This document shows positions 1-50,756 of a DNA stretch of 50,756 bases, in pieces. The position numbers and the translations under genes were made by a program. The notes below the pieces were generated by a model that did no database searches, was not told the DNA's origin, and worked only from the letters and a program-made list of their open reading frames with translations. The stretch is from Gammaproteobacteria bacterium. Its GTDB lineage: Bacteria > Pseudomonadota > Gammaproteobacteria > Acidiferrobacterales > Sulfurifustaceae. How positions within the stretch are numbered: position 1 is the stretch's first letter; each line of letters starts with the position of its first letter. The stretch spans positions 1-50,756 of the forward strand of contig JAOTWF010000012.1 of NCBI GenBank assembly GCA_029863005.1. Reading direction: 5' to 3'.

Positions 1-47
1 CGCCGATCAAACAAGGCAAGGAGCCGTAAGATCAGAGACGCCCCGTC

Positions 48-398
48 TCAGTTCTCGGCTTTGAGCCAGGACTCGGCATCGGCGAGATTTTCGAAATTCC
101 TGATTTCGGCATCGGTGAAGGCGCTTGGCAGCCAGCCGAGCCACGTGATCCACATATTGGGGGTAACCACGGCAAGGCGTTTGAAGTCGTGCGCGTGGGC
201 GCGCGTGAACTTGATGTCTTCCCACATGACATCCAGGGTATAGCCCGACATCTTGCTCAGGTTCAGCAACAGCTTGATCTTGGGCGCACGTTTGAGTTCG
301 TTGTTCACCGCCGCTTCGAACTCCCGGAAATCCGCGAGCGAGAGCTCTGAGTAAATCGACGCCTTGAGCAGTTCTTCTTGTTCCTCGATGACGATCAT
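48..398 (-). CDS. SpoIIAA-like STAS-fold protein (DUF3478)
   Basis: About 116 residues. The sequence begins MIVIEEQEELLK, carries the basic strand KIKLLLNLSKMSGYT in the middle and ends in FENLADAESWLKAEN. This pattern is familiar from the SpoIIAA-like/DUF3478 family, single STAS-fold domains found widely in proteobacteria whose partner is generally unknown. There is no signal peptide or membrane segment, so it is probably cytoplasmic. The start at 398 is preferred because everything upstream in the same frame is low-quality sequence overlapping the nudE promoter region. It is divergent from nudE with about 110 bases between the two starts. Family assignment is fairly secure; the cellular role is unknown. 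Confidence 0.75.
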   Translation of the reverse strand: MIVIEEQEELLKASIYSELSLADFREFEAAVNNELKRAPKIKLLLNLSKMSGYTLDVMWEDIKFTRAHAHDFKRLAVVTPNMWITWLGWLPSAFTDAEIRNFENLADAESWLKAEN

Positions 399-510
399 GG
401 CTTTGCCCGCTGCTTGAAATAATGTCTCGGGACAAGCATATACCTGTTGCGGGAATGGAGGAAACCTTCTTCTTTTGTTCCTGTCCTCAAAAAGGATTAA
501 CCTTGAGGCT

Positions 511-1077
511 ATGACACACGTAGTTTCCCAGGGCAAAAAACCGGTAATCACCCGGACCGAGACCATCGCGCGCACGCGCCTGTTCCGGGTCGAGCAGGTG
601 GGGCTGCGTTTTGCCAACGGATGCGAGGTGAACTACGAGCGCCTGCGTAGTTCCTCTCGAGGCGCCGTGCTGGTAGCACCCATGCTGGATGAATCCACGG
701 TGCTGCTGATTCGTGAGTACGCCGCGGGCGTGGAGCGTTACGAGCTGGCGTTGCCCAAGGGACTCATCGAAGAGGGAGAATCCATGATCGAAGCCGCCAA
801 CCGCGAAATCCGGGAAGAAGTCGGCTACGGTTCGCGCAAGCTGACCCATCTTAAATCCGTCACCCTGGCGCCAGGTTACTTCAGCCATGCCACACACCTG
901 GTTCTGGCCGAAGATCTTTTCCCCGAGCGGTTGCCGGGCGACGAGCCCGAGACTATCGAGGTGGTGCCGTGGTCGCTTAACCGGCTGACCGAACTCTGCG
1001 CGCGCGAGGAATGCACCGAGGCGCGCTCCATCGCTGCGCTGTTCCTGGTGCGCGAACAACTGGCCGGGAGGCGCTGA
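511..1077 (+). CDS. nudE: ADP compounds hydrolase NudE (Nudix family)
   Basis: Cytoplasmic Nudix hydrolase of 188 residues, expected to cleave ADP-ribose, NADH and related adenosine diphosphates. The Nudix box is complete: G-x5-E-x7-REIREEVGY starting at GLIEEGE. The N-terminal beta domain and the C-terminal helix (EARSIAALFLVREQL) match NudE-type ADP-ribose diphosphatases in length and order. The ATG at 511 is chosen over one at 475 because a GAGG ribosome-binding site sits at 505–508 and the extra twelve residues look non-native. Its stop lies 5 bases before cysQ. NudE–CysQ adjacency is common in gammaproteobacteria and suggests shared handling of nucleotide by-products. Confidence 0.9.
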   Translation: MTHVVSQGKKPVITRTETIARTRLFRVEQVGLRFANGCEVNYERLRSSSRGAVLVAPMLDESTVLLIREYAAGVERYELALPKGLIEEGESMIEAANREIREEVGYGSRKLTHLKSVTLAPGYFSHATHLVLAEDLFPERLPGDEPETIEVVPWSLNRLTELCAREECTEARSIAALFLVREQLAGRR

Positions 1078-1082
1078 CGCCC

Positions 1083-1889
1083 ATGGTTGAATTCAACCCC
1101 CGTGAGCAGTTGGGAGCGGTTTGCGACATCGCCCGCGACGCTGGACGTGCCATCCTGGATGTCTACGAGCGCGCATTCACGGTGGAGGAAAAGGAAGACC
1201 GTTCGCCGATTACGGCGGCGGACCGTGCCGCGAATGAAATCATCTGCCAGAAGCTGGAGGCATTGACTCCCGGTGTGCCCGTCATGACCGAGGAATCGGC
1301 CAGGGTGGCGCACGAAAAACGCAAGGACTGGAAGCGTTTCTGGCTCGTCGACCCGCTGGACGGGACCAAGGAATTCATCAGCCGTAACGGCGAGTTCACC
1401 GTGAACATCGCCTTGATCGACGGCAACCGACCGGTGCTGGGTGTGGTGTATGTCCCGGTGACCGGGCTTACCTATTATGCCGCCACGGGTAAGGGTGCGT
1501 TCAAGCAGAGGGGCGAGTGCGAGGTGCAACCCATTCACGCGCGCCGCTTTGAAGGCGGCAAACCCATCGTGGTTGCCAGCCGCTCACATGCCGGCCCCGA
1601 AACCGAAGCATTCCTGAAAAATCTTGGTGAGCACGATGTCGTGAGCATGGGCAGTGCGTTGAAGTTTTGTCTTGTTGCCGAAGGCACGGCCGATGTCTAC
1701 CCACGTCTCGGCCCCACCATGGAGTGGGACACGGCGGCGGCGCAGTGCGTGGTGGAGGTGGCGGGCGGTCGCGTGACCGATCTCAATCGTCAACCGATGA
1801 CCTTTAACAAGCCCTCGCTGTTGAACCCCTCGTTCCTGGTATGCGGTGCCGGCGACTACGATTGGTACCGTCATCTCCCCACCTTGTGA
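1083..1889 (+). CDS. cysQ: 3'(2'),5'-bisphosphate nucleotidase CysQ
   Basis: Inositol-monophosphatase-fold enzyme of 268 residues that removes the 3'-phosphate of PAP (adenosine 3',5'-bisphosphate), the by-product of PAPS-dependent sulfate reduction and sulfotransfer. The metal-binding signature DPLDGTKEF and the C-terminal EWDTAAAQ motif are both present, as is the SPITAADRAANE stretch. Length and motif order match E. coli CysQ. The start at 1083 follows nudE by 5 bases, so the two are probably co-transcribed and translationally linked. A sulfotransferase gene about 45 kb away in this window (itself frameshifted) would generate PAP, which is a thematic rather than demonstrated link. Predicted cytoplasmic and Mg-dependent. 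Confidence 0.93.
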   Translation: MVEFNPREQLGAVCDIARDAGRAILDVYERAFTVEEKEDRSPITAADRAANEIICQKLEALTPGVPVMTEESARVAHEKRKDWKRFWLVDPLDGTKEFISRNGEFTVNIALIDGNRPVLGVVYVPVTGLTYYAATGKGAFKQRGECEVQPIHARRFEGGKPIVVASRSHAGPETEAFLKNLGEHDVVSMGSALKFCLVAEGTADVYPRLGPTMEWDTAAAQCVVEVAGGRVTDLNRQPMTFNKPSLLNPSFLVCGAGDYDWYRHLPTL

Positions 1890-1898
1890 AGTACGTGT

Positions 1899-3341
1899 TT
1901 GCCAACCACCGGTTCCAGCCCACTTTATCTCTGCCTTGATCAAGGCGGACACGCCAGTCGCGCCCTGGTGTTCGACCACCACGGCGTGCTGCAGGTCAGC
2001 GCACTGCGTGAGGTCGAGGTCCGCGAACCGCAACCGGACTGGGTGGAACAGGACCCTGAAGAAATTGTTGATTCGCTGCACGCGGTCATTGGAAAAGCCG
2101 TGGCTTTACTCGGCGCGCGCGCCAGCCGCATCGTCGGCGCTGGCCTGGCCACGCAGCGCGCGAGCCTAGTCTGCTGGGACCGGCGTACGGGCGCGGCCCT
2201 GTCGCCGGTCATCAGCTGGCAGGACCGGCGCGCGCAGGAATGGCTCAGTGGATTTACCGGACACGAGCGCGAGATTCACCAACGGACCGGACTCAGACTC
2301 TCGACACATTACGGCGCATCCAAGATGCGCTGGTGCCTCGCTCATCTTCCGGCCGTGTCCGCTGCGCAGCATGACGGTCGTTTGGTTATCGGGCCGCTCG
2401 CAAGTTTCCTGTTATTCCGCTTACTCGAGGGGAAACCATTGCTGGCCGATCCCGCCAACGCTGCGCGCACACTGTTGTGGAATTTTCGCACCTTGCACTG
2501 GGATCCGTGGCTGCTTTCGCTTTTCGATATTCCGGCAGAAACGCTTCCGTCTTGTGTACCCACGCGCCAAATGTTCGGCACGTTGCCGGCGAACGGGCTC
2601 CGTCTGCCACTGTCCATTGCCACCGGAGACCAGTCAGCGGCGCTCTTTGGCTTAGGCACGCCAACACCGGGGACAGTTTACGTCAACATCGGGACCGGCG
2701 CGTTTATTCAGCGCGCTTTTGCGCAACCACACGACGCTTCAGGTTTGCTGAGCAGCGTGGTTTATCGCGACGCGAACCAGGTCGTCTATGTGCTGGAAGG
2801 CACCGTGAATGGGGCCGGTGCGGCACTGAAATGGGCAGAACGGGAATATGGATTGAAAGATATCGAAGCGCAGCTACCCGCGTGGCTTGCACGCGATGGC
2901 GCCATCCCGCTGTTTCTCAATGGGGTGGCCGGTCTCGGCGCGCCATACTGGGTGGCCGATTTTCCCTCGCGTCTGATCGGAGACGGCGAATCTTGGCAGA
3001 AGGCCGTAGCGGTGGTCGAGTCCATCGCGTTTCTGTTGCAGGTCAACTTTGAAATCATCAAGGTTATCTCACCGCCACCCACGCGCCTGCTCGTCAGTGG
3101 TGGTCTGGCGCGGGTGGACGGCCTCTGCCGGCGGCTCGCGAATCTGAGTGCGCTGCCGGTTTATCGACCCGCGGAAATCGAAGCCACGGCGCGTGGCACG
3201 GCCTTTCTGTTGGCAGGATTCCCCAAAGACTGGCAAGAACACAAACTGGGAGATTTGTTTACGCCGGAACCAAACCCGGGATTGGAGCAACGTTACCGAA
3301 ACTGGTGCACAGAAATGCAGCGCGCGCTTTCGGAGCGTTAA
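1899..3341 (+). CDS. FGGY-family carbohydrate kinase (glycerol-kinase-like, altered pocket)
   Basis: Kinase of 480 residues with the two-domain FGGY/actin-like fold. Visible elements are the N-terminal phosphate loop (LCLDQGGHASRA), DWVEQDPEEI, WQDRR, the TGDQSAALFG catalytic Asp at about 244 and a C-terminal LVSGGLARVDG adenosine motif. Compared with E. coli GlpK as I remember it, the substrate residues Arg83, Trp103, Tyr135 and Asp245 correspond to Arg87, Trp107, Tyr138 and Asp244 here, but Glu84 is replaced by Ala88 (QRASL instead of QRETT). The substrate may therefore not be glycerol. The frame opens right after the cysQ stop, so TTG at 1899 is the likely start. Its stop overlaps the convergent cupin stop. 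Confidence 0.8.
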   Translation: MPTTGSSPLYLCLDQGGHASRALVFDHHGVLQVSALREVEVREPQPDWVEQDPEEIVDSLHAVIGKAVALLGARASRIVGAGLATQRASLVCWDRRTGAALSPVISWQDRRAQEWLSGFTGHEREIHQRTGLRLSTHYGASKMRWCLAHLPAVSAAQHDGRLVIGPLASFLLFRLLEGKPLLADPANAARTLLWNFRTLHWDPWLLSLFDIPAETLPSCVPTRQMFGTLPANGLRLPLSIATGDQSAALFGLGTPTPGTVYVNIGTGAFIQRAFAQPHDASGLLSSVVYRDANQVVYVLEGTVNGAGAALKWAEREYGLKDIEAQLPAWLARDGAIPLFLNGVAGLGAPYWVADFPSRLIGDGESWQKAVAVVESIAFLLQVNFEIIKVISPPPTRLLVSGGLARVDGLCRRLANLSALPVYRPAEIEATARGTAFLLAGFPKDWQEHKLGDLFTPEPNPGLEQRYRNWCTEMQRALSER

Positions 3342-3808
3342 TTGTTTTTTTCTTCCACCAGGACACGGTCCCGGGGACCAGGCGCCGGACTGTAGACGAC
3401 GAACGCCACGGCCGGATCTGCTCCACGATTGATGTAGGCATGGACCACGCCCCGCGGAATGTGCATGATGTCCCCGGTTTTCACGGCAATTGAATGCTTG
3501 CCAAGCCAGATATCGCCCTCCCCACGCAGGAGAAAAACCGTGATGTCGCTGTCAGCGTGCAGATGCAGCGGCTCGCGATCGCGCACCTGTACCAACAGAC
3601 TGGATGACCGTTCGCTGCGCACGATTGTCAAGGCCTTGATGTTTTCGCCAACCGGCGATTTGTTTTCATCCAGCAACTTTTCCAGATTCATCCTGTGATA
3701 TTTCTCCGGAACTTTTTCATCCGGTCCGATCCACTCCGTTGCACCCGCCGGGAGCAGGTTAACGGCACTCATCAGCGTCGCAAAAATGATACTGGTTATG
3801 TTTTTCAT
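3338..3808 (-). CDS. Secreted cupin-domain protein
   Basis: About 156 residues with a cleavable signal peptide (MKNITSIIFATLMSAVNLLPAGATE) followed by a single small cupin barrel. The first cupin motif is visible as REPLHLHADSDITVFLLRGEG and the second as GDIMHIPRGVVHAYINRG, so most metal-ligand histidines are present. Probably periplasmic. The gene lies 9 bases downstream of the DUF4198 gene on the same strand, so the two likely form an operon. No enzymatic substrate can be inferred; such cupins may bind metal or a small ligand. The stop codon shares a TTAA tetranucleotide with the stop of the convergent FGGY kinase gene. Confidence 0.75.
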   Translation of the reverse strand: MKNITSIIFATLMSAVNLLPAGATEWIGPDEKVPEKYHRMNLEKLLDENKSPVGENIKALTIVRSERSSSLLVQVRDREPLHLHADSDITVFLLRGEGDIWLGKHSIAVKTGDIMHIPRGVVHAYINRGADPAVAFVVYSPAPGPRDRVLVEEKNN

Positions 3809-3817
3809 GCGATGCCC

Positions 3818-4663
3818 TCAGGGACGTTCAAAGGTCAGGGAGGCCCAGGCGCTCTTCCAATCAAATCCGGAAAGGAAGGGTGCCGGGACCATGTGCACCG
3901 AAGTCACCAGCCACACACCCGGTCGTGGGATGATAAACTCGACGCGGCCGTTGACATCGGTCCGGCCCTTGAGCTTGGCGGTTGGCTCGGTTTTGCTGAA
4001 TGCCACCACCAGCGCATCGGAGAGCGGCCGGTCCTGGTACAGCAGCCGCAAGCGCAGCGTGCGCGTGTGATACGGATTGGTCTCGGCGATCAGCTCAAGC
4101 GGGAATCCCAGGACGCGATCCCTGCCCGTGACCACCGTCCCCACCTTAATGAGCGACTTGGCGCACCGGAAATAGGTCTCTTCGATTTTCTTTCCAGGCT
4201 TGAAGCGTTGGCGGTGCAAGGCCAGGTTGCGCTCGAGCCCTTCTTTTTCCAGGTAACTCTCAAACTCTTCCGCCGTGTCGAAGCTGACCGATTCCGGTTT
4301 CGTGTGTAGCCCGATGGTGTAGATCCCGGCTGTGGACGGCATCACCGTGCCGGCGGGATCGTCACCCAGCACGCCTCGAATCGATTGTGTACCGGTCGAA
4401 CCGGCAGCTATGTAGCGCTCATATTTCTGAGGGAAATAGGGCACGGAATCGCCTTTGAAATCCTGACCCACGAACAGGCGCAGGGGCGCCTTGGTGCCGG
4501 GTTGGAGTTGGAATGCCTGCGGTTCAATCCAAAAGTCATGCGCCCATCCAGCGGGCGAGGCAAGCAGGAACAGGAATACCAGGACGGCAGGCGTCTGCAG
4601 GAGATTTTCAGTAAACTGGCGCCGGCCTGGAGGCGGTATGGAACCTGAATGGGAGATAGTCAT
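3818..4663 (-). CDS. DUF4198-family periplasmic protein
   Basis: 281 residues. A long N-region and hydrophobic core (PAVLVFLFLLASPAGWAHD) form a signal peptide ending just before HDFWIEP, the typical mature N-terminus of DUF4198 proteins. The C-terminal half has an Ig-like beta pattern (GRTDVNGRVEFIIPRPGVWLV) typical of the family. Members are often found beside metal (nickel/cobalt) transport genes and are presumed periplasmic accessory or binding proteins; that role is family context, not shown here. It is divergent from the HupE/UreJ gene, with the two starts 66 bases apart, and precedes the cupin gene, consistent with a shared control region for a metal-related module. Confidence 0.75.
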   Translation of the reverse strand: MTISHSGSIPPPGRRQFTENLLQTPAVLVFLFLLASPAGWAHDFWIEPQAFQLQPGTKAPLRLFVGQDFKGDSVPYFPQKYERYIAAGSTGTQSIRGVLGDDPAGTVMPSTAGIYTIGLHTKPESVSFDTAEEFESYLEKEGLERNLALHRQRFKPGKKIEETYFRCAKSLIKVGTVVTGRDRVLGFPLELIAETNPYHTRTLRLRLLYQDRPLSDALVVAFSKTEPTAKLKGRTDVNGRVEFIIPRPGVWLVTSVHMVPAPFLSGFDWKSAWASLTFERP

Positions 4664-4729
4664 CGAAAGCCGTTACAGCATAACACAGTCGTTTCACAAA
4701 AAAATTCGCCGCACGAGTTAACTATCTCC

Positions 4730-5860
4730 ATGAACATCCGTCAAATAGGCTTGTCATTGCTTTGTTTGGGCTTGTTCGTGCCCACGCCCGCCGCATCGCA
4801 CGAAATCCGTCCCGCGATTGCGACTGTGACGTTTCCTTCTGAAGGAACGTACTCGGCAGAATTTTTGGTAAACATGGAAGCGGTGATCGCGGGCGTGAGC
4901 CCGCAGCACAAGGACACCCGCGAGTCTCCCCAGGCACAAACTTATAACCAACTGCGCGAGTTGCCACCATCGGAATTAGAGAGACGAATTCGCGAATTCC
5001 TGCCGAAGTATCTTGCTGGCATCGAGATCCGATTTGACGCTGCGCGCGTGCCGTCAGCTTTATGTTCACTGTCAGTGCCGGAAGTGGGCGATCCAGCACG
5101 TGTGCGCCTCGCGCTATTGCAATTGTGCGGCTCCCTTCCGCCAGGGGTCACCAGCTTGCGGATGGCCTATGCCGCGGAATTCGGCGAGCTCATTTTGCGC
5201 TTGCCGGCCGTGGGCGGAGGCGATCCCGTGGCGCTGTGGTTGAAGGATGGTGAATTGAGTGAATCCTATGTATTAGGTGTCGGTCTGGAGCGGAAAACGC
5301 GCATGGAGGTTGCCGCGCAATACACCGTGTTTGGCTTTACGCATATTTTACCCAAGGGTCTGGACCATATCCTGTTCGTGCTCGGGTTGTTTTTACTAAG
5401 TCTGCGCTGGAAACCCCTGCTGATCCAGGTGACATCTTTCACCATTGCACACACCATAACGCTGGGATTGAGTATTTTCGGTATCCTTTCGTTGTCACCC
5501 GCGATCGTGGAGCCGCTGATCGCGGCCTCGATCGCCTATGTCGCCATTGAAAACATCATGACCGCAGAGTTAAAGCCCTGGCGTCCCTTTGTGGTCTTCG
5601 GTTTCGGCCTGCTTCATGGACTGGGATTCGCCGGGGTGTTGAATGAAATAGGTCTGCCGCGCTCGGAGTTTGTCACGGCCTTGCTCAGTTTTAACATCGG
5701 TGTGGAGCTGGGGCAATTAGCTGTAATTACCCTGGCCTACCTGTTAATCGGCTTGTGGTGGAAGGAAAAGGACTGGTATCGCGCGCGCCTAGTTCTGCCC
5801 CTGTCGGCGTTGATCGCCGCGACAGGTGTCTACTGGACGATTGAACGGATCGTCAGTTGA
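4730..5860 (+). CDS. HupE/UreJ-type membrane protein with periplasmic N-terminal domain
   Basis: 376 residues. A signal peptide (MNIRQIGLSLLCLGLFVPTPAASHE) leads into a roughly 190-residue extracytoplasmic domain. The C-terminal half is a six- to seven-helix membrane domain beginning FTHILPKGLDHILFVLGLF, with the His-rich HTITLG and LLHGLGFAGVL motifs that typify the HupE/UreJ_2 family. HupE and UreJ proteins are associated with nickel uptake; for this two-domain subtype the transported ion is not established. The start at 4730 is selected because the signal peptide begins there. It is divergent from the DUF4198–cupin pair and convergent with the RRM gene seven bases away. Confidence 0.8.
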   Translation: MNIRQIGLSLLCLGLFVPTPAASHEIRPAIATVTFPSEGTYSAEFLVNMEAVIAGVSPQHKDTRESPQAQTYNQLRELPPSELERRIREFLPKYLAGIEIRFDAARVPSALCSLSVPEVGDPARVRLALLQLCGSLPPGVTSLRMAYAAEFGELILRLPAVGGGDPVALWLKDGELSESYVLGVGLERKTRMEVAAQYTVFGFTHILPKGLDHILFVLGLFLLSLRWKPLLIQVTSFTIAHTITLGLSIFGILSLSPAIVEPLIAASIAYVAIENIMTAELKPWRPFVVFGFGLLHGLGFAGVLNEIGLPRSEFVTALLSFNIGVELGQLAVITLAYLLIGLWWKEKDWYRARLVLPLSALIAATGVYWTIERIVS

Positions 5861-5866
5861 GTTATA

Positions 5867-6232
5867 TCAACCGGCACGTTGTTGGATGGGAGCTGGGGCG
5901 CTTTGCTTTAAATCGATAAATCGACGCGATGCTTCCGCGCGCCGCTCAATGCCTTTCCACGCGATGTTTTTCATGCGCCGGTCATGCCGTGTCCGGTAAA
6001 CACATTCGCGCACCGACAAGAGACTGCCATCCAGCCTGGCATGGTGCAGTTTGAGAATGGCCTCGTGGGCGGCCTTTTCAGGTACCACGTACACATGGCC
6101 GTAACCGAGCGGCTGACCGCTGTCGGTATCGCGCATGATGATGGCGTTGATGGTCGTGCCGTAACCGGCGAACAGTCGCCGGAGGCCTTCCGCCGTCGCC
6201 GTGGCGGGTAAATTGCCCACAAATATGTTCAT
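5867..6232 (-). CDS. RRM-type RNA-binding protein
   Basis: 121 residues. The first 75 form an RNA recognition motif: RNP2 is visible as MNIFVGNLP and RNP1 as the degenerate LGYGHVYVV, which keeps the spacing but lacks the usual Lys/Arg-Gly-Phe start. A basic tail (RTRHDRRMKNIAWKGIERRAEASRR) follows and may contact RNA. Small RRM proteins of this layout occur in many proteobacteria and cyanobacteria; targets are mostly unknown. The ATG at 6232 starts directly at the RNP2 strand and has GGGGTGG just upstream; a GTG two codons earlier is possible. Cytoplasmic, apparently monocistronic. Confidence 0.82.
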   Translation of the reverse strand: MNIFVGNLPATATAEGLRRLFAGYGTTINAIIMRDTDSGQPLGYGHVYVVPEKAAHEAILKLHHARLDGSLLSVRECVYRTRHDRRMKNIAWKGIERRAEASRRFIDLKQSAPAPIQQRAG

Positions 6233-6422
6233 TTCCACCCCGCTACCAGGCTAGCGGCCTGTGTTATTCCACCATTCTGGTTAAGATGCGTCTATCTGGC
6301 AAGTCGGCGTTCCACCCCGGTCCGAAAAAGCCTTGTCTACCAAGGGTTTTGAGAGCATTGTCCACGCAGATTAAGAACAAGGCGAAGGCTTGGTCCGGCC
6401 ATCGTTTTTCGAGATGAGGCCT

Positions 6423-7592
6423 TCAGGAAAGCAGCATCAGCTTTGCTGTATCCGCGCGTGGAACCGCCAGTGGCAAAGTTTTTTTCAGCAGGCGGACGAC
6501 CTTGGCTGCGGTGGCGCGATATCCGGTAAGTTTACCGCCATAAATAGTAACGAGGCGTATCTCGTTGGGATTATCCGGATACAGGATGGTTTCGCGTGAG
6601 CGATGAAAGGCCGATGTTTGCCCCTGAGGCAGCACGCGCAAGCCGGCAAAACTGTCGACAAGCCGGCCGCGGCCATGCGGGAAGTAATGACTCAGTGTTT
6701 CCTGAAGATAGGTGATTTCTCCGGGAAGCGCCCGTACAGCTTTCGGGTCGCTGTGAAAATGTGTTTCCGTGGTTCCGACGAGGGTTTGATTCTTCCACGG
6801 CATTACGAACACGGCGCGGCCGTCTTGCGGGGCCTCAACATAGTACACCCCGCCTCGTGTCTCGCCTTCGAGAAGAATATGCGCACCCTGGATGAGGTCC
6901 ACCGGCAGCCTCGGTAGCCGGGGTGTTATCCTATCGAGCACGGGATTGACCCAAGGTCCGGTGGCATTTACCAGTGTCCGTGTGTGGCACTTGCGGTCGT
7001 TGTGGCCCTCGAGATAATGCACCTCGAAACCACTCGTGTGCCGGTGAGCCGACTGGAAATTCGCCGGACAGCGAAGTTCCGCACCGAGCGACTGGGCCGA
7101 TTGCATCACGGCCCGTGTCAGCCGCGCATCGTCGGTTTGGGCGTCCTCATACCGGAACACTACCCGCAGGCCGTGTGTGGCGAGCCCATCGAAATCCTGC
7201 CACCGCGTGCGTGACACGGATTCAAAGCGCGTCTCGCGGGACAGCCCGCCCAGTAACGCATAAAGCGACAATCCGGCGCGGATCATCCACGGAGGACGGC
7301 GGGTGGTGGCATAGACCGGTATATAGAAAGGCACGCGTTGCACCAGGGCGGGGGCGATACGCAGCAAAATTTCGCGTTCGCGCAGTGATTCACGCACCAA
7401 TCCGAGATGTGCGCTCTCGAGATAACGCAAGCCCCCGTGGATCAACTTGCTGGACCGGCTGGAGGTTCCACTGCCGAGATTGTATTGTTCCATGAGAAGG
7501 ACAGAATATCCCGCCGCCGCCGCGGCCTGGGCCACGCCTACCCCGTGGATGCCGCCGCCAATGACGCCGACATCATAATCCGCTCCGGCCAT
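6423..7592 (-). CDS. glpD: Short FAD-dependent glycerol-3-phosphate dehydrogenase (GlpD-like)
   Basis: 389 residues. The N-terminal dinucleotide fold (DVGVIGGGIHGVGVA) is followed by the GlpD signature GSGTSSRSSKLIHGGLRYLE, and later motifs TLVNATGPWVN, LIQGAHIL and TIYGGKLTGYRATA are all GlpD-like. The enzyme should oxidise glycerol-3-phosphate to dihydroxyacetone phosphate and feed electrons to quinone. It is about 110–150 residues shorter than E. coli GlpD: the C-terminal helical domain is missing and the frame stops cleanly, with no recognisable remnant in the following 180 bases. The start overlaps the stop of the upstream diesterase gene (TGATG), so the pair is translationally coupled and could recycle glycerol phosphate from phospholipid head groups. 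Confidence 0.82.
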   Translation of the reverse strand: MAGADYDVGVIGGGIHGVGVAQAAAAAGYSVLLMEQYNLGSGTSSRSSKLIHGGLRYLESAHLGLVRESLREREILLRIAPALVQRVPFYIPVYATTRRPPWMIRAGLSLYALLGGLSRETRFESVSRTRWQDFDGLATHGLRVVFRYEDAQTDDARLTRAVMQSAQSLGAELRCPANFQSAHRHTSGFEVHYLEGHNDRKCHTRTLVNATGPWVNPVLDRITPRLPRLPVDLIQGAHILLEGETRGGVYYVEAPQDGRAVFVMPWKNQTLVGTTETHFHSDPKAVRALPGEITYLQETLSHYFPHGRGRLVDSFAGLRVLPQGQTSAFHRSRETILYPDNPNEIRLVTIYGGKLTGYRATAAKVVRLLKKTLPLAVPRADTAKLMLLS

Positions 7593-8338
7593 CAGGAAGA
7601 TTCCGCGAGGTGGGAAAATTCCTGGATCATCTCGCCAATGGCAAAGGTCTCGACAAACGCGGCCCCGCGCGCCGCCAACGTCAAGGCCAATGGCGCGTCC
7701 GTCACTTCGAACACAGCCAGTTGCGCACCAATGATCCCAAGCTCGCCCTCTTCCGGAAGTCCATCCACGTCACAGAAAATATATTCCGGTCGCAAGTCAG
7801 TCACGGGTATCTGTTTATGCTCTTCCCAGCGATCAATAACGGCGCCGATTCTCGGCCAGCCTTGGGTTCGCGCTGCCCGGAGCGCCTCGAGTGAATAGGA
7901 AATCAGGACGCACTGGCTGCGAACGGGTTTGAGCGAGCGCCGTGCCAAGGTCAGCAGGGTATCGATCCCAAAGCGCTCGAGGCTCGCACGCTTGAGTTCG
8001 ACAAAGGCGGTCACCTCCGGTTGGCGCACCAGCAAATGACCCAGCTCAGCCAGGCGAGTGATGTGCACGTCCTTGAACCGATCACCGAAGCGCTCGCGCT
8101 CGGCGACCGGTCGTCTCCAGAGTTCTTCATAGAAGTGATCGTGAACGTTGCCACCGACACCGCACAGGCGTTTCAGGTCGCGGTCGTGGAACAGCACTGG
8201 CACCCGGTCACGGGAAACCTGGACATCGACTTCGATAAAACGTGCCCCGGCAGCGATGGCCGCCTCAAGGCCGATCAGGGTATTTTCCGGGTAGTGTTGG
8301 GGATAGCCCCGATGCGCGATCAATTGCGGGATAACCAT
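7592..8338 (-). CDS. Glycerophosphodiester phosphodiesterase
   Basis: 248 residues, a TIM-barrel GDPD enzyme that hydrolyses deacylated phospholipids to glycerol-3-phosphate and an alcohol. Family motifs are clear: LIAHRGYPQHYPENT at the N-terminus (catalytic His and Glu), EVDVQVSRD, PVLFHDRDLKRLCG and FVELKR. There is no signal peptide when the start at 8338 is used, so it is cytoplasmic like UgpQ rather than periplasmic like GlpQ. A start 21 codons earlier is possible but adds a non-conserved basic leader. Overlaps the GlpD-like gene by one base, consistent with the product passing straight to GlpD. Confidence 0.88.
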   Translation of the reverse strand: MVIPQLIAHRGYPQHYPENTLIGLEAAIAAGARFIEVDVQVSRDRVPVLFHDRDLKRLCGVGGNVHDHFYEELWRRPVAERERFGDRFKDVHITRLAELGHLLVRQPEVTAFVELKRASLERFGIDTLLTLARRSLKPVRSQCVLISYSLEALRAARTQGWPRIGAVIDRWEEHKQIPVTDLRPEYIFCDVDGLPEEGELGIIGAQLAVFEVTDAPLALTLAARGAAFVETFAIGEMIQEFSHLAESS

Positions 8339-8473
8339 AAGCGCAACTTTAGCACTCTGGAATGACCGCGTACCGCGCCGACTGGCACGGCTGTCAGCCA
8401 CCAGCGATATCAGTCGGTGGTGAAGTATGTGGATGGTCTAAGTTACGAGAGAGACTCAAGTTGAGGAGTGATT

Positions 8474-9127
8474 ATGCAAAACCGATTCATCCCCGTTTGG
8501 ACCGTGTTGATATTGGCTTTGTCCTTGTCCTTTGCCCATGCCGATGCTGGTATCAATCTCAAGGCCGGGACGCTTGGCGTCGGCATGGAACTGTCCAAGT
8601 CCTTCAGCGACCGGTTCAGCCTGGGCCTGGGATTCAATTCCTATGATTACAAAACCACCGACCGCGCTAGCGACATCGATTATGATTTCAATTTTGATCT
8701 TCAGTCCGTAGTTTTTCTGGCGAATTATCATCCTTTCAGTGGCACCTTCCATTTCACCGGTGGTGTGGTGTACAACAACAATGAATTGAACCTGACCGGT
8801 AAGCCCACCGGCACCAACTATATTATCAATGGCCAGTCCTATACCGCCGGGCAAGTGGGATCACTGACCGGCAAGCTTACATTCAACAGCACGGCACCTT
8901 ATCTCGGCCTCGGTTGGGGTAATCGTCCGGGCGGAAGACTGGGTCTGTCGGCGGATATAGGCGTGCTGTATCAAGGGTCACCCAAGCTTTTCCTAAACGC
9001 CACGGGGGCCTTGAGTGATCCGGCGTTGGCATCCGATCTTGAACAGGAACGCCGCAGTGCGGAAGCGGATCTGGGCGATTTCGAGTGGTATCCGGTGCTA
9101 TCACTTGGTATGTATTTCCGCTTCTGA
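8474..9127 (+). CDS. Outer-membrane beta-barrel protein
   Basis: 217 residues. A signal peptide (MQNRFIPVWTVLILALSLSFAHA) is followed by alternating amphipathic strands rich in Gly, Tyr, Phe and Asn, and the chain ends in LSLGMYFRF, a C-terminal aromatic residue typical of barrels recognised by BamA. The size predicts about eight strands, comparable to the OmpW/OmpA-barrel class, but I see no specific signature. The ATG at 8474 is favoured over a GTG two codons earlier because a GAGG Shine–Dalgarno lies at 8463–8466. Transcribed alone, divergent from the diesterase/GlpD pair. Function unknown; could be a small porin or adhesin-like barrel. Confidence 0.7.
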   Translation: MQNRFIPVWTVLILALSLSFAHADAGINLKAGTLGVGMELSKSFSDRFSLGLGFNSYDYKTTDRASDIDYDFNFDLQSVVFLANYHPFSGTFHFTGGVVYNNNELNLTGKPTGTNYIINGQSYTAGQVGSLTGKLTFNSTAPYLGLGWGNRPGGRLGLSADIGVLYQGSPKLFLNATGALSDPALASDLEQERRSAEADLGDFEWYPVLSLGMYFRF

Positions 9128-9155
9128 CAGGCGTCCCATCTGCACAAATACCCAT

Positions 9156-9178
9156 CGGCACATGCCGGATTGTTTTTT
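9156..9178 (+). terminator. Possible Rho-independent terminator after the barrel gene
   Basis: A short CGGC/GCCG hairpin (9156–9159 with 9164–9167) is followed by GATTG and seven T. The stem is only four base pairs, so it is weak, but position and T-run suit termination of the outer-membrane protein gene. Confidence 0.4.
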
Positions 9179-9249
9179 TAATGCCCAGGCACCGCCTCTC
9201 GTGTTGCCTGATTTAGAATGGCCCCCATGGACAAGCATGGCAGGCCATC

Positions 9250-10218
9250 ATGACAAAACTTCCAAGCGCACATGGCGCCAAGATTCGTCTCGGCATCAGT
9301 AGCTGCCTGCTGGGTCAGAAGGTACGCTTTGATGGGAATCACAAGCTCGACAGTTATCTGACCGACACGCTCGGGCTGTATTTCGATTGGGTGCCCGTTT
9401 GTCCCGAGGTCGCCATCGGCCTGGGCGTTCCACGACCGCCGATCCGGCTGGTGGGATCGGCCAGCACACCCCGCGCCGTCGGCGTGAAAGACGACTCCCT
9501 CGACGTGACAGATAAACTCGCCGCCTACGGAAAACAGCAAGCACGCCAGCTCGATGACCTGAGCGGTTATGTTTTCAAGAGCAAATCACCGAGCTGCGGA
9601 ATGGAGCGCGTGAAAATTTATCAGCGCACCGGCATTCCCGCCAAGGGCGGTCGGGGAGTCTATGCTGAGGCGTTTCTCTCCGGTCAGCCTTCGCTACCGG
9701 CGGAGGAGGAGGGTCGACTCAGCAACCCGCGTTTGCGGGAAAATTTCATCGAGCGTGTGTTTGTCTACCGGCGTTGGCAGGAACTCATGACGCACGGTTT
9801 GACCGCCTCCCGGCTGGTGGAATTTCACACCCGCCACAAACTCGCTCTCATGGCCCATGATGTCGAGGCCTATCGTGCGCTCGGCCGGCTGGTGGCGCAG
9901 GCGGGCCGGCGGAATCTTAATGAAGCCGGGAGGGAATATCTCGCGAAATTGATGCAGGCGTTCCAGCGACTGGGAACGCCGGCGCGCCATGCTAACGTGC
10001 AAATGCATCTGATGGGTTACCTGAAACACCACTTGGATGCCGCAGACAAGGCCGAGCTGCTTGGGGTGATACATGCCTTCCGTTGCGGCGAGATCCCGAT
10101 TGCCTCGCCGTTGACCTTGATCAAACATCATTTCCGCCGTCATCCGGATCCGTACATCATCGGTCAAACTTACCTCAATCCTGATCCGCGCGAACTGTTG
10201 TTGCGCGGCGGTCTCTGA
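9250..10218 (+). CDS. DUF523–DUF1722 fusion protein
   Basis: 322 residues in two domains. Residues about 12–155 are DUF523, with the paired cysteine motifs ISSCLLGQKVRFDG and SKSPSCGMERV. Residues about 165–310 are DUF1722 (YbgA-like), with RLVEFHTRHKLALMAHD and MGYLKHHLDAADK. Fusions of these two domains are common in gammaproteobacteria, often near photolyase or stress genes; the biochemical activity is not established, and the conserved Cys pairs suggest metal or thiol chemistry. Cytoplasmic, no signal peptide. The next gene, an EamA permease, starts 11 bases downstream and may be co-transcribed. Confidence 0.85.
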   Translation: MTKLPSAHGAKIRLGISSCLLGQKVRFDGNHKLDSYLTDTLGLYFDWVPVCPEVAIGLGVPRPPIRLVGSASTPRAVGVKDDSLDVTDKLAAYGKQQARQLDDLSGYVFKSKSPSCGMERVKIYQRTGIPAKGGRGVYAEAFLSGQPSLPAEEEGRLSNPRLRENFIERVFVYRRWQELMTHGLTASRLVEFHTRHKLALMAHDVEAYRALGRLVAQAGRRNLNEAGREYLAKLMQAFQRLGTPARHANVQMHLMGYLKHHLDAADKAELLGVIHAFRCGEIPIASPLTLIKHHFRRHPDPYIIGQTYLNPDPRELLLRGGL

Positions 10219-10229
10219 GAAGCGCTCCC

Positions 10230-11117
10230 GTGTACCCGGAAGACCTGCGACGCGGCGCGATCTTGATGATCGCCTCCGGGCTCCTGTTTTCCACCATGGG
10301 AGCGCTGGTGAAATACCTCTCTTCCGCCGGATTGCCGAATGAAATGGTGGTGTTCTTCCGCAGTGCGATGGGTTTGCTCGCACTGCTGCCGTGGGTATTG
10401 CACCGCGGGCTCCACCAACTGAAAACAACACAGTGGCGCGGGCATCTTGGGCGTGGCTTGGCGGGGGTGGCGGCCATGTACTGTTATTTCTACGCCATTG
10501 CGTACCTGCCGCTGGCAGAGGCAGTGTTGCTAAATTATTCCACACCCTTGTTCATTCCTTTTATCGCGGCCTTGTGGCTGGGTGAACAGGTTTCCGCGCG
10601 ACTGTGGGTGGCCATCGGGATCGGGTTTGTCGGCATCGTGCTGATACTGAAGCCGGGGCTCGCCCTGTTCACGCCGGTGTCCCTGATCGGACTGGCCTCG
10701 GGGTTGTTTGCGGCGCTGGCCATGGTCAGTATCCGGCGGTTGTCAAAGACGGAACCCACACTGCGCATTGTTTTCTATTTCAGTCTCGTGTGTACGGTCG
10801 TATCGGCGGCGCCGCTCGCCTGGCGCTGGCAAACTCCCGATCCCGCTCTATGGGTTTTGCTGATTGGCATGGGTGCACTGGCCAGTCTGGCGCAGCTTCT
10901 GTTGACGCGTGCCTATGCGCATGCCCCGGCCTCGCAGGTGGGCCCGTTCACCTACTCCACCGTGGTATTTGCCGCCGGTATCGGCTGGATTTTCTGGAGT
11001 GAAATCCAGGATTTCCTGTCCTTTGGCGGCACCGCCCTGGTCTGTCTGGCCGGTGTTCTGACGATTCGCTTTGCCGGCCAGCGGGTACTCTCCGAAGCGA
11101 AGCTGGTCGAGGAATAA
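10230..11117 (+). CDS. EamA/DMT-superfamily permease
   Basis: 295 residues with about ten hydrophobic segments arranged as two EamA repeats. The first repeat includes ILMIASGLLFSTMGALVKYL and the characteristic YAIAYLPLAEAVLLNYSTPLF; the second ends around ILTIRFAGQ. The family exports or imports small metabolites such as amino acids or nucleosides across the inner membrane; the sequence gives no substrate. Translation appears to begin at GTG 10230, 11 bases after the preceding stop. No linked regulator or pathway gene points to a substrate. Confidence 0.85.
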   Translation: MYPEDLRRGAILMIASGLLFSTMGALVKYLSSAGLPNEMVVFFRSAMGLLALLPWVLHRGLHQLKTTQWRGHLGRGLAGVAAMYCYFYAIAYLPLAEAVLLNYSTPLFIPFIAALWLGEQVSARLWVAIGIGFVGIVLILKPGLALFTPVSLIGLASGLFAALAMVSIRRLSKTEPTLRIVFYFSLVCTVVSAAPLAWRWQTPDPALWVLLIGMGALASLAQLLLTRAYAHAPASQVGPFTYSTVVFAAGIGWIFWSEIQDFLSFGGTALVCLAGVLTIRFAGQRVLSEAKLVEE

Positions 11118-11232
11118 CGTTCACCCGGGTGGGTATCGGCCGTTCCTCCGGTTCGGATAACCGTCGGGCGCAAGAACCCGGAACCTGCTGCCGTCAAGTA
11201 AATAAGAGCGAAATATTTTCCATGGGCTTACC

Positions 11233-11261
11233 TTGTCAGTCTTCCTCCCTTGTCCCAAAAT
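11233..11261 (+). promoter_or_regulatory. Possible sigma-70 promoter for the Lys-tailed protein
   Basis: TTGTCA at 11233–11238 and CAAAAT at 11256–11261 are separated by 17 bases, followed by an A/T-rich stretch. The -10 element matches consensus only in part, so this is tentative. Confidence 0.3.
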
Positions 11262-11327
11262 AAATAAATACGTCGAAGCCGCGGGTCGCGCCGCACCCTT
11301 AATTAACCAAGGAAAATGGAGATAACC

Positions 11328-11858
11328 ATGGACAGCCTGGACCGAGCGATAGATCTGGTATCGCGGTGGAAAGACAACCGAAAGAAAGAGCGCGCCGAGG
11401 TGCTGGAGCGCCTCGAAGGCGTTATCAAGGATTGCCAGGCCGCCGCGAAGGTTTGGCAGGAGTATCACAACAATCCCGGGAAGCCGGGGGATCATTGGAC
11501 GCTGGTCAGCTGGATGGGGCCGGAGCGCGCCAAGCAATTGCACGAAATCAATCTGCGCGCGAAAGCGAGCGTTGAGGAAGTGTGCCGGCTGGCCGGTCCG
11601 GCGGCAGGGCGTTTTGTGGTCCTGGATGATGATGTCACGGAAATGGCCTATCGCCAGCTCAAGCCAGGGGAATCCGGCATCGATGCCGCCAAAACGGCGT
11701 TGGAGAATCTGAAAGCGCGCGCGGATTACCTGCGTGGGTTGATCGAACGCACGCAACGCGGCAAGTCCCTGGCGTCGTCGAAAACAGCTTCCGTGAAAAA
11801 ATTCAAGAAGAAGTCGGTGAACAAATCCGCGAAAAAGAAAGCCCCAAAAAAGAAATAA
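11328..11858 (+). CDS. Hypothetical protein with Lys-rich histone-like tail
   Basis: 176 residues; no family recognised. The first 140 residues look alpha-helical and charged (WKDNRKKERAEVLERLEGV, KTALENLKARADYLRGLIE), with a central globular patch around HWTLVSWMGPERAKQLHE. The last 30 residues are almost only Lys, Ser and Ala (KKFKKKSVNKSAKKKAPKKK), resembling histone H1-like or nucleoid-protein tails. DNA or RNA binding is therefore plausible but unproven. The ATG at 11328 is preferred because GGAG at 11318–11321 is ideally spaced; an in-frame ATG at 11316 exists. Monocistronic, convergent with the small secreted protein gene. Confidence 0.7.
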   Translation: MDSLDRAIDLVSRWKDNRKKERAEVLERLEGVIKDCQAAAKVWQEYHNNPGKPGDHWTLVSWMGPERAKQLHEINLRAKASVEEVCRLAGPAAGRFVVLDDDVTEMAYRQLKPGESGIDAAKTALENLKARADYLRGLIERTQRGKSLASSKTASVKKFKKKSVNKSAKKKAPKKK

Positions 11859-11917
11859 AAGAAATATTAATCCGGGAGTCTAATCACCGACGGGCCCGGC
11901 ACGAGAATCCTGTTCCG

Positions 11918-11949
11918 GAAAAAACAAAGCGCCCCTACGGGGCGCTTTG
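11918..11949 (-). terminator. Strong Rho-independent terminator of the small secreted protein gene
   Basis: A perfect 11-bp stem (11925–11935 with 11939–11949, loop TAC) is followed on the minus strand by six T (the A-run at 11919–11924). It lies 20 bases past the stop of the minus-strand gene, and could also slow transcription arriving from the convergent Lys-tailed gene. Confidence 0.88.
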
Positions 11950-11969
11950 GATTACGGCATAAATAGAAA

Positions 11970-12260
11970 TTACTTGGCCGGAGCGGCAGGGGTAGCCGGT
12001 GTGGCTTCTTTCGCCGGTTTCGGAGCGGCCTTCTTGTTCATTTTCTTCTCTGGGCATTGCATTTCTTTGCCATTCACGGTGACGACATCGCCAGCCTTCT
12101 TGCCTTTGCAGGCCTTGGCGAGCGCCTTGTCCGCTTTCTTATCCATTTTGGCTTCGCTCTTGGCGGCCGGGGCCATGTGCTTCTCGGCGCTGGCGACATG
12201 CACCAGTCCGAACATCAAGGTGAAGGCGAGAGCAAACAGGGTGATCAGTGATTTTTTCAT
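11970..12260 (-). CDS. Small secreted Lys/Ala/Pro-rich protein under a sigma-54 promoter
   Basis: 96 residues. A clear signal peptide (MKKSLITLFALAFTLMFGLV, cleaved near ASA-E) precedes a mature peptide of about 70 residues. The mature part has a basic helix (AKMDKKADKALAKACKGKK), a short KAGDVVTVNGKEMQCP segment whose two cysteines are 16 positions apart and could form a disulfide, and a Pro/Ala/Lys tail. Probably periplasmic or released; I do not recognise a family with known function. Both ends of the transcription unit are visible: a consensus sigma-54 promoter at 12345–12359 and a strong terminator at 11918–11949. The histidine kinase/NtrC regulator operon starts divergently, so this gene is a prime candidate target. 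Confidence 0.8.
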   Translation of the reverse strand: MKKSLITLFALAFTLMFGLVHVASAEKHMAPAAKSEAKMDKKADKALAKACKGKKAGDVVTVNGKEMQCPEKKMNKKAAPKPAKEATPATPAAPAK

Positions 12261-12344
12261 TCCAAAGGCTCCTTGAAGTAATTATTGAGTGAAGAGTCTG
12301 AAGGCTGGAAGCAAACATCATCGCCATCATTGCGGGACTATTAA

Positions 12345-12359
12345 GCAATCGCTGTGCCA
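12345..12359 (-). promoter_or_regulatory. Consensus sigma-54 (-24/-12) promoter
   Basis: On the minus strand the sequence reads TGGCAC-AGCGA-TTGC, an exact match to the core TGGCAC-N5-TTGC with GG and GC separated by ten bases. It points at the small secreted protein gene; transcription would begin near 12333, leaving a leader of about 70 bases. A sigma-54 activator gene lies next door on the other strand. Confidence 0.8.
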
Positions 12360-12401
12360 TGCTTTAAAGCATCTTAAACTTATAACTATCAACAAGTTAT
12401 A
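12359..12401. promoter_or_regulatory. Two inverted repeats upstream of the sigma-54 promoter (possible operators)
   Basis: ATGCTTTAAAGCAT at 12359–12372 is a perfect 14-bp palindrome touching the -24 element. TATAACT (12381–12387) and AGTTATA (12395–12401) form a perfect 7-bp inverted repeat with a 7-base spacer. Both lie between the divergent small-protein gene and the kinase operon. They could be binding sites for the NtrC-type regulator or another factor, though they sit closer to the promoter than classic enhancers. Confidence 0.4.
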
Positions 12402-12477
12402 TATTTGAAACGCTCTGCGCTATGCTTGTGTTTTGTAGCAGGCTCCAAAATTTGTAGGAAACATTATTGGAGTAGAA

Positions 12478-14223
12478 ATGCCATTTCGTTTTTTCAGGCT
12501 CGGCCGTCTCCAGCGCAAGGTGTTGCTGGTGGTTTCCGTCATCGTGATCGTGCCGATGCTCGTGGCCGGCTGGCTGGCCGCCGAATGGGTTTCGATCAGC
12601 TTCGAGAAGCGACTAGAGCAGTGGATCATCGACGCCGCCCGCGCCAACCAGAACTGGCTCCAAGCCTATCAAAATGACGCGGTCATCCTCGGCCGGGTGT
12701 TGGCGGATGACCCGGCCTACCTGAGCAATTTCGAGAGTTCACCCGAAGCCGCGGTGCCACCGGCGATCCAACGTATCTCGCAGGAACTGGGTATCAACCT
12801 GATCCAGGTCTATACCCCGGACAGAAAGTTGGTTTATAGCTCGTTACCGGTACAAGTGAATGCGCTGTGGGAACGCGGGCAGACGGCCGCCGTGCTTAAG
12901 GTCGTGACTCGGCAGCAGACCATGCTGGCCGCCGTGGGCATCACTCCCATCCCGCGGCGTGGCACCCCTCGCTACTACCTGGTGTTGGGCAGCTTGCTGG
13001 GGCAGGATTTCACGGATGAGTTGGCGCAGCTCACGGGCCTGAAGACACGACTTTATTACCGCGAGGGAAAAAAATACTACGATCTATTTTCCAGGCCCGG
13101 AAAGCCCGTTACGTTAAAACATCTCCCGGCGGCGGCGCTTAGCCGGCTGGAAAAAAACCGGAAACCCTATTACAGCCTGGAGGCGGAAAACGGCCAGTTC
13201 CGTGGACTGTACATGCCGATCGTGGATCCTACCGGACGTGTCGAGGCGATCATGTTCAGTGGGCTGGAACGCCGCGGGGTACAGGAGGTGCTCACCAACC
13301 GGATCGCGCTGTTCTTTTGGATTTCACTGTTGGGAGTGATCATCGGGGGTTTGACGGGCCTGTTGCTTTCGCGGCTGGTGGTGCGCCCGCTGGAATATTT
13401 GCGCAACGGGGTGATGCAGCTCGCCGGCCAGAACTTCAAGGCCAACGTGCCGATCACTTCGGACGACGAACTGGGTGATTTGGCCAAGGCGTTCAATGCC
13501 ATGGCGACGCGATTGCGCGAGGCGCGTGATGAGCAGGTGCAACGGTTCCAGAAAGACAAGCTCTCCGCCATGGGCGAGCTGTCGGCGTCCCTGGCGCACG
13601 AAATCCGCAATCCCATCGGCATCATCAATGCCTCGGCGGCGTTGCTCGACAAACCGGATTATGCCCCGGAGAAGAAAGCCGAGCTGACGCGCATGATCCG
13701 CGAGGAAAGCCTGCGCGTGGCGAACCTGGTGCAGGATTTCTTGCAACTGTCACGTCACCGCCAGCCGAGCTTTGCCGTTATCGATCCCGCCCAACCGCTG
13801 GAGCGCGCGCTCGAACTGGCATTGGCGGGCAACGATTCATCCAAAGTATTCAAGGATTTTCAGCATTGGGACGCGAAAATCAAGGCCGACGCTGGTCTGC
13901 TGCAACAAGCCTGGGGAAATATTTTCACCAATGCCTTGCAGGCCTTGAACGGCAAGGAGACCGAATTCTGTCTGCGTTCCGGCGTGGAAGACGGACACGT
14001 ATTCCTGTCGGTCGAGGACAACGGGCCGGGGGTGCCGGCTGAAATCATGCCGCGACTGTTTGAGCCGTTCTTCACCACCAAGGATCAGGGAACGGGCCTC
14101 GGCCTCACCCTCGCTTATACCCTGGTGCAGGCGAATGGTGGGCAGCTCGAGGCATTACCGCCGGAAGGCAAGGGTGCGCGGTTTATGATGCGGTTTCCTG
14201 TAAGTGAAGAAGGAGTAAATTAA
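12478..14223 (+). CDS. Membrane sensor histidine kinase (NtrB/AtoS class)
   Basis: 581 residues. One N-terminal membrane helix (about 14–36), an extracytoplasmic sensor domain of about 240 residues (Cache-like by size, no recognised ligand motif), a second helix (about 277–303), a HAMP domain to about 356, then the kinase core. The phospho-acceptor is His374 in SLAHEIRNPIG. ATP-binding boxes are all visible: N box NIFTNALQAL, G1 DNGPG, F box FEPFFTTK, G2 GTGLGLTLAY. Complete and apparently active. GGAG lies just upstream of the ATG. The stop overlaps the start of the response regulator gene (TAATG), so the pair is a two-component system made in fixed ratio. The signal is unknown. Confidence 0.93.
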   Translation: MPFRFFRLGRLQRKVLLVVSVIVIVPMLVAGWLAAEWVSISFEKRLEQWIIDAARANQNWLQAYQNDAVILGRVLADDPAYLSNFESSPEAAVPPAIQRISQELGINLIQVYTPDRKLVYSSLPVQVNALWERGQTAAVLKVVTRQQTMLAAVGITPIPRRGTPRYYLVLGSLLGQDFTDELAQLTGLKTRLYYREGKKYYDLFSRPGKPVTLKHLPAAALSRLEKNRKPYYSLEAENGQFRGLYMPIVDPTGRVEAIMFSGLERRGVQEVLTNRIALFFWISLLGVIIGGLTGLLLSRLVVRPLEYLRNGVMQLAGQNFKANVPITSDDELGDLAKAFNAMATRLREARDEQVQRFQKDKLSAMGELSASLAHEIRNPIGIINASAALLDKPDYAPEKKAELTRMIREESLRVANLVQDFLQLSRHRQPSFAVIDPAQPLERALELALAGNDSSKVFKDFQHWDAKIKADAGLLQQAWGNIFTNALQALNGKETEFCLRSGVEDGHVFLSVEDNGPGVPAEIMPRLFEPFFTTKDQGTGLGLTLAYTLVQANGGQLEALPPEGKGARFMMRFPVSEEGVN

Positions 14224-15614
14224 TGAAACGCACCGTGCTTGTCGTGGACGATGAACAGAACATGCAGACAGTCATGCGCATGGTGTTGGAAAACGCCGGC
14301 CATGAAGTGTTAATCGCCGACAGTGGTGAAAGCGCGCTGGTGCATGCGCAAAATCCGAATCTCGACGTCGTTCTCACCGATCTTCGAATGCCCGGCATGG
14401 GCGGAGAAGAATTCGTCATTCGTTGCCGCAAAGAGCGCCCGGACGTCCCGGTGATCATTGTCACGGCACACGGCACCATCCGCTCCGCCGTCAAGAGTAT
14501 TCACGACGGTGCGGCCGATTACCTTACCAAGCCATTCGAGCCGGAACAGCTCGAGATCGTGGTGCACAACGCCATCAAGCTGCGCGATATCCTGCGAGAG
14601 AATACCCGGCTCAAGGCCGAAGTGAACGAATCGCGCGGGACAAAACGTCTCGTGGGCGAAGGGCGGGTAGCGCAGCAACTGCTCGAGGAAATCCGGCGCG
14701 TGGCGCCGTACAAGACCGGCGTGCTGATTACCGGTGAATCCGGGACCGGCAAGGAGCTGGTGGCGCGCACCATCCACGAACTCTCGCCGCGACGGGAACG
14801 CCCGTGGGTCGCGCTCAACTGTTCCGCGATTCCACGGGACCTTCTGGAGTCCGAGCTGTTCGGCTACATCAAGGGCGCCTTCACGGGCGCGACGCACAAT
14901 CGCGCCGGCCGGCTGGAACAGGCGCAGGGCGGGACGCTGTTTCTGGATGAGATTGCCGACCTCGATGCCTCGCTGCAGTCGAAGTTGTTGCGTGTGTTAC
15001 AAGAGCGTGAATTTTCGCCGGTGGGCTCGAACCAGGTTCGGGCCGTGGACGTGCGTTTTATAGCCGCGACCAATCGCGAGCTGAAAGCGCTGGTGCAGGA
15101 AGGAAAATTTCGCGAGGATCTGCTCTACCGTCTGGATGTTTACAGCATCGTCGCGCCACCGCTGCGCAGCCGGCGTGAGGACATCCCGCTTCTGGCCCAA
15201 ACTTTCCTGCAGGAACTGGCCGCTGAGACCGATAAAAGAGTTACGGCCTTCACGCCGGCGGCGCTGGAGGCGTTGGCAGGCTACGCCTGGCCCGGTAATG
15301 TCCGCGAGTTACGCAACACGGTGGAGCGCTCGTTGCTGTCTTGCCAGGGAACAACGATCGATATAGGGGACTTGCCGGGGGCGATCGTGGCGCCGTCCGC
15401 CTCGGCCGCCGGCGAAAAATGCAAATTCGAAAAGAAAGGCAAGAAAAATCTGGACCACTGGCTGGAAGCGATGGAGCGCGACGCGATTCTCGAGGCGCTG
15501 GCGCAAACCCGGGGCGTGCAAACACATGCTGCGAAGAAACTGGGCATCTCGGAGCGCAGCCTGTGGCACCGTATCAAGAAACTTAACATACAAATTAACC
15601 GAGTCATCTACTGA
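14223..15614 (+). CDS. NtrC-family sigma-54-dependent response regulator
   Basis: 463 residues in three parts. The receiver domain (1–120) has the phosphorylation site Asp53 in VVLTDLRMPG and the conserved Lys in YLTKPFEPEQ. The AAA+ domain (about 145–375) has Walker A GESGTGKE at 171–178 and an intact GAFTGA loop at 218–223, the element that contacts sigma-54 RNA polymerase. A Fis-type helix-turn-helix (ALAQTRGVQTHAAKKLGIS) closes the protein. It should therefore activate sigma-54 promoters after phosphorylation by the overlapping kinase. The divergent small secreted protein gene has a perfect sigma-54 promoter, the only one I found in the window. Confidence 0.95.
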   Translation: MKRTVLVVDDEQNMQTVMRMVLENAGHEVLIADSGESALVHAQNPNLDVVLTDLRMPGMGGEEFVIRCRKERPDVPVIIVTAHGTIRSAVKSIHDGAADYLTKPFEPEQLEIVVHNAIKLRDILRENTRLKAEVNESRGTKRLVGEGRVAQQLLEEIRRVAPYKTGVLITGESGTGKELVARTIHELSPRRERPWVALNCSAIPRDLLESELFGYIKGAFTGATHNRAGRLEQAQGGTLFLDEIADLDASLQSKLLRVLQEREFSPVGSNQVRAVDVRFIAATNRELKALVQEGKFREDLLYRLDVYSIVAPPLRSRREDIPLLAQTFLQELAAETDKRVTAFTPAALEALAGYAWPGNVRELRNTVERSLLSCQGTTIDIGDLPGAIVAPSASAAGEKCKFEKKGKKNLDHWLEAMERDAILEALAQTRGVQTHAAKKLGISERSLWHRIKKLNIQINRVIY

Positions 15615-15689
15615 GACTTTCATGGATTTCGGCGGTTGCCGGAATCATTCGATGGCTTCATGATGTCTCTTCATCACAGGAGATAATCG

Positions 15690-16709
15690 ATGCTATCGCC
15701 CGCGGTTGTTGCCTGGCTGGAATTTTCCCTGTGTGCGGCGCTGATTGCCGTCGCCGGCACCCGGTTGTCGCGCTACGGCGATATCATCGCCGATAAAACC
15801 GGGCTGGGCGGTGCCTGGATCGGGCTAGCGCTCATGGCCACCGTCACCTCGCTGCCCGAGCTGGTCACTGGCGTGAGCGCGGTGGGGCTGGCCGATGCGC
15901 CGGACATCGCCGTCGGTAATGTTCTCGGCGCCTGCATCATCAATCTCACCATGATCGTCTTCCTCGATTTGCTGGCGCGCGAGGAGTCGATCTATTCGCG
16001 CGCCAGCCAGGGCCATATCCTGTCAGCCGGTTTTGGCATCATCATGGCCGGGTTCGTCGGCTTCAATGTTCTGTTTTCGCAGCATGGCGAAGCCATGTCG
16101 CTCTATTATGTCGGCGCCTACAGCCCGCTGCTGCTCCTGCTCTACGGTGTGGCGATGCGCACGCTATTTCGCTACGAACGCCGCCTGCGTGCCGAGGCGG
16201 TGGAGGAGCGTGTGGAGCGTTACCCCCACATCACCTTGCGCGACGCCCTGATCCGCTATGCACTCGCCGCCAGCGTCGTCGTGGCCGCCGGCCTGTGGCT
16301 GCCGTACGTGGGTAAGGACATCGCGCAGGCCATGGCCTGGCAGGAGACCTTCGTCGGCACGCTGTTTATCGCGCTGGCCACGACACTGCCGGAAATTGTG
16401 GTGACGATCTCGGCGCTGCGCATTGGCGCGCTCGATCTGGCGATCAGCAACCTGCTGGGAAGCAACCTGTTCAATCTTGTCATTATTGCGATTGACGATA
16501 TCGTCTATATCAAGGGCCCATTACTGTCACACGTGTCCTCGCTGCACGCGGTATCAGCCCTGTCGGTCGTGATGATGAGCGGCGTGGCCGTGGTCGGGCT
16601 GTTCTATCGGCCGCGGGAGCGGTTGTTCCGCACGGTCGGCTGGACCAGCCTGTTGCTGCTTTCCCTGTACCTGCTGAATACCTTCTTCCTCTATCTCTAC
16701 GGGGGCTGA
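15690..16709 (+). CDS. CaCA-superfamily cation antiporter (Na+/Ca2+ exchanger type)
   Basis: 339 residues, about ten membrane helices in two inverted halves. The alpha-1 repeat reads MATVTSLPELVTGVSAV then AVGNVLGACIINL; the alpha-2 repeat reads LATTLPEIVVTISALRIG then ISNLLGSNLFNL. The key acidic residue of both repeats (PELVT, PEIVV) is present; the first repeat has GAC where the second has the usual GSN. Expected to extrude Ca2+ (or another cation) against a Na+ or H+ gradient. The gene has a good AGGAGA ribosome-binding site, follows the response regulator by 75 bases and precedes the P-type ATPase by 2 bases, so antiporter and pump are surely one operon. Confidence 0.88.
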   Translation: MLSPAVVAWLEFSLCAALIAVAGTRLSRYGDIIADKTGLGGAWIGLALMATVTSLPELVTGVSAVGLADAPDIAVGNVLGACIINLTMIVFLDLLAREESIYSRASQGHILSAGFGIIMAGFVGFNVLFSQHGEAMSLYYVGAYSPLLLLLYGVAMRTLFRYERRLRAEAVEERVERYPHITLRDALIRYALAASVVVAAGLWLPYVGKDIAQAMAWQETFVGTLFIALATTLPEIVVTISALRIGALDLAISNLLGSNLFNLVIIAIDDIVYIKGPLLSHVSSLHAVSALSVVMMSGVAVVGLFYRPRERLFRTVGWTSLLLLSLYLLNTFFLYLYGG

Positions 16710-16711
16710 CC

Positions 16712-19396
16712 ATGGGCGACGCAGATCTGCGGCTGCAACCCGGAGAACCCACCTGGCATTTGTTGCCGGCCGAGGAAATTGCCCAGCGCCTGCGCATTAA
16801 CTTGGGCACTGGCCTGAGTGAGGTCGAAGCGCGTCGTCGCCTCGAGCAGTACGGTGCGAACGAAATTCGCGAAGGTCGCCGCCGCGGGCCGATCGCCATG
16901 TTCCTCGGGCAATTTACCGATTTCATGATCCTGGTGTTGATCGCTGCCGCGATCATCTCGGGCCTGATCGGCGACGTGGTCGACACGCTGGTGATCGTGG
17001 CCATCGTGACGCTGAATGCCGTGATCGGTTTCGTGCAGGAATACCGCGCCGAGCGTGCCATTGCCGCCCTCAAGCAGATGGCGGCGCTGCAGGCGCAGGT
17101 TCGGCGCAGCGGCCGGGCGATGCTGATCCCGGCTGCGGACCTCGTGCCCGGCGACGTGGTGGTGATCGAGGCCGGCAACGCGGTCCCGGCCGATCTGCGT
17201 CTGACCGAGGCAGTGCAGCTGCGTATCGAGGAGGCGGCGCTTACCGGCGAATCCCAGCCGGTGGAGAAGATCACGCGCGCCCTGCACGAGCCGGAATTGC
17301 CGCTCGGTGACCGACGCAACATGGCCTACAAGGGTACCCTCATCACCTACGGACGCGGCCACGGCGTGGTGGTGGCGACGGGTATGCATACCGAGCTGGG
17401 ACGAATCGCGATGTTGTTGCGCGAGGAAGGTGAGGTCAAGACGCCGCTGCAGAAGCGGCTCACCCGCTTCGGGCGCTTGCTGGCAATCGCGGTGCTCGTC
17501 ATCTGCGCCATTATGTTTGTCACCGGTCTGCTGCGCGGAGAACCGCTGGTGCTCATGCTGCTCACCGCTATCAGCCTCGCGGTGGCGGCCATTCCCGAAG
17601 CATTGCCGGCGGTGGTTACGGTATCGCTTGCGCTCGGGGCAAGGAAGATGGTTAGCAAAAATGCCCTGATTCGCAAACTACCCGCGGTCGAGACTCTTGG
17701 TTCGGTGACCTTCATCTGCTCGGACAAGACCGGCACGCTTACCGAAAACCGCATGCGCGCGGAAGAGTTTTGTGTTGCCGACCAGCCTGTGCGAAGCATC
17801 GACCCGGCCTCAGCATCATCGGAGCCGTGGCGCACGCTGTGGCAGGCCTTGGCGTTATCGAACGATGCTCGCGTAGGTGCCGACGGTGCCGTGATCGGGG
17901 ATCCGACAGAAGTGGCACTGTTCGAGGCCGCGCGTGCGGCCGGTGTTGACAAGACTGTTCAGGAAGCGGCGCACCCGCGTGTGAGTGAGTTGCCTTTCGA
18001 ATCCGAGCGCGCGCGCATGACCACGCTGCATCGGGAGGGGGAAGCCGTTATCGGATACACCAAGGGTGCTCCGGAGCGCGTGCTGCCGCTGTGTCATGAC
18101 CGGGTGGGGGCGGGGGGGACGGAGGCGCTCGATCGCGGGGAGATGGAAATCATCGCTGAACGCATGGCGGCCGACGGTTTACGGGTGCTGGCGGTCGCGC
18201 TACGCCGCTGGCCGGCGTTACCCGATCCACTTGAGGTGGAAAATGTGGAAACCGGCCTGAGTCTGATCGGGCTGGTGGGACTGCTGGATCCGCCGCGTGG
18301 CGAGGCACGTGAGGCTGTCGGACTCTGTCGCAGTGCCGGCATCACGCCGGTGATGATCACCGGCGATCATCCTGCCACGGCGCGCGCTATTGCGCAGCGG
18401 CTCAACATAATCGGGGAGGATGCCGAGGTACTTACGGGACGGGAACTCGCGCGCATTGATATGGAAGATTTCGAGCAGCGCGTGGAACGGGTGCGCGTGT
18501 ACGCACGCGTGGCGCCCGAGCAGAAGATTAAAATCGTCAAGGCACTGCAGGACAAGGGCGAGTTCGTGGCCATGACCGGAGACGGTGTGAATGATGCGCC
18601 GGCGCTGCGGCGCGCCGACATCGGCGTAGCCATGGGCATCACCGGGACTGATGTCGCCAAGGAGGCCGGTCACATGATCCTGCTGGACGACAACTTCGCG
18701 ACCATCGTGAGCGCGGTGCGCGAAGGGCGGCGCATTTTCGACAACATCCGCAAATTCGTGCGTTTTGTCATGACCGGTAACTCCGGCGAAATCGGCACGC
18801 TATTCCTGGCGCCGTTCCTGGGTCTACCGATCCCGCTGCTGCCGATCCACATCCTGTGGGTGAATCTCGTGACCGACGGTCTGCCAGGACTGGCACTCGC
18901 CGTGGAGCCCGAGGAAAAAGGCATCATGCAGCGCCCACCGCGTGCGCCGCAAGAGAACCTGTTCGCGCACGGAATATGGCAGCATATCCTCTGGGTCGGA
19001 GGGTTGATTACGGCGCTGTGCCTTTTCACGCAGGCGTGGGCGATCCGTGTCGGTGATGCCCACTGGCAGACCATGGTGTTCACCGTACTGACATTGTCGC
19101 AGATGACGCATGTGTTGGCGATCCGTTCCGAGACCGAATCGATGTTTACGCGAGGTTTCACTACCAACATGCCGTTACTGGGTGCGGTGCTGCTGACTTT
19201 CGCGTTACAGCTTGCCACCATCTACGTCCCCATGCTCAACCCGATCTTCCGCACTCAACCACTGACGGCGGTCGAGCTGAGTATCTGCCTCATGCTGGCG
19301 GCGACGGTATTCGTCGCCGTCGAGATCGAGAAATGGATGGTGCGCCGCGGTTGGCTCTATAACGGAGCACTGCGTGGTCGGAGCGCTAGCATTTGA
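16712..19396 (+). CDS. P-type Ca2+-transporting ATPase (P2A-like)
   Basis: 894 residues with full P-type layout: N-terminal cation-ATPase domain, actuator domain with LTGESQPVEK, phosphorylation Asp338 in SDKTGTLTEN, nucleotide-binding KGAPERVLPL and hinge TGDGVNDAPAL. Membrane motifs resemble SERCA-type Ca2+ sites: AAIPEALPAV in helix 4, TGNSGE in helix 5 and WVNLVTDGLP in helix 6, so the Asn, Glu and Asp ligands I remember from SERCA are conserved. Predicted inner-membrane pump that exports Ca2+. With the preceding antiporter it forms a cation-efflux pair. The following peptidase gene begins inside its last codons. Confidence 0.9.
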   Translation: MGDADLRLQPGEPTWHLLPAEEIAQRLRINLGTGLSEVEARRRLEQYGANEIREGRRRGPIAMFLGQFTDFMILVLIAAAIISGLIGDVVDTLVIVAIVTLNAVIGFVQEYRAERAIAALKQMAALQAQVRRSGRAMLIPAADLVPGDVVVIEAGNAVPADLRLTEAVQLRIEEAALTGESQPVEKITRALHEPELPLGDRRNMAYKGTLITYGRGHGVVVATGMHTELGRIAMLLREEGEVKTPLQKRLTRFGRLLAIAVLVICAIMFVTGLLRGEPLVLMLLTAISLAVAAIPEALPAVVTVSLALGARKMVSKNALIRKLPAVETLGSVTFICSDKTGTLTENRMRAEEFCVADQPVRSIDPASASSEPWRTLWQALALSNDARVGADGAVIGDPTEVALFEAARAAGVDKTVQEAAHPRVSELPFESERARMTTLHREGEAVIGYTKGAPERVLPLCHDRVGAGGTEALDRGEMEIIAERMAADGLRVLAVALRRWPALPDPLEVENVETGLSLIGLVGLLDPPRGEAREAVGLCRSAGITPVMITGDHPATARAIAQRLNIIGEDAEVLTGRELARIDMEDFEQRVERVRVYARVAPEQKIKIVKALQDKGEFVAMTGDGVNDAPALRRADIGVAMGITGTDVAKEAGHMILLDDNFATIVSAVREGRRIFDNIRKFVRFVMTGNSGEIGTLFLAPFLGLPIPLLPIHILWVNLVTDGLPGLALAVEPEEKGIMQRPPRAPQENLFAHGIWQHILWVGGLITALCLFTQAWAIRVGDAHWQTMVFTVLTLSQMTHVLAIRSETESMFTRGFTTNMPLLGAVLLTFALQLATIYVPMLNPIFRTQPLTAVELSICLMLAATVFVAVEIEKWMVRRGWLYNGALRGRSASI

Positions 19397-20349
19397 GTAT
19401 AGGTTCATCATACGTAATTGTGATCGGATGGTTGATGCTGATGGGAACAATGCCAGAAATCCTTATGGCAGATACCGTTTCTGAAGACATGCTGCACCAG
19501 CACGTGCAGGCGCTGGCGGGCGAGATCGGCGAGCGCAATGTATTGCACCCACGCGCGTTGCGCGCGGCCGCCGATTACGTGCGGCGCAGCTGGGAAGCGC
19601 AGGGCTATCCTGTCATCACACACGAGTACGTGCTCGGGGGTGAGCGCTGGGCAAATCTGGAAGTCGTCCACCGAGGCCAGCGGGCGCCGAATGAAATCGT
19701 GCTCGTCGGTGCTCACTACGATTCGGTGTTCGGCAGTCCGGGAGCGAACGACAATGGCAGCGGGGTGGCGGCGTTGCTGGAACTCTCACGCGTATTTGCT
19801 AACCGCCAAATCGATCGCTCCGTGCATTTCGTCGCCTTCGTGAACGAAGAGCCACCGTTCTTCAAAACCGAAAATATGGGCAGCCAGCATTATGCCCGTG
19901 CGGCGCGCGCGAATAACGAGGACATCCGCGCCATGCTCGCACTGGAGACCATCGGCTACTATGATGATGCGCCTGGCAGCCAGCAATATCCCCCATTGTT
20001 CTCGCTGTTCTTTCCCGACCGCGGCGATTTCATCGGCCTGGTATCGAACTTCAGTTCGCGCCAGTTGCTGCGGCGGGCGGTCACGGCGTTTCGCGCCGCG
20101 AGCGACTTTCCGCTCGAATACGTATCTACGTTCGGCTGGGTCCCGGGAGTGGACTGGAGCGATCATGGCTCGTTCTGGAATGAGGGTTATCCGGCGATCA
20201 TGGTCACCGACACCGCCTTATACCGTTATCCCTATTACCATTCGGCGCAGGATACACCCGACAAGCTGGACTATGTGCGCCTCGCACGCGTGTCCACGGC
20301 GCTCGTGGCCGTGGTCGAGGCGCTGGCGAAATCCGATCAAGCGCCATGA
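19393..20349 (+). CDS. M28-family zinc aminopeptidase-like protein
   Basis: About 318 residues, M28 peptidase fold with two-zinc site. Visible ligands: His and Asp in GAHYDSVFGSPGANDNGSG, Glu pair in FVNEEPPFF, Asp in DWSDHGSFW and His in YYHSAQDTPDKLDY. The N-terminus (about 1–25) is hydrophobic (YVIVIGWLMLMGTM), suggesting a signal sequence or membrane anchor and periplasmic action. The first possible codon is TTG at 19393, overlapping the ATPase stop; ATG at 19435 is an alternative that would shorten the hydrophobic segment. Likely co-translated with the ATPase upstream and the phosphodiesterase-like gene downstream (ATGA overlap). Substrate unknown. Confidence 0.83.
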   Translation: MSIGSSYVIVIGWLMLMGTMPEILMADTVSEDMLHQHVQALAGEIGERNVLHPRALRAAADYVRRSWEAQGYPVITHEYVLGGERWANLEVVHRGQRAPNEIVLVGAHYDSVFGSPGANDNGSGVAALLELSRVFANRQIDRSVHFVAFVNEEPPFFKTENMGSQHYARAARANNEDIRAMLALETIGYYDDAPGSQQYPPLFSLFFPDRGDFIGLVSNFSSRQLLRRAVTAFRAASDFPLEYVSTFGWVPGVDWSDHGSFWNEGYPAIMVTDTALYRYPYYHSAQDTPDKLDYVRLARVSTALVAVVEALAKSDQAP

Positions 20350-20888
20350 GGCAGGCACCCCGTTTTTCCCTCTGGTTACGTCTGCCGCGGGAAGCGCATG
20401 AGCGGTTTCAGTCCCTCATTGCCAAGTTAAGCGCGCGTCTCGGAACGCCCCTCTTCGAACCACACATCACGCTGCTCGGCGGTCTTAGCGGGAGCGAGGA
20501 AGCGTTGCGCCGGCAAACGCGCGCGCTCGCCGGCGCGACCGCGCCATTTGAAGTCAGATTGCTTGAAGTAGGGTGTCTCGATGAATATTACCGCTGCCTG
20601 TTCGTGAAGATCGCCCTGTCACGCGCATTGCAGGAGGTGCATGCCGTAGCCAGACGTTTTTTTGATCAAAGCTTGGACGCGGATTTCACCCCGCACCTCA
20701 GCCTCGTTTACGGAAATCTGGAGGAAAAGGAAAAAGAGAATATCCTGGATGACATTGGTAGGGATTTCTATGAGAACCTTCGCCTCGAAGAGCTCGGGCT
20801 TTATGACACCAGCGGCCCGGTCTGGCGTTGTGTCGAGCGCGGCCGGTTCGGCGCGGCCGGCGGTCAGGTGAGCGTGCGCACGCCCTGA
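20346..20888 (+). CDS. Cyclic phosphodiesterase-like 2H protein
   Basis: 180 residues with the two-histidine phosphoesterase layout: the first motif is PHITLLGG (about residue 37) and the second is PHLSLVYG (about residue 117), the latter with Ser in the HxT/S position. The order and the FVKIAL strand between them match the CPDase-like family, which opens 2',3'- or 1'',2''-cyclic phosphates. Related bacterial enzymes act on RNA or ADP-ribose cyclic phosphate. Cytoplasmic. Its start overlaps the M28 stop, placing it last in the antiporter–ATPase–peptidase chain, and its last 25 bases overlap the convergent rpiA gene. Confidence 0.75.
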
Positions 20889-21520
20889 TCGCCGCCGAGG
20901 AGCAGGACGTCTGCCGGGCGACGGGCGAACAGGCCATTGGTGACTATGCCAGCGAGGCGGTCGAGTTTTTCTTCCAGTTCCACCGGGTTCAAAATGCTCA
21001 AGTTGTGCACGTCGAGAATGATGTTGCCATTGTCGGTCTTGAAATTCTCGCGTAGCACGGGTTGGCCTCCAAGCTCCACGATTTTTCGGGCCACCAGGCT
21101 GCGCGCCATGGGGATGACCTCGACCGGCAGCGGAAACTTGCCGAGCACGTCCACCAGCTTGGAATCGTCCGCGATGCAGACGAATTTCCGGCTCGCGGCC
21201 GCGACGATCTTCTCGCGCGTGAGCGCCCCACCGCCGCCCTTGACCAGGTGCAGATGTTTCGTGGCCTCGTCAGCGCCGTCCACGTACAGCGGCAGATCGC
21301 CGGTGGCGTTGAGATCGAGCACTGGAATGCCGGCCTTCTTCAGCCGTTCGGCCGTGGCATTGGAGCTGGCCACGGCACCGTCGAGCTTGCCCTTGGTCTT
21401 CGCCAGCGCGTCAATGAAATGATTGGCGGTGGAGCCGGTGCCGACACCGATCACCCAGCCGGATTCGATGTATTCCAGCGCCGCGAGCGCTGCCGCTTTT
21501 TTCTTTTCTTCCGGTGTCAT
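20864..21520 (-). CDS. rpiA: Ribose-5-phosphate isomerase A
   Basis: 218 residues. Interconverts ribose-5-phosphate and ribulose-5-phosphate in the pentose-phosphate pathway. Family motifs are intact: [17 protein letters not shown] near the N-terminus, [20 protein letters not shown] with the catalytic region, and [16 protein letters not shown]. Length is the usual 218–220. Divergent from ilvA, an arrangement also found in pseudomonads. Its 3' end overlaps the convergent phosphodiesterase-like gene by 25 bases. Cytoplasmic. Confidence 0.96.
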
Positions 21521-21645
21521 GCTGTTCCCGTGATGTCTGACAGGAGCCAGAATACCTATTATTCGTGTGATAATGAAGTGTTCTTCATGTTAAATTATTG
21601 TTCCGGCGCAAAATAGAAATTATCTGAAGCCGCCTCTACAACTTT

Positions 21646-23160
21646 ATGCCCCAGAAATATCTGAAGACCATTGTTAACGCGCGCGTGTACGACGTCGCGC
21701 ACGAGACGCCGCTCGAGCTCGCTCCCATCCTGTCGCGCCGCACCGGTAACCATGTCTGGCTCAAGCGCGAAGACGAGCAGCCGGTGTTCTCCTTCAAATG
21801 CCGTGGGGCGTACAACAAAATGGCGGGTCTGCCCAAAGCAGAACTGAAAAAGGGCGTGGTCGCCGCCTCCGCCGGCAACCACGCCCAGGGTGTGGCCCTG
21901 GCAGCCGCGAAACTGGGCACCAAGGCGATCATTGTCATGCCGCGCACGACCCCCCGGATCAAAGTCGACGCCGTGCGCAGCTTGGGCGGCCAGGTGGTGC
22001 TCCACGGCGACAACTACGATGAGGCCTACGCACACGCGCATAATATCTCGACGCAGCGCAAACTGACTTTCGTACATCCGTATGATGACCCCGAAGTCAT
22101 CGCGGGACAGGGCACCATCGGCATGGAAATCCTGAAACAGCACACAGGACCACTCGAAGCCGTGTTTGTCCCCGTGGGCGGCGGCGGGCTGATCGCCGGT
22201 ATTGCGGTGTACATCAAGCAACTGCGATCCGAGGTGAAGATCATCGGCGTCGAACCGGAGGACGCCGATGCCATGGATCTCTCACTCAAGGCCGGCAAGC
22301 GCGTTATGCTCGATCATGTCGGTATTTTTGCTGACGGTGTGGCGGTGCGTCAGGTGGGCAAGGAGACGTTCAAACTGGCTCGGCAGTTCGTGGATGAAAT
22401 GGTCGTGGTTTCAAATGATGAGATCTGCGCTGCCATCAAGGATATCTTTGAGGACCGGCGCATCATCCTCGAGCCGGCCGGCGCGCTCGCTTTTGCGGGG
22501 CTTAAGCGCTATGCCGAGCAGAAACGGCTCAAGAACAAGCATCTGATTGCCATTGCCTCCGGCGCCAACGTGAACTTCGACCGGTTGCGGCATGTGGCCG
22601 AGCGTGCCGAGATCGGCGAGCGGCGTGAGGCGCTGTTCGCCGTCACCATTCCCGAGCGCCCTGGCGCGCTCAAGAAATTCTGCACTATCCTCGGCGATCA
22701 CAACATCACCGAATTCAATTATCGTTATGATGATCCGAAGAACGCTCACATCTTTGTCGGCGTGCAAGTGCCGCCCGACACGGCGGACGCTCGCCAGCTC
22801 ATGGGCGCGCTGCGCAAGCACGGCTACGCCACGCTCGACATGACCGACAACGAAATGGCGAAGCTGCACATCCGCCATCTCGTCGGCGGCCGAGCGCCAA
22901 ACGCGATCAATGAAATTCTCTATCGTTTTGAATTTCCCGAGCGACCCGGAGCGCTGATGAATTTCCTCGAGAAAATGGGCGGCCGCTGGAATATCAGCCT
23001 GTTTCACTACCGTTCCCACGGCGCCGACTTTGGCCGTGTTCTGGTGGGGATGCAGGTCCCGCCCCGGGACATGAAAGCGTTCCAGAAATTCCTCGACGCA
23101 CTCGGTTACGAATATGCCGAGGAAACGCAGAATCCCGCGTACAAGCTGTTCTTAAGCTGA
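21646..23160 (+). CDS. ilvA: Threonine ammonia-lyase, biosynthetic
   Basis: 504 residues, the first enzyme of isoleucine synthesis (threonine to 2-oxobutanoate). The PLP lysine lies in FSFKCRGAYNK (Lys51) and the phosphate loop in VPVGGGGLIAGI. Two C-terminal ACT-like regulatory repeats are visible from about 325 (LFAVTIPERPGALKKFC) and 420 (YRFEFPERPGALMNFL), so isoleucine/valine feedback control is expected. Full length for the biosynthetic type. The 125-base gap to rpiA holds both promoters; I see no leader peptide or attenuator. Confidence 0.96.
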   Translation: MPQKYLKTIVNARVYDVAHETPLELAPILSRRTGNHVWLKREDEQPVFSFKCRGAYNKMAGLPKAELKKGVVAASAGNHAQGVALAAAKLGTKAIIVMPRTTPRIKVDAVRSLGGQVVLHGDNYDEAYAHAHNISTQRKLTFVHPYDDPEVIAGQGTIGMEILKQHTGPLEAVFVPVGGGGLIAGIAVYIKQLRSEVKIIGVEPEDADAMDLSLKAGKRVMLDHVGIFADGVAVRQVGKETFKLARQFVDEMVVVSNDEICAAIKDIFEDRRIILEPAGALAFAGLKRYAEQKRLKNKHLIAIASGANVNFDRLRHVAERAEIGERREALFAVTIPERPGALKKFCTILGDHNITEFNYRYDDPKNAHIFVGVQVPPDTADARQLMGALRKHGYATLDMTDNEMAKLHIRHLVGGRAPNAINEILYRFEFPERPGALMNFLEKMGGRWNISLFHYRSHGADFGRVLVGMQVPPRDMKAFQKFLDALGYEYAEETQNPAYKLFLS

Positions 23161-23195
23161 ATTCCCGCTTCTGTTCGCCTTGCCCCAAGGCCCGG

Positions 23196-23209
23196 TGGAT
23201 AGCTATCCA
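23196..23209. repeat. 14-bp perfect palindrome downstream of ilvA
   Basis: TGGATAGCTATCCA is a perfect palindrome between the ilvA stop and the GGDEF gene. It lacks a T-run, so it is not a good intrinsic terminator; an operator role for the downstream gene is possible but unsupported. Confidence 0.3.
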
Positions 23210-23331
23210 TCAATCTCCTTATGTGCACCTCGCACCTTCTCGTGTCGGCTAGAATTAACTAAGAGGGAATCAATGGTCATGCATCGACCAACGTCTCTCT
23301 GAAAGATAAGGATTCTGGCCGAGTAAGGTGG

Positions 23332-24267
23332 ATGCGCACTATGAATAATGCGCCGAATAATACGCCCGAGAAGCTCCGCTTCGATATCATCGCCGTCTGT
23401 GTGCTGCTGGCGGCGGTGGTATTCCTGCTGGATATTTCTGTCCCCCTCGGCATCGCCGTGGGCGTGCTTTATTTGTTGATCATCATCGTGAGTCTGCAGG
23501 CCGGAAATCCGCAGGTTACCCGATACATCGCAGTCGGCTGCTCGCTCTTGCTGTTCGCCGATATTTTCGTCAAATCGCCGGAGCTTGTACCGCTCTGGGT
23601 CGTGCTGCTGAATAGGGTGATGATCCTTGGCGTCATCTGGATTACCGCCATTCTCGGCATACGACTGGAAAAAGCGCAACGACAACTCAAGAAGCAGGAA
23701 TCAGAATTACAGAAGGTAAATCAGGAACTGGAACAGGCGGCCCGCCATGACAGCCTCACCGGCGTGGCGAATCGGCGCCTGTTTGATAAGGACCTGGAAA
23801 CGGAATGCGAGCGGGCAAGCCGTGGGGAAACCCCGTTATCACTGCTGATGATCGATGTTGATCATTTCAAGCTGTACAACGATATCAAGGGTCATCAGGC
23901 CGGTGATGTATGTCTCGTACGCGTGGCAAAGGCGATCGCGGACAAACTACGCCGCCCCGGCGATCTAGTGGCACGTTACGGGGGCGAGGAATTCGCTGTG
24001 ATCTTGCCGGTCACGACACCGGATGGTGCCGTGGAACTGGCGGAGGAAATCCGTCAGGCTGTCGAGTCGCTCGGTATCCAGCATCCCGACCCGCAAGTCA
24101 ATGGGCCGGTAACCATCAGTATCGGGGCCGCTTCGCTCTGGCCGGGCGCACAGCGGCTGGAGCCAACGGCAGTCATCAGCGCGGCCGATACGGCGCTGTA
24201 TCGCGCCAAGCATGACGGCCGCAATTGCGTGCGCGTGGCAGAAACCCCGGTGTACCTGTCAAATTGA
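23332..24267 (+). CDS. Membrane-anchored diguanylate cyclase (GGDEF)
   Basis: 311 residues. The first 115 residues hold four or so hydrophobic helices (AVCVLLAAVVFLLDISVPLG, VLYLLIIIVSL, WVVLLNRVMILGVIWITAIL), followed by a coiled-coil linker (LEKAQRQLKKQESELQKVN) and a GGDEF domain from about 140. The active site is GGEEF in ARYGGEEFAVI, competent for c-di-GMP synthesis, and the inhibitory I-site RPGD sits five residues before it, so product inhibition is likely. No separate input domain is recognised; the membrane part may sense a signal. Monocistronic. Confidence 0.9.
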   Translation: MRTMNNAPNNTPEKLRFDIIAVCVLLAAVVFLLDISVPLGIAVGVLYLLIIIVSLQAGNPQVTRYIAVGCSLLLFADIFVKSPELVPLWVVLLNRVMILGVIWITAILGIRLEKAQRQLKKQESELQKVNQELEQAARHDSLTGVANRRLFDKDLETECERASRGETPLSLLMIDVDHFKLYNDIKGHQAGDVCLVRVAKAIADKLRRPGDLVARYGGEEFAVILPVTTPDGAVELAEEIRQAVESLGIQHPDPQVNGPVTISIGAASLWPGAQRLEPTAVISAADTALYRAKHDGRNCVRVAETPVYLSN

Positions 24268-24295
24268 ATTATGATTATTCATCGCAACTGCTGAT

Positions 24296-24880
24296 TTAGT
24301 TTTTGACTACTTCAATTTTCAGAATCGTGACGTCCTTGACCGGTACGTTCTGGAATGGCCCGACCGTGCGGGTTGGTACCGATTCAATTTTCTTCACCAC
24401 ATCCATGCCTTTGGTGACCTTGCCGAATACCGCGTAACCCCAGCCGCGGTCGGTCTTATCGCGGTGGTCAAGGGCAGGGTTGTCAACTGTATTGATGAAA
24501 AACTGTGCTGTCGCGGAATGCGGATCGGGGGTGCGCGCCATGGCGAGGGTGCCGGCGAGATTCTTAAGTCCGTTGTCGGCCTCATTGCGGATGGTCACCC
24601 CCCGGGCCTTCTCGTCCATCCCCGGGCGGAAGCCGCCGCCCTGGATCATGAAACCGGGTATGACGCGATGGAAAATCGTACCTTGGTAAAACCCGCGCTC
24701 GACGTAGTTCATGAAGTTCCGCACCGTGCCCGGGGCGCGCTGTGCGTCCAGTTCGAGCTCGATCACGCCGAGACTGGTGGTCACGCGCACGCGCGGATTG
24801 TCCACCGGCCCCTTGGCGACGGCGGGCAGTCCAGCGGCGGTGAAGAGCAAGATCGCAACTAAGGCAGTCATTTTTTTCAT
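24296..24880 (-). CDS. Exported cyclophilin-type peptidyl-prolyl isomerase
   Basis: 194 residues. A signal peptide (MKKMTALVAILLFTAAGLPAVA) followed by a compact cyclophilin domain with the bacterial signatures GTIFHRVIPGFMIQGGGF, LAMARTPDPHSATAQFFIN and WGYAVFGKV. It catalyses cis–trans isomerisation of Xaa-Pro bonds, here in the periplasm, comparable to PpiA. The start at 24880 overlaps the stop of the EVE-domain gene (ATGA), with GAGG about ten bases upstream inside that gene, so the two are translationally coupled although they act in different compartments. Confidence 0.92.
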   Translation of the reverse strand: MKKMTALVAILLFTAAGLPAVAKGPVDNPRVRVTTSLGVIELELDAQRAPGTVRNFMNYVERGFYQGTIFHRVIPGFMIQGGGFRPGMDEKARGVTIRNEADNGLKNLAGTLAMARTPDPHSATAQFFINTVDNPALDHRDKTDRGWGYAVFGKVTKGMDVVKKIESVPTRTVGPFQNVPVKDVTILKIEVVKN

Positions 24881-25347
24881 CGGGATTTTTCCTCGGCAAG
24901 TTTCATGATCGTGTTCCATTCCTGCGTCGTGACCGGCATGACCGACAACCGGTTCCAGCGCTGCACCAGATGCATTTTTTTCAGTGTCGCCTGCATCTTA
25001 ATGGCGGTGAGCGTGACCGGTTGCTTGAATTCGCGCTTGAAGCGCACGTCCACCATGTCCCACAAGGGCCGTTCCGGAGTGCTCCGGGGATCATAGTGAT
25101 GGTTTTCCGGATCCCAGGCCGTGGGATCCGGATAGGCCGTGCGGGCGATTTCGATAATCCCGTAAACGCCGGGTACCTCGCAGCTGGAGTGATAAAAGAA
25201 CGCGAGATCGCCTTTATTCATGGCGCGCAGGAAATTGCGCGCCTGGTAATTGCGCACCCCGTCCCAGTGCTCGGTCTGTTTCGGACAGGAGCGGAGATGA
25301 TCAATGCTGAAACTGTCCGGTTCGGATTTCATCAGCCAGTAGTTCAC
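24877..25347 (-). CDS. EVE-domain protein
   Basis: 156 residues forming one EVE domain: MNYWLMKSEPDSFSIDHL at the N-terminus, WDGVRNYQARNFLRAM, GDLAFFYHSS and a C-terminal LVQRWNRLSVMPVT. EVE domains belong to the PUA-like superfamily and bind modified bases in DNA or RNA; stand-alone bacterial members have no agreed function. Translation probably begins at GTG 25347. Cytoplasmic. Lies between a YmdB-type phosphoesterase gene (22 bases upstream) and the cyclophilin gene on the same strand. Confidence 0.9.
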   Translation of the reverse strand: MNYWLMKSEPDSFSIDHLRSCPKQTEHWDGVRNYQARNFLRAMNKGDLAFFYHSSCEVPGVYGIIEIARTAYPDPTAWDPENHHYDPRSTPERPLWDMVDVRFKREFKQPVTLTAIKMQATLKKMHLVQRWNRLSVMPVTTQEWNTIMKLAEEKSR

Positions 25348-25369
25348 CGGCGTTGTTGCCTCGCGCCGG

Positions 25370-26182
25370 TCAGGCGACCTTGATCGAGGACTCCACCACC
25401 GCTTCCGACACCCGCAGGCGCGTGATGGCGCGGCACCGTCCGGTCTGCTCGTTGAAGTCGAGCAGCACGGCGCAGAGGGTCCCGAGACCCTCCGCCACCT
25501 CGAAGCGCTCCGGGAGCTTGTGTACGAAACGCTTCAATGATTTCTGTGTGTCCATGCCAATGACCGAGTCATAACAGCCGGTCATGCCGACATCGGTGAT
25601 ATAGCCGGTGCCCTGGGGCAGCAGGCGCTCATCCGCCGTCGGGACATGCGTGTGCGTGCCCACCACCGCGCTCACACGCCCATCGAGATACCATCCCATG
25701 GCCATCTTTTCGCTGGTGACCTCGGCGTGCAGGTCCACAAAGACAATTTTTACGTCGTCGGGTTTTGCTGCGAGTGCCCGGTCGGCGGCCGCGAACGGGC
25801 AGGCCAGGTGCGGGTGCATATAGACATTGCCCATGAGATTGAGGACCCCGACCTTGGTGCCGGCCGCAGTCGTGGCCACGTGCCAGCCGGTGCCAGGGGT
25901 GCCGTCCGGATAATTGTGCGGGCGCAGCAGGCGCGGTTCGGTCAGGATATATTCGAGCGCCTCTTTCTTGTCCCAGGCGTGGTTGCCGTTGGACAACACG
26001 TCCACGCCCGCGGCGAACAGTTCATTGGCGGTTTTCCGGGTGATGCCGGCGCCGTCGGCGACGTTCTCGGCGTTGGCGATCACGAGATCGAGCTTCAAGC
26101 GTTGACGCAGACCGGGGAGTTGGTCAGCGATGGCGCGTCGTCCGGGGTGACCCACGACATCACCGATAAAAAGTAGATTCAT
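25370..26182 (-). CDS. YmdB-type metallophosphoesterase (TIGR00282)
   Basis: 270 residues. Calcineurin-like di-metal phosphoesterase with all ligands visible: FIGDVVGHPGRRA, NAENVADGAGIT, SNGNHAWDKKEAL, VDLHAEVTSEK and VGTHTHVPTAD. This is the TIGR00282/YmdB family; Bacillus YmdB hydrolyses 2',3'-cyclic nucleotides and influences biofilm choice. A role in cyclic-nucleotide or RNA metabolism here is by family only. It is followed by the EVE and cyclophilin genes and preceded, 31 bases away, by the 5-FCL gene. Confidence 0.9.
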   Translation of the reverse strand: MNLLFIGDVVGHPGRRAIADQLPGLRQRLKLDLVIANAENVADGAGITRKTANELFAAGVDVLSNGNHAWDKKEALEYILTEPRLLRPHNYPDGTPGTGWHVATTAAGTKVGVLNLMGNVYMHPHLACPFAAADRALAAKPDDVKIVFVDLHAEVTSEKMAMGWYLDGRVSAVVGTHTHVPTADERLLPQGTGYITDVGMTGCYDSVIGMDTQKSLKRFVHKLPERFEVAEGLGTLCAVLLDFNEQTGRCRAITRLRVSEAVVESSIKVA

Positions 26183-26213
26183 GATGCGTACCTTCTTGTC
26201 TGGTTAAACAAAT

Positions 26214-26819
26214 TCAATCGAATAAATAAACCGCCTGGTCCGTGATGACGCTGGCGAGTGAGATGTCCCAGGGATCGGCCGTCAGTCCGTTGACGCGCTG
26301 GAAATCATACGCGATTCCGAGCAAATGTGGCTTGCGCCAGTGATGGCGGTGACGGAGGAACTCCAGGCTGCGATCATAATAGCCGCCGCCCATGCCCAGG
26401 CGGTGGCCGTGGTCGTCGAAGCCGACCAGCGGCATGAGAATCAGGTCCAGTTCCTGGGCGCGCACCAGGTCGCGCGACGGCACCACCGGTTCCGGGATGC
26501 CGAAGCGGTTGGGGTGAAGTTTCGTGTCGGTTTCCATGCGGGCGAACCACAGGCGATCGTGCGACAAGCGCGAGAGTACCGGTAAATAACAGTCTTTCTG
26601 CATTAGGCGGATGTGCGCGAGGATAGGGTGCGTGTCGATCTCGCCGTCGTTAGGCAGATAGCAAGCGATGCGCCGGCTGGCGAGGAACAGCCGTGAACCG
26701 GTCACATTCGTCGCCAAGCGGCTGGCGGCCTCTTTCTGTTCTTCGGTGGACAGGGCGCGGCGGCGGGCGCGCAATTTCTGGCGCAGAGTGTTTTTATCCG
26801 TGGGCACTGAAATTACCAA
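26214..26819 (-). CDS. fau: 5-formyltetrahydrofolate cyclo-ligase
   Basis: About 201 residues. Converts 5-formyl-THF to 5,10-methenyl-THF with ATP. The family signature RLGMGGGYYDRSLEFL is intact, as are the N-terminal LRQKLRARRRALS and the ACYLPNDGEIDT strand. The start is uncertain: TTG at 26819 or GTG at 26807, neither with a strong ribosome-binding site. It lies about 15 bases after the 3' end of the 6S RNA, the same ssrS–ygfA order as in E. coli, where both are made as one transcript. Confidence 0.92.
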   Translation of the reverse strand: MVISVPTDKNTLRQKLRARRRALSTEEQKEAASRLATNVTGSRLFLASRRIACYLPNDGEIDTHPILAHIRLMQKDCYLPVLSRLSHDRLWFARMETDTKLHPNRFGIPEPVVPSRDLVRAQELDLILMPLVGFDDHGHRLGMGGGYYDRSLEFLRHRHHWRKPHLLGIAYDFQRVNGLTADPWDISLASVITDQAVYLFD

Positions 26820-26833
26820 TGCGGAAAAATAAA

Positions 26834-27021
26834 GGCGCCCTCCGCAGATGCCGTGTTGCTCCGTAGCCTTGAACCGTGAGGTTCAAGTGGGTGCCTCAGC
26901 GAGGCTTTCAGGCTTCCCGCTCAAGGCGGGCATGCACACCAGCATCGCAATTCGGCTCCCGTTAAAAGCACTTATAGGTTCAGAGGATAACTGGAGCAAT
27001 CACGCGCACCACAGGGGGCGC
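26834..27021 (-). ncRNA. ssrS: 6S RNA
   Basis: About 188 nucleotides between zapA and the 5-FCL gene on the same strand, the canonical position and length. The conserved 3' arm CTTGAACC-TCAC-GGTTCAAG (minus strand, about 26870–26890) corresponds to the TTGAACC hairpin of E. coli 6S RNA, followed by CTACGGAGCAACACGGCATC. The 5' end (GCGCCCCCTGTGG) pairs with the 3' end (GCGGAGGGCGCC), closing the long stem whose central bubble mimics an open promoter and sequesters sigma-70 RNA polymerase in stationary phase. A long open reading frame on the opposite strand here is a shadow. The ends are estimated to within a few bases. Confidence 0.92.
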
Positions 27022-27027
27022 ACTACA

Positions 27028-27055
27028 ACTATATACCTATTGGCGGGTTTGTGCA
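27028..27055 (-). promoter_or_regulatory. Predicted 6S RNA promoter inside the zapA 3' end
   Basis: On the minus strand TATAGT (27033–27028) lies six bases before the inferred 6S 5' end at about 27021. TGCACA (27055–27050) is a possible -35 element with a 16-base spacer. The promoter overlaps the last codons of zapA. Confidence 0.5.
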
Positions 27056-27348
27056 TCCCAGCGCAGGGCGGCGTCGATCTTAGTCTGGAGGAATTTTATT
27101 TTTTGCACCGTGTCCACGGCCATGCCACCGCGTTGACGCAGATCAAGGAGTTCATGCGCAATGTTGAGTGCTGCCATGATCGAAGTGCGCTCGGTGCCGA
27201 TGACCTTGCCGGTGGCCTGGATCTCTCGCATCTTCCGGTCGAGATAACCGGCGGCGGAGACCAGCGCGGCGCGTTCGTCCTCGGGGCAGGACACCATGAA
27301 ATCCTTTCCGAGTATCGTGACGGTCACTCCATCGCGTGTTTCCTTCAC
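27037..27348 (-). CDS. zapA: Cell division protein ZapA
   Basis: 103 residues, the usual ZapA size. The N-terminal beta part (VTVTILGKDFMVSCPEDER) leads to a long helix (YLDRKMREIQATGKVIGTER) and a C-terminal coiled coil ending in KIKFLQTKIDAAL. ZapA binds and bundles FtsZ protofilaments at midcell. Starts at GTG 27348, one base after the stop of the ZapB-like gene, and is followed directly by the 6S RNA. The order ZapB-like–zapA–6S RNA–5-FCL is the conserved gammaproteobacterial arrangement. Confidence 0.94.
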   Translation of the reverse strand: MKETRDGVTVTILGKDFMVSCPEDERAALVSAAGYLDRKMREIQATGKVIGTERTSIMAALNIAHELLDLRQRGGMAVDTVQKIKFLQTKIDAALRWDAQTRQ

Positions 27349-27349
27349 G

Positions 27350-27577
27350 TCAGCTGCGCTCCAGGGCCTTCAAGCGGTCGATCATGGTTTCAATGCGTGC
27401 GCGGGCGTGCCGCGTCTTTTCCATCAGGCGCGCGTGTTGTTCGCTGAGATTGTTCTGATCCGACTTGAGCGATTGGTTTTCATTTTTCAGGCGCCGACAC
27501 GCCTCGATGAGCTCGTCGATGCGGCTCTCCAGAATTTTGAGATCTGTACTATCCACCTGCGAGTCATCGTTCGCCAT
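27350..27577 (-). CDS. Small coiled-coil protein, ZapB-like (TIGR02449)
   Basis: 75 residues, almost entirely one coiled coil (LKILESRIDELIEACRRLKNENQSL continuing to MEKTRHARARIETMIDRLKALE, given here in parts). This matches the TIGR02449 family that sits directly before zapA in many gammaproteobacteria and is regarded as ZapB-like, so a role in the division ring is likely. The start at 27577 is chosen because the preceding in-frame residues are not coiled coil and overlap the promoter region shared with ygfB. Confidence 0.85.
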   Translation of the reverse strand: MANDDSQVDSTDLKILESRIDELIEACRRLKNENQSLKSDQNNLSEQHARLMEKTRHARARIETMIDRLKALERS

Positions 27578-27723
27578 GAATGTCACCCTACTTCGTTCGT
27601 CTGGACATAATATGCGCACTATAGGACCGTCGCTCGACCGGGTCAACGCTTCCGGTCGGTGCCGGACGGGTGTAGACTTTTATTCCCTCACTCGCCGACC
27701 GATGTCAGAGAGCATTTTACACC

Positions 27724-28281
27724 GTGGAAAATTCGACCACCCTACCTAACTATGATGTGACCACGCGCCTGCTGCACGAGGCCGGAGTTCCGACCGGGGC
27801 GGCCGAGGCGCACGGAATCATCACCGGCGTGCTGTGCGCCCCCGGTGGCGTGCGCGTAGCCTGGGAGGAGCTGGTGCTCGGCCGTGACGCGGGCCGGAAT
27901 CGCGATCCGGAAGCTGCGCTTTCACAGCAGCTGGCGGCGCTGCACCGATCCACCTACGCGCACTTGAGCGGTGTTGACTGTGATTTTTCTCCGTTGCTCC
28001 CCGGCGATGAGCACAGCCTGGCCGAGCAGATCGAGGGTCTGTCCGACTGGTGCCGCGGCTATCTTCTGGGTCTGCACGCGGGCGGTGTGCCGGAGAGTCA
28101 AATCCTGGAGGGAGATGCCGGCGAAATCATTCGGGACATCACCCGTATTTCCGAGGCCGAATTGGACGCCTCGCTGGCCGATGAAGAAGAGGCGCGCGCC
28201 TTGGTGGAGATCGTGGAGTACTTGCGGGTGGGCGTGCAATTGGTGTTCGAGGAGCTGCAACCGCCCGCGGCGAAGCATTAG
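27724..28281 (+). CDS. ygfB: UPF0149 family protein (YgfB)
   Basis: 185 residues, all-helical UPF0149 protein. Landmarks are GAAEAHGIITGVLCAPGG, LSDWCRGYLLGLHAGG and EYLRVGVQLVFEEL. In Pseudomonas aeruginosa YgfB has been linked to control of beta-lactamase and alginate-related regulators; whether that holds here is unknown. Begins at GTG 27724, divergent from the ZapB-like–zapA pair. In most gammaproteobacteria pepP follows directly, but here the PA2778/PA2779 pair on the opposite strand intervenes. Its stop is seven bases from that of the convergent peptidase gene. Confidence 0.9.
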   Translation: MENSTTLPNYDVTTRLLHEAGVPTGAAEAHGIITGVLCAPGGVRVAWEELVLGRDAGRNRDPEAALSQQLAALHRSTYAHLSGVDCDFSPLLPGDEHSLAEQIEGLSDWCRGYLLGLHAGGVPESQILEGDAGEIIRDITRISEAELDASLADEEEARALVEIVEYLRVGVQLVFEELQPPAAKH

Positions 28282-28288
28282 ACGTCCA

Positions 28289-29299
28289 TCATTCCTTCGG
28301 CTTCAACTGGGTTTCGATCTGCTTTAGGGTGGCGCGGTAAATTTTCTGCTGCGGGCCCCCGATTTCCACCGCACGTTGCGCCGCGCTGTGCGCCTCGGTC
28401 AAACGGTCCTGATCCGCCAATGCTTGTGCAAGGTTGTTATACGCCGCGCCGGCCGTTGGATGCTCTCTCGTTGCCTGCCGGAACGCCGCTTCCGCCCCAC
28501 GCAGATCGCCCAGTGCGTAGCGGCTGTTGCCGAGCCCCATCCGAGCGGCCAGGCTCCTCGGCCAGCGATCGAGCGCCGTGGCATAGGCCACCGTGGTTTC
28601 CGGCCAGCGTGAAAGACGTTCGAGTGGTGCTACGGCCTGCACGTAGGGAATTTCCTCGGCGGTGAAAGGCAGGCGGTCAGGCGGCAGGACCACCATGGCC
28701 CAATATTTCGAGCGCCGCCAGGTGCGCTCGAACACCTTGAACGGGACTTCATGGCGTTTCTCTATTCCTGAACGCAGCACGAGGCGATCACCCTTCAAAT
28801 CAAATCCGACCACCACGGCGTAATGCCATTTGGGATACCACGGCAGACTCAAGTTTTGCAGAATCACCACCGGATTACCGGAAGAGACTTCGGCCAGCAG
28901 CGACTCCAGCTGCGGCTGAATCACATAGGGAATGCGTCCGTGCCGCCGCGCGGCGCCGAGCAGTTCAAGCTGCAGGCTGCCCTGGCGTTCGGGAAGATAA
29001 ATCTGCGGTGCCAGTTCCGCGGGTGAGACGTTCACACCGCTCCAGTTAAGCACCGTTGCCAGCGCCGCCGGCCCACATTGATATTCCTCCTGCGGGAAAA
29101 ACGGGACCGCCGTCATCTCCACCGGTTGCGGAAACACCTCGGCAGTCGAAAGTATTCGATCCGTGTGCAGCGGCGTGCAGCCGGTTGCTATTACAAGGAA
29201 GAAAAGCAGTAAGGCGCACGCGAGCAGGGAACAGGCTCCACCGGCGAAACCAGTGGAGCGGACCGTGGTGAGTCGGGCGCGGGCGCCGAAAGGCAGCAT
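28289..29299 (-). CDS. PA2778-family C39-like cysteine peptidase lipoprotein with TPRs
   Basis: About 336 residues. The N-terminus has a hydrophobic segment ending in a lipobox-like FLVIATGC, so a membrane-anchored periplasmic lipoprotein is likely. A papain-like C39 domain follows: catalytic Cys in QEEYQCGPAALATVLNW, His in KWHYAVVVGF and Asp/Asn region around DRLVLRSG. The last 120 residues contain TPR-like repeats (MGLGNSRYALGDLRGAEAAF, AYNNLAQALADQDRLTEAH). This architecture matches P. aeruginosa PA2778, uncharacterised. The start at 29299 is preferred over a TTG at 29368 because the latter lies in the loop of a terminator hairpin. Confidence 0.83.
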   Translation of the reverse strand: MLPFGARARLTTVRSTGFAGGACSLLACALLLFFLVIATGCTPLHTDRILSTAEVFPQPVEMTAVPFFPQEEYQCGPAALATVLNWSGVNVSPAELAPQIYLPERQGSLQLELLGAARRHGRIPYVIQPQLESLLAEVSSGNPVVILQNLSLPWYPKWHYAVVVGFDLKGDRLVLRSGIEKRHEVPFKVFERTWRRSKYWAMVVLPPDRLPFTAEEIPYVQAVAPLERLSRWPETTVAYATALDRWPRSLAARMGLGNSRYALGDLRGAEAAFRQATREHPTAGAAYNNLAQALADQDRLTEAHSAAQRAVEIGGPQQKIYRATLKQIETQLKPKE

Positions 29300-29350
29300 C
29301 CCGTATTTAGTTACGCTGGAATCTGCCCACACTGAAGTGAATAGGGAAAA

Positions 29351-29378
29351 AGGCGCCGCTCGACGCAAGTCGAGCGGC
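29351..29378 (-). terminator. Rho-independent terminator between the PA2779- and PA2778-type genes
   Basis: GCCGCTCGAC (29355–29364) and GTCGAGCGGC (29369–29378) form a perfect 10-bp stem with a 4-base loop. On the minus strand the hairpin is followed by GCC and five T (+ strand A-run 29347–29351). It lies 36 bases past the PA2779-type stop and 55 bases before the PA2778-type start, so it may set the ratio of the two products. Confidence 0.75.
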
Positions 29379-29414
29379 TTTGAGTTAGCGAGATAGCCGA
29401 TTCAAGCGTGAAGA

Positions 29415-29819
29415 TCAGCGTTTCGGATGTTTGACAAACGGAAAGATATTGGTGAATCCCATGATATCGGTGATCAGCAACAAGACGAAAAGAAATACCA
29501 GCACGCCGAGTCCGTCACCGCCGGCTGGCAGTTGATCCATCTTGGTGGCCAGGGTCTGCACTTCTTCGTCCGTCAGGCTGTCGAGACGCGCCTGCACCTG
29601 GGAGGGATCCACACCTCGGGCCATGAGCTGGGCCTTCACATCATCGCGGTTCAGGGTGCTTACTATACGTTCACGGCTTTGTTGCACTTGAGCCGCGTTG
29701 ACCACGGCTTCGGTCCCGACCATGGCGGCATTCGCGGCGGGGAAGTGCAGGCTGAGCGCCAGCATTCCCAACACGACCAGATGGCTGACGGGTTTGGTGA
29801 GGCGGCGAAGTTTATCCAT
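29415..29819 (-). CDS. PA2779-family membrane protein
   Basis: 134 residues. A signal-peptide-like N-terminus (VSHLVVLGMLALSLHFPAANAA), a helical middle with LMARGVDPSQVQARLDSLTDEE, a short QLPAGGDG linker and a C-terminal membrane helix (VLVFLFVLLLITDIMGFTNIF) ending in a basic tail. This pattern is the PA2779 family, nearly always next to a PA2778-type C39 peptidase. Function is unknown; the pairing suggests it could be a substrate, partner or anchor for that peptidase. Upstream region is divergent from pepP. Confidence 0.88.
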   Translation of the reverse strand: MDKLRRLTKPVSHLVVLGMLALSLHFPAANAAMVGTEAVVNAAQVQQSRERIVSTLNRDDVKAQLMARGVDPSQVQARLDSLTDEEVQTLATKMDQLPAGGDGLGVLVFLFVLLLITDIMGFTNIFPFVKHPKR

Positions 29820-30012
29820 TCCTGGTTCTCCTAAAGACGTGGGTGAGAGGTTAGAAGCATAAAATCATCCACACGGGATGTGGATAGGGCGGCATCCTGT
29901 TTGGTCCCGACCAGGAGACCGGCCGTCGGATTTCCCGCGTTCGACCGCCGGGATTATAGCAACCCTCCAGATTACCACCAGCACCCGGCGACATGCCGCT
30001 GGTTTTGGCATA

Positions 30013-31323
30013 ATGCCTCCCATGGACATGAAGATTTTCCAAAAGCGCCGCGAAACGCTGATGAGCCACATGAGGGGTGGCGTGGCCATTCTGCCGACGG
30101 CGCCGCTGCGCTTGCGTAATCGCGACGTGCACTATCCGTACCGCCCCGACAGTGATTTTTATTACCTGACGCATTTCCCCGAACCCGACGCCGTGCTGGT
30201 GCTGGTACCGGGGCGCAGCCATGGAGAATTCATTTTATTCTGCCGAGAGCGCAACCCGGAGAAGGAAATCTGGGAAGGCCGGCGCGCGGGCCTTGAAGGG
30301 GCGCATGAAATCTATGGCGCCGACGACGCTTTCCCCATCGATGACATCGACGAGATACTGCCGGGCCTGCTGGAGAACCGTGACAAGGTATTCTACAGCA
30401 TGGGGCGCTATCCGGATTTCGACGCTCACCTCATGAACTGGGTCAACGAGGTGCGCGGCAAGGCGCGTAACGGTGTGCACGCGCCCGGTGAGTTTGTCAC
30501 CCTCGATCACATCCTGCACGAGATGCGTCTGTTCAAGGGTCCGGAGGAAATTCGACTGATGAAACGCGCCGCCAAAATATCCGCGCAGGCGCACCGGCGC
30601 GCGATGCAGAGCTGCCGGCCCGGCATGATGGAGTATGAAATTGAAGCTGAATTGCTTCACGAGTTCAGGAAAGGCGGCAGTCCTTTCCCGGCCTATCCGC
30701 CGATCGTCGGCGGCGGCGCCAATGGTTGCATCCTGCATTACACCGAGAACAGTGCTGAGCTCAAATCCGGTGATCTGCTGCTGATCGACGCCGGCGCCGA
30801 GATCGACGGTTACGCCGCCGACGTCACACGCACCTTCCCCGTCAGCGGCCGCTACAGCGGCGAGCAGCGCGCGGTATACGAATTGGTGTTGGCGGCGCAG
30901 AAGGCGGCAATCGAGGAGGTCAAGCCTGGCAATCACTGGAATGACCCGCACGAGAATGCGGTACGTGTGTTGACGCAGGGACTGAAGGACCTGGAGTTGC
31001 TAAACGGGGCGGTGGACGGGCATATCGAGAACGGCGACTACAAGCGCTTCTATATGCACCGCACCGGCCATTGGCTTGGCATGGATGTGCACGACGTGGG
31101 CGACTACAAGTTGGACGACACCTGGCGCCTGCTAGAGCCCGGCATGGTGCTGACCGTAGAACCCGGACTCTATATTGCGGAAGCCAAGGACATACCGGCG
31201 GGCTTTCGCAACATAGGAATTCGCATCGAGGATGACGTGTTGGTCACGCGCGAGGGCAATGAAGTGTTGTCGCGCGACGCCCCCAAGAGCGTCGATGACA
31301 TTGAAGCATTGATGAAGCATTGA
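30013..31323 (+). CDS. pepP: Xaa-Pro aminopeptidase PepP
   Basis: About 436 residues. Removes N-terminal residues preceding proline. Creatinase-like N-domain followed by the pita-bread metallopeptidase core with all di-manganese ligands visible: LIDAGAEIDGYAADVTRTFP (two Asp), HRTGHWLGMDVHD (His), VLTVEPGLYI (Glu) and IRIEDDVLV (Glu). The ATG at 30013 is used; ATGs at 30022 and 30028 are equally possible, and longer extension is not conserved. First gene of the pepP–ubiH–ubiI operon. Three 11-bp tandem repeats cover its stop codon. Confidence 0.93.
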   Translation: MPPMDMKIFQKRRETLMSHMRGGVAILPTAPLRLRNRDVHYPYRPDSDFYYLTHFPEPDAVLVLVPGRSHGEFILFCRERNPEKEIWEGRRAGLEGAHEIYGADDAFPIDDIDEILPGLLENRDKVFYSMGRYPDFDAHLMNWVNEVRGKARNGVHAPGEFVTLDHILHEMRLFKGPEEIRLMKRAAKISAQAHRRAMQSCRPGMMEYEIEAELLHEFRKGGSPFPAYPPIVGGGANGCILHYTENSAELKSGDLLLIDAGAEIDGYAADVTRTFPVSGRYSGEQRAVYELVLAAQKAAIEEVKPGNHWNDPHENAVRVLTQGLKDLELLNGAVDGHIENGDYKRFYMHRTGHWLGMDVHDVGDYKLDDTWRLLEPGMVLTVEPGLYIAEAKDIPAGFRNIGIRIEDDVLVTREGNEVLSRDAPKSVDDIEALMKH

Positions 31324-31335
31324 TGAAGCATTGAT
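31303..31335. repeat. 11-bp tandem repeat (x3) across the pepP stop
   Basis: GAAGCATTGAT occurs three times in perfect tandem (31303–31313, 31314–31324, 31325–31335). The pepP stop (31321–31323) lies in the second copy. Because 11 is not a multiple of three, gain or loss of a copy would alter the last residues of PepP and the spacing to ubiH. Confidence 0.9.
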
Positions 31336-31339
31336 AACC

Positions 31340-32560
31340 ATGCGCACCGATTACGATATTCTTATCATCGGTGGCGGCCTGGTCGGCGCCAGCCTCGGTT
31401 GTGCCTTGCGCGAAAGTCAGTTGCGCCTCGGCGTGATCGAGGCGGTACCGCTCACGGCCTCCACCCAACCGAGCTACGATGACCGCACGCTGGCGCTGGC
31501 CTACGGCTCAAAAAAAATATTCGAGAGCATGGGCTGCTGGACGGATATTGCGCTGGAGGCCACGCCCATCGAGCGTATTCACATCTCCGACCGCGGCCAC
31601 TTTGGCGTGACGCGGTTGTCGGCCACCGAGTTCGGAATGCCGGCGTTGGGTTATATCGTCCCCAACCGGGCGCTCGGTGTTGCCCTGATGAAAACGTTAC
31701 AGATTTCGAATAATATCGAATGGTTGTGTCCCGCGGAAATGCAGGACATCAACATCACTCCCGGATCCGCGACCGTGACCATTCATCACCTAGAACAAAC
31801 GCGGACGCTTACCGCGCGCCTCGTCATCGCCGCCGACGGCGCGCATTCCGCGGTGCGTGCGGCCATGAGGATCGAGTCCGAACGCATCGCTTACTGCCAG
31901 AGCGCCATCGTGACCACGGTCACGGCGGGCGCACCCCACGAAAATACCGCTTACGAACGTTTCACCGATACCGGACCGCTGGCTCTGTTGCCCCTGTCGG
32001 AGAATCGTTGCGCCGTGGTCTGGACCGCGAAAGAGGATGAGGCACCATCCCTTCTGAGCAGGAGCGATGCGGAATTCCTGGATCGATTGCAGTACCGTTT
32101 CGGCGACCGGCTCGGAACGTTCACGCTCCTTGGCAAGCGCGCGGCCTATCCGCTCGCGCTCACACGCGTGGCAGAGCATGTGCGTGAGCGTTTGGCGCTT
32201 ATCGGCAATGCTGCGCACTCGGTGCACCCAGTGGCCGGGCAAGGCTTTAATCTCGGCCTGCGCGATGTGGCCACCATCGCAGAAATACTCACCGACTCCC
32301 TGCGTCGAGGTGAGGATATCGGAAGTCTTACGGCGCTGCGCCGTTATGCCGACTGGCGCGTGCGCGACAACCGGGTAACGGCGGGCTTCACCAACGGGCT
32401 TATCCGGATTTTTTCAAATAACGCCTTTCCGCTCACGCTGGCGCGCAATGCCGGGCTGGTCGCCGTGGATCTATTGCCGGGGGTCAAGCGTCGCTTCGTG
32501 CGTCTTACCAGCGGGCTGGCGGGGCGGCTGCCGCGTCTCGCGCGCGGCTTGCCATTGTGA
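31340..32560 (+). CDS. ubiH: Ubiquinone flavin monooxygenase UbiH
   Basis: 406 residues, class A flavoprotein hydroxylase of ubiquinone synthesis. FAD-binding motifs: DILIIGGGLVGASLG at the N-terminus, RLVIAADGAHSAVRAAM (DG motif) and LIGNAAHSVHPVAGQGFNLGLRD. The Gly-Asn in the last motif, instead of Gly-Asp, is as I remember it in E. coli UbiH and separates this gene from its neighbour. Start at ATG 31340, 16 bases after the pepP stop; a TTG nine bases earlier is unlikely. Peripheral inner-membrane or cytoplasmic Ubi complex. Confidence 0.92.
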   Translation: MRTDYDILIIGGGLVGASLGCALRESQLRLGVIEAVPLTASTQPSYDDRTLALAYGSKKIFESMGCWTDIALEATPIERIHISDRGHFGVTRLSATEFGMPALGYIVPNRALGVALMKTLQISNNIEWLCPAEMQDINITPGSATVTIHHLEQTRTLTARLVIAADGAHSAVRAAMRIESERIAYCQSAIVTTVTAGAPHENTAYERFTDTGPLALLPLSENRCAVVWTAKEDEAPSLLSRSDAEFLDRLQYRFGDRLGTFTLLGKRAAYPLALTRVAEHVRERLALIGNAAHSVHPVAGQGFNLGLRDVATIAEILTDSLRRGEDIGSLTALRRYADWRVRDNRVTAGFTNGLIRIFSNNAFPLTLARNAGLVAVDLLPGVKRRFVRLTSGLAGRLPRLARGLPL

Positions 32561-32576
32561 ATTAAGGGCAAGTTCA

Positions 32577-33794
32577 ATGAAAATCAGTTACGACGTTGTG
32601 ATTGTTGGCGGCGGCATGGTGGGCGCCAGCGTGGCTTGCGCGCTGGGAAATTCATCACTCAAGGTCGCGCTGCTCGATCGCGTACCGGTGCCAGCGCCAC
32701 CCGAGAAGGATTATGATCTGCGCGTGAGCGCCATCACACTGGCCGCCCACACCCTGTTCGAAAACCTCGGCGCGTGGTCCGGCATGGCCCGGCGGCGGGT
32801 TTCTCCGGTGCGGGAGATGCGGGTGAGGAGCGGCGAAGGGAGCGGCGCGATTCACTTCAATGCCGCGGAGATCGGCGAGCCGGCGCTGGCCTGGATTATC
32901 GAGAACAGCGTCATTCAGGCGGCGCTGATCGAGCGGCTGCATCAATTCACCAATATCCATTCTCTCTGCCCAGTCGGAATTACAAATATCACGCTGGCGG
33001 ACAACGGCGCCGTGGTGACGTTGAACGATGAGCGTACCTTGATGGCGAAGCTTCTCGTCGGTGCCGACGGCGCTGATTCCGGAGTGCGGCGTGCGGCCGG
33101 TATTGAGACCCAATCGCTCGATCTGCACCAGAAAGGCATTGTGGCCACGATCACGACCGAGAAACCGCACGAAGCGACGGCGCGCCAGCGCTTTCTTGCC
33201 ACCGGGCCACTCGCGTTTCTGCCAATGGATGAACCGCAAACCTGCTCCATCGTCTGGTCGGCCGATACCGCGCGTGCTGATCAATTGTTTGCGCTTGACG
33301 ATGCCGCTTTCATCCATGAGCTTCAGAACGCCATGGGAGAATCACTGGGCGCGATTCAGACCGTAAGCCCACGCGCTGCTTTCCCTTTGGCGTTGTCTCA
33401 TGCCCGCGCCTACACCGCACCACACCTGGCCCTGGTTGGCGATGCCGCGCACACAGTGCATCCGCTCGCGGGGCAGGGCGTAAACCTGGGTTTCCTCGAT
33501 GCCGCCACACTGGCCGAAGTACTGCTGGATGCGACTGTAAAACATAAAGATATCGGCGCGCATGAAGTGTTGCGACGTTATGAACGCTGGCGCAAGGGCA
33601 ACAATCTCGCCATGATTTCCATCACAGGTGGATTTAAATATCTTTTTGGCAATGATCTGCCGGTGGTCAGCCAATTGCGGAATTGGGGGCTGGATCTCAC
33701 CAATGCGGCGACGCCGGTGAAGAATTTTATTATGAGAAGGGCGAGTGGTTTGGAAGGGGATCTACCTAAGCTCGCGAAGCGAGTTTGGCATTAG
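32577..33794 (+). CDS. ubiI: Ubiquinone flavin monooxygenase UbiI (VisC)
   Basis: 405 residues, paralogue of the upstream UbiH. Motifs: YDVVIVGGGMVGASVACAL, LLVGADGADSGVRRAAG and LVGDAAHTVHPLAGQGVNLG; the Gly-Asp in the last motif and its LGFLDAA continuation are typical of UbiI/VisC, which hydroxylates C5 of the ubiquinone ring. Begins 16 bases after ubiH with the ATG at 32577. This completes the classic pepP–ubiH–ubiI order. Sequence beyond its stop becomes more AT-rich, marking the edge of the conserved block. Confidence 0.92.
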   Translation: MKISYDVVIVGGGMVGASVACALGNSSLKVALLDRVPVPAPPEKDYDLRVSAITLAAHTLFENLGAWSGMARRRVSPVREMRVRSGEGSGAIHFNAAEIGEPALAWIIENSVIQAALIERLHQFTNIHSLCPVGITNITLADNGAVVTLNDERTLMAKLLVGADGADSGVRRAAGIETQSLDLHQKGIVATITTEKPHEATARQRFLATGPLAFLPMDEPQTCSIVWSADTARADQLFALDDAAFIHELQNAMGESLGAIQTVSPRAAFPLALSHARAYTAPHLALVGDAAHTVHPLAGQGVNLGFLDAATLAEVLLDATVKHKDIGAHEVLRRYERWRKGNNLAMISITGGFKYLFGNDLPVVSQLRNWGLDLTNAATPVKNFIMRRASGLEGDLPKLAKRVWH

Positions 33795-34028
33795 ATATTT
33801 TTTTGAGCAGCCTGCCACCGCGCAAACTTGTGAGCGGCTGGCTCCGGCTTGACTCGGAGGCCAGAAAGTACAACCATGGCATGGTTCCGGTTAATTAAAT
33901 GCTGTTTTAGATGACGATGATTCTCACGAGTTAGCGTTTTAGAATTAATTGCCAAAATTGTGCGGTGTTGAGTTTCAAGGTATTCGGAAGAACTCAAACC
34001 GGAATTGAGTCAGGTGTCGAAGAAGACC

Positions 34029-34385
34029 ATGCGAAAAATCGCTTGTTCCGTACTTTTCCTGGCAGCTTCCATAGTCGGTTATGCATCCGAAGCGGACCGG
34101 TCGTCTGCCTCTACATACTGGGATCTAACAACGAGCTATCAGATACCTAAGACAGAGGCAGATCGTCAGCGAGAATGCGCTCGTATCAGACGAGAAATGG
34201 CCCGACTAGAATCATTCACCCAAGCAGAAAATGTAACTACCCCACCCATGGATTCAATTAACGTACTGATCCGAGCTCGTGAGAACATGGCTCGTTTGGA
34301 TAGCCGTGCGGCGGAAGTGAGTTGTCTTGCTGCCATTTCAAGCAACACAGCTTCGAAAAAAATCTCTTATGACGAGTGTTATTAA
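34029..34385 (+). CDS. Small secreted hypothetical protein
   Basis: 118 residues; no family recognised. A short signal peptide (MRKIACSVLFLAASIVGYASE) precedes a mostly helical, charged mature region (EADRQRECARIRREMARLES, then LIRARENMARLDSRAAEVSC). The mature chain has three cysteines (in RECAR, EVSCL and DECY). Codon use and base composition look more AT-rich than the neighbouring ubi genes, suggesting later acquisition. ATG at 34029 is chosen for the signal peptide; an earlier in-frame ATG/GTG-type start at 34005 adds only eight residues. Stands alone between ubiI and the PH-domain gene. Confidence 0.55.
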   Translation: MRKIACSVLFLAASIVGYASEADRSSASTYWDLTTSYQIPKTEADRQRECARIRREMARLESFTQAENVTTPPMDSINVLIRARENMARLDSRAAEVSCLAAISSNTASKKISYDECY

Positions 34386-34681
34386 TTTTGCAAGAAGTTC
34401 ACATCACGGATATAAGAGCAGTGTTGTAATAGCCGTAAACCTGACTGTCGACAACTAACAACATCTTCCAACAGACAAGTTTCGTCTATCGCTGAAGTTG
34501 GTTGTGAATTTTTTCCTGTTCTTATCCCCGTTTTCGCGATCCGAGCATTGAGCAATACGGCGGCTTTTCTATCGTCCTTTACTATTGGCCGGACAAAAGA
34601 AATGCCCCCAGGGGTGTGCGGGGGCAAGAGCCACCCGCCATTAGCTTTTCAAGCTGCCGCAAACGGAACGATAATAACGGT
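34386..34681. other. AT-richer intergenic stretch with one GC hairpin
   Basis: No gene is convincing here. A hairpin (TGCCCCC 34603–34609 with GGGGGCA 34620–34626) has an A-rich left flank, so on the minus strand it would resemble a terminator, but no minus-strand gene ends nearby. Its role is unknown. Confidence 0.4.
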
Positions 34682-35209
34682 ATGAAAGACTACAAATACC
34701 TCGCTTCCCGTGATAAAGAACAACCTCAGGGAAATTCCCCGGAGATGAAAACCATGAAATATATCGCGCGGCCGGCGTGGCTGAATCAGTGGTGGCAGAT
34801 CGGGATCATGTTATTGATGCCGTTTGTGTTGATTCTGGCCATTCTCAAAGGCAATCAGTATTTCTCGCCCGACAACCTGCGGGTGGTTTACGTGGTGTGT
34901 GCCGGGGTGTTTGTCTATTTGATCGCGGTGGTTATTTATCGCCGCTATTCCTGGGCCTACACGATCGATAGCGACACCATCGAGAGCCGCGAGGGTATTA
35001 TCGCCCGCAAAGTGAAGTCCATCCGCATCCGGGACCTGCGCAACATAAACGTGAACCAGACACTGTTCCAGCGGATCGTGGGCCTTGGGGATGTGGAATT
35101 TTCCAGTGCTGGCGGCAGCGGGATTGAGGTGACTTTCCTTGGCGTGGACGACCCTCTGACGGTCAAGGCGCTGGCCCAACGCATGCAGGGCAAAAGCCCG
35201 GGCGACTGA
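34682..35209 (+). CDS. PH-domain (bPH2/YdbS-like) membrane protein
   Basis: About 175 residues. Two membrane helices (IGIMLLMPFVLILAILKG and VYVVCAGVFVYLIAVVIY) are followed by a bacterial PH domain: WAYTIDSDTIESREGIIARK, IRIRDLRNINVNQTLFQRIV and GDVEFSSAGGSG are the standard landmarks. Members are inner-membrane proteins of unknown function, sometimes tied to envelope stress. The start is uncertain: ATG at 34682 gives a longer cytoplasmic N-terminus, whereas ATG at 34754 has a well-spaced GGAG (34741–34744). Confidence 0.82.
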   Translation: MKDYKYLASRDKEQPQGNSPEMKTMKYIARPAWLNQWWQIGIMLLMPFVLILAILKGNQYFSPDNLRVVYVVCAGVFVYLIAVVIYRRYSWAYTIDSDTIESREGIIARKVKSIRIRDLRNINVNQTLFQRIVGLGDVEFSSAGGSGIEVTFLGVDDPLTVKALAQRMQGKSPGD

Positions 35210-35280
35210 TTGCCCGTCCTGATCCGCGAAGGCGGCCGTGCCATCGTGGCCAGGTTAATTTTGAAGAACCACCAAGCGCT

Positions 35281-36225
35281 TCAGCGCGAGTAACCCCAAC
35301 TGTCTTTCAGGTACACATCGAGCCCGGTGTATTCCTCTTTGCTGGCAAAGGCCAGTCCTTGCTCGGCGCCACTGGCCGACAGCAGCCGCTGGATGGCGGC
35401 ATGGCCTTCCGGGGATACCAGTGCCGCGGCGATGCGCGCCTGGTCCGGTATGGAGATGCGCGGCCCGGCGGAGAAAGCTTGGTTTGGCAACACCTTCGAC
35501 TTGTATAACACGCGCACGATATTCTCGTGATTGGGGAAGGACTTCAGGTTCGCCACCGGGACGATGGCGGCGGCGCATTTCTTCTCGAAGGCCACACCCT
35601 GGTAAGCACTGGTCCAGCCAATGCTGTTGATGATCAGTGGCTGGCGCATGGGGTTGTCGAATTGCGCGAGTACGCTGAGCGTGCCCAGATTGGGCGGGTT
35701 CATGCCGCAGACCTTTTGCCCGGCAAGCTGTTTGAGTTCCGTGACACGGCTGTTGTCTTTGCGCACCACGACCGCGAAGGCATGTTCGCCGACAACTTTG
35801 ACCAGTGTGCTGTGCCGTAAATGCGAAATACGCCAACCGTTCAAGTGTGGACCGTCGAAAACAAGATCGTAACTGCCGCGCTGCATCTCCGTCTGATAGG
35901 TAAGCCAGTTCTGGGGATGGCGATAGACGATTTTCTTTCCCGTGATGCGTGAAAGGTATGCGGCGATCGGTTGGTAGGTGCGCTCGCCTTCCTCTTCCGT
36001 TTCGCGCGGCGGCGCGCTGAACACCAGCAAGTCGTCGGCACCGGCCGGCAGACCACGCGCCACCCCCTCAAGCGATGGGCGGGTGTGAGCTGCTTCCGGC
36101 GGGGAGAAGGAGGTCTTGCGTGCGCCGGGTGCGGGGTCCGCGGCTTTGGCGCCCGCCGTCAGCAACAGGGAGCCGAGCGATAATGCCAGCGTGATATTTT
36201 TGATTCTTTTGCTGAAACCGTACAC
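35281..36225 (-). CDS. PhnD-type periplasmic phosphate/phosphonate-like binding protein (copy 1)
   Basis: 314 residues with a signal peptide (ITLALSLGSLLLTAGAKAA). The mature part is the PhnD/PF12974-type two-lobe fold: VFSAPPRET, YQPIAAYLSRITGKKI, SYDLVFDGPHLNGW, MNPPNLGTLSVLAQFDNP and VLPNQAFSAGPR. Starts at GTG 36225, with AGGAGG four bases before it. The neighbouring gene is a clear paralogue; both share two cysteines (here about Cys173 and Cys217) and a C-terminal LKDSWGY-type ending. No ABC permease or ATPase gene is in the window, so it may act as an orphan sensor or scavenger, as AioX does for arsenite; the ligand is unknown. Confidence 0.82.
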   Translation of the reverse strand: MYGFSKRIKNITLALSLGSLLLTAGAKAADPAPGARKTSFSPPEAAHTRPSLEGVARGLPAGADDLLVFSAPPRETEEEGERTYQPIAAYLSRITGKKIVYRHPQNWLTYQTEMQRGSYDLVFDGPHLNGWRISHLRHSTLVKVVGEHAFAVVVRKDNSRVTELKQLAGQKVCGMNPPNLGTLSVLAQFDNPMRQPLIINSIGWTSAYQGVAFEKKCAAAIVPVANLKSFPNHENIVRVLYKSKVLPNQAFSAGPRISIPDQARIAAALVSPEGHAAIQRLLSASGAEQGLAFASKEEYTGLDVYLKDSWGYSR

Positions 36226-36274
36226 ATGACCTCCTTGTCAGGTAGAGTGAATAAATTACAAGAGAATTTGGTGC

Positions 36275-37219
36275 TCAGTAGTAGCCCCATTCGTTGCGCA
36301 AGTACTCGGCCAAGCCACTGTATTCTTGGTTGTTGGCCAGGGAAAAACTGTCACCAACCTTGTACGCCGCGCGCAATTTTTCTGTGGGCCCGCTGGCGTC
36401 TGCGGATGCCAACGCTTGAGCGATTTTCGCCTGGTCCTCCGGCGACACCCGCGGCCCGGCGGAGAATGCCTGGTTCGGCATCGCCGGTGTCTTGAAGACG
36501 ATGCGCGTCAGGCCAGTGTTGTCATATTTTTTCAGGTTGAGGACCGGCAGAATGCCGCCAACACACTTCCCGGCGACCACGCCAGCGTAAATCTTATCCC
36601 AGCCCTTGGTATTGATGATCACCGGCTGGCGAGAAGGATTGTCAAACTGGCCAAGCAGCACAAGCGTACCCAGATTGGGTGGCGCGTGGGTACAGAAGGT
36701 GCGGCCGGCCATCTGTCGAACGTTCTGGAACGGCTTGCTGTCTTTTTTGACAATGACCGCAAATTCATGCCGCTCGGGGATCTTGACCAGGATATTGTGG
36801 CTCAGCTTTTCCATGCGGTAGCTATTGAAGTGCGGACCGTCGAAAATGATGTCGTAGCCGCCCTGAAGCATTTCCGTGCGGTATACACCCCAGGTTCCCG
36901 GGTACTTGTAGCGGACTTTTCTGCCGATAACCTGGCTAAGGTAAGCCGCCACGGGCTGGTAGGTTTCCTTGGCCACTTCTGATGTTTCGCGCGGCGGTGC
37001 AGTGAATACCAGGGCATCTTGTTCTTCCACGATCTGTTCCGGGATCGTGTTTTTGGCCGGCATGGGTGTCGAAGGAGTGAAGACGACTTTCTTGATGGCG
37101 GCCGCGATGGCTTGCATCGGCGGCGTACTCTGGTTTCCGGAGGAATCCGCCGCCAGCGACGAGGCAAACGTCATGGAAAGGACAAAAAGGGATACAACCA
37201 GCGTGGACTTGGCGATCAT
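36275..37219 (-). CDS. PhnD-type periplasmic phosphate/phosphonate-like binding protein (copy 2)
   Basis: 314 residues, signal peptide (MIAKSTLVVSLFVLSMTFAS). Same motif series as its downstream neighbour: VFTAPPRETS, TYQPVAAYLSQVIGRKV, GYDIIFDGPHFNSY, HAPPNLGTLVLLGQFDNP and AMPNQAFSAGPR, ending in LRNEWGYY. Cysteines at about 176 and 219 align with those of copy 1 and could form a disulfide or bind a thiophilic ligand. AGGAGA seven bases before the ATG is a strong ribosome-binding site. The 49-base gap to copy 1 suggests co-transcription and an origin by tandem duplication followed by clear divergence. Confidence 0.84.
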   Translation of the reverse strand: MIAKSTLVVSLFVLSMTFASSLAADSSGNQSTPPMQAIAAAIKKVVFTPSTPMPAKNTIPEQIVEEQDALVFTAPPRETSEVAKETYQPVAAYLSQVIGRKVRYKYPGTWGVYRTEMLQGGYDIIFDGPHFNSYRMEKLSHNILVKIPERHEFAVIVKKDSKPFQNVRQMAGRTFCTHAPPNLGTLVLLGQFDNPSRQPVIINTKGWDKIYAGVVAGKCVGGILPVLNLKKYDNTGLTRIVFKTPAMPNQAFSAGPRVSPEDQAKIAQALASADASGPTEKLRAAYKVGDSFSLANNQEYSGLAEYLRNEWGYY

Positions 37220-37475
37220 GACAACTCTCCTTGTTGCACCTACTCCCCAACCGCTTGACCGCTTGTTGTTTGACGCGAGACATTACGGAAGTGGCGGAGC
37301 GCACCCTCGCCGATGGGAATTCTCCCGTGTTCTCTCTAGGAGAAAGAGCCTAGCCAGGGTTTTTTACCGATTCCAGTGACTATTTTTGCCATTCTCGCGG
37401 GACCGATGAACGGCAGGTTTCATTGTGTCAGCGGTTGTGTGGCGGCCATCCGGGCGTATCGTTGATTGACGAGAG
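37220..37475. other. Intergenic region between the DUF3604 and binding-protein genes
   Basis: Together with the terminator that follows, this forms a gap of about 307 bases. No gene is supported. It must hold the promoter for the two binding-protein genes, since the terminator of the DUF3604 gene lies upstream of them; no clear -35/-10 pair stands out. Confidence 0.5.
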
Positions 37476-37517
37476 AGAAGAAAAACCCTGCCCCACCGGT
37501 TCCACGGCGGGGCAGGG
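37476..37517 (-). terminator. Rho-independent terminator of the DUF3604 gene
   Basis: CCCTGCCCC (37486–37494) pairs perfectly with GGGGCAGGG (37509–37517). On the minus strand the hairpin is followed by TTTTTCTTCT (the A-rich run 37476–37485). It lies ten bases past the DUF3604 stop and separates that gene from the binding-protein pair. Confidence 0.85.
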
Positions 37518-37526
37518 GGCAAGTCG

Positions 37527-39911
37527 TCAAGTGAAGGTGATAAATAACGCCGAAGTCCAGACCTTGGCGTCGTCCACCTGGCGGGCCAGGAAATACACCG
37601 GACGATGTCCGTGCGGGCCATTGTGTGGGTCGATGTTGAGGGTGCCGGTGACTTCGCGCGGAGCCGCGGCATCGGACATGCGTTCGAATCCGAGGAACAT
37701 GTCCACGCCCGGCAGGTCCTTTTTGAGGCGCGCCGCCTCCAGCAATTCAGCTCCGGTAGTTTCCCATTCAAACGTCGGGCAGTGCACGAACGGGTTGCCT
37801 TTGAGGGGGTCGCCAACCTTCACGTAACCGTCAATGGTGCCTTCGACCCTGATCTTTGCGGTCTTCAGGTGCGAGACGTCGATTTCAATAGCGTCCACGT
37901 CGCCGTAGGTGTCGCTATTGAAGCCGATCGTGGTCGCGGATTCGCGCCAGCAGGTCTCCTCGATATGTTCGAAGCCAAGGCCGACAAAGTCGTTGATCAC
38001 AGCGTTGGTGATCGTGATTTTGCCTTTCCATGCTGCCCAGCGGTAGCGGTCCTTGACGCGCGCCCCGCCCCAGCGGAAGCGGATTTTGCGCTCCGAAAGT
38101 CCCAGTTCCGTTTGCAACTCGCGACGCCAGATTTCGCCGGTATGATCGTAGGCCACGATTTCGTCCCAGCCGGCATCGCCAAGGAAGCGGTATTCGAGCG
38201 TAGCCGCACCCTTGTGCTCGTACTCATCTCCCATGATGTGCTTGCCGCTGCGCAGCAGGCCATACGTGCGTTCGCCGGTGGAGGCAAAGGTATGGCGCGC
38301 GCGCAGGGCCTGGGCGATGGCTTTACGTGTTAGTGCCGGGGCGATCACGCCGGCGATGCCGCCCTTGGTGCCGAACACCGCTGTGCCGGGCACGCCGCCG
38401 CCGCAGCGGCCACGGTGCTCGTCACCGGCCATCGTGGCGCCGATCTTGTAGCCGCGTTCCATGGCCTCCTGGTACAACCACCCGAAGTGCCCCCAGCTCG
38501 ATCCGATCTCGATCAGCCGTTCGAGTTTGGGATAGTGCCAGTCAAGAATGCAGCGCCGTCCGCCGACATGGGGAATCAAGAGGTGACCTTCCGGGTCTTT
38601 GGCGTAAGCCATCCACAGATCTTCCAGCGGCCAGGCTCCGGGTTCGACCTGACTGCCCTTGGTGTCCTCGTTCCAGTCCACCGAGCGCACGTGCTCCCCT
38701 GTCTTGAGGAACGGGAACTCGGGTTCGCTGTCATGCAGGAAAATCACATTGTGGTCGCCGCCAGCGCACGAAGAGCCGCACCACTCAGTGCCGGGATAGG
38801 AGACGAACGTACCGTCTTTCGTGATCTCCCGAATCAGTTCGACCGTCTTCTTCCATCGTTCTGTCGTGATGTTGAAGTCATTGTGGGCGAAGGCGAGTAC
38901 GTCCAGGCCAGTCACGTCGCGACCGTAAGTCAGGTTATAAACACTCGAGTTGGTACCGATGGTGTCATCGGAATGCACATGCAGGTCGCAGTAATAGAGG
39001 CGTGGTGCCTCGAATGCCTTGTCCACGGTGGCGTAGAAGGTTTGTGGCTTTACCCAGGGATGCATGGGTAGGCGTGCGGAGACGGCGAGTTCCCCGGGTT
39101 TGTCGGTTGGCACGTCTTCCAGCAGCCGTACCGCCCAGCCCTTATCAGTCAGTGTGGTCTTCTTTTCGTACACCGGTTTGCCATCGAGGGTGGCGGTGAT
39201 CTCAACGTGTTCGGGGCGATCCCAGCAGGTGTTGCCCCATTCGTCCTCGGCGCGGATGCGCAGCGGCAGTTTCTCGCCGAGCTTCACGATGCGCGAACCG
39301 GCCCACTGAAGCTGTGCTGGTACGCCCGGCACGATCTGGATCACCAGATCCGGATTGACCGCCGCGAAACGCGAGGTACCGAGTGGATCGACATAACAGC
39401 GGATCTTGAAGTTCTGCTCGACGAAGGTTTGCACGCGCGTGCCGGGGCCGCCGAACCGCCGGTCACCGAGTCGAATGACGATGTGGTCGCCGGCCTTGAG
39501 ATAACCGTCGAAGGTGTCGACGATCACGGCTTTCTGGAACGGGCGTTCATGACCCTTCTGGTCGAAACGCACCTTCAGGTATTGCACGGTTGCTGGGCTC
39601 TGTCCGGGAATGGTGGGGGAGGCATGGTATTCGGCCGAGACGTAATTGGCCTCCGAGGGCTCGGTGGTCTGAAACAGCGCCCAGTCCGAGTAGAACCGGA
39701 ACGTTGCCTTGAACCACGAGCCGTCGGCCATGCCGGAGGCACCGAGTTCATAGTCGATCACGATCTCCTGCCAGGAGCCGGCTACGATGCTCTCAACGTT
39801 GCAACTGACCTTGCCGAGAAACGGCATGTCCTTGGTAGCGGAATAAAGTCCCTTGGGGGCTTGGTAATCGCCCAGCGCTTTCTGAATATCGGATTCGGGG
39901 ATCTTTTTCAT
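37527..39911 (-). CDS. DUF3604 protein with PHP-like metal site
   Basis: 794 residues. The first 290 residues are beta-rich, with Ig-like linkers. From about 300 a PHP-type hydrolase core appears: YYCDLHVHSDDTIG, LDVLAFAHNDFN, YPGTEWCGSSCAGGDHNVIFL, LIPHVGGRRCILDWHYP and ATMAGDEHRGRCGG, each with His/Asp residues that could bind two or three metals. A beta-rich C-terminus follows. No signal peptide is seen, so a cytoplasmic location is likely. The DUF3604 family has no agreed activity; phosphoesterase or related hydrolytic chemistry is plausible from the PHP core. ATG at 39911 is favoured over a TTG three codons earlier, with GGAG upstream. Confidence 0.85.
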   Translation of the reverse strand: MKKIPESDIQKALGDYQAPKGLYSATKDMPFLGKVSCNVESIVAGSWQEIVIDYELGASGMADGSWFKATFRFYSDWALFQTTEPSEANYVSAEYHASPTIPGQSPATVQYLKVRFDQKGHERPFQKAVIVDTFDGYLKAGDHIVIRLGDRRFGGPGTRVQTFVEQNFKIRCYVDPLGTSRFAAVNPDLVIQIVPGVPAQLQWAGSRIVKLGEKLPLRIRAEDEWGNTCWDRPEHVEITATLDGKPVYEKKTTLTDKGWAVRLLEDVPTDKPGELAVSARLPMHPWVKPQTFYATVDKAFEAPRLYYCDLHVHSDDTIGTNSSVYNLTYGRDVTGLDVLAFAHNDFNITTERWKKTVELIREITKDGTFVSYPGTEWCGSSCAGGDHNVIFLHDSEPEFPFLKTGEHVRSVDWNEDTKGSQVEPGAWPLEDLWMAYAKDPEGHLLIPHVGGRRCILDWHYPKLERLIEIGSSWGHFGWLYQEAMERGYKIGATMAGDEHRGRCGGGVPGTAVFGTKGGIAGVIAPALTRKAIAQALRARHTFASTGERTYGLLRSGKHIMGDEYEHKGAATLEYRFLGDAGWDEIVAYDHTGEIWRRELQTELGLSERKIRFRWGGARVKDRYRWAAWKGKITITNAVINDFVGLGFEHIEETCWRESATTIGFNSDTYGDVDAIEIDVSHLKTAKIRVEGTIDGYVKVGDPLKGNPFVHCPTFEWETTGAELLEAARLKKDLPGVDMFLGFERMSDAAAPREVTGTLNIDPHNGPHGHRPVYFLARQVDDAKVWTSALFITFT

Positions 39912-40004
39912 GAAATTCAACTTCTCCGTATAGTGGAAATGAGGAAGCTTCTAAATGCCGCGAGCGCGCGGCTCGTGGGGGTAAGGCTTATCGATCGTCC
40001 AAGA

Positions 40005-41222
40005 TCAAAACACGGCGCGAAGACCCGGCAGCGCCGCCAGTCGATCCCGCAAGACGCCGAGCAGCGCCCCGCCCAGCATTACTTTGATGCTGCTGACACG
40101 CCATGCCAACAGGGCTACAACCGTGAACGCAAAGAGGACAATGGCGAAAGTGTCCGGCACCGCGTGCGGGGCCATCTGTGCGAGCGAAACCGTGAGCATG
40201 CCGATCACCGCCGGCCCGATGCCCTTCAGCGCCGCTTTCATCCATTGCAATTGGCGCATGCGATCGAACGCCGGAAGAATCGACAGCATCAAAACGAATG
40301 ATGGCAGGAAGATCGCCACCGCGCCGACAATGCCGCCAGCGAAGCCAGCGAGTTTGTAGCCGACGTACGCCGCCACCATCAGTATCGGCCCCGGTGTGAA
40401 TTGCCCCAGCGCCAGACCGTCGACAAATTCGCGCGGTGTGAGCCAGTGGAACTGGTTCACGACTTGCTCTTGCACGAAGGCAATCATCGTCAACCCGCCG
40501 CCGAAGGAGAAGGCGCCGACCTTGAAGAAGAAGATGCCGATATCGAGCAGCCCGGCGGACGCGGCATCGGTTCCGATTATTGTTACCGGCGTGGCAAGCA
40601 GAGGCCAGGCCGCAAGATACCAATACAACCAAACAGCCATGAGCAGCACGAGGATCAATGCCCCGCGTTGGCGCGAGTGAAATAGAAAAATACCGAGACC
40701 GCCCGCCAACGCGAGCACCACGACAAGACCAAATGGGCCCATGGCCACGGCGGCTGCCGCGGCCAGCGCGATCAGGATCTGGGCAAGGCCAGTGATGGTA
40801 TTTCGACCCAGACGATAAACGGCGACCGAAAAGATTCCCAGCACCACCGGACCCAAGCCATACAGCGCGCCGCGCATCAGAGGTGTGCCGCCAACGGTGG
40901 CGTAGGCAACAGTCAGGGCCATCATGATGAAGAACGCTGGCAGGATGAAACACAGCCCGGCCAACAAACCGCCCCACCAACCGCCACGAGCATAGCCCAG
41001 AAATATGCCGAGTTGGGTGGCGCCCGCCCCCGGAAGCAGGTTCACCAGCGACAGCCCTTCCATGAAGCGTTCCTTGCTGAGCCACTGCCTTTTTTCCTGA
41101 AGCTCCGCCTGCATAATCCCCATGATGGCGGGCCCACCGTAGGCCATGGTGCCGATTTTGAGCAAGCCGGTCGTGATGTCTTTCCAGTTCAGTCTCAAAG
41201 AAGCTGGCGTGCTATCGGTCAT
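40005..41222 (-). CDS. chrA: ChrA-type anion transporter (copy 1)
   Basis: 405 residues, two tandem CHR domains with about ten membrane helices. First domain: KIGTMAYGGPAIMGIMQAEL and SLVNLLPGAGATQLGIFLGY. Second domain: KVGAFSFGGGLTMIAFVQEQ and GLALGQFTPGPILMVAAYVG. The chromate-transporter superfamily exports chromate with sulfate as look-alike, but many members have untested substrates. It begins 68 bases after the DASS carrier stop and ends 93 bases before the DUF3604 gene, all on the minus strand. A second, distant copy lies 3.4 kb away on the other strand. Confidence 0.85.
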   Translation of the reverse strand: MTDSTPASLRLNWKDITTGLLKIGTMAYGGPAIMGIMQAELQEKRQWLSKERFMEGLSLVNLLPGAGATQLGIFLGYARGGWWGGLLAGLCFILPAFFIMMALTVAYATVGGTPLMRGALYGLGPVVLGIFSVAVYRLGRNTITGLAQILIALAAAAAVAMGPFGLVVVLALAGGLGIFLFHSRQRGALILVLLMAVWLYWYLAAWPLLATPVTIIGTDAASAGLLDIGIFFFKVGAFSFGGGLTMIAFVQEQVVNQFHWLTPREFVDGLALGQFTPGPILMVAAYVGYKLAGFAGGIVGAVAIFLPSFVLMLSILPAFDRMRQLQWMKAALKGIGPAVIGMLTVSLAQMAPHAVPDTFAIVLFAFTVVALLAWRVSSIKVMLGGALLGVLRDRLAALPGLRAVF

Positions 41223-41290
41223 GGCGATCGACCCCTATCGGTATGTTTGTCGCGCTGAAGTATGCCATCTCTCCACCACCTTCGCGCATC

Positions 41291-42835
41291 TTAAAACGGC
41301 CACGGTGCGCTCGCGTTCCACACCGGCAACCCGAGCACGGCGTACCACGGCGCCATGATCAGGATGCCGTAGGCGATCGCGATTAAAATACAAACCCATC
41401 CTGCTTTGGCGTAGTCTTCGGTGCTGAAGGTCTCAGAACCGTAGGCAATGACCGCCGCCGTAATCTGTGTCGGCAGCAGGTAGGCATAAGTATCGGTGTC
41501 GCATACGAGCAGTGTCAGTGCCACGTCATTCAAACCAAGCTTGGGCGCTAGCGCGAAGACGATTGGCGCCAGCATGGCGATCGCCGCGACGTTCGATAGC
41601 ATGCCGATGCGGATCACATGGGTGGCGAGCATGAGGATCAGCAGCACCATCCACCAAGACTGTCCAGTGACCCAGCCATGGGCCATATCGGCGAGGAAAG
41701 CTGCCAGCCCCGATTTGCCCATGGCGGCCGTCATGGTGATGGCGCCGCCTAGCAGCAGGAATGTGCCCCAGATCGTGCGGTCCTGGACCTCTTTCCACTT
41801 GAACGGGAATAGCCCCGGTGTGAACAGCACCAGCATGCCAATCAAGCCGATGATGCCGAGCTGGAACTTGTGCAGCTGGTAGATCGGGCTGCCCTTGCCC
41901 ATCGCGAACAACAGGGCGATGATGGCGAACACCAGCAGCAGCGTCCACTCGCCACGACTCATGGGGCCGAGATCCTTGTGCATCTTCTGGATCTTGGCGT
42001 GACCTCCGGCAATCTCGATGCCTTTGGTCCTGAAGTGATAGCGTACCCACCATTGGGTCAGCACGAACATGCCGAGGTAGGGGAACTGCAACAGCGCCCA
42101 ATCGAGGTAACCAATGGTTTTGCCTGCCTTACTGAAGATATCGACCATGATCAGGTTGGGAAGGTGGGCGGTCATGATGAACACGCCGCAGATCATGGTG
42201 CCGTAGACCAGCGACTGGATGACAATGGCCTTCTTGGCTTCGTTCTCCTCATCGGAGTCACCGAGCAGGTTGGTCACACCCTTGACAATCGGTAGCAGCG
42301 TCGCGGCACGGGCGTTGGCCGCCGGGATGAAAAAGGCGAGCAGGATATTGACGCCGAAAAACCCCCAAATGACGCGACCGACGTTGGAGGCCTTGACCTT
42401 GTCGAGAATACCGAGCGCGATACGCCGGTCCAGTTTCAGCAACTGCATGATCGCGCCGACCATGAAGGCGAAAAGACAGAGCCAAACGACGTGGCCGGTG
42501 AAGCCGGAAAAGACCGTGCCCATGGGAGGTTTGCCTTTGTCCCACGGGATCGCGTGCGTCAGGATCAACAGCGTGGGTACGGAAATGCCGGTGATACCGA
42601 CCGGCAGCGCCTCCGACACCCACATGATGCTTGCCCAAACCACTATGGCGAGCACCGCCATGCCCTCGGCAGTAAGCCCTTCTGGGCGCGGAAAAACCCA
42701 CATAATTAATGCGAACATCACCCACCCCAGGACGAACCCAATTAAAACGCGGGTTGGGTTACGACCGGTATGTTCGATGTTACTGGCGAGATAACCCAGT
42801 AGCCCACCGTTTGTTTGTGTTGCTGAAGTGGCCAT
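41291..42835 (-). CDS. SLC13/DASS-family anion:sodium symporter
   Basis: 514 residues, about eleven or twelve membrane helices. DASS landmarks include the LPVGITGISVPTLLIL helix, PAANARAATLLPIVKG in the first half and a second-half region with LLLGGAITMTAAMGKSG and SNVAAIAMLAPIVFAL. The family imports sulfate, di- or tricarboxylates with Na+. The sequence alone does not say which; linkage to ChrA-like carriers favours an inorganic oxyanion. AGGAG lies about six bases before the ATG. First gene of the minus-strand row, divergent from the small membrane protein–Crp–ChrA genes. Confidence 0.87.
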   Translation of the reverse strand: MATSATQTNGGLLGYLASNIEHTGRNPTRVLIGFVLGWVMFALIMWVFPRPEGLTAEGMAVLAIVVWASIMWVSEALPVGITGISVPTLLILTHAIPWDKGKPPMGTVFSGFTGHVVWLCLFAFMVGAIMQLLKLDRRIALGILDKVKASNVGRVIWGFFGVNILLAFFIPAANARAATLLPIVKGVTNLLGDSDEENEAKKAIVIQSLVYGTMICGVFIMTAHLPNLIMVDIFSKAGKTIGYLDWALLQFPYLGMFVLTQWWVRYHFRTKGIEIAGGHAKIQKMHKDLGPMSRGEWTLLLVFAIIALLFAMGKGSPIYQLHKFQLGIIGLIGMLVLFTPGLFPFKWKEVQDRTIWGTFLLLGGAITMTAAMGKSGLAAFLADMAHGWVTGQSWWMVLLILMLATHVIRIGMLSNVAAIAMLAPIVFALAPKLGLNDVALTLLVCDTDTYAYLLPTQITAAVIAYGSETFSTEDYAKAGWVCILIAIAYGILIMAPWYAVLGLPVWNASAPWPF

Positions 42836-43340
42836 GGTTGCTCCTGTAGTGTTGTGATAAACGGGTGAGGTTGGTCATGGTTTCTGTAACCTTAGCGATA
42901 TCGCCATGTCAAAAAGGAAACGCTAAGTTTTATTGACCTGCACTGCACCCATCCCATAAACAGCAAAGTAAAGCGCTATAACGATATCCTGTCGGATTGC
43001 AGCGTCTGTCGCTTGGCCGACACTTTCAATTTAACCCTTCGAATCACATGCTTTATCCACCGGTTTTGCTGATTCCTTGTTTTTTCTCTGGCGAAATCTT
43101 CTTCTAGGCCATGCCGTTGCGAGGCCTCCAAACTCCTTGGTCACCCGAGAACACTCTTTAGGTAAATATGATCCTGCGGCCGCACAATGAGTTGCCCGGC
43201 ATTGTGCAGATTCGTCCACATTAGGAATCAAAAAATACTCGAACAGTTGAAGAAAAAGGTGCTGTATCATCGTCTTCCCGCGGACTTGGCGCGGGAGGGG
43301 CATCCGATTTCACCTTACATTACCTAACGAGGATTTATCG
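42836..43340. other. 505-base divergent control region, no gene supported
   Basis: This gap separates the DASS carrier from the small membrane protein gene and must hold both promoters. A short minus-strand reading frame (43031–43303) has no family features or start context and is rejected. The 10-bp palindrome GCGATATCGC at 42895–42904, about 60 bases upstream of the DASS start, is a possible operator. No riboswitch-like or terminator structure was recognised. Confidence 0.45.
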
Positions 43341-43616
43341 ATGCGCGCATTGCTAGGTGCCTTGTTGGTCGTCAGCGCTTATGTAGTTATTTATTATCGG
43401 CTCTTGGTGAAACATTTTTATGAGAAACACCTGGGAGTCCGGGAAAGCACCTTTGGGGCGCTCTTCAGCTTTCCGCCTTACCGTGTGTTGCCTGAAGCGG
43501 GAAAGAAATATGCGCGCCGTTACTGGGTCGCCACGGCGTTTATGGTCAGTTGTGTCGTGGCGCTAACATGGCTGACAGATTTTTCCGCCTGGCGCAACCT
43601 GGATGCCGGTTTCTAA
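43341..43616 (+). CDS. Small two-helix membrane protein
   Basis: 91 residues, no recognised family. One membrane helix at residues 1–22 (LLGALLVVSAYVVIYYRLLV) and another at about 64–82 (YWVATAFMVSCVVALTWL) flank a charged loop with FSFPPYRVLPEAGKKYARR. GAGG eight bases before the ATG supports translation. It precedes the Crp-family regulator by 124 bases on the same strand. Could be an accessory subunit of one of the neighbouring carriers, but nothing proves it. Confidence 0.6.
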   Translation: MRALLGALLVVSAYVVIYYRLLVKHFYEKHLGVRESTFGALFSFPPYRVLPEAGKKYARRYWVATAFMVSCVVALTWLTDFSAWRNLDAGF

Positions 43617-43672
43617 ACGGGCGGGGACACATATTATTAATGACGCAGGAAGCATGAGGGATGACAATTGGA

Positions 43673-43700
43673 TTGGGCGATGGTGTTTTTCCCTTATGAT
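43673..43700 (+). promoter_or_regulatory. Possible sigma-70 promoter of the Crp-family gene
   Basis: TTGGGC (43673–43678) and TATGAT (43695–43700) are 16 bases apart, 40 bases before the regulator's ATG. The -10 element is good and the -35 is weak. Confidence 0.35.
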
Positions 43701-43740
43701 GGTTATTCTGTTTCGTGAGCCGTTGGCGGTAGGAGGCTAA

Positions 43741-44430
43741 ATGACGCCAGAAAATATAACCCCCCATGATTCGAGATCGAATCCAATTCCCAATTTTTTG
43801 GCTCGTTTGCTTTCCAGCGAGCGAAGTGCGTTGCTCGCGATGGCTACGCGCAAGGAGTTCCGTCGCGGAGAGATGTTATTCAAGGCTGGCAGTCATGATG
43901 GCGTGGTACATATCCTGGATCGCGGCCGGGTCAAGGTTTACCACTTGAGCCCGACGGGGAAGGAATTCCTGCTCTGGTTCTGTTTTCCTGGCGAGATATT
44001 TGGTCTCGCCGAGGCCTGTCACGGTGGTGAGCGACAAGCCTATGCCCAAGCTTGCGAGTCTACCCAAGTGTTTACCATCCCGCAGGTCGATTTTAAGCGT
44101 TTTCTCGAAAGTCATCCGGAATCAGTGCAGTTGGTCAACGATATTCTGGCATGCCGACTGAGGAATCTGGGTCATATCGTTCAGAGTCTTGTGGCAAGTG
44201 ATGTCAGCGAAAGGGTGGTCCAGCTGATCACGCGGCTGGCGGCGAGCCACGGACGCAAGACACCGGACGGAGATGTAACTCTCGATTTGCGACTGACCCA
44301 CCAGGAAATGGCGGACATGATTGGCACCACACGCCAAAGTGTGACGACAGCGCTGAGTGCGCTGCGCCGTAGCGGGGCTCTCGAATTCGACCGACTCCAC
44401 CGTATTCGCATCCACGGGATGTCGGTCTGA
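43741..44430 (+). CDS. Crp/Fnr-family transcription regulator
   Basis: 229 residues. The cyclic-nucleotide-binding-like beta roll covers about 20–140 (RRGEMLFKAGSHDGVVHIL, GEIFGLAEACHGGERQAYAQ), followed by a dimerisation helix and a winged helix-turn-helix (LTHQEMADMIGTTRQSVTTA, then LSALRRSG). There is no N-terminal Cys cluster as in FNR, and where CRP has Arg-Ser contacting cAMP this has Arg-Gln, so the effector is probably not cAMP. The recognition helix TTRQSVTTAL also differs from CRP. Strong AGGAGG before the ATG. Position between two oxyanion-type carriers suggests it controls them. Confidence 0.9.
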   Translation: MTPENITPHDSRSNPIPNFLARLLSSERSALLAMATRKEFRRGEMLFKAGSHDGVVHILDRGRVKVYHLSPTGKEFLLWFCFPGEIFGLAEACHGGERQAYAQACESTQVFTIPQVDFKRFLESHPESVQLVNDILACRLRNLGHIVQSLVASDVSERVVQLITRLAASHGRKTPDGDVTLDLRLTHQEMADMIGTTRQSVTTALSALRRSGALEFDRLHRIRIHGMSV

Positions 44431-44610
44431 CTCAGGGCATCGTACGCAGGGGGACGCACAACACCGACGAGCAGCAGTTTTTTGCTATTGGAAGGTAGTG
44501 CAAGAAGACTTTCCGCGCCTTAACTTACAGACTTGAATTGGCGTCATGGTCAACATCGACGCTCTGATTTAGGGAAACAACCGTCGCCTAAACGACACGG
44601 AGGTTCCTGA

Positions 44611-45798
44611 TTGACCCCCCCACTTCCGCTGTCACAACTGTTTTGGATTTTTTTCCGTATCGCCTGCACCAGCTTCGGCGGTTACATGGCTATGATCTCC
44701 GTGGTGCAGAATGTGGTCGTCGAGCGCAAAAAGCTCATGACGCATGCGGATATGCTCGATGGTATATCGCTTGCCTCGATTCTTCCCGGGCCAGTCGCGG
44801 TCAATCTTGTGGCATATGTCGGTTACCGACTGCGCCGCGGACCCGGAGCGTTCGTGTGCGTGATCGCCGCGGTGCTGCCGTCGTTTGTGTTCATCATGAT
44901 CCTATCCATCGCCTATTTCCGTTACGGCCAGATGCCGGCGGTGTCAAAGCTGTTTATGGGTTTCATTCCCGCGGTGACCGCCATTATCGTGGCTGCGGCG
45001 TGGAATATGGGCCGCAAGGCGGTGCCGGGTGTGCGAGAAGGGGTACTGATGGTAGCGGCTGGCGCGGCGTTATACGGTATCGGTGGAGTGTGGAGCACAC
45101 TGCTCATCATTCTGTTTGCGGGCGTGGCCGGCTGGATGTGGTTTCGCGGTGATGTTCAGGGCGAGCCGGCGAAGCCTGCCAGGGCGGCCGACAAACCGGT
45201 CAAGCCACGTCTTAATGCGAACCTGCTGCTCTCGACCTCGGCACAGGCGGGCAATCTGGTGCCACTGATGGCGTTCGAGCCAAACCTCATCGCCCAGCTG
45301 TTTCTGACCTTCGCCAGCATGAGCCTGATGCTGTTCGGGGGCGCTTATGTGTTTATCCCGCTCATGCAGGAAATCGTAGTCGATGGGCATGGTTGGGTGA
45401 GCCAGCAGGAATTCATTGATGCCGTGGCGTTGGGCCAGATCACGCCCGGTCCCATCCTGGTGAGCGCGGCGTTCATCGGGTTGAAGGTCGCCGGCTTCGC
45501 CGGTGCAGCGGTTGCTACCATCGGCATCTATCTGCCCTCGGCACTGCTCATCATCGGCAGTACCCACGGACTTCAGAAGGTTCGCCATTCGGTCATCATC
45601 AAGGCGGCGCTGCGCGGCATCCGCCCGGCTGTGGTCGGGATGATCTTCGTCGCAGCAGTGATTATTGGCCAGACCGCCGTCCCGGTTTGGATATCGGTGG
45701 TGATCTTTGTGGGCGCGTTGTACACACTGTTTCGCTTCAGGGTCGAGGCGGTGTGGATCATTCCGCCGGCGGGTGTGCTGGCGGTTTTGTTTTACTGA
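44611..45798 (+). CDS. chrA: ChrA-type anion transporter (copy 2)
   Basis: 395 residues, two CHR domains. First: RIACTSFGGYMAMISVVQNV and SLASILPGPVAVNLVAYVGY. Second: SMSLMLFGGAYVFIPLMQEI and AVALGQITPGPILVSAAFIG. A hydrophilic linker (GEPAKPARAADKPVKPR) joins the halves. Starts at TTG 44611, supported by GGAGG at 44599–44603. Only distantly similar to copy 1, so not a recent duplicate; the first-domain FGG motif is followed by YMAM rather than PAIM. It lies 180 bases after the Crp-family gene and 33 bases before the sulfotransferase gene, likely co-transcribed with it. Confidence 0.85.
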   Translation: MTPPLPLSQLFWIFFRIACTSFGGYMAMISVVQNVVVERKKLMTHADMLDGISLASILPGPVAVNLVAYVGYRLRRGPGAFVCVIAAVLPSFVFIMILSIAYFRYGQMPAVSKLFMGFIPAVTAIIVAAAWNMGRKAVPGVREGVLMVAAGAALYGIGGVWSTLLIILFAGVAGWMWFRGDVQGEPAKPARAADKPVKPRLNANLLLSTSAQAGNLVPLMAFEPNLIAQLFLTFASMSLMLFGGAYVFIPLMQEIVVDGHGWVSQQEFIDAVALGQITPGPILVSAAFIGLKVAGFAGAAVATIGIYLPSALLIIGSTHGLQKVRHSVIIKAALRGIRPAVVGMIFVAAVIIGQTAVPVWISVVIFVGALYTLFRFRVEAVWIIPPAGVLAVLFY

Positions 45799-45831
45799 GT
45801 ACCCGGGGAAACGATACAGGAGCATTCACTC

Positions 45832-46864
45832 ATGTCAATCTTTATGATCGGAACTCAGCGTTCAGGTTCTAATTTGCTGCGTCTGATGCTGAACCAACTG
45901 CCCCGCATCACCGCCCCACACCCGCCGCATATCCTGCCACGTCTGATGCCGCTGCTGGTGAACTATCGGGATCTGGAGCGACGCGAAAAACTTCGCGCAG
46001 CTGGTGGATGATGTCTGCCGGCTGGTAGAGCTCAATCCGGTACGATGGGAGGGTGTAACGCTCAACCGTCTCGACATCCAGTTGCGCTGCCATCGTCACA
46101 CGCTCATGGCCGTGTACGAAGCCATGTACGACGTGATGGCCGAAGCCTGGGAGGTGCGCAGCTGGTGCTGCAGGAGCCTCGCCAACATCCTGTACCTGGC
46201 GCCCATTGAGGAACACTTCACCAGTCCGCGCTACATTTATCTGTACCGCGACGGGCGCGACGTGGCCTGCTCGTTCCGCAGCGCGGTAGCGGGAGAGAAA
46301 CACTTCTATCATATTGCGAAGGAATGGGACGCGACCCAACAACAGGCACTGGGCATGCGCGAACGCATCGGCCCCGGCCGCTTCGTCAGCATCAGTTACG
46401 AGTCGCTGATCCGTGAACCGGAATTGACCATGCGTCTGCTATGCAAGTTCTTAGGCGTGCGCTACCACCCATCAATGCTGGAGTATTACAAATCTGATGA
46501 AGCCAGGCGCGCGGCCGAATCGAGCGACCTGTGGGGCAACGTCGCCAAGCCGATCATGGCCGATAACACCCGCAAGTTCTTGCGCGAGGTCGGCGAATCC
46601 GATATCCGCCTCTTTGAGTCGGTGGCGGGCGATGTGCTGGAGGCCTTAGGCTACGATTGCCTGTACGCCCCACCAGGCGAAAAAACGATTTACAGTCAGG
46701 AAGAGATCCGCCAATTTGAAGCGGAGAACCTGCGTCTCAAGGAAGCAGTGCGACAACGCACGCGCGGTGATGACCTTCAGCGCCGTGACCGTCAGGTCAG
46801 TCTGATTCAGGAGATCCGTAACCGCGGCCAGATGTCTCCGACGTCCCTGCGCGCCATTGCCTGA
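45832..46864 (+). pseudogene. Sulfotransferase gene with a single-base frameshift
   Basis: Two overlapping frames make one sulfotransferase of about 343 residues. Frame one starts at ATG 45832 (AGGAG nine bases upstream) with the PAPS-binding P-loop IGTQRSGSNLLRLML and stops at 46009–46011. Frame two resumes at FAQLVDDVCRLVELNPVRW and contains the 3'-phosphate motif IYLYRDGRDVACSFRSA and RFVSISYESLIREPE. Removing one A from the A5 run at 45986–45990 joins them as DLERRENFAQLVDDV, a natural sequence. So this is a recent inactivating mutation, a sequencing or assembly error, or slippage-dependent expression. The C-terminus has a charged helical extension. Confidence 0.83.
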
Positions 46865-46905
46865 TTGACCGCAACGGCTGGATCGCTCAGTTTAAGCTGA
46901 CCCAC

Positions 46906-46943
46906 AAAAAAGGACCGACTGGCGAAAGTGCGCCAGCCGGTCC
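46906..46943 (-). terminator. Rho-independent terminator of the rhodanese gene
   Basis: A 13-bp stem (46912–46924 with 46931–46943) carries one mismatch on the plus strand that becomes a G–U pair in the minus-strand transcript. T-run from the A6 at 46906–46911. It lies about 38 bases past the rhodanese stop and may also stop the convergent sulfotransferase transcript. Confidence 0.82.
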
Positions 46944-46980
46944 GACTACCGGGAAAACAACCGCCTAACCCGCGCGTCCC

Positions 46981-48009
46981 TTATTTCTTCTCGCCCTTTG
47001 TCGCCTTCTCGATCGCTTCGACTTGCTTATCAAGAGACTTCAAGTGCTTATTGACCGCGTCGAAGTTGTACCACTGCTCATCAGCGGCCGGAAGGTTCGT
47101 CTGAGCACCGTAGACCCGCCAGGATTCATCCCAGTTCGCGGGATTCTTGAACCCCAAAGCACGCAGTTGCAGATAGGTCAGCGTGGACCGTGTTCCGGTC
47201 TGGCAGTAGCCCACCGTACGCTTGTTTTTGTCCAGGCCGGCGAATGCCTTGGCCGCGACGTCTGGATCAAGATAAGCGATGTTGACCATTTTATCGGTCT
47301 TGGGATCCTTCACCTCCGGCAGGGTATCGAGGTGCGAGATGTTGGCGGTGGTGTGCGGCACATGGCCACCGCGCACCGAGCGAATGTCCTCGCCCTTGTG
47401 CTCCTTCGCGGTACGCGAATCCACTAGCTGCACACCCTTCACTTGCCCTTTCGCAATTTTTACAACCTCATCCATCGGAGCGAGCCGGCTGGCCACGACT
47501 TTGGCCTTGAACGTGGTGGCATCCTTCTTCACCGGCGTGGTGTCGAGCTTCCCGCCTGCCTTGCGCCAGGCATCGAGACCGCCGTTCAGGACATGCACCT
47601 TGCCGTCATGGCCGAGGTATTCCATTATCCAGAACCCGACCGTGGCATCGGTAAAATCCTTCATATCGTCATGATAGAAAACGACATGGGTGTTGTTGCC
47701 GATGCCCACCTTGCCCAATATCTCCTCGTATTTCTTCGTGCTCAGGAGCCGCGACGTGGGATCGCGCAGTGCTTTGCCGCATTTCTTGCCCAGACTGATG
47801 GCCCCGGGAATATGGCCCTTGAGATAATCTTCCAGATCCTGGCAATCCACCACCACCCAATCGGGCTTGGTGATGTTTTTCATCACGTCTTCCGGAGTGA
47901 CGAGCAACTGCGGATTCGCCCACTGCGCCGCGCTCGCAGTCGCGGCCCACAGCACGAGTCCTGCCACTCCGGCAGTCATTCCCAACCAACTAAAACGTTT
48001 GGCACACAT
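46981..48009 (-). CDS. Exported two-domain rhodanese-like sulfurtransferase
   Basis: 342 residues. Signal peptide (AGVAGLVLWAATASAAQ) indicates a periplasmic enzyme. Two rhodanese domains: the first (about 40–165) has DCQDLEDYLKGHIPGAISLG but an Asp-rich loop (FYHDDMKDF) instead of the catalytic Cys; the second (about 180–320) has the active-site Cys269 in GYCQTGTRSTLTYLQL. This resembles SseA/thiosulfate sulfurtransferases with one active and one inactive domain. It could move sulfur from thiosulfate, polysulfide or cyanide-linked reactions. GGAGG eight bases before ATG 48009. Stands alone, convergent with the sulfotransferase gene. Confidence 0.88.
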   Translation of the reverse strand: MCAKRFSWLGMTAGVAGLVLWAATASAAQWANPQLLVTPEDVMKNITKPDWVVVDCQDLEDYLKGHIPGAISLGKKCGKALRDPTSRLLSTKKYEEILGKVGIGNNTHVVFYHDDMKDFTDATVGFWIMEYLGHDGKVHVLNGGLDAWRKAGGKLDTTPVKKDATTFKAKVVASRLAPMDEVVKIAKGQVKGVQLVDSRTAKEHKGEDIRSVRGGHVPHTTANISHLDTLPEVKDPKTDKMVNIAYLDPDVAAKAFAGLDKNKRTVGYCQTGTRSTLTYLQLRALGFKNPANWDESWRVYGAQTNLPAADEQWYNFDAVNKHLKSLDKQVEAIEKATKGEKK

Positions 48010-48279
48010 AGTTCCAGCCTCCTCGGACGAACTGCTGTTGTTGGTCACCCTGCCATTCGTCACGAACACTGACAAGGTGAAGTTATCTGCACTGGCTGAT
48101 GCCCTCACCGCATGGCACCATGAAATCTTAATGCTCGCAGCTTGCGCAGGTTAAAATATATAAGTCAATATAAACGTACCGGCAGTATCGATGAATATGA
48201 TGTAAATTCATCATTCTGAGTCTCCAAAAAAACGTGCAAGATCATCGACTAAGAAGGCATAGCCACGGTGGAAGCATCC

Positions 48280-49284
48280 ATGCATGTCTCTGTGATTATC
48301 CCGAACCGTAACGGCGGCGCAACCCTGGCGCGCTGCCTGACGGCTGCGCTCGCCTCGCGCCATCCCCGGTTCGAAGTCACTGTTGTTGATGACAATTCGC
48401 AGGACGATTCGCTCGAGGTCATTCGGCGATTCCCCTGCCGATTGATCCGGTTGCCGCGGCACAGCGGTGCCGCCGCCGCCCGCAATGCCGGGGCGCGCCA
48501 CGCACGCGGCGAGATTTTGTTCTTTATCGATGCCGATTGCCTGCTGCCGCCCGATGCGCTCACCCGGGTGTGCGAGAATCTGGACATGTTCGGTCCGAAA
48601 ACCGCGCTGGGCGGGACTTACACCCCGATCCCGGGGGATGCCTTGTTTTTCAGCCGATTTCAGTCGGTGTTCATTCATTACGGCGAAACCAAGCACGCCG
48701 GCGATCCTGACTATCTCGCGACCCATGCGCTCGCGTTGCGTGCGGAAACGTTTCACCGCTGCCACGGCTTTGATGAGAACGTCCGCCCGATCCTGGAAGA
48801 TGTCGAGTTTAGCCACCGCCTGCGCCGCGCCGGGATTCTGCTGGTGCTCGATCCAGCGCTGCAGGTACGGCATATTTTTAACTATTCATTCCGTCGTTCG
48901 TTGAAAAACGCATTCACCAAGTCGCGCTACTGGACCCGCTACTCGCTGGCGAATCACGATTTGCTGGCGGACTCCGGGACCGCTTCACACGAACTCAAGA
49001 TCAACGTCACCGCCTACCTGGTATGTACCCTGCTGCTGCTCGCCGGTTTGCTGACGGGGCAATACGCCTTGCTTGGCAGCATCGCCGTGGTGCAGGTAGC
49101 CAACCTGTGGTTTAACCGGGGGCTGCTGGCGGACTTTCGCGCCGCCGGCGGCCGTGGCTTTGCGGTTGCGGCATCGGCCTACTATGCGCTCGTCTATCCC
49201 ATCGCCGTGGGTTTCGGCGCTCTGGTGGGCGCCGCCGGACTCGGGATGAGGCTCGCGCCGGTGCGGCGCGTCGCACCGCGATGA
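48280..49284 (+). CDS. Family-2 glycosyltransferase with C-terminal membrane helices
   Basis: About 335 residues. GT-A fold: MHVSVIIPNRNGGATLARC at the N-terminus, VVDDNSQDDSLEV and the metal-binding DAD in FFIDADCLLPPDAL, then EDVEFSHRLRRAG with the catalytic-base region. The last 90 residues contain hydrophobic helices (YLVCTLLLLAGLLTGQYALL, AVAASAYYALVYPIAVGFGA), anchoring it in the inner membrane. The ATG at 48280 is preferred; a GTG at 48268 is possible. Its stop overlaps the start of the radical SAM gene by four bases (ATGA). Acceptor and sugar unknown; an envelope polysaccharide or lipid modification is plausible. Confidence 0.88.
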   Translation: MHVSVIIPNRNGGATLARCLTAALASRHPRFEVTVVDDNSQDDSLEVIRRFPCRLIRLPRHSGAAAARNAGARHARGEILFFIDADCLLPPDALTRVCENLDMFGPKTALGGTYTPIPGDALFFSRFQSVFIHYGETKHAGDPDYLATHALALRAETFHRCHGFDENVRPILEDVEFSHRLRRAGILLVLDPALQVRHIFNYSFRRSLKNAFTKSRYWTRYSLANHDLLADSGTASHELKINVTAYLVCTLLLLAGLLTGQYALLGSIAVVQVANLWFNRGLLADFRAAGGRGFAVAASAYYALVYPIAVGFGALVGAAGLGMRLAPVRRVAPR

Positions 49285-50456
49285 GATTCACCCCTTATCG
49301 CCATCTGCCCGCCGTCCTGTGGAAGCGCCGGCCGATCCAGCTCACGTTCTTTGTCACGCGGCGGTGCAACGCGCGCTGTCCGTTCTGCTTTTACCTCAAC
49401 GGCGATGGCCGCGACTGGCACCGGGGCCAGGAACTGACGCTCGAGGAAATCCGCAGGATCTCCCATTCGTTTGGAAGCTTGCTGTGGCTCGCCTTCTCGG
49501 GGGGAGAACCTTACGTGCGCCGCGATTTGGCGGAAATTGCGCGCGTGTTCTATGAGCAGAACCGGCCGGCGATGATGCTGCTGCCCACCAACGGCCTGAC
49601 ACCGGAACTGATCCGCGACCGTACCGAGGAGATCCTGGCGCGCTGCCCGCACAGCACCGTCGTCGTCAAGCTGTCGCTCGACGGACTGAACGGGGATCAC
49701 GACGCGCTGCGCGGCACACCGGGCGGGTTCGAGCGCGTAATGCGAAGCCACCGCTTGCTCGCGCCACTCCTCGATCGCTATTCCAACTTCGAGCTGGGTA
49801 TCAATACCGTACTGGTGTCGGACAACCAGGACAAGATGGATCAGGTCATCGACTTTGTCCGCGACCTGCCTGGCATCCGGACGCATACGATCTCGCTCGT
49901 GCGCGGCAACGTGGCCGAGCCGCGCTACACGGAGGTCGATGCTGCGAGTTATCAGCGCGCGATCGAGCGGCTGAAGCGGGAGTTGAAGGAGCCGGGGGCG
50001 GCACGCTATCGTTTCCGCGGTGGGCGACTCAAGGCCGCGCAGGATATCCTGCAGCGACAGCTGATTCATCGCACCCGGGCGCAACAGCGCCGTCAGATCC
50101 CTTGCTACGCGGGGCGGCTAAATCTGGTGCTCACCGAGAACGGTGAGGTGTACCCGTGCGAAATCCGCTCGGAAACGCTTGGCAATGTGCGTGAATGTGA
50201 TTACGACGTGAATCGCCTGCTGCGCGGCGCGGCGTCGCGGTCGGTGCTTGATTCCATCCGCCGCGGCGAGTGCCACTGCACGCATGAGTGTTACTTCATT
50301 ACCAACATCCTGTTCAATCCGCGCCTGTACCCGGCGTTGGTGCGCGAATATCTGGAACTGGGGCGTTCACCCCGGGCGTGGGCCGGTGGCGCCGCGCGAC
50401 CGGCGGAACAGCCGACGACTGGCCCACAGCCAGAACAGACTCTTGATCCCCTGTAG
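49281..50456 (+). CDS. Radical SAM protein with SPASM-like C-terminal domain
   Basis: 391 residues. The [4Fe-4S]/SAM motif CNARCPFC (CxxxCxxC) lies near residue 30 after QLTFFVTRR; the GGEPYVRRDL and TNGLTPELI strands continue the TIM barrel. The C-terminal third has further cysteines (IPCYAGRLN, VYPCEIRSE, ECHCTHECYF) like a SPASM/twitch domain that binds auxiliary clusters. Such enzymes modify peptides or small molecules by radical chemistry; no target peptide gene is seen. The gene overlaps the upstream glycosyltransferase by four bases, so the two are coupled. Its last 30 codons overlap the convergent B12-type radical SAM gene. Confidence 0.87.
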   Translation: MRFTPYRHLPAVLWKRRPIQLTFFVTRRCNARCPFCFYLNGDGRDWHRGQELTLEEIRRISHSFGSLLWLAFSGGEPYVRRDLAEIARVFYEQNRPAMMLLPTNGLTPELIRDRTEEILARCPHSTVVVKLSLDGLNGDHDALRGTPGGFERVMRSHRLLAPLLDRYSNFELGINTVLVSDNQDKMDQVIDFVRDLPGIRTHTISLVRGNVAEPRYTEVDAASYQRAIERLKRELKEPGAARYRFRGGRLKAAQDILQRQLIHRTRAQQRRQIPCYAGRLNLVLTENGEVYPCEIRSETLGNVRECDYDVNRLLRGAASRSVLDSIRRGECHCTHECYFITNILFNPRLYPALVREYLELGRSPRAWAGGAARPAEQPTTGPQPEQTLDPL

Positions 50457-50756
50457 GGCCACGCGCAGGTCGCGCAGACTCCGCAGCGCCAGTACCCGTC
50501 GCCACAAGAACGCCGGGCGCGAATAGAAGCGCCGGAAAGCAGTCTGGCGCAGGCTGTGAATCTGCTCGCGCGTCAGGGTGTGGGGCACGAAGGCCGCACC
50601 CTGATAAGTGTAATCGGAAAGATTCGCGGACACGGTGCCGTAGCGCCCGCGGTGCTCGTAAAGATCGGTCCCGGGAAACGGCGTCAGGCTGTGAAAATTG
50701 GCGAGATCCGGATTAAGTTCTAGCGCGAACTCGATGGTCTTGAGCCCGTCTTCATA
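50367..50756 (-). CDS. B12-binding-type radical SAM protein, C-terminal part (cut by window edge)
   Basis: Only the last 129 residues are in the window; the reading frame runs open past the right edge. The visible part reads EDGLKTIEFALELNPDLANF and HSLTPFPGTDLYEHRG, a hallmark of the C-terminal half of cobalamin-dependent radical SAM proteins, followed by VPHTLTREQIHSLRQTAFRR and a Arg/Leu-rich end. Substrate unknown. It overlaps the convergent SPASM-like radical SAM gene by 90 bases at their 3' ends. Confidence 0.83.
   Translation of the reverse strand, partial: YEDGLKTIEFALELNPDLANFHSLTPFPGTDLYEHRGRYGTVSANLSDYTYQGAAFVPHTLTREQIHSLRQTAFRRFYSRPAFLWRRVLALRSLRDLRVALQGIKSLFWLWASRRLFRRSRGATGPRPG

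Follow-up and report, generated by a model that had tools for sequence, protein, structure and literature searches.

Twin stand-alone PhnD-fold binding proteins with a conserved cysteine pair in a relative of Sulfuricaulis

Described PhnD-fold proteins and the twin-gene locus

The PhnD fold is found in proteins with several distinct functions. PhnD, PtxB, and HtxB are ABC binding proteins for phosphonate, phosphite, and hypophosphite, respectively, and members of the Pfam family PF12974 (Phosphonate-bd) usually serve ABC importers. AioX, ArxX, and ArrX are arsenic-sensing binding proteins, and AioX works without an ABC importer. BstB (MCA1014) is a sterol-binding protein of Methylococcus that forms a separate cluster of 16 sequences (PMC10942540). 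The Phosphonate-bd domain is also present, in a sulfur context, in the tetrathionate and thiosulfate sensors TtrS and ThsS (PMC5408782 and PMC11293645), where it is fused to a histidine kinase.

The stretch of DNA analyzed here (referred to as the window; 50,756 nucleotides) represents one contig of a 2.45-Mb genome that is 95% complete and consists of 134 contigs. The nearest named relatives of this genome are Sulfuricaulis, a genus of sulfur oxidizers, and other Acidiferrobacterales. The part of the window that concerns us contains the following features:

35281 to 36225, minus strand: PhnD-like binding protein 2 (P0001), 314 aa, GTG start behind AAGGAGG, Cys173 and Cys217
36275 to 37219, minus strand: PhnD-like binding protein 1 (P0002), 314 aa, ATG start, Cys176 and Cys219
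37486 to 37517, minus strand: terminator-like hairpin of 13 pairs, then TTTTTCTTCT, between the twin pair and the upstream gene
37527 to 39920, minus strand: DUF3604 or CehA-McbA-like metallohydrolase, 797 aa, scoring 29.8 bits on Pfam DUF3604 (cutoff, 20.4) and recurring near the binding-protein family
40005 to 41222, minus strand: chromate-type (CHR) transporter with two domains, matching Pfam and NCBIfam profiles and recurring near the binding-protein family
41291 to 42835, minus strand: DASS family sodium-coupled anion symporter, matching Pfam and NCBIfam profiles and recurring near the binding-protein family

A preliminary description of this locus had reported two divergent paralogs with shared motifs and two cysteines each at matching places, and these features are all present. 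Both proteins contain VFSAPPRET or VFTAPPRET, FDGPH, PPNLGTL, QFDNP, and PNQAFSAGPR and end in WGYSR or WGYY, they have no cysteines other than the two listed above, and their alignment (323 columns) shows 44% identity. The gene for protein 2 is the downstream one, separated from the gene for protein 1 by 49 bp. Inspection by eye shows an AAGGAG-type ribosome-binding site just 5′ of each gene and, at both N termini, a hydrophobic stretch that resembles a signal sequence and has no lipobox cysteine. The hairpin at 37517 to 37486 has the longest stem of the 6 such sites in the region (shuffled sequences contain 3.7 on average, with a standard deviation of 2.2). As this terminator-like element sets the twins apart from the metallohydrolase, they probably share a two-gene transcript of their own.

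Both twins belong to the PF12974 superfamily, with scores of 73.4 and 94.7 bits against a cutoff of 27. In contrast, both are far below the cutoffs of the NCBIfam models for PhnD and for phosphate/phosphonate binding proteins: protein 1 scores 24.9 bits on TIGR03431 (cutoff, 261.1), and protein 2 scores 19 bits on TIGR01098 (cutoff, 112). The AlphaFold2 model of protein 1 (positions 36275 to 37219; 20 aligned relatives; mean pLDDT of 82.8) agrees with the PhnD fold proposed earlier. Its best matches, in a ranking that holds among the matches listed, are XAC2383, ArrX, HtxB, PhnD, BstB, and PtxB (Z scores of 19.3 to 21.1, rmsd of 3.5 to 4.8, 235 to 249 residues aligned). XAC2383 of Xanthomonas citri is at the top (Z of 21.1, rmsd of 3.5, 242 residues aligned), with only 14% identity, and AioX matches with a Z of 17.6 and an rmsd of 5.1 over 244 residues. 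For BstB, the values are 19.5, 3.5, and 242, respectively, with a TM-score of 0.75 for its structure (7t1m) on the protein 1 model as the target. The closest sequence relative in PDB is HtxB (E value of 1.7e-10 with the profile).

The twins share the fold and the Pfam family with PhnD, PtxB, and HtxB but score far below the NCBIfam cutoffs, have swapped pocket residues and a cysteine pair, and come from a genome in which no PhnE was found. They share the fold with AioX, ArxX, and ArrX but have no cysteine in the AioX 106 column, no adjoining XSR cluster, and other pocket residues. With TtrS and ThsS, the likeness is by description, not by sequence, and the twins, unlike those sensors, are stand-alone proteins. 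The twins are members of a distinct gammaproteobacterial subfamily of an already-known fold. This subfamily is little studied; a literature search on the subfamily, the substrate-binding proteins of Sulfuricaulis, and DUF3604, which covered mainly freely accessible papers, returned nothing on this family.

Of the 57 genomes of the order, 55 have a family match at an E value of 1e-20, and in each of these 55, the best match has an E value of 6e-60 or better. A class-wide sample, with the class label taken from named relatives, has the family in 36 of 274 genomes at an E value of 1e-55. Both samples come from a profile search that did not require the cysteines, with a profile built from pair-bearing members, and a part of the order- and class-level matches was fetched and inspected individually. 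In the FastTree tree, the window proteins fall into separate clades of 12 and 18 rows (supports of 97 and 99, tree confidence being FastTree local support only). Members of both clades are found side by side in at least 5 genera, including that of the window, which indicates that the twins represent an old duplication that has been retained.

Gene neighborhoods and candidate transport partners

The preliminary description noted that no permease or ATPase gene is linked to the twins. This holds for ABC systems, as neither an ABC ATPase nor an importer permease is detected on the contig with the PhnC and PF00528 models, but not for transporters in general, because the DASS symporter and the CHR transporter are encoded nearby on the same strand. 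The genome-wide search for a partner that had been suggested has now been made, and no cognate Phn ABC transporter was found in the 95%-complete genome with the PhnE, PhnC, and PF00528 models. PhnE gave 0 matches, while 13 of 14 controls were matched; all PhnC matches were below the cutoff. Among 20 genomes of the taxonomic family, PhnE scores above its cutoff in 1, and some match to its model at an E value of 0.001, mostly to other importers, is seen in 17. The binding-protein family is present in 19 of these 20 genomes. The gene content does not support the Pfam label of phosphonate transport for this family.

The permease search took in PF00528-type permeases and returned nine matches over five contigs of the genome. 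On four of these contigs, the adjoining binding proteins belong to the NMT1-like, SBP_bac_5, PBP_like_2, and SBP_bac_1 families of Pfam; on the fifth one, an FbpA-like binding protein was recognized by eye. It appears unlikely that the twins are ordinary orphans that feed an unlinked ABC importer, its permease being encoded elsewhere. Such a role would be the usual one for PF12974 proteins, and a partner may be missing from the assembly, given its 95% completeness and an NMT1-type importer (contig C129) that is cut at the contig end. In addition, at one related locus (L066), an NMT1-type ABC system replaces DASS, directly upstream of the hydrolase and three family members. However, the latter system has an NMT1-type binding protein of its own, every PF00528-type importer found in the twins' genome adjoins another kind of binding protein, no PhnE was found there, and the 25 families listed (of 71) for 41 close same-strand neighbors include no ABC family.

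The most common of these 41 neighbors are SBP_bac_11 (5), DASS (4), sulfotransferase (4), and DUF3604 (2). They were collected around the 121 pair-bearing homologs described below, 36 of which have a nonfamily same-strand neighbor within 250 bp; 22 have another family member within that distance, and 9 of the 242 sides are at a locus edge. Genes at the relatives' loci were called with a simple open reading frame caller, without annotation, and the neighbor names NtrB, GlnA, UbiH, FbpA, RND, and GcvT were mostly assigned by eye. No family member was called at L055, L058, L059, L061, L062, L103, L129, L131, L142, L189, L194, L195, and L241.

The metallohydrolase is a possible functional partner of the binding-protein family. 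It scores 32.4 bits on the NCBIfam CehA_McbA model, below the cutoff of 80. Orthologs with at least 66% identity are encoded in 23 of the 57 genomes of the order, and two more genomes have versions with 28 to 33% identity. Among the matches listed, a member of the binding-protein family is located within 2 kb of the hydrolase in at least 12 of the 23 genomes, whereas 11 have none close by. In one of these 11 (G025), the hydrolase gene and the binding-protein gene are split between contigs, and a truncated DASS gene adjoins the binding-protein gene. The gene order is hydrolase and then binding protein in the window's family and binding protein, DASS, and then hydrolase in another family. In relatives, the equivalent locus, between glnA-ntrBC-like and ubiH-like genes, contains either CHR-type and sulfotransferase genes or a DASS-hydrolase couple, and the close relatives at L038 to L041 have the twin pair at the same locus without DASS or the hydrolase. 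With 11 of the 23 hydrolase genomes having no close listed member, the transporter link is at most a local one. The terminator-like hairpin between the twins and the hydrolase also speaks against it, many family members are encoded at other places, and the connection of the family to a DASS-hydrolase module is suggestive but not tight.

Several other features of these loci deserve mention. By eye, the metallohydrolase (37527 to 39920, minus strand) has an HxH and further His, Asp, and Glu motifs that resemble a PHP-type metal site. The full-length CHR transporters at 40005 to 41222 (minus strand) and 44611 to 45798 (plus strand) flank the DASS symporter and a Crp-type regulator gene. The sulfotransferase-like open reading frame at 46004 to 46864 (plus strand), with 45832 to 46011 just upstream, matches only profile positions 79 to 215/216; it is 286 aa long, compared with 335 to 402 aa in relatives, and may have lost its front part. 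Elsewhere in the window, a sensor kinase, an NtrC-type regulator, a sodium/calcium exchanger, and a cation P-type ATPase are encoded in a single-strand run (12478 to 19396, plus strand). The twins' genome encodes a third pair-bearing family member at positions 3884 to 4738 (minus strand) of L060; by eye, its gene is divergent from an operon for an iron-type ABC system, an arrangement that recurs in several relatives. At L106, L168, L172, L183, and L187, a family member is followed on the same strand by an SBP_bac_11 gene, so that two kinds of binding protein are encoded in tandem. Some family members (8 of 37 class-level rows) are located beside an RND-type efflux operon.

The cysteine pair and the ligand-binding cleft

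The cysteines of the two twins occupy the same alignment positions, as had been proposed, and the pair is also common to their relatives. Both cysteines are present in all 36 family-level homologs, including the two from the window. The wider set was obtained in part from 70 loci (L063 to L132) fetched with two sequence patterns; one of these contains the first cysteine, so this sample leans toward pair-bearing members. A total of 181 matches gave 139 distinct rows after removal of duplicates and of rows shorter than 240 aa, and adding 40 class-level rows and removing repeats gave 176 distinct homologs. Of the 139, 121 have cysteines in both columns, 17 have neither, and 1 has the first one only. 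This single row has its partner elsewhere, in a second register, and does not represent an unpaired cysteine. In the class-level profile sample, 14 of the 40 rows have no Cys in the 219 column, and all 14 have one located 37 residues after the first.

Among the 176 homologs, 144 have register A (176 and 219), 15 have register B, 17 have neither cysteine, and none has a single one; all 159 proteins with the first cysteine also have a partner at one of the two sites. In register B, which is confined to one clade of 15 rows, the second cysteine is found exactly 37 residues after position 176, about 6 residues upstream of the 219 column. At L212, L213, L214, L226, L229, and L250, register B members are encoded divergently from genes for a membrane-fusion protein (Pfam) and an RND-type efflux protein (by eye). 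The 17 rows with neither cysteine, some of which have cysteines elsewhere, include a clade of 11, 5 distant rows (40 to 80 bits), and L128_3, which has lost both while nested inside a pair-bearing clade of the FastTree tree. On a FastTree tree built without the cysteine columns, the fewest changes are 2 for pair versus none, one of them being the double loss in L128_3, and 1 for the register. Pair-less distant homologs at L145, L146, L166, and L187 adjoin a large gene of one cluster (696 to 929 aa); at L166, its product is a GGDEF-EAL protein, which suggests signaling in that pair-less branch.

In 116 of the 121 pair-bearing proteins, these are the sole cysteines of the mature domain. According to the prediction for protein 1, Cys176 is within strand 174 to 178 and Cys219 is just before strand 221 to 225. 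These strands, the first and the third of the second lobe, neighbor each other in this fold class. The register B partner falls at about position 213 (by hand count on L132_6), in the predicted helix 207 to 215 that precedes strand 221. Cys176 aligns with Phe120 and Cys219 with Val169 of Escherichia coli PhnD, neither of which is among the pocket residues named in PMC5908839. The two cysteines are kept or lost together, and the second one can shift by almost two turns of a helix without any change in the position of the first, which is the behavior expected of a disulfide. This pattern suggests that the pair is a structural disulfide outside the pocket rather than a ligand site, although a two-thiol ligand or a metal site would be expected to produce the same covariation.

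In AioX, the pocket consists of Tyr88, Cys106, Tyr131, Ser161, Ser163, His192, and Asp210, with Cys106 and Asp210 corresponding to Gly65 and Asn175 of PhnD (PMC5908839). The family was aligned to E. coli PhnD by sequence with MAFFT, at a low identity (hhalign E value of 0.008, probability of 5%), so that single pocket columns may be one residue off. As further equivalent residues of PhnD and AioX, we take Tyr47 and Tyr88, Ser127 and Ser161, Ser129 and Ser163, and His157 and His192, respectively.

Most of these columns are replaced in the 121 pair-bearing homologs. The column of AioX Cys106 and PhnD Gly65 corresponds to Gly128 in the twins' family (Gly in 115). The PhnD Tyr47 column holds Trp110 (118), Ser127 is replaced by Leu183 (96), and Ser129 is replaced by Thr185 (107). 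The His157 column, at position 207, is aromatic in 110 members (60 Trp, 42 Phe, and 8 Tyr), the Asn175 column contains mostly Pro (84) or Arg (26), and the Asp205 column contains Gln (111). The family has its own conserved residues, namely, Pro76 (121), Asp127 (120), Tyr113 (119), Arg135 (118), and His130 (97). The alignment places the family outside the proteins with the PhnD/AioX ligand pocket, and these replacements indicate that the oxyanion pocket is largely absent.

The aromatic residues gained in the cleft, together with the position of BstB (7t1m; Z of 19.5) among the best fold matches, raise the question of whether the twins are carriers of hydrophobic molecules, like BstB, and act without an inner-membrane ABC importer. 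The cleft of BstB is described as hydrophobic in PMC10942540. For the twins, such a function seems quite unlikely: the charged residues Asp127, His130, and Arg135 are conserved, and no recurring lipid-handling gene was seen among the neighbors named, which are a part of all.

A sensor role or a thiophilic ligand had been proposed by analogy with the cysteine of AioX. In a full version of this idea, the pair would bind a ligand such as arsenite or an oxyanion of sulfur, and a membrane kinase or regulator would receive the signal. The fold shared with AioX and ArrX (Z of about 17 to 21), the same domain in the sulfur-compound sensor TtrS, the relationship of the host to a genus of sulfur oxidizers, and the similar covariation of a two-thiol site would fit this proposal, as would the NtrB/NtrC-like genes seen by eye a few genes off in many relatives. 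However, the latter adjoin a glnA-like gene (by eye), which points to nitrogen control. The AioX Cys106 column holds Gly, the His192 column is aromatic, the Asp210 column holds Pro or Arg, and the twins' cysteines map outside the pocket positions. The longest open frame among the matches listed is 559 aa, with no fused kinase; no XSR-like cluster adjoins the twins; and, in the 25 of 71 families listed for the 41 close neighbors, response-regulator domains occur in 2 members and kinase domains in none. The mapped columns and the way in which the cysteines pair do not support an arsenite or thiophilic sensor, and an AioX-like function is considered very improbable.

Proposed function

The twins are probably stand-alone, disulfide-stapled periplasmic binding proteins of the PhnD fold, with a rebuilt cleft and no Phn-type ABC transporter, that may pass their ligand to a secondary transporter. 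Both would be exported as soluble periplasmic proteins, after which a single disulfide, linking Cys176 on strand 1 of the second lobe to Cys219 at the base of strand 3, would staple this lobe. The cleft would be rebuilt through Trp in place of PhnD Tyr47, an aromatic residue in place of His157, Pro or Arg in place of Asn175, and Gln in place of Asp205, with the conserved Asp127-Gly-Pro-His130 segment, Arg135, and Tyr113. A cleft of this kind makes phosphonate, phosphite, or arsenite an improbable ligand; we infer that a small organic or zwitterionic molecule is probably held there by the aromatic and charged residues.

Such a protein would serve for the capture or carriage of its ligand on its own. 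At the window locus, the adjoining secondary transporter and metallohydrolase would be the likeliest destination of the ligand. A more specific version, in which the binding proteins serve the DASS or CHR transporter and the cytosolic DUF3604/CehA-like metallohydrolase cleaves the imported compound, so that the locus encodes a binding-protein-dependent uptake and degradation module, has only a slim chance of being correct. Neither DASS nor CHR transporters are known to use binding proteins.

The subfamily of stand-alone PhnD-fold proteins described here is nearly universal in one order, which includes sulfur oxidizers. Knowing what these proteins bind would set right the names of many such genes and would be a test of whether non-ABC transporters can be served by proteins of the PhnD fold.
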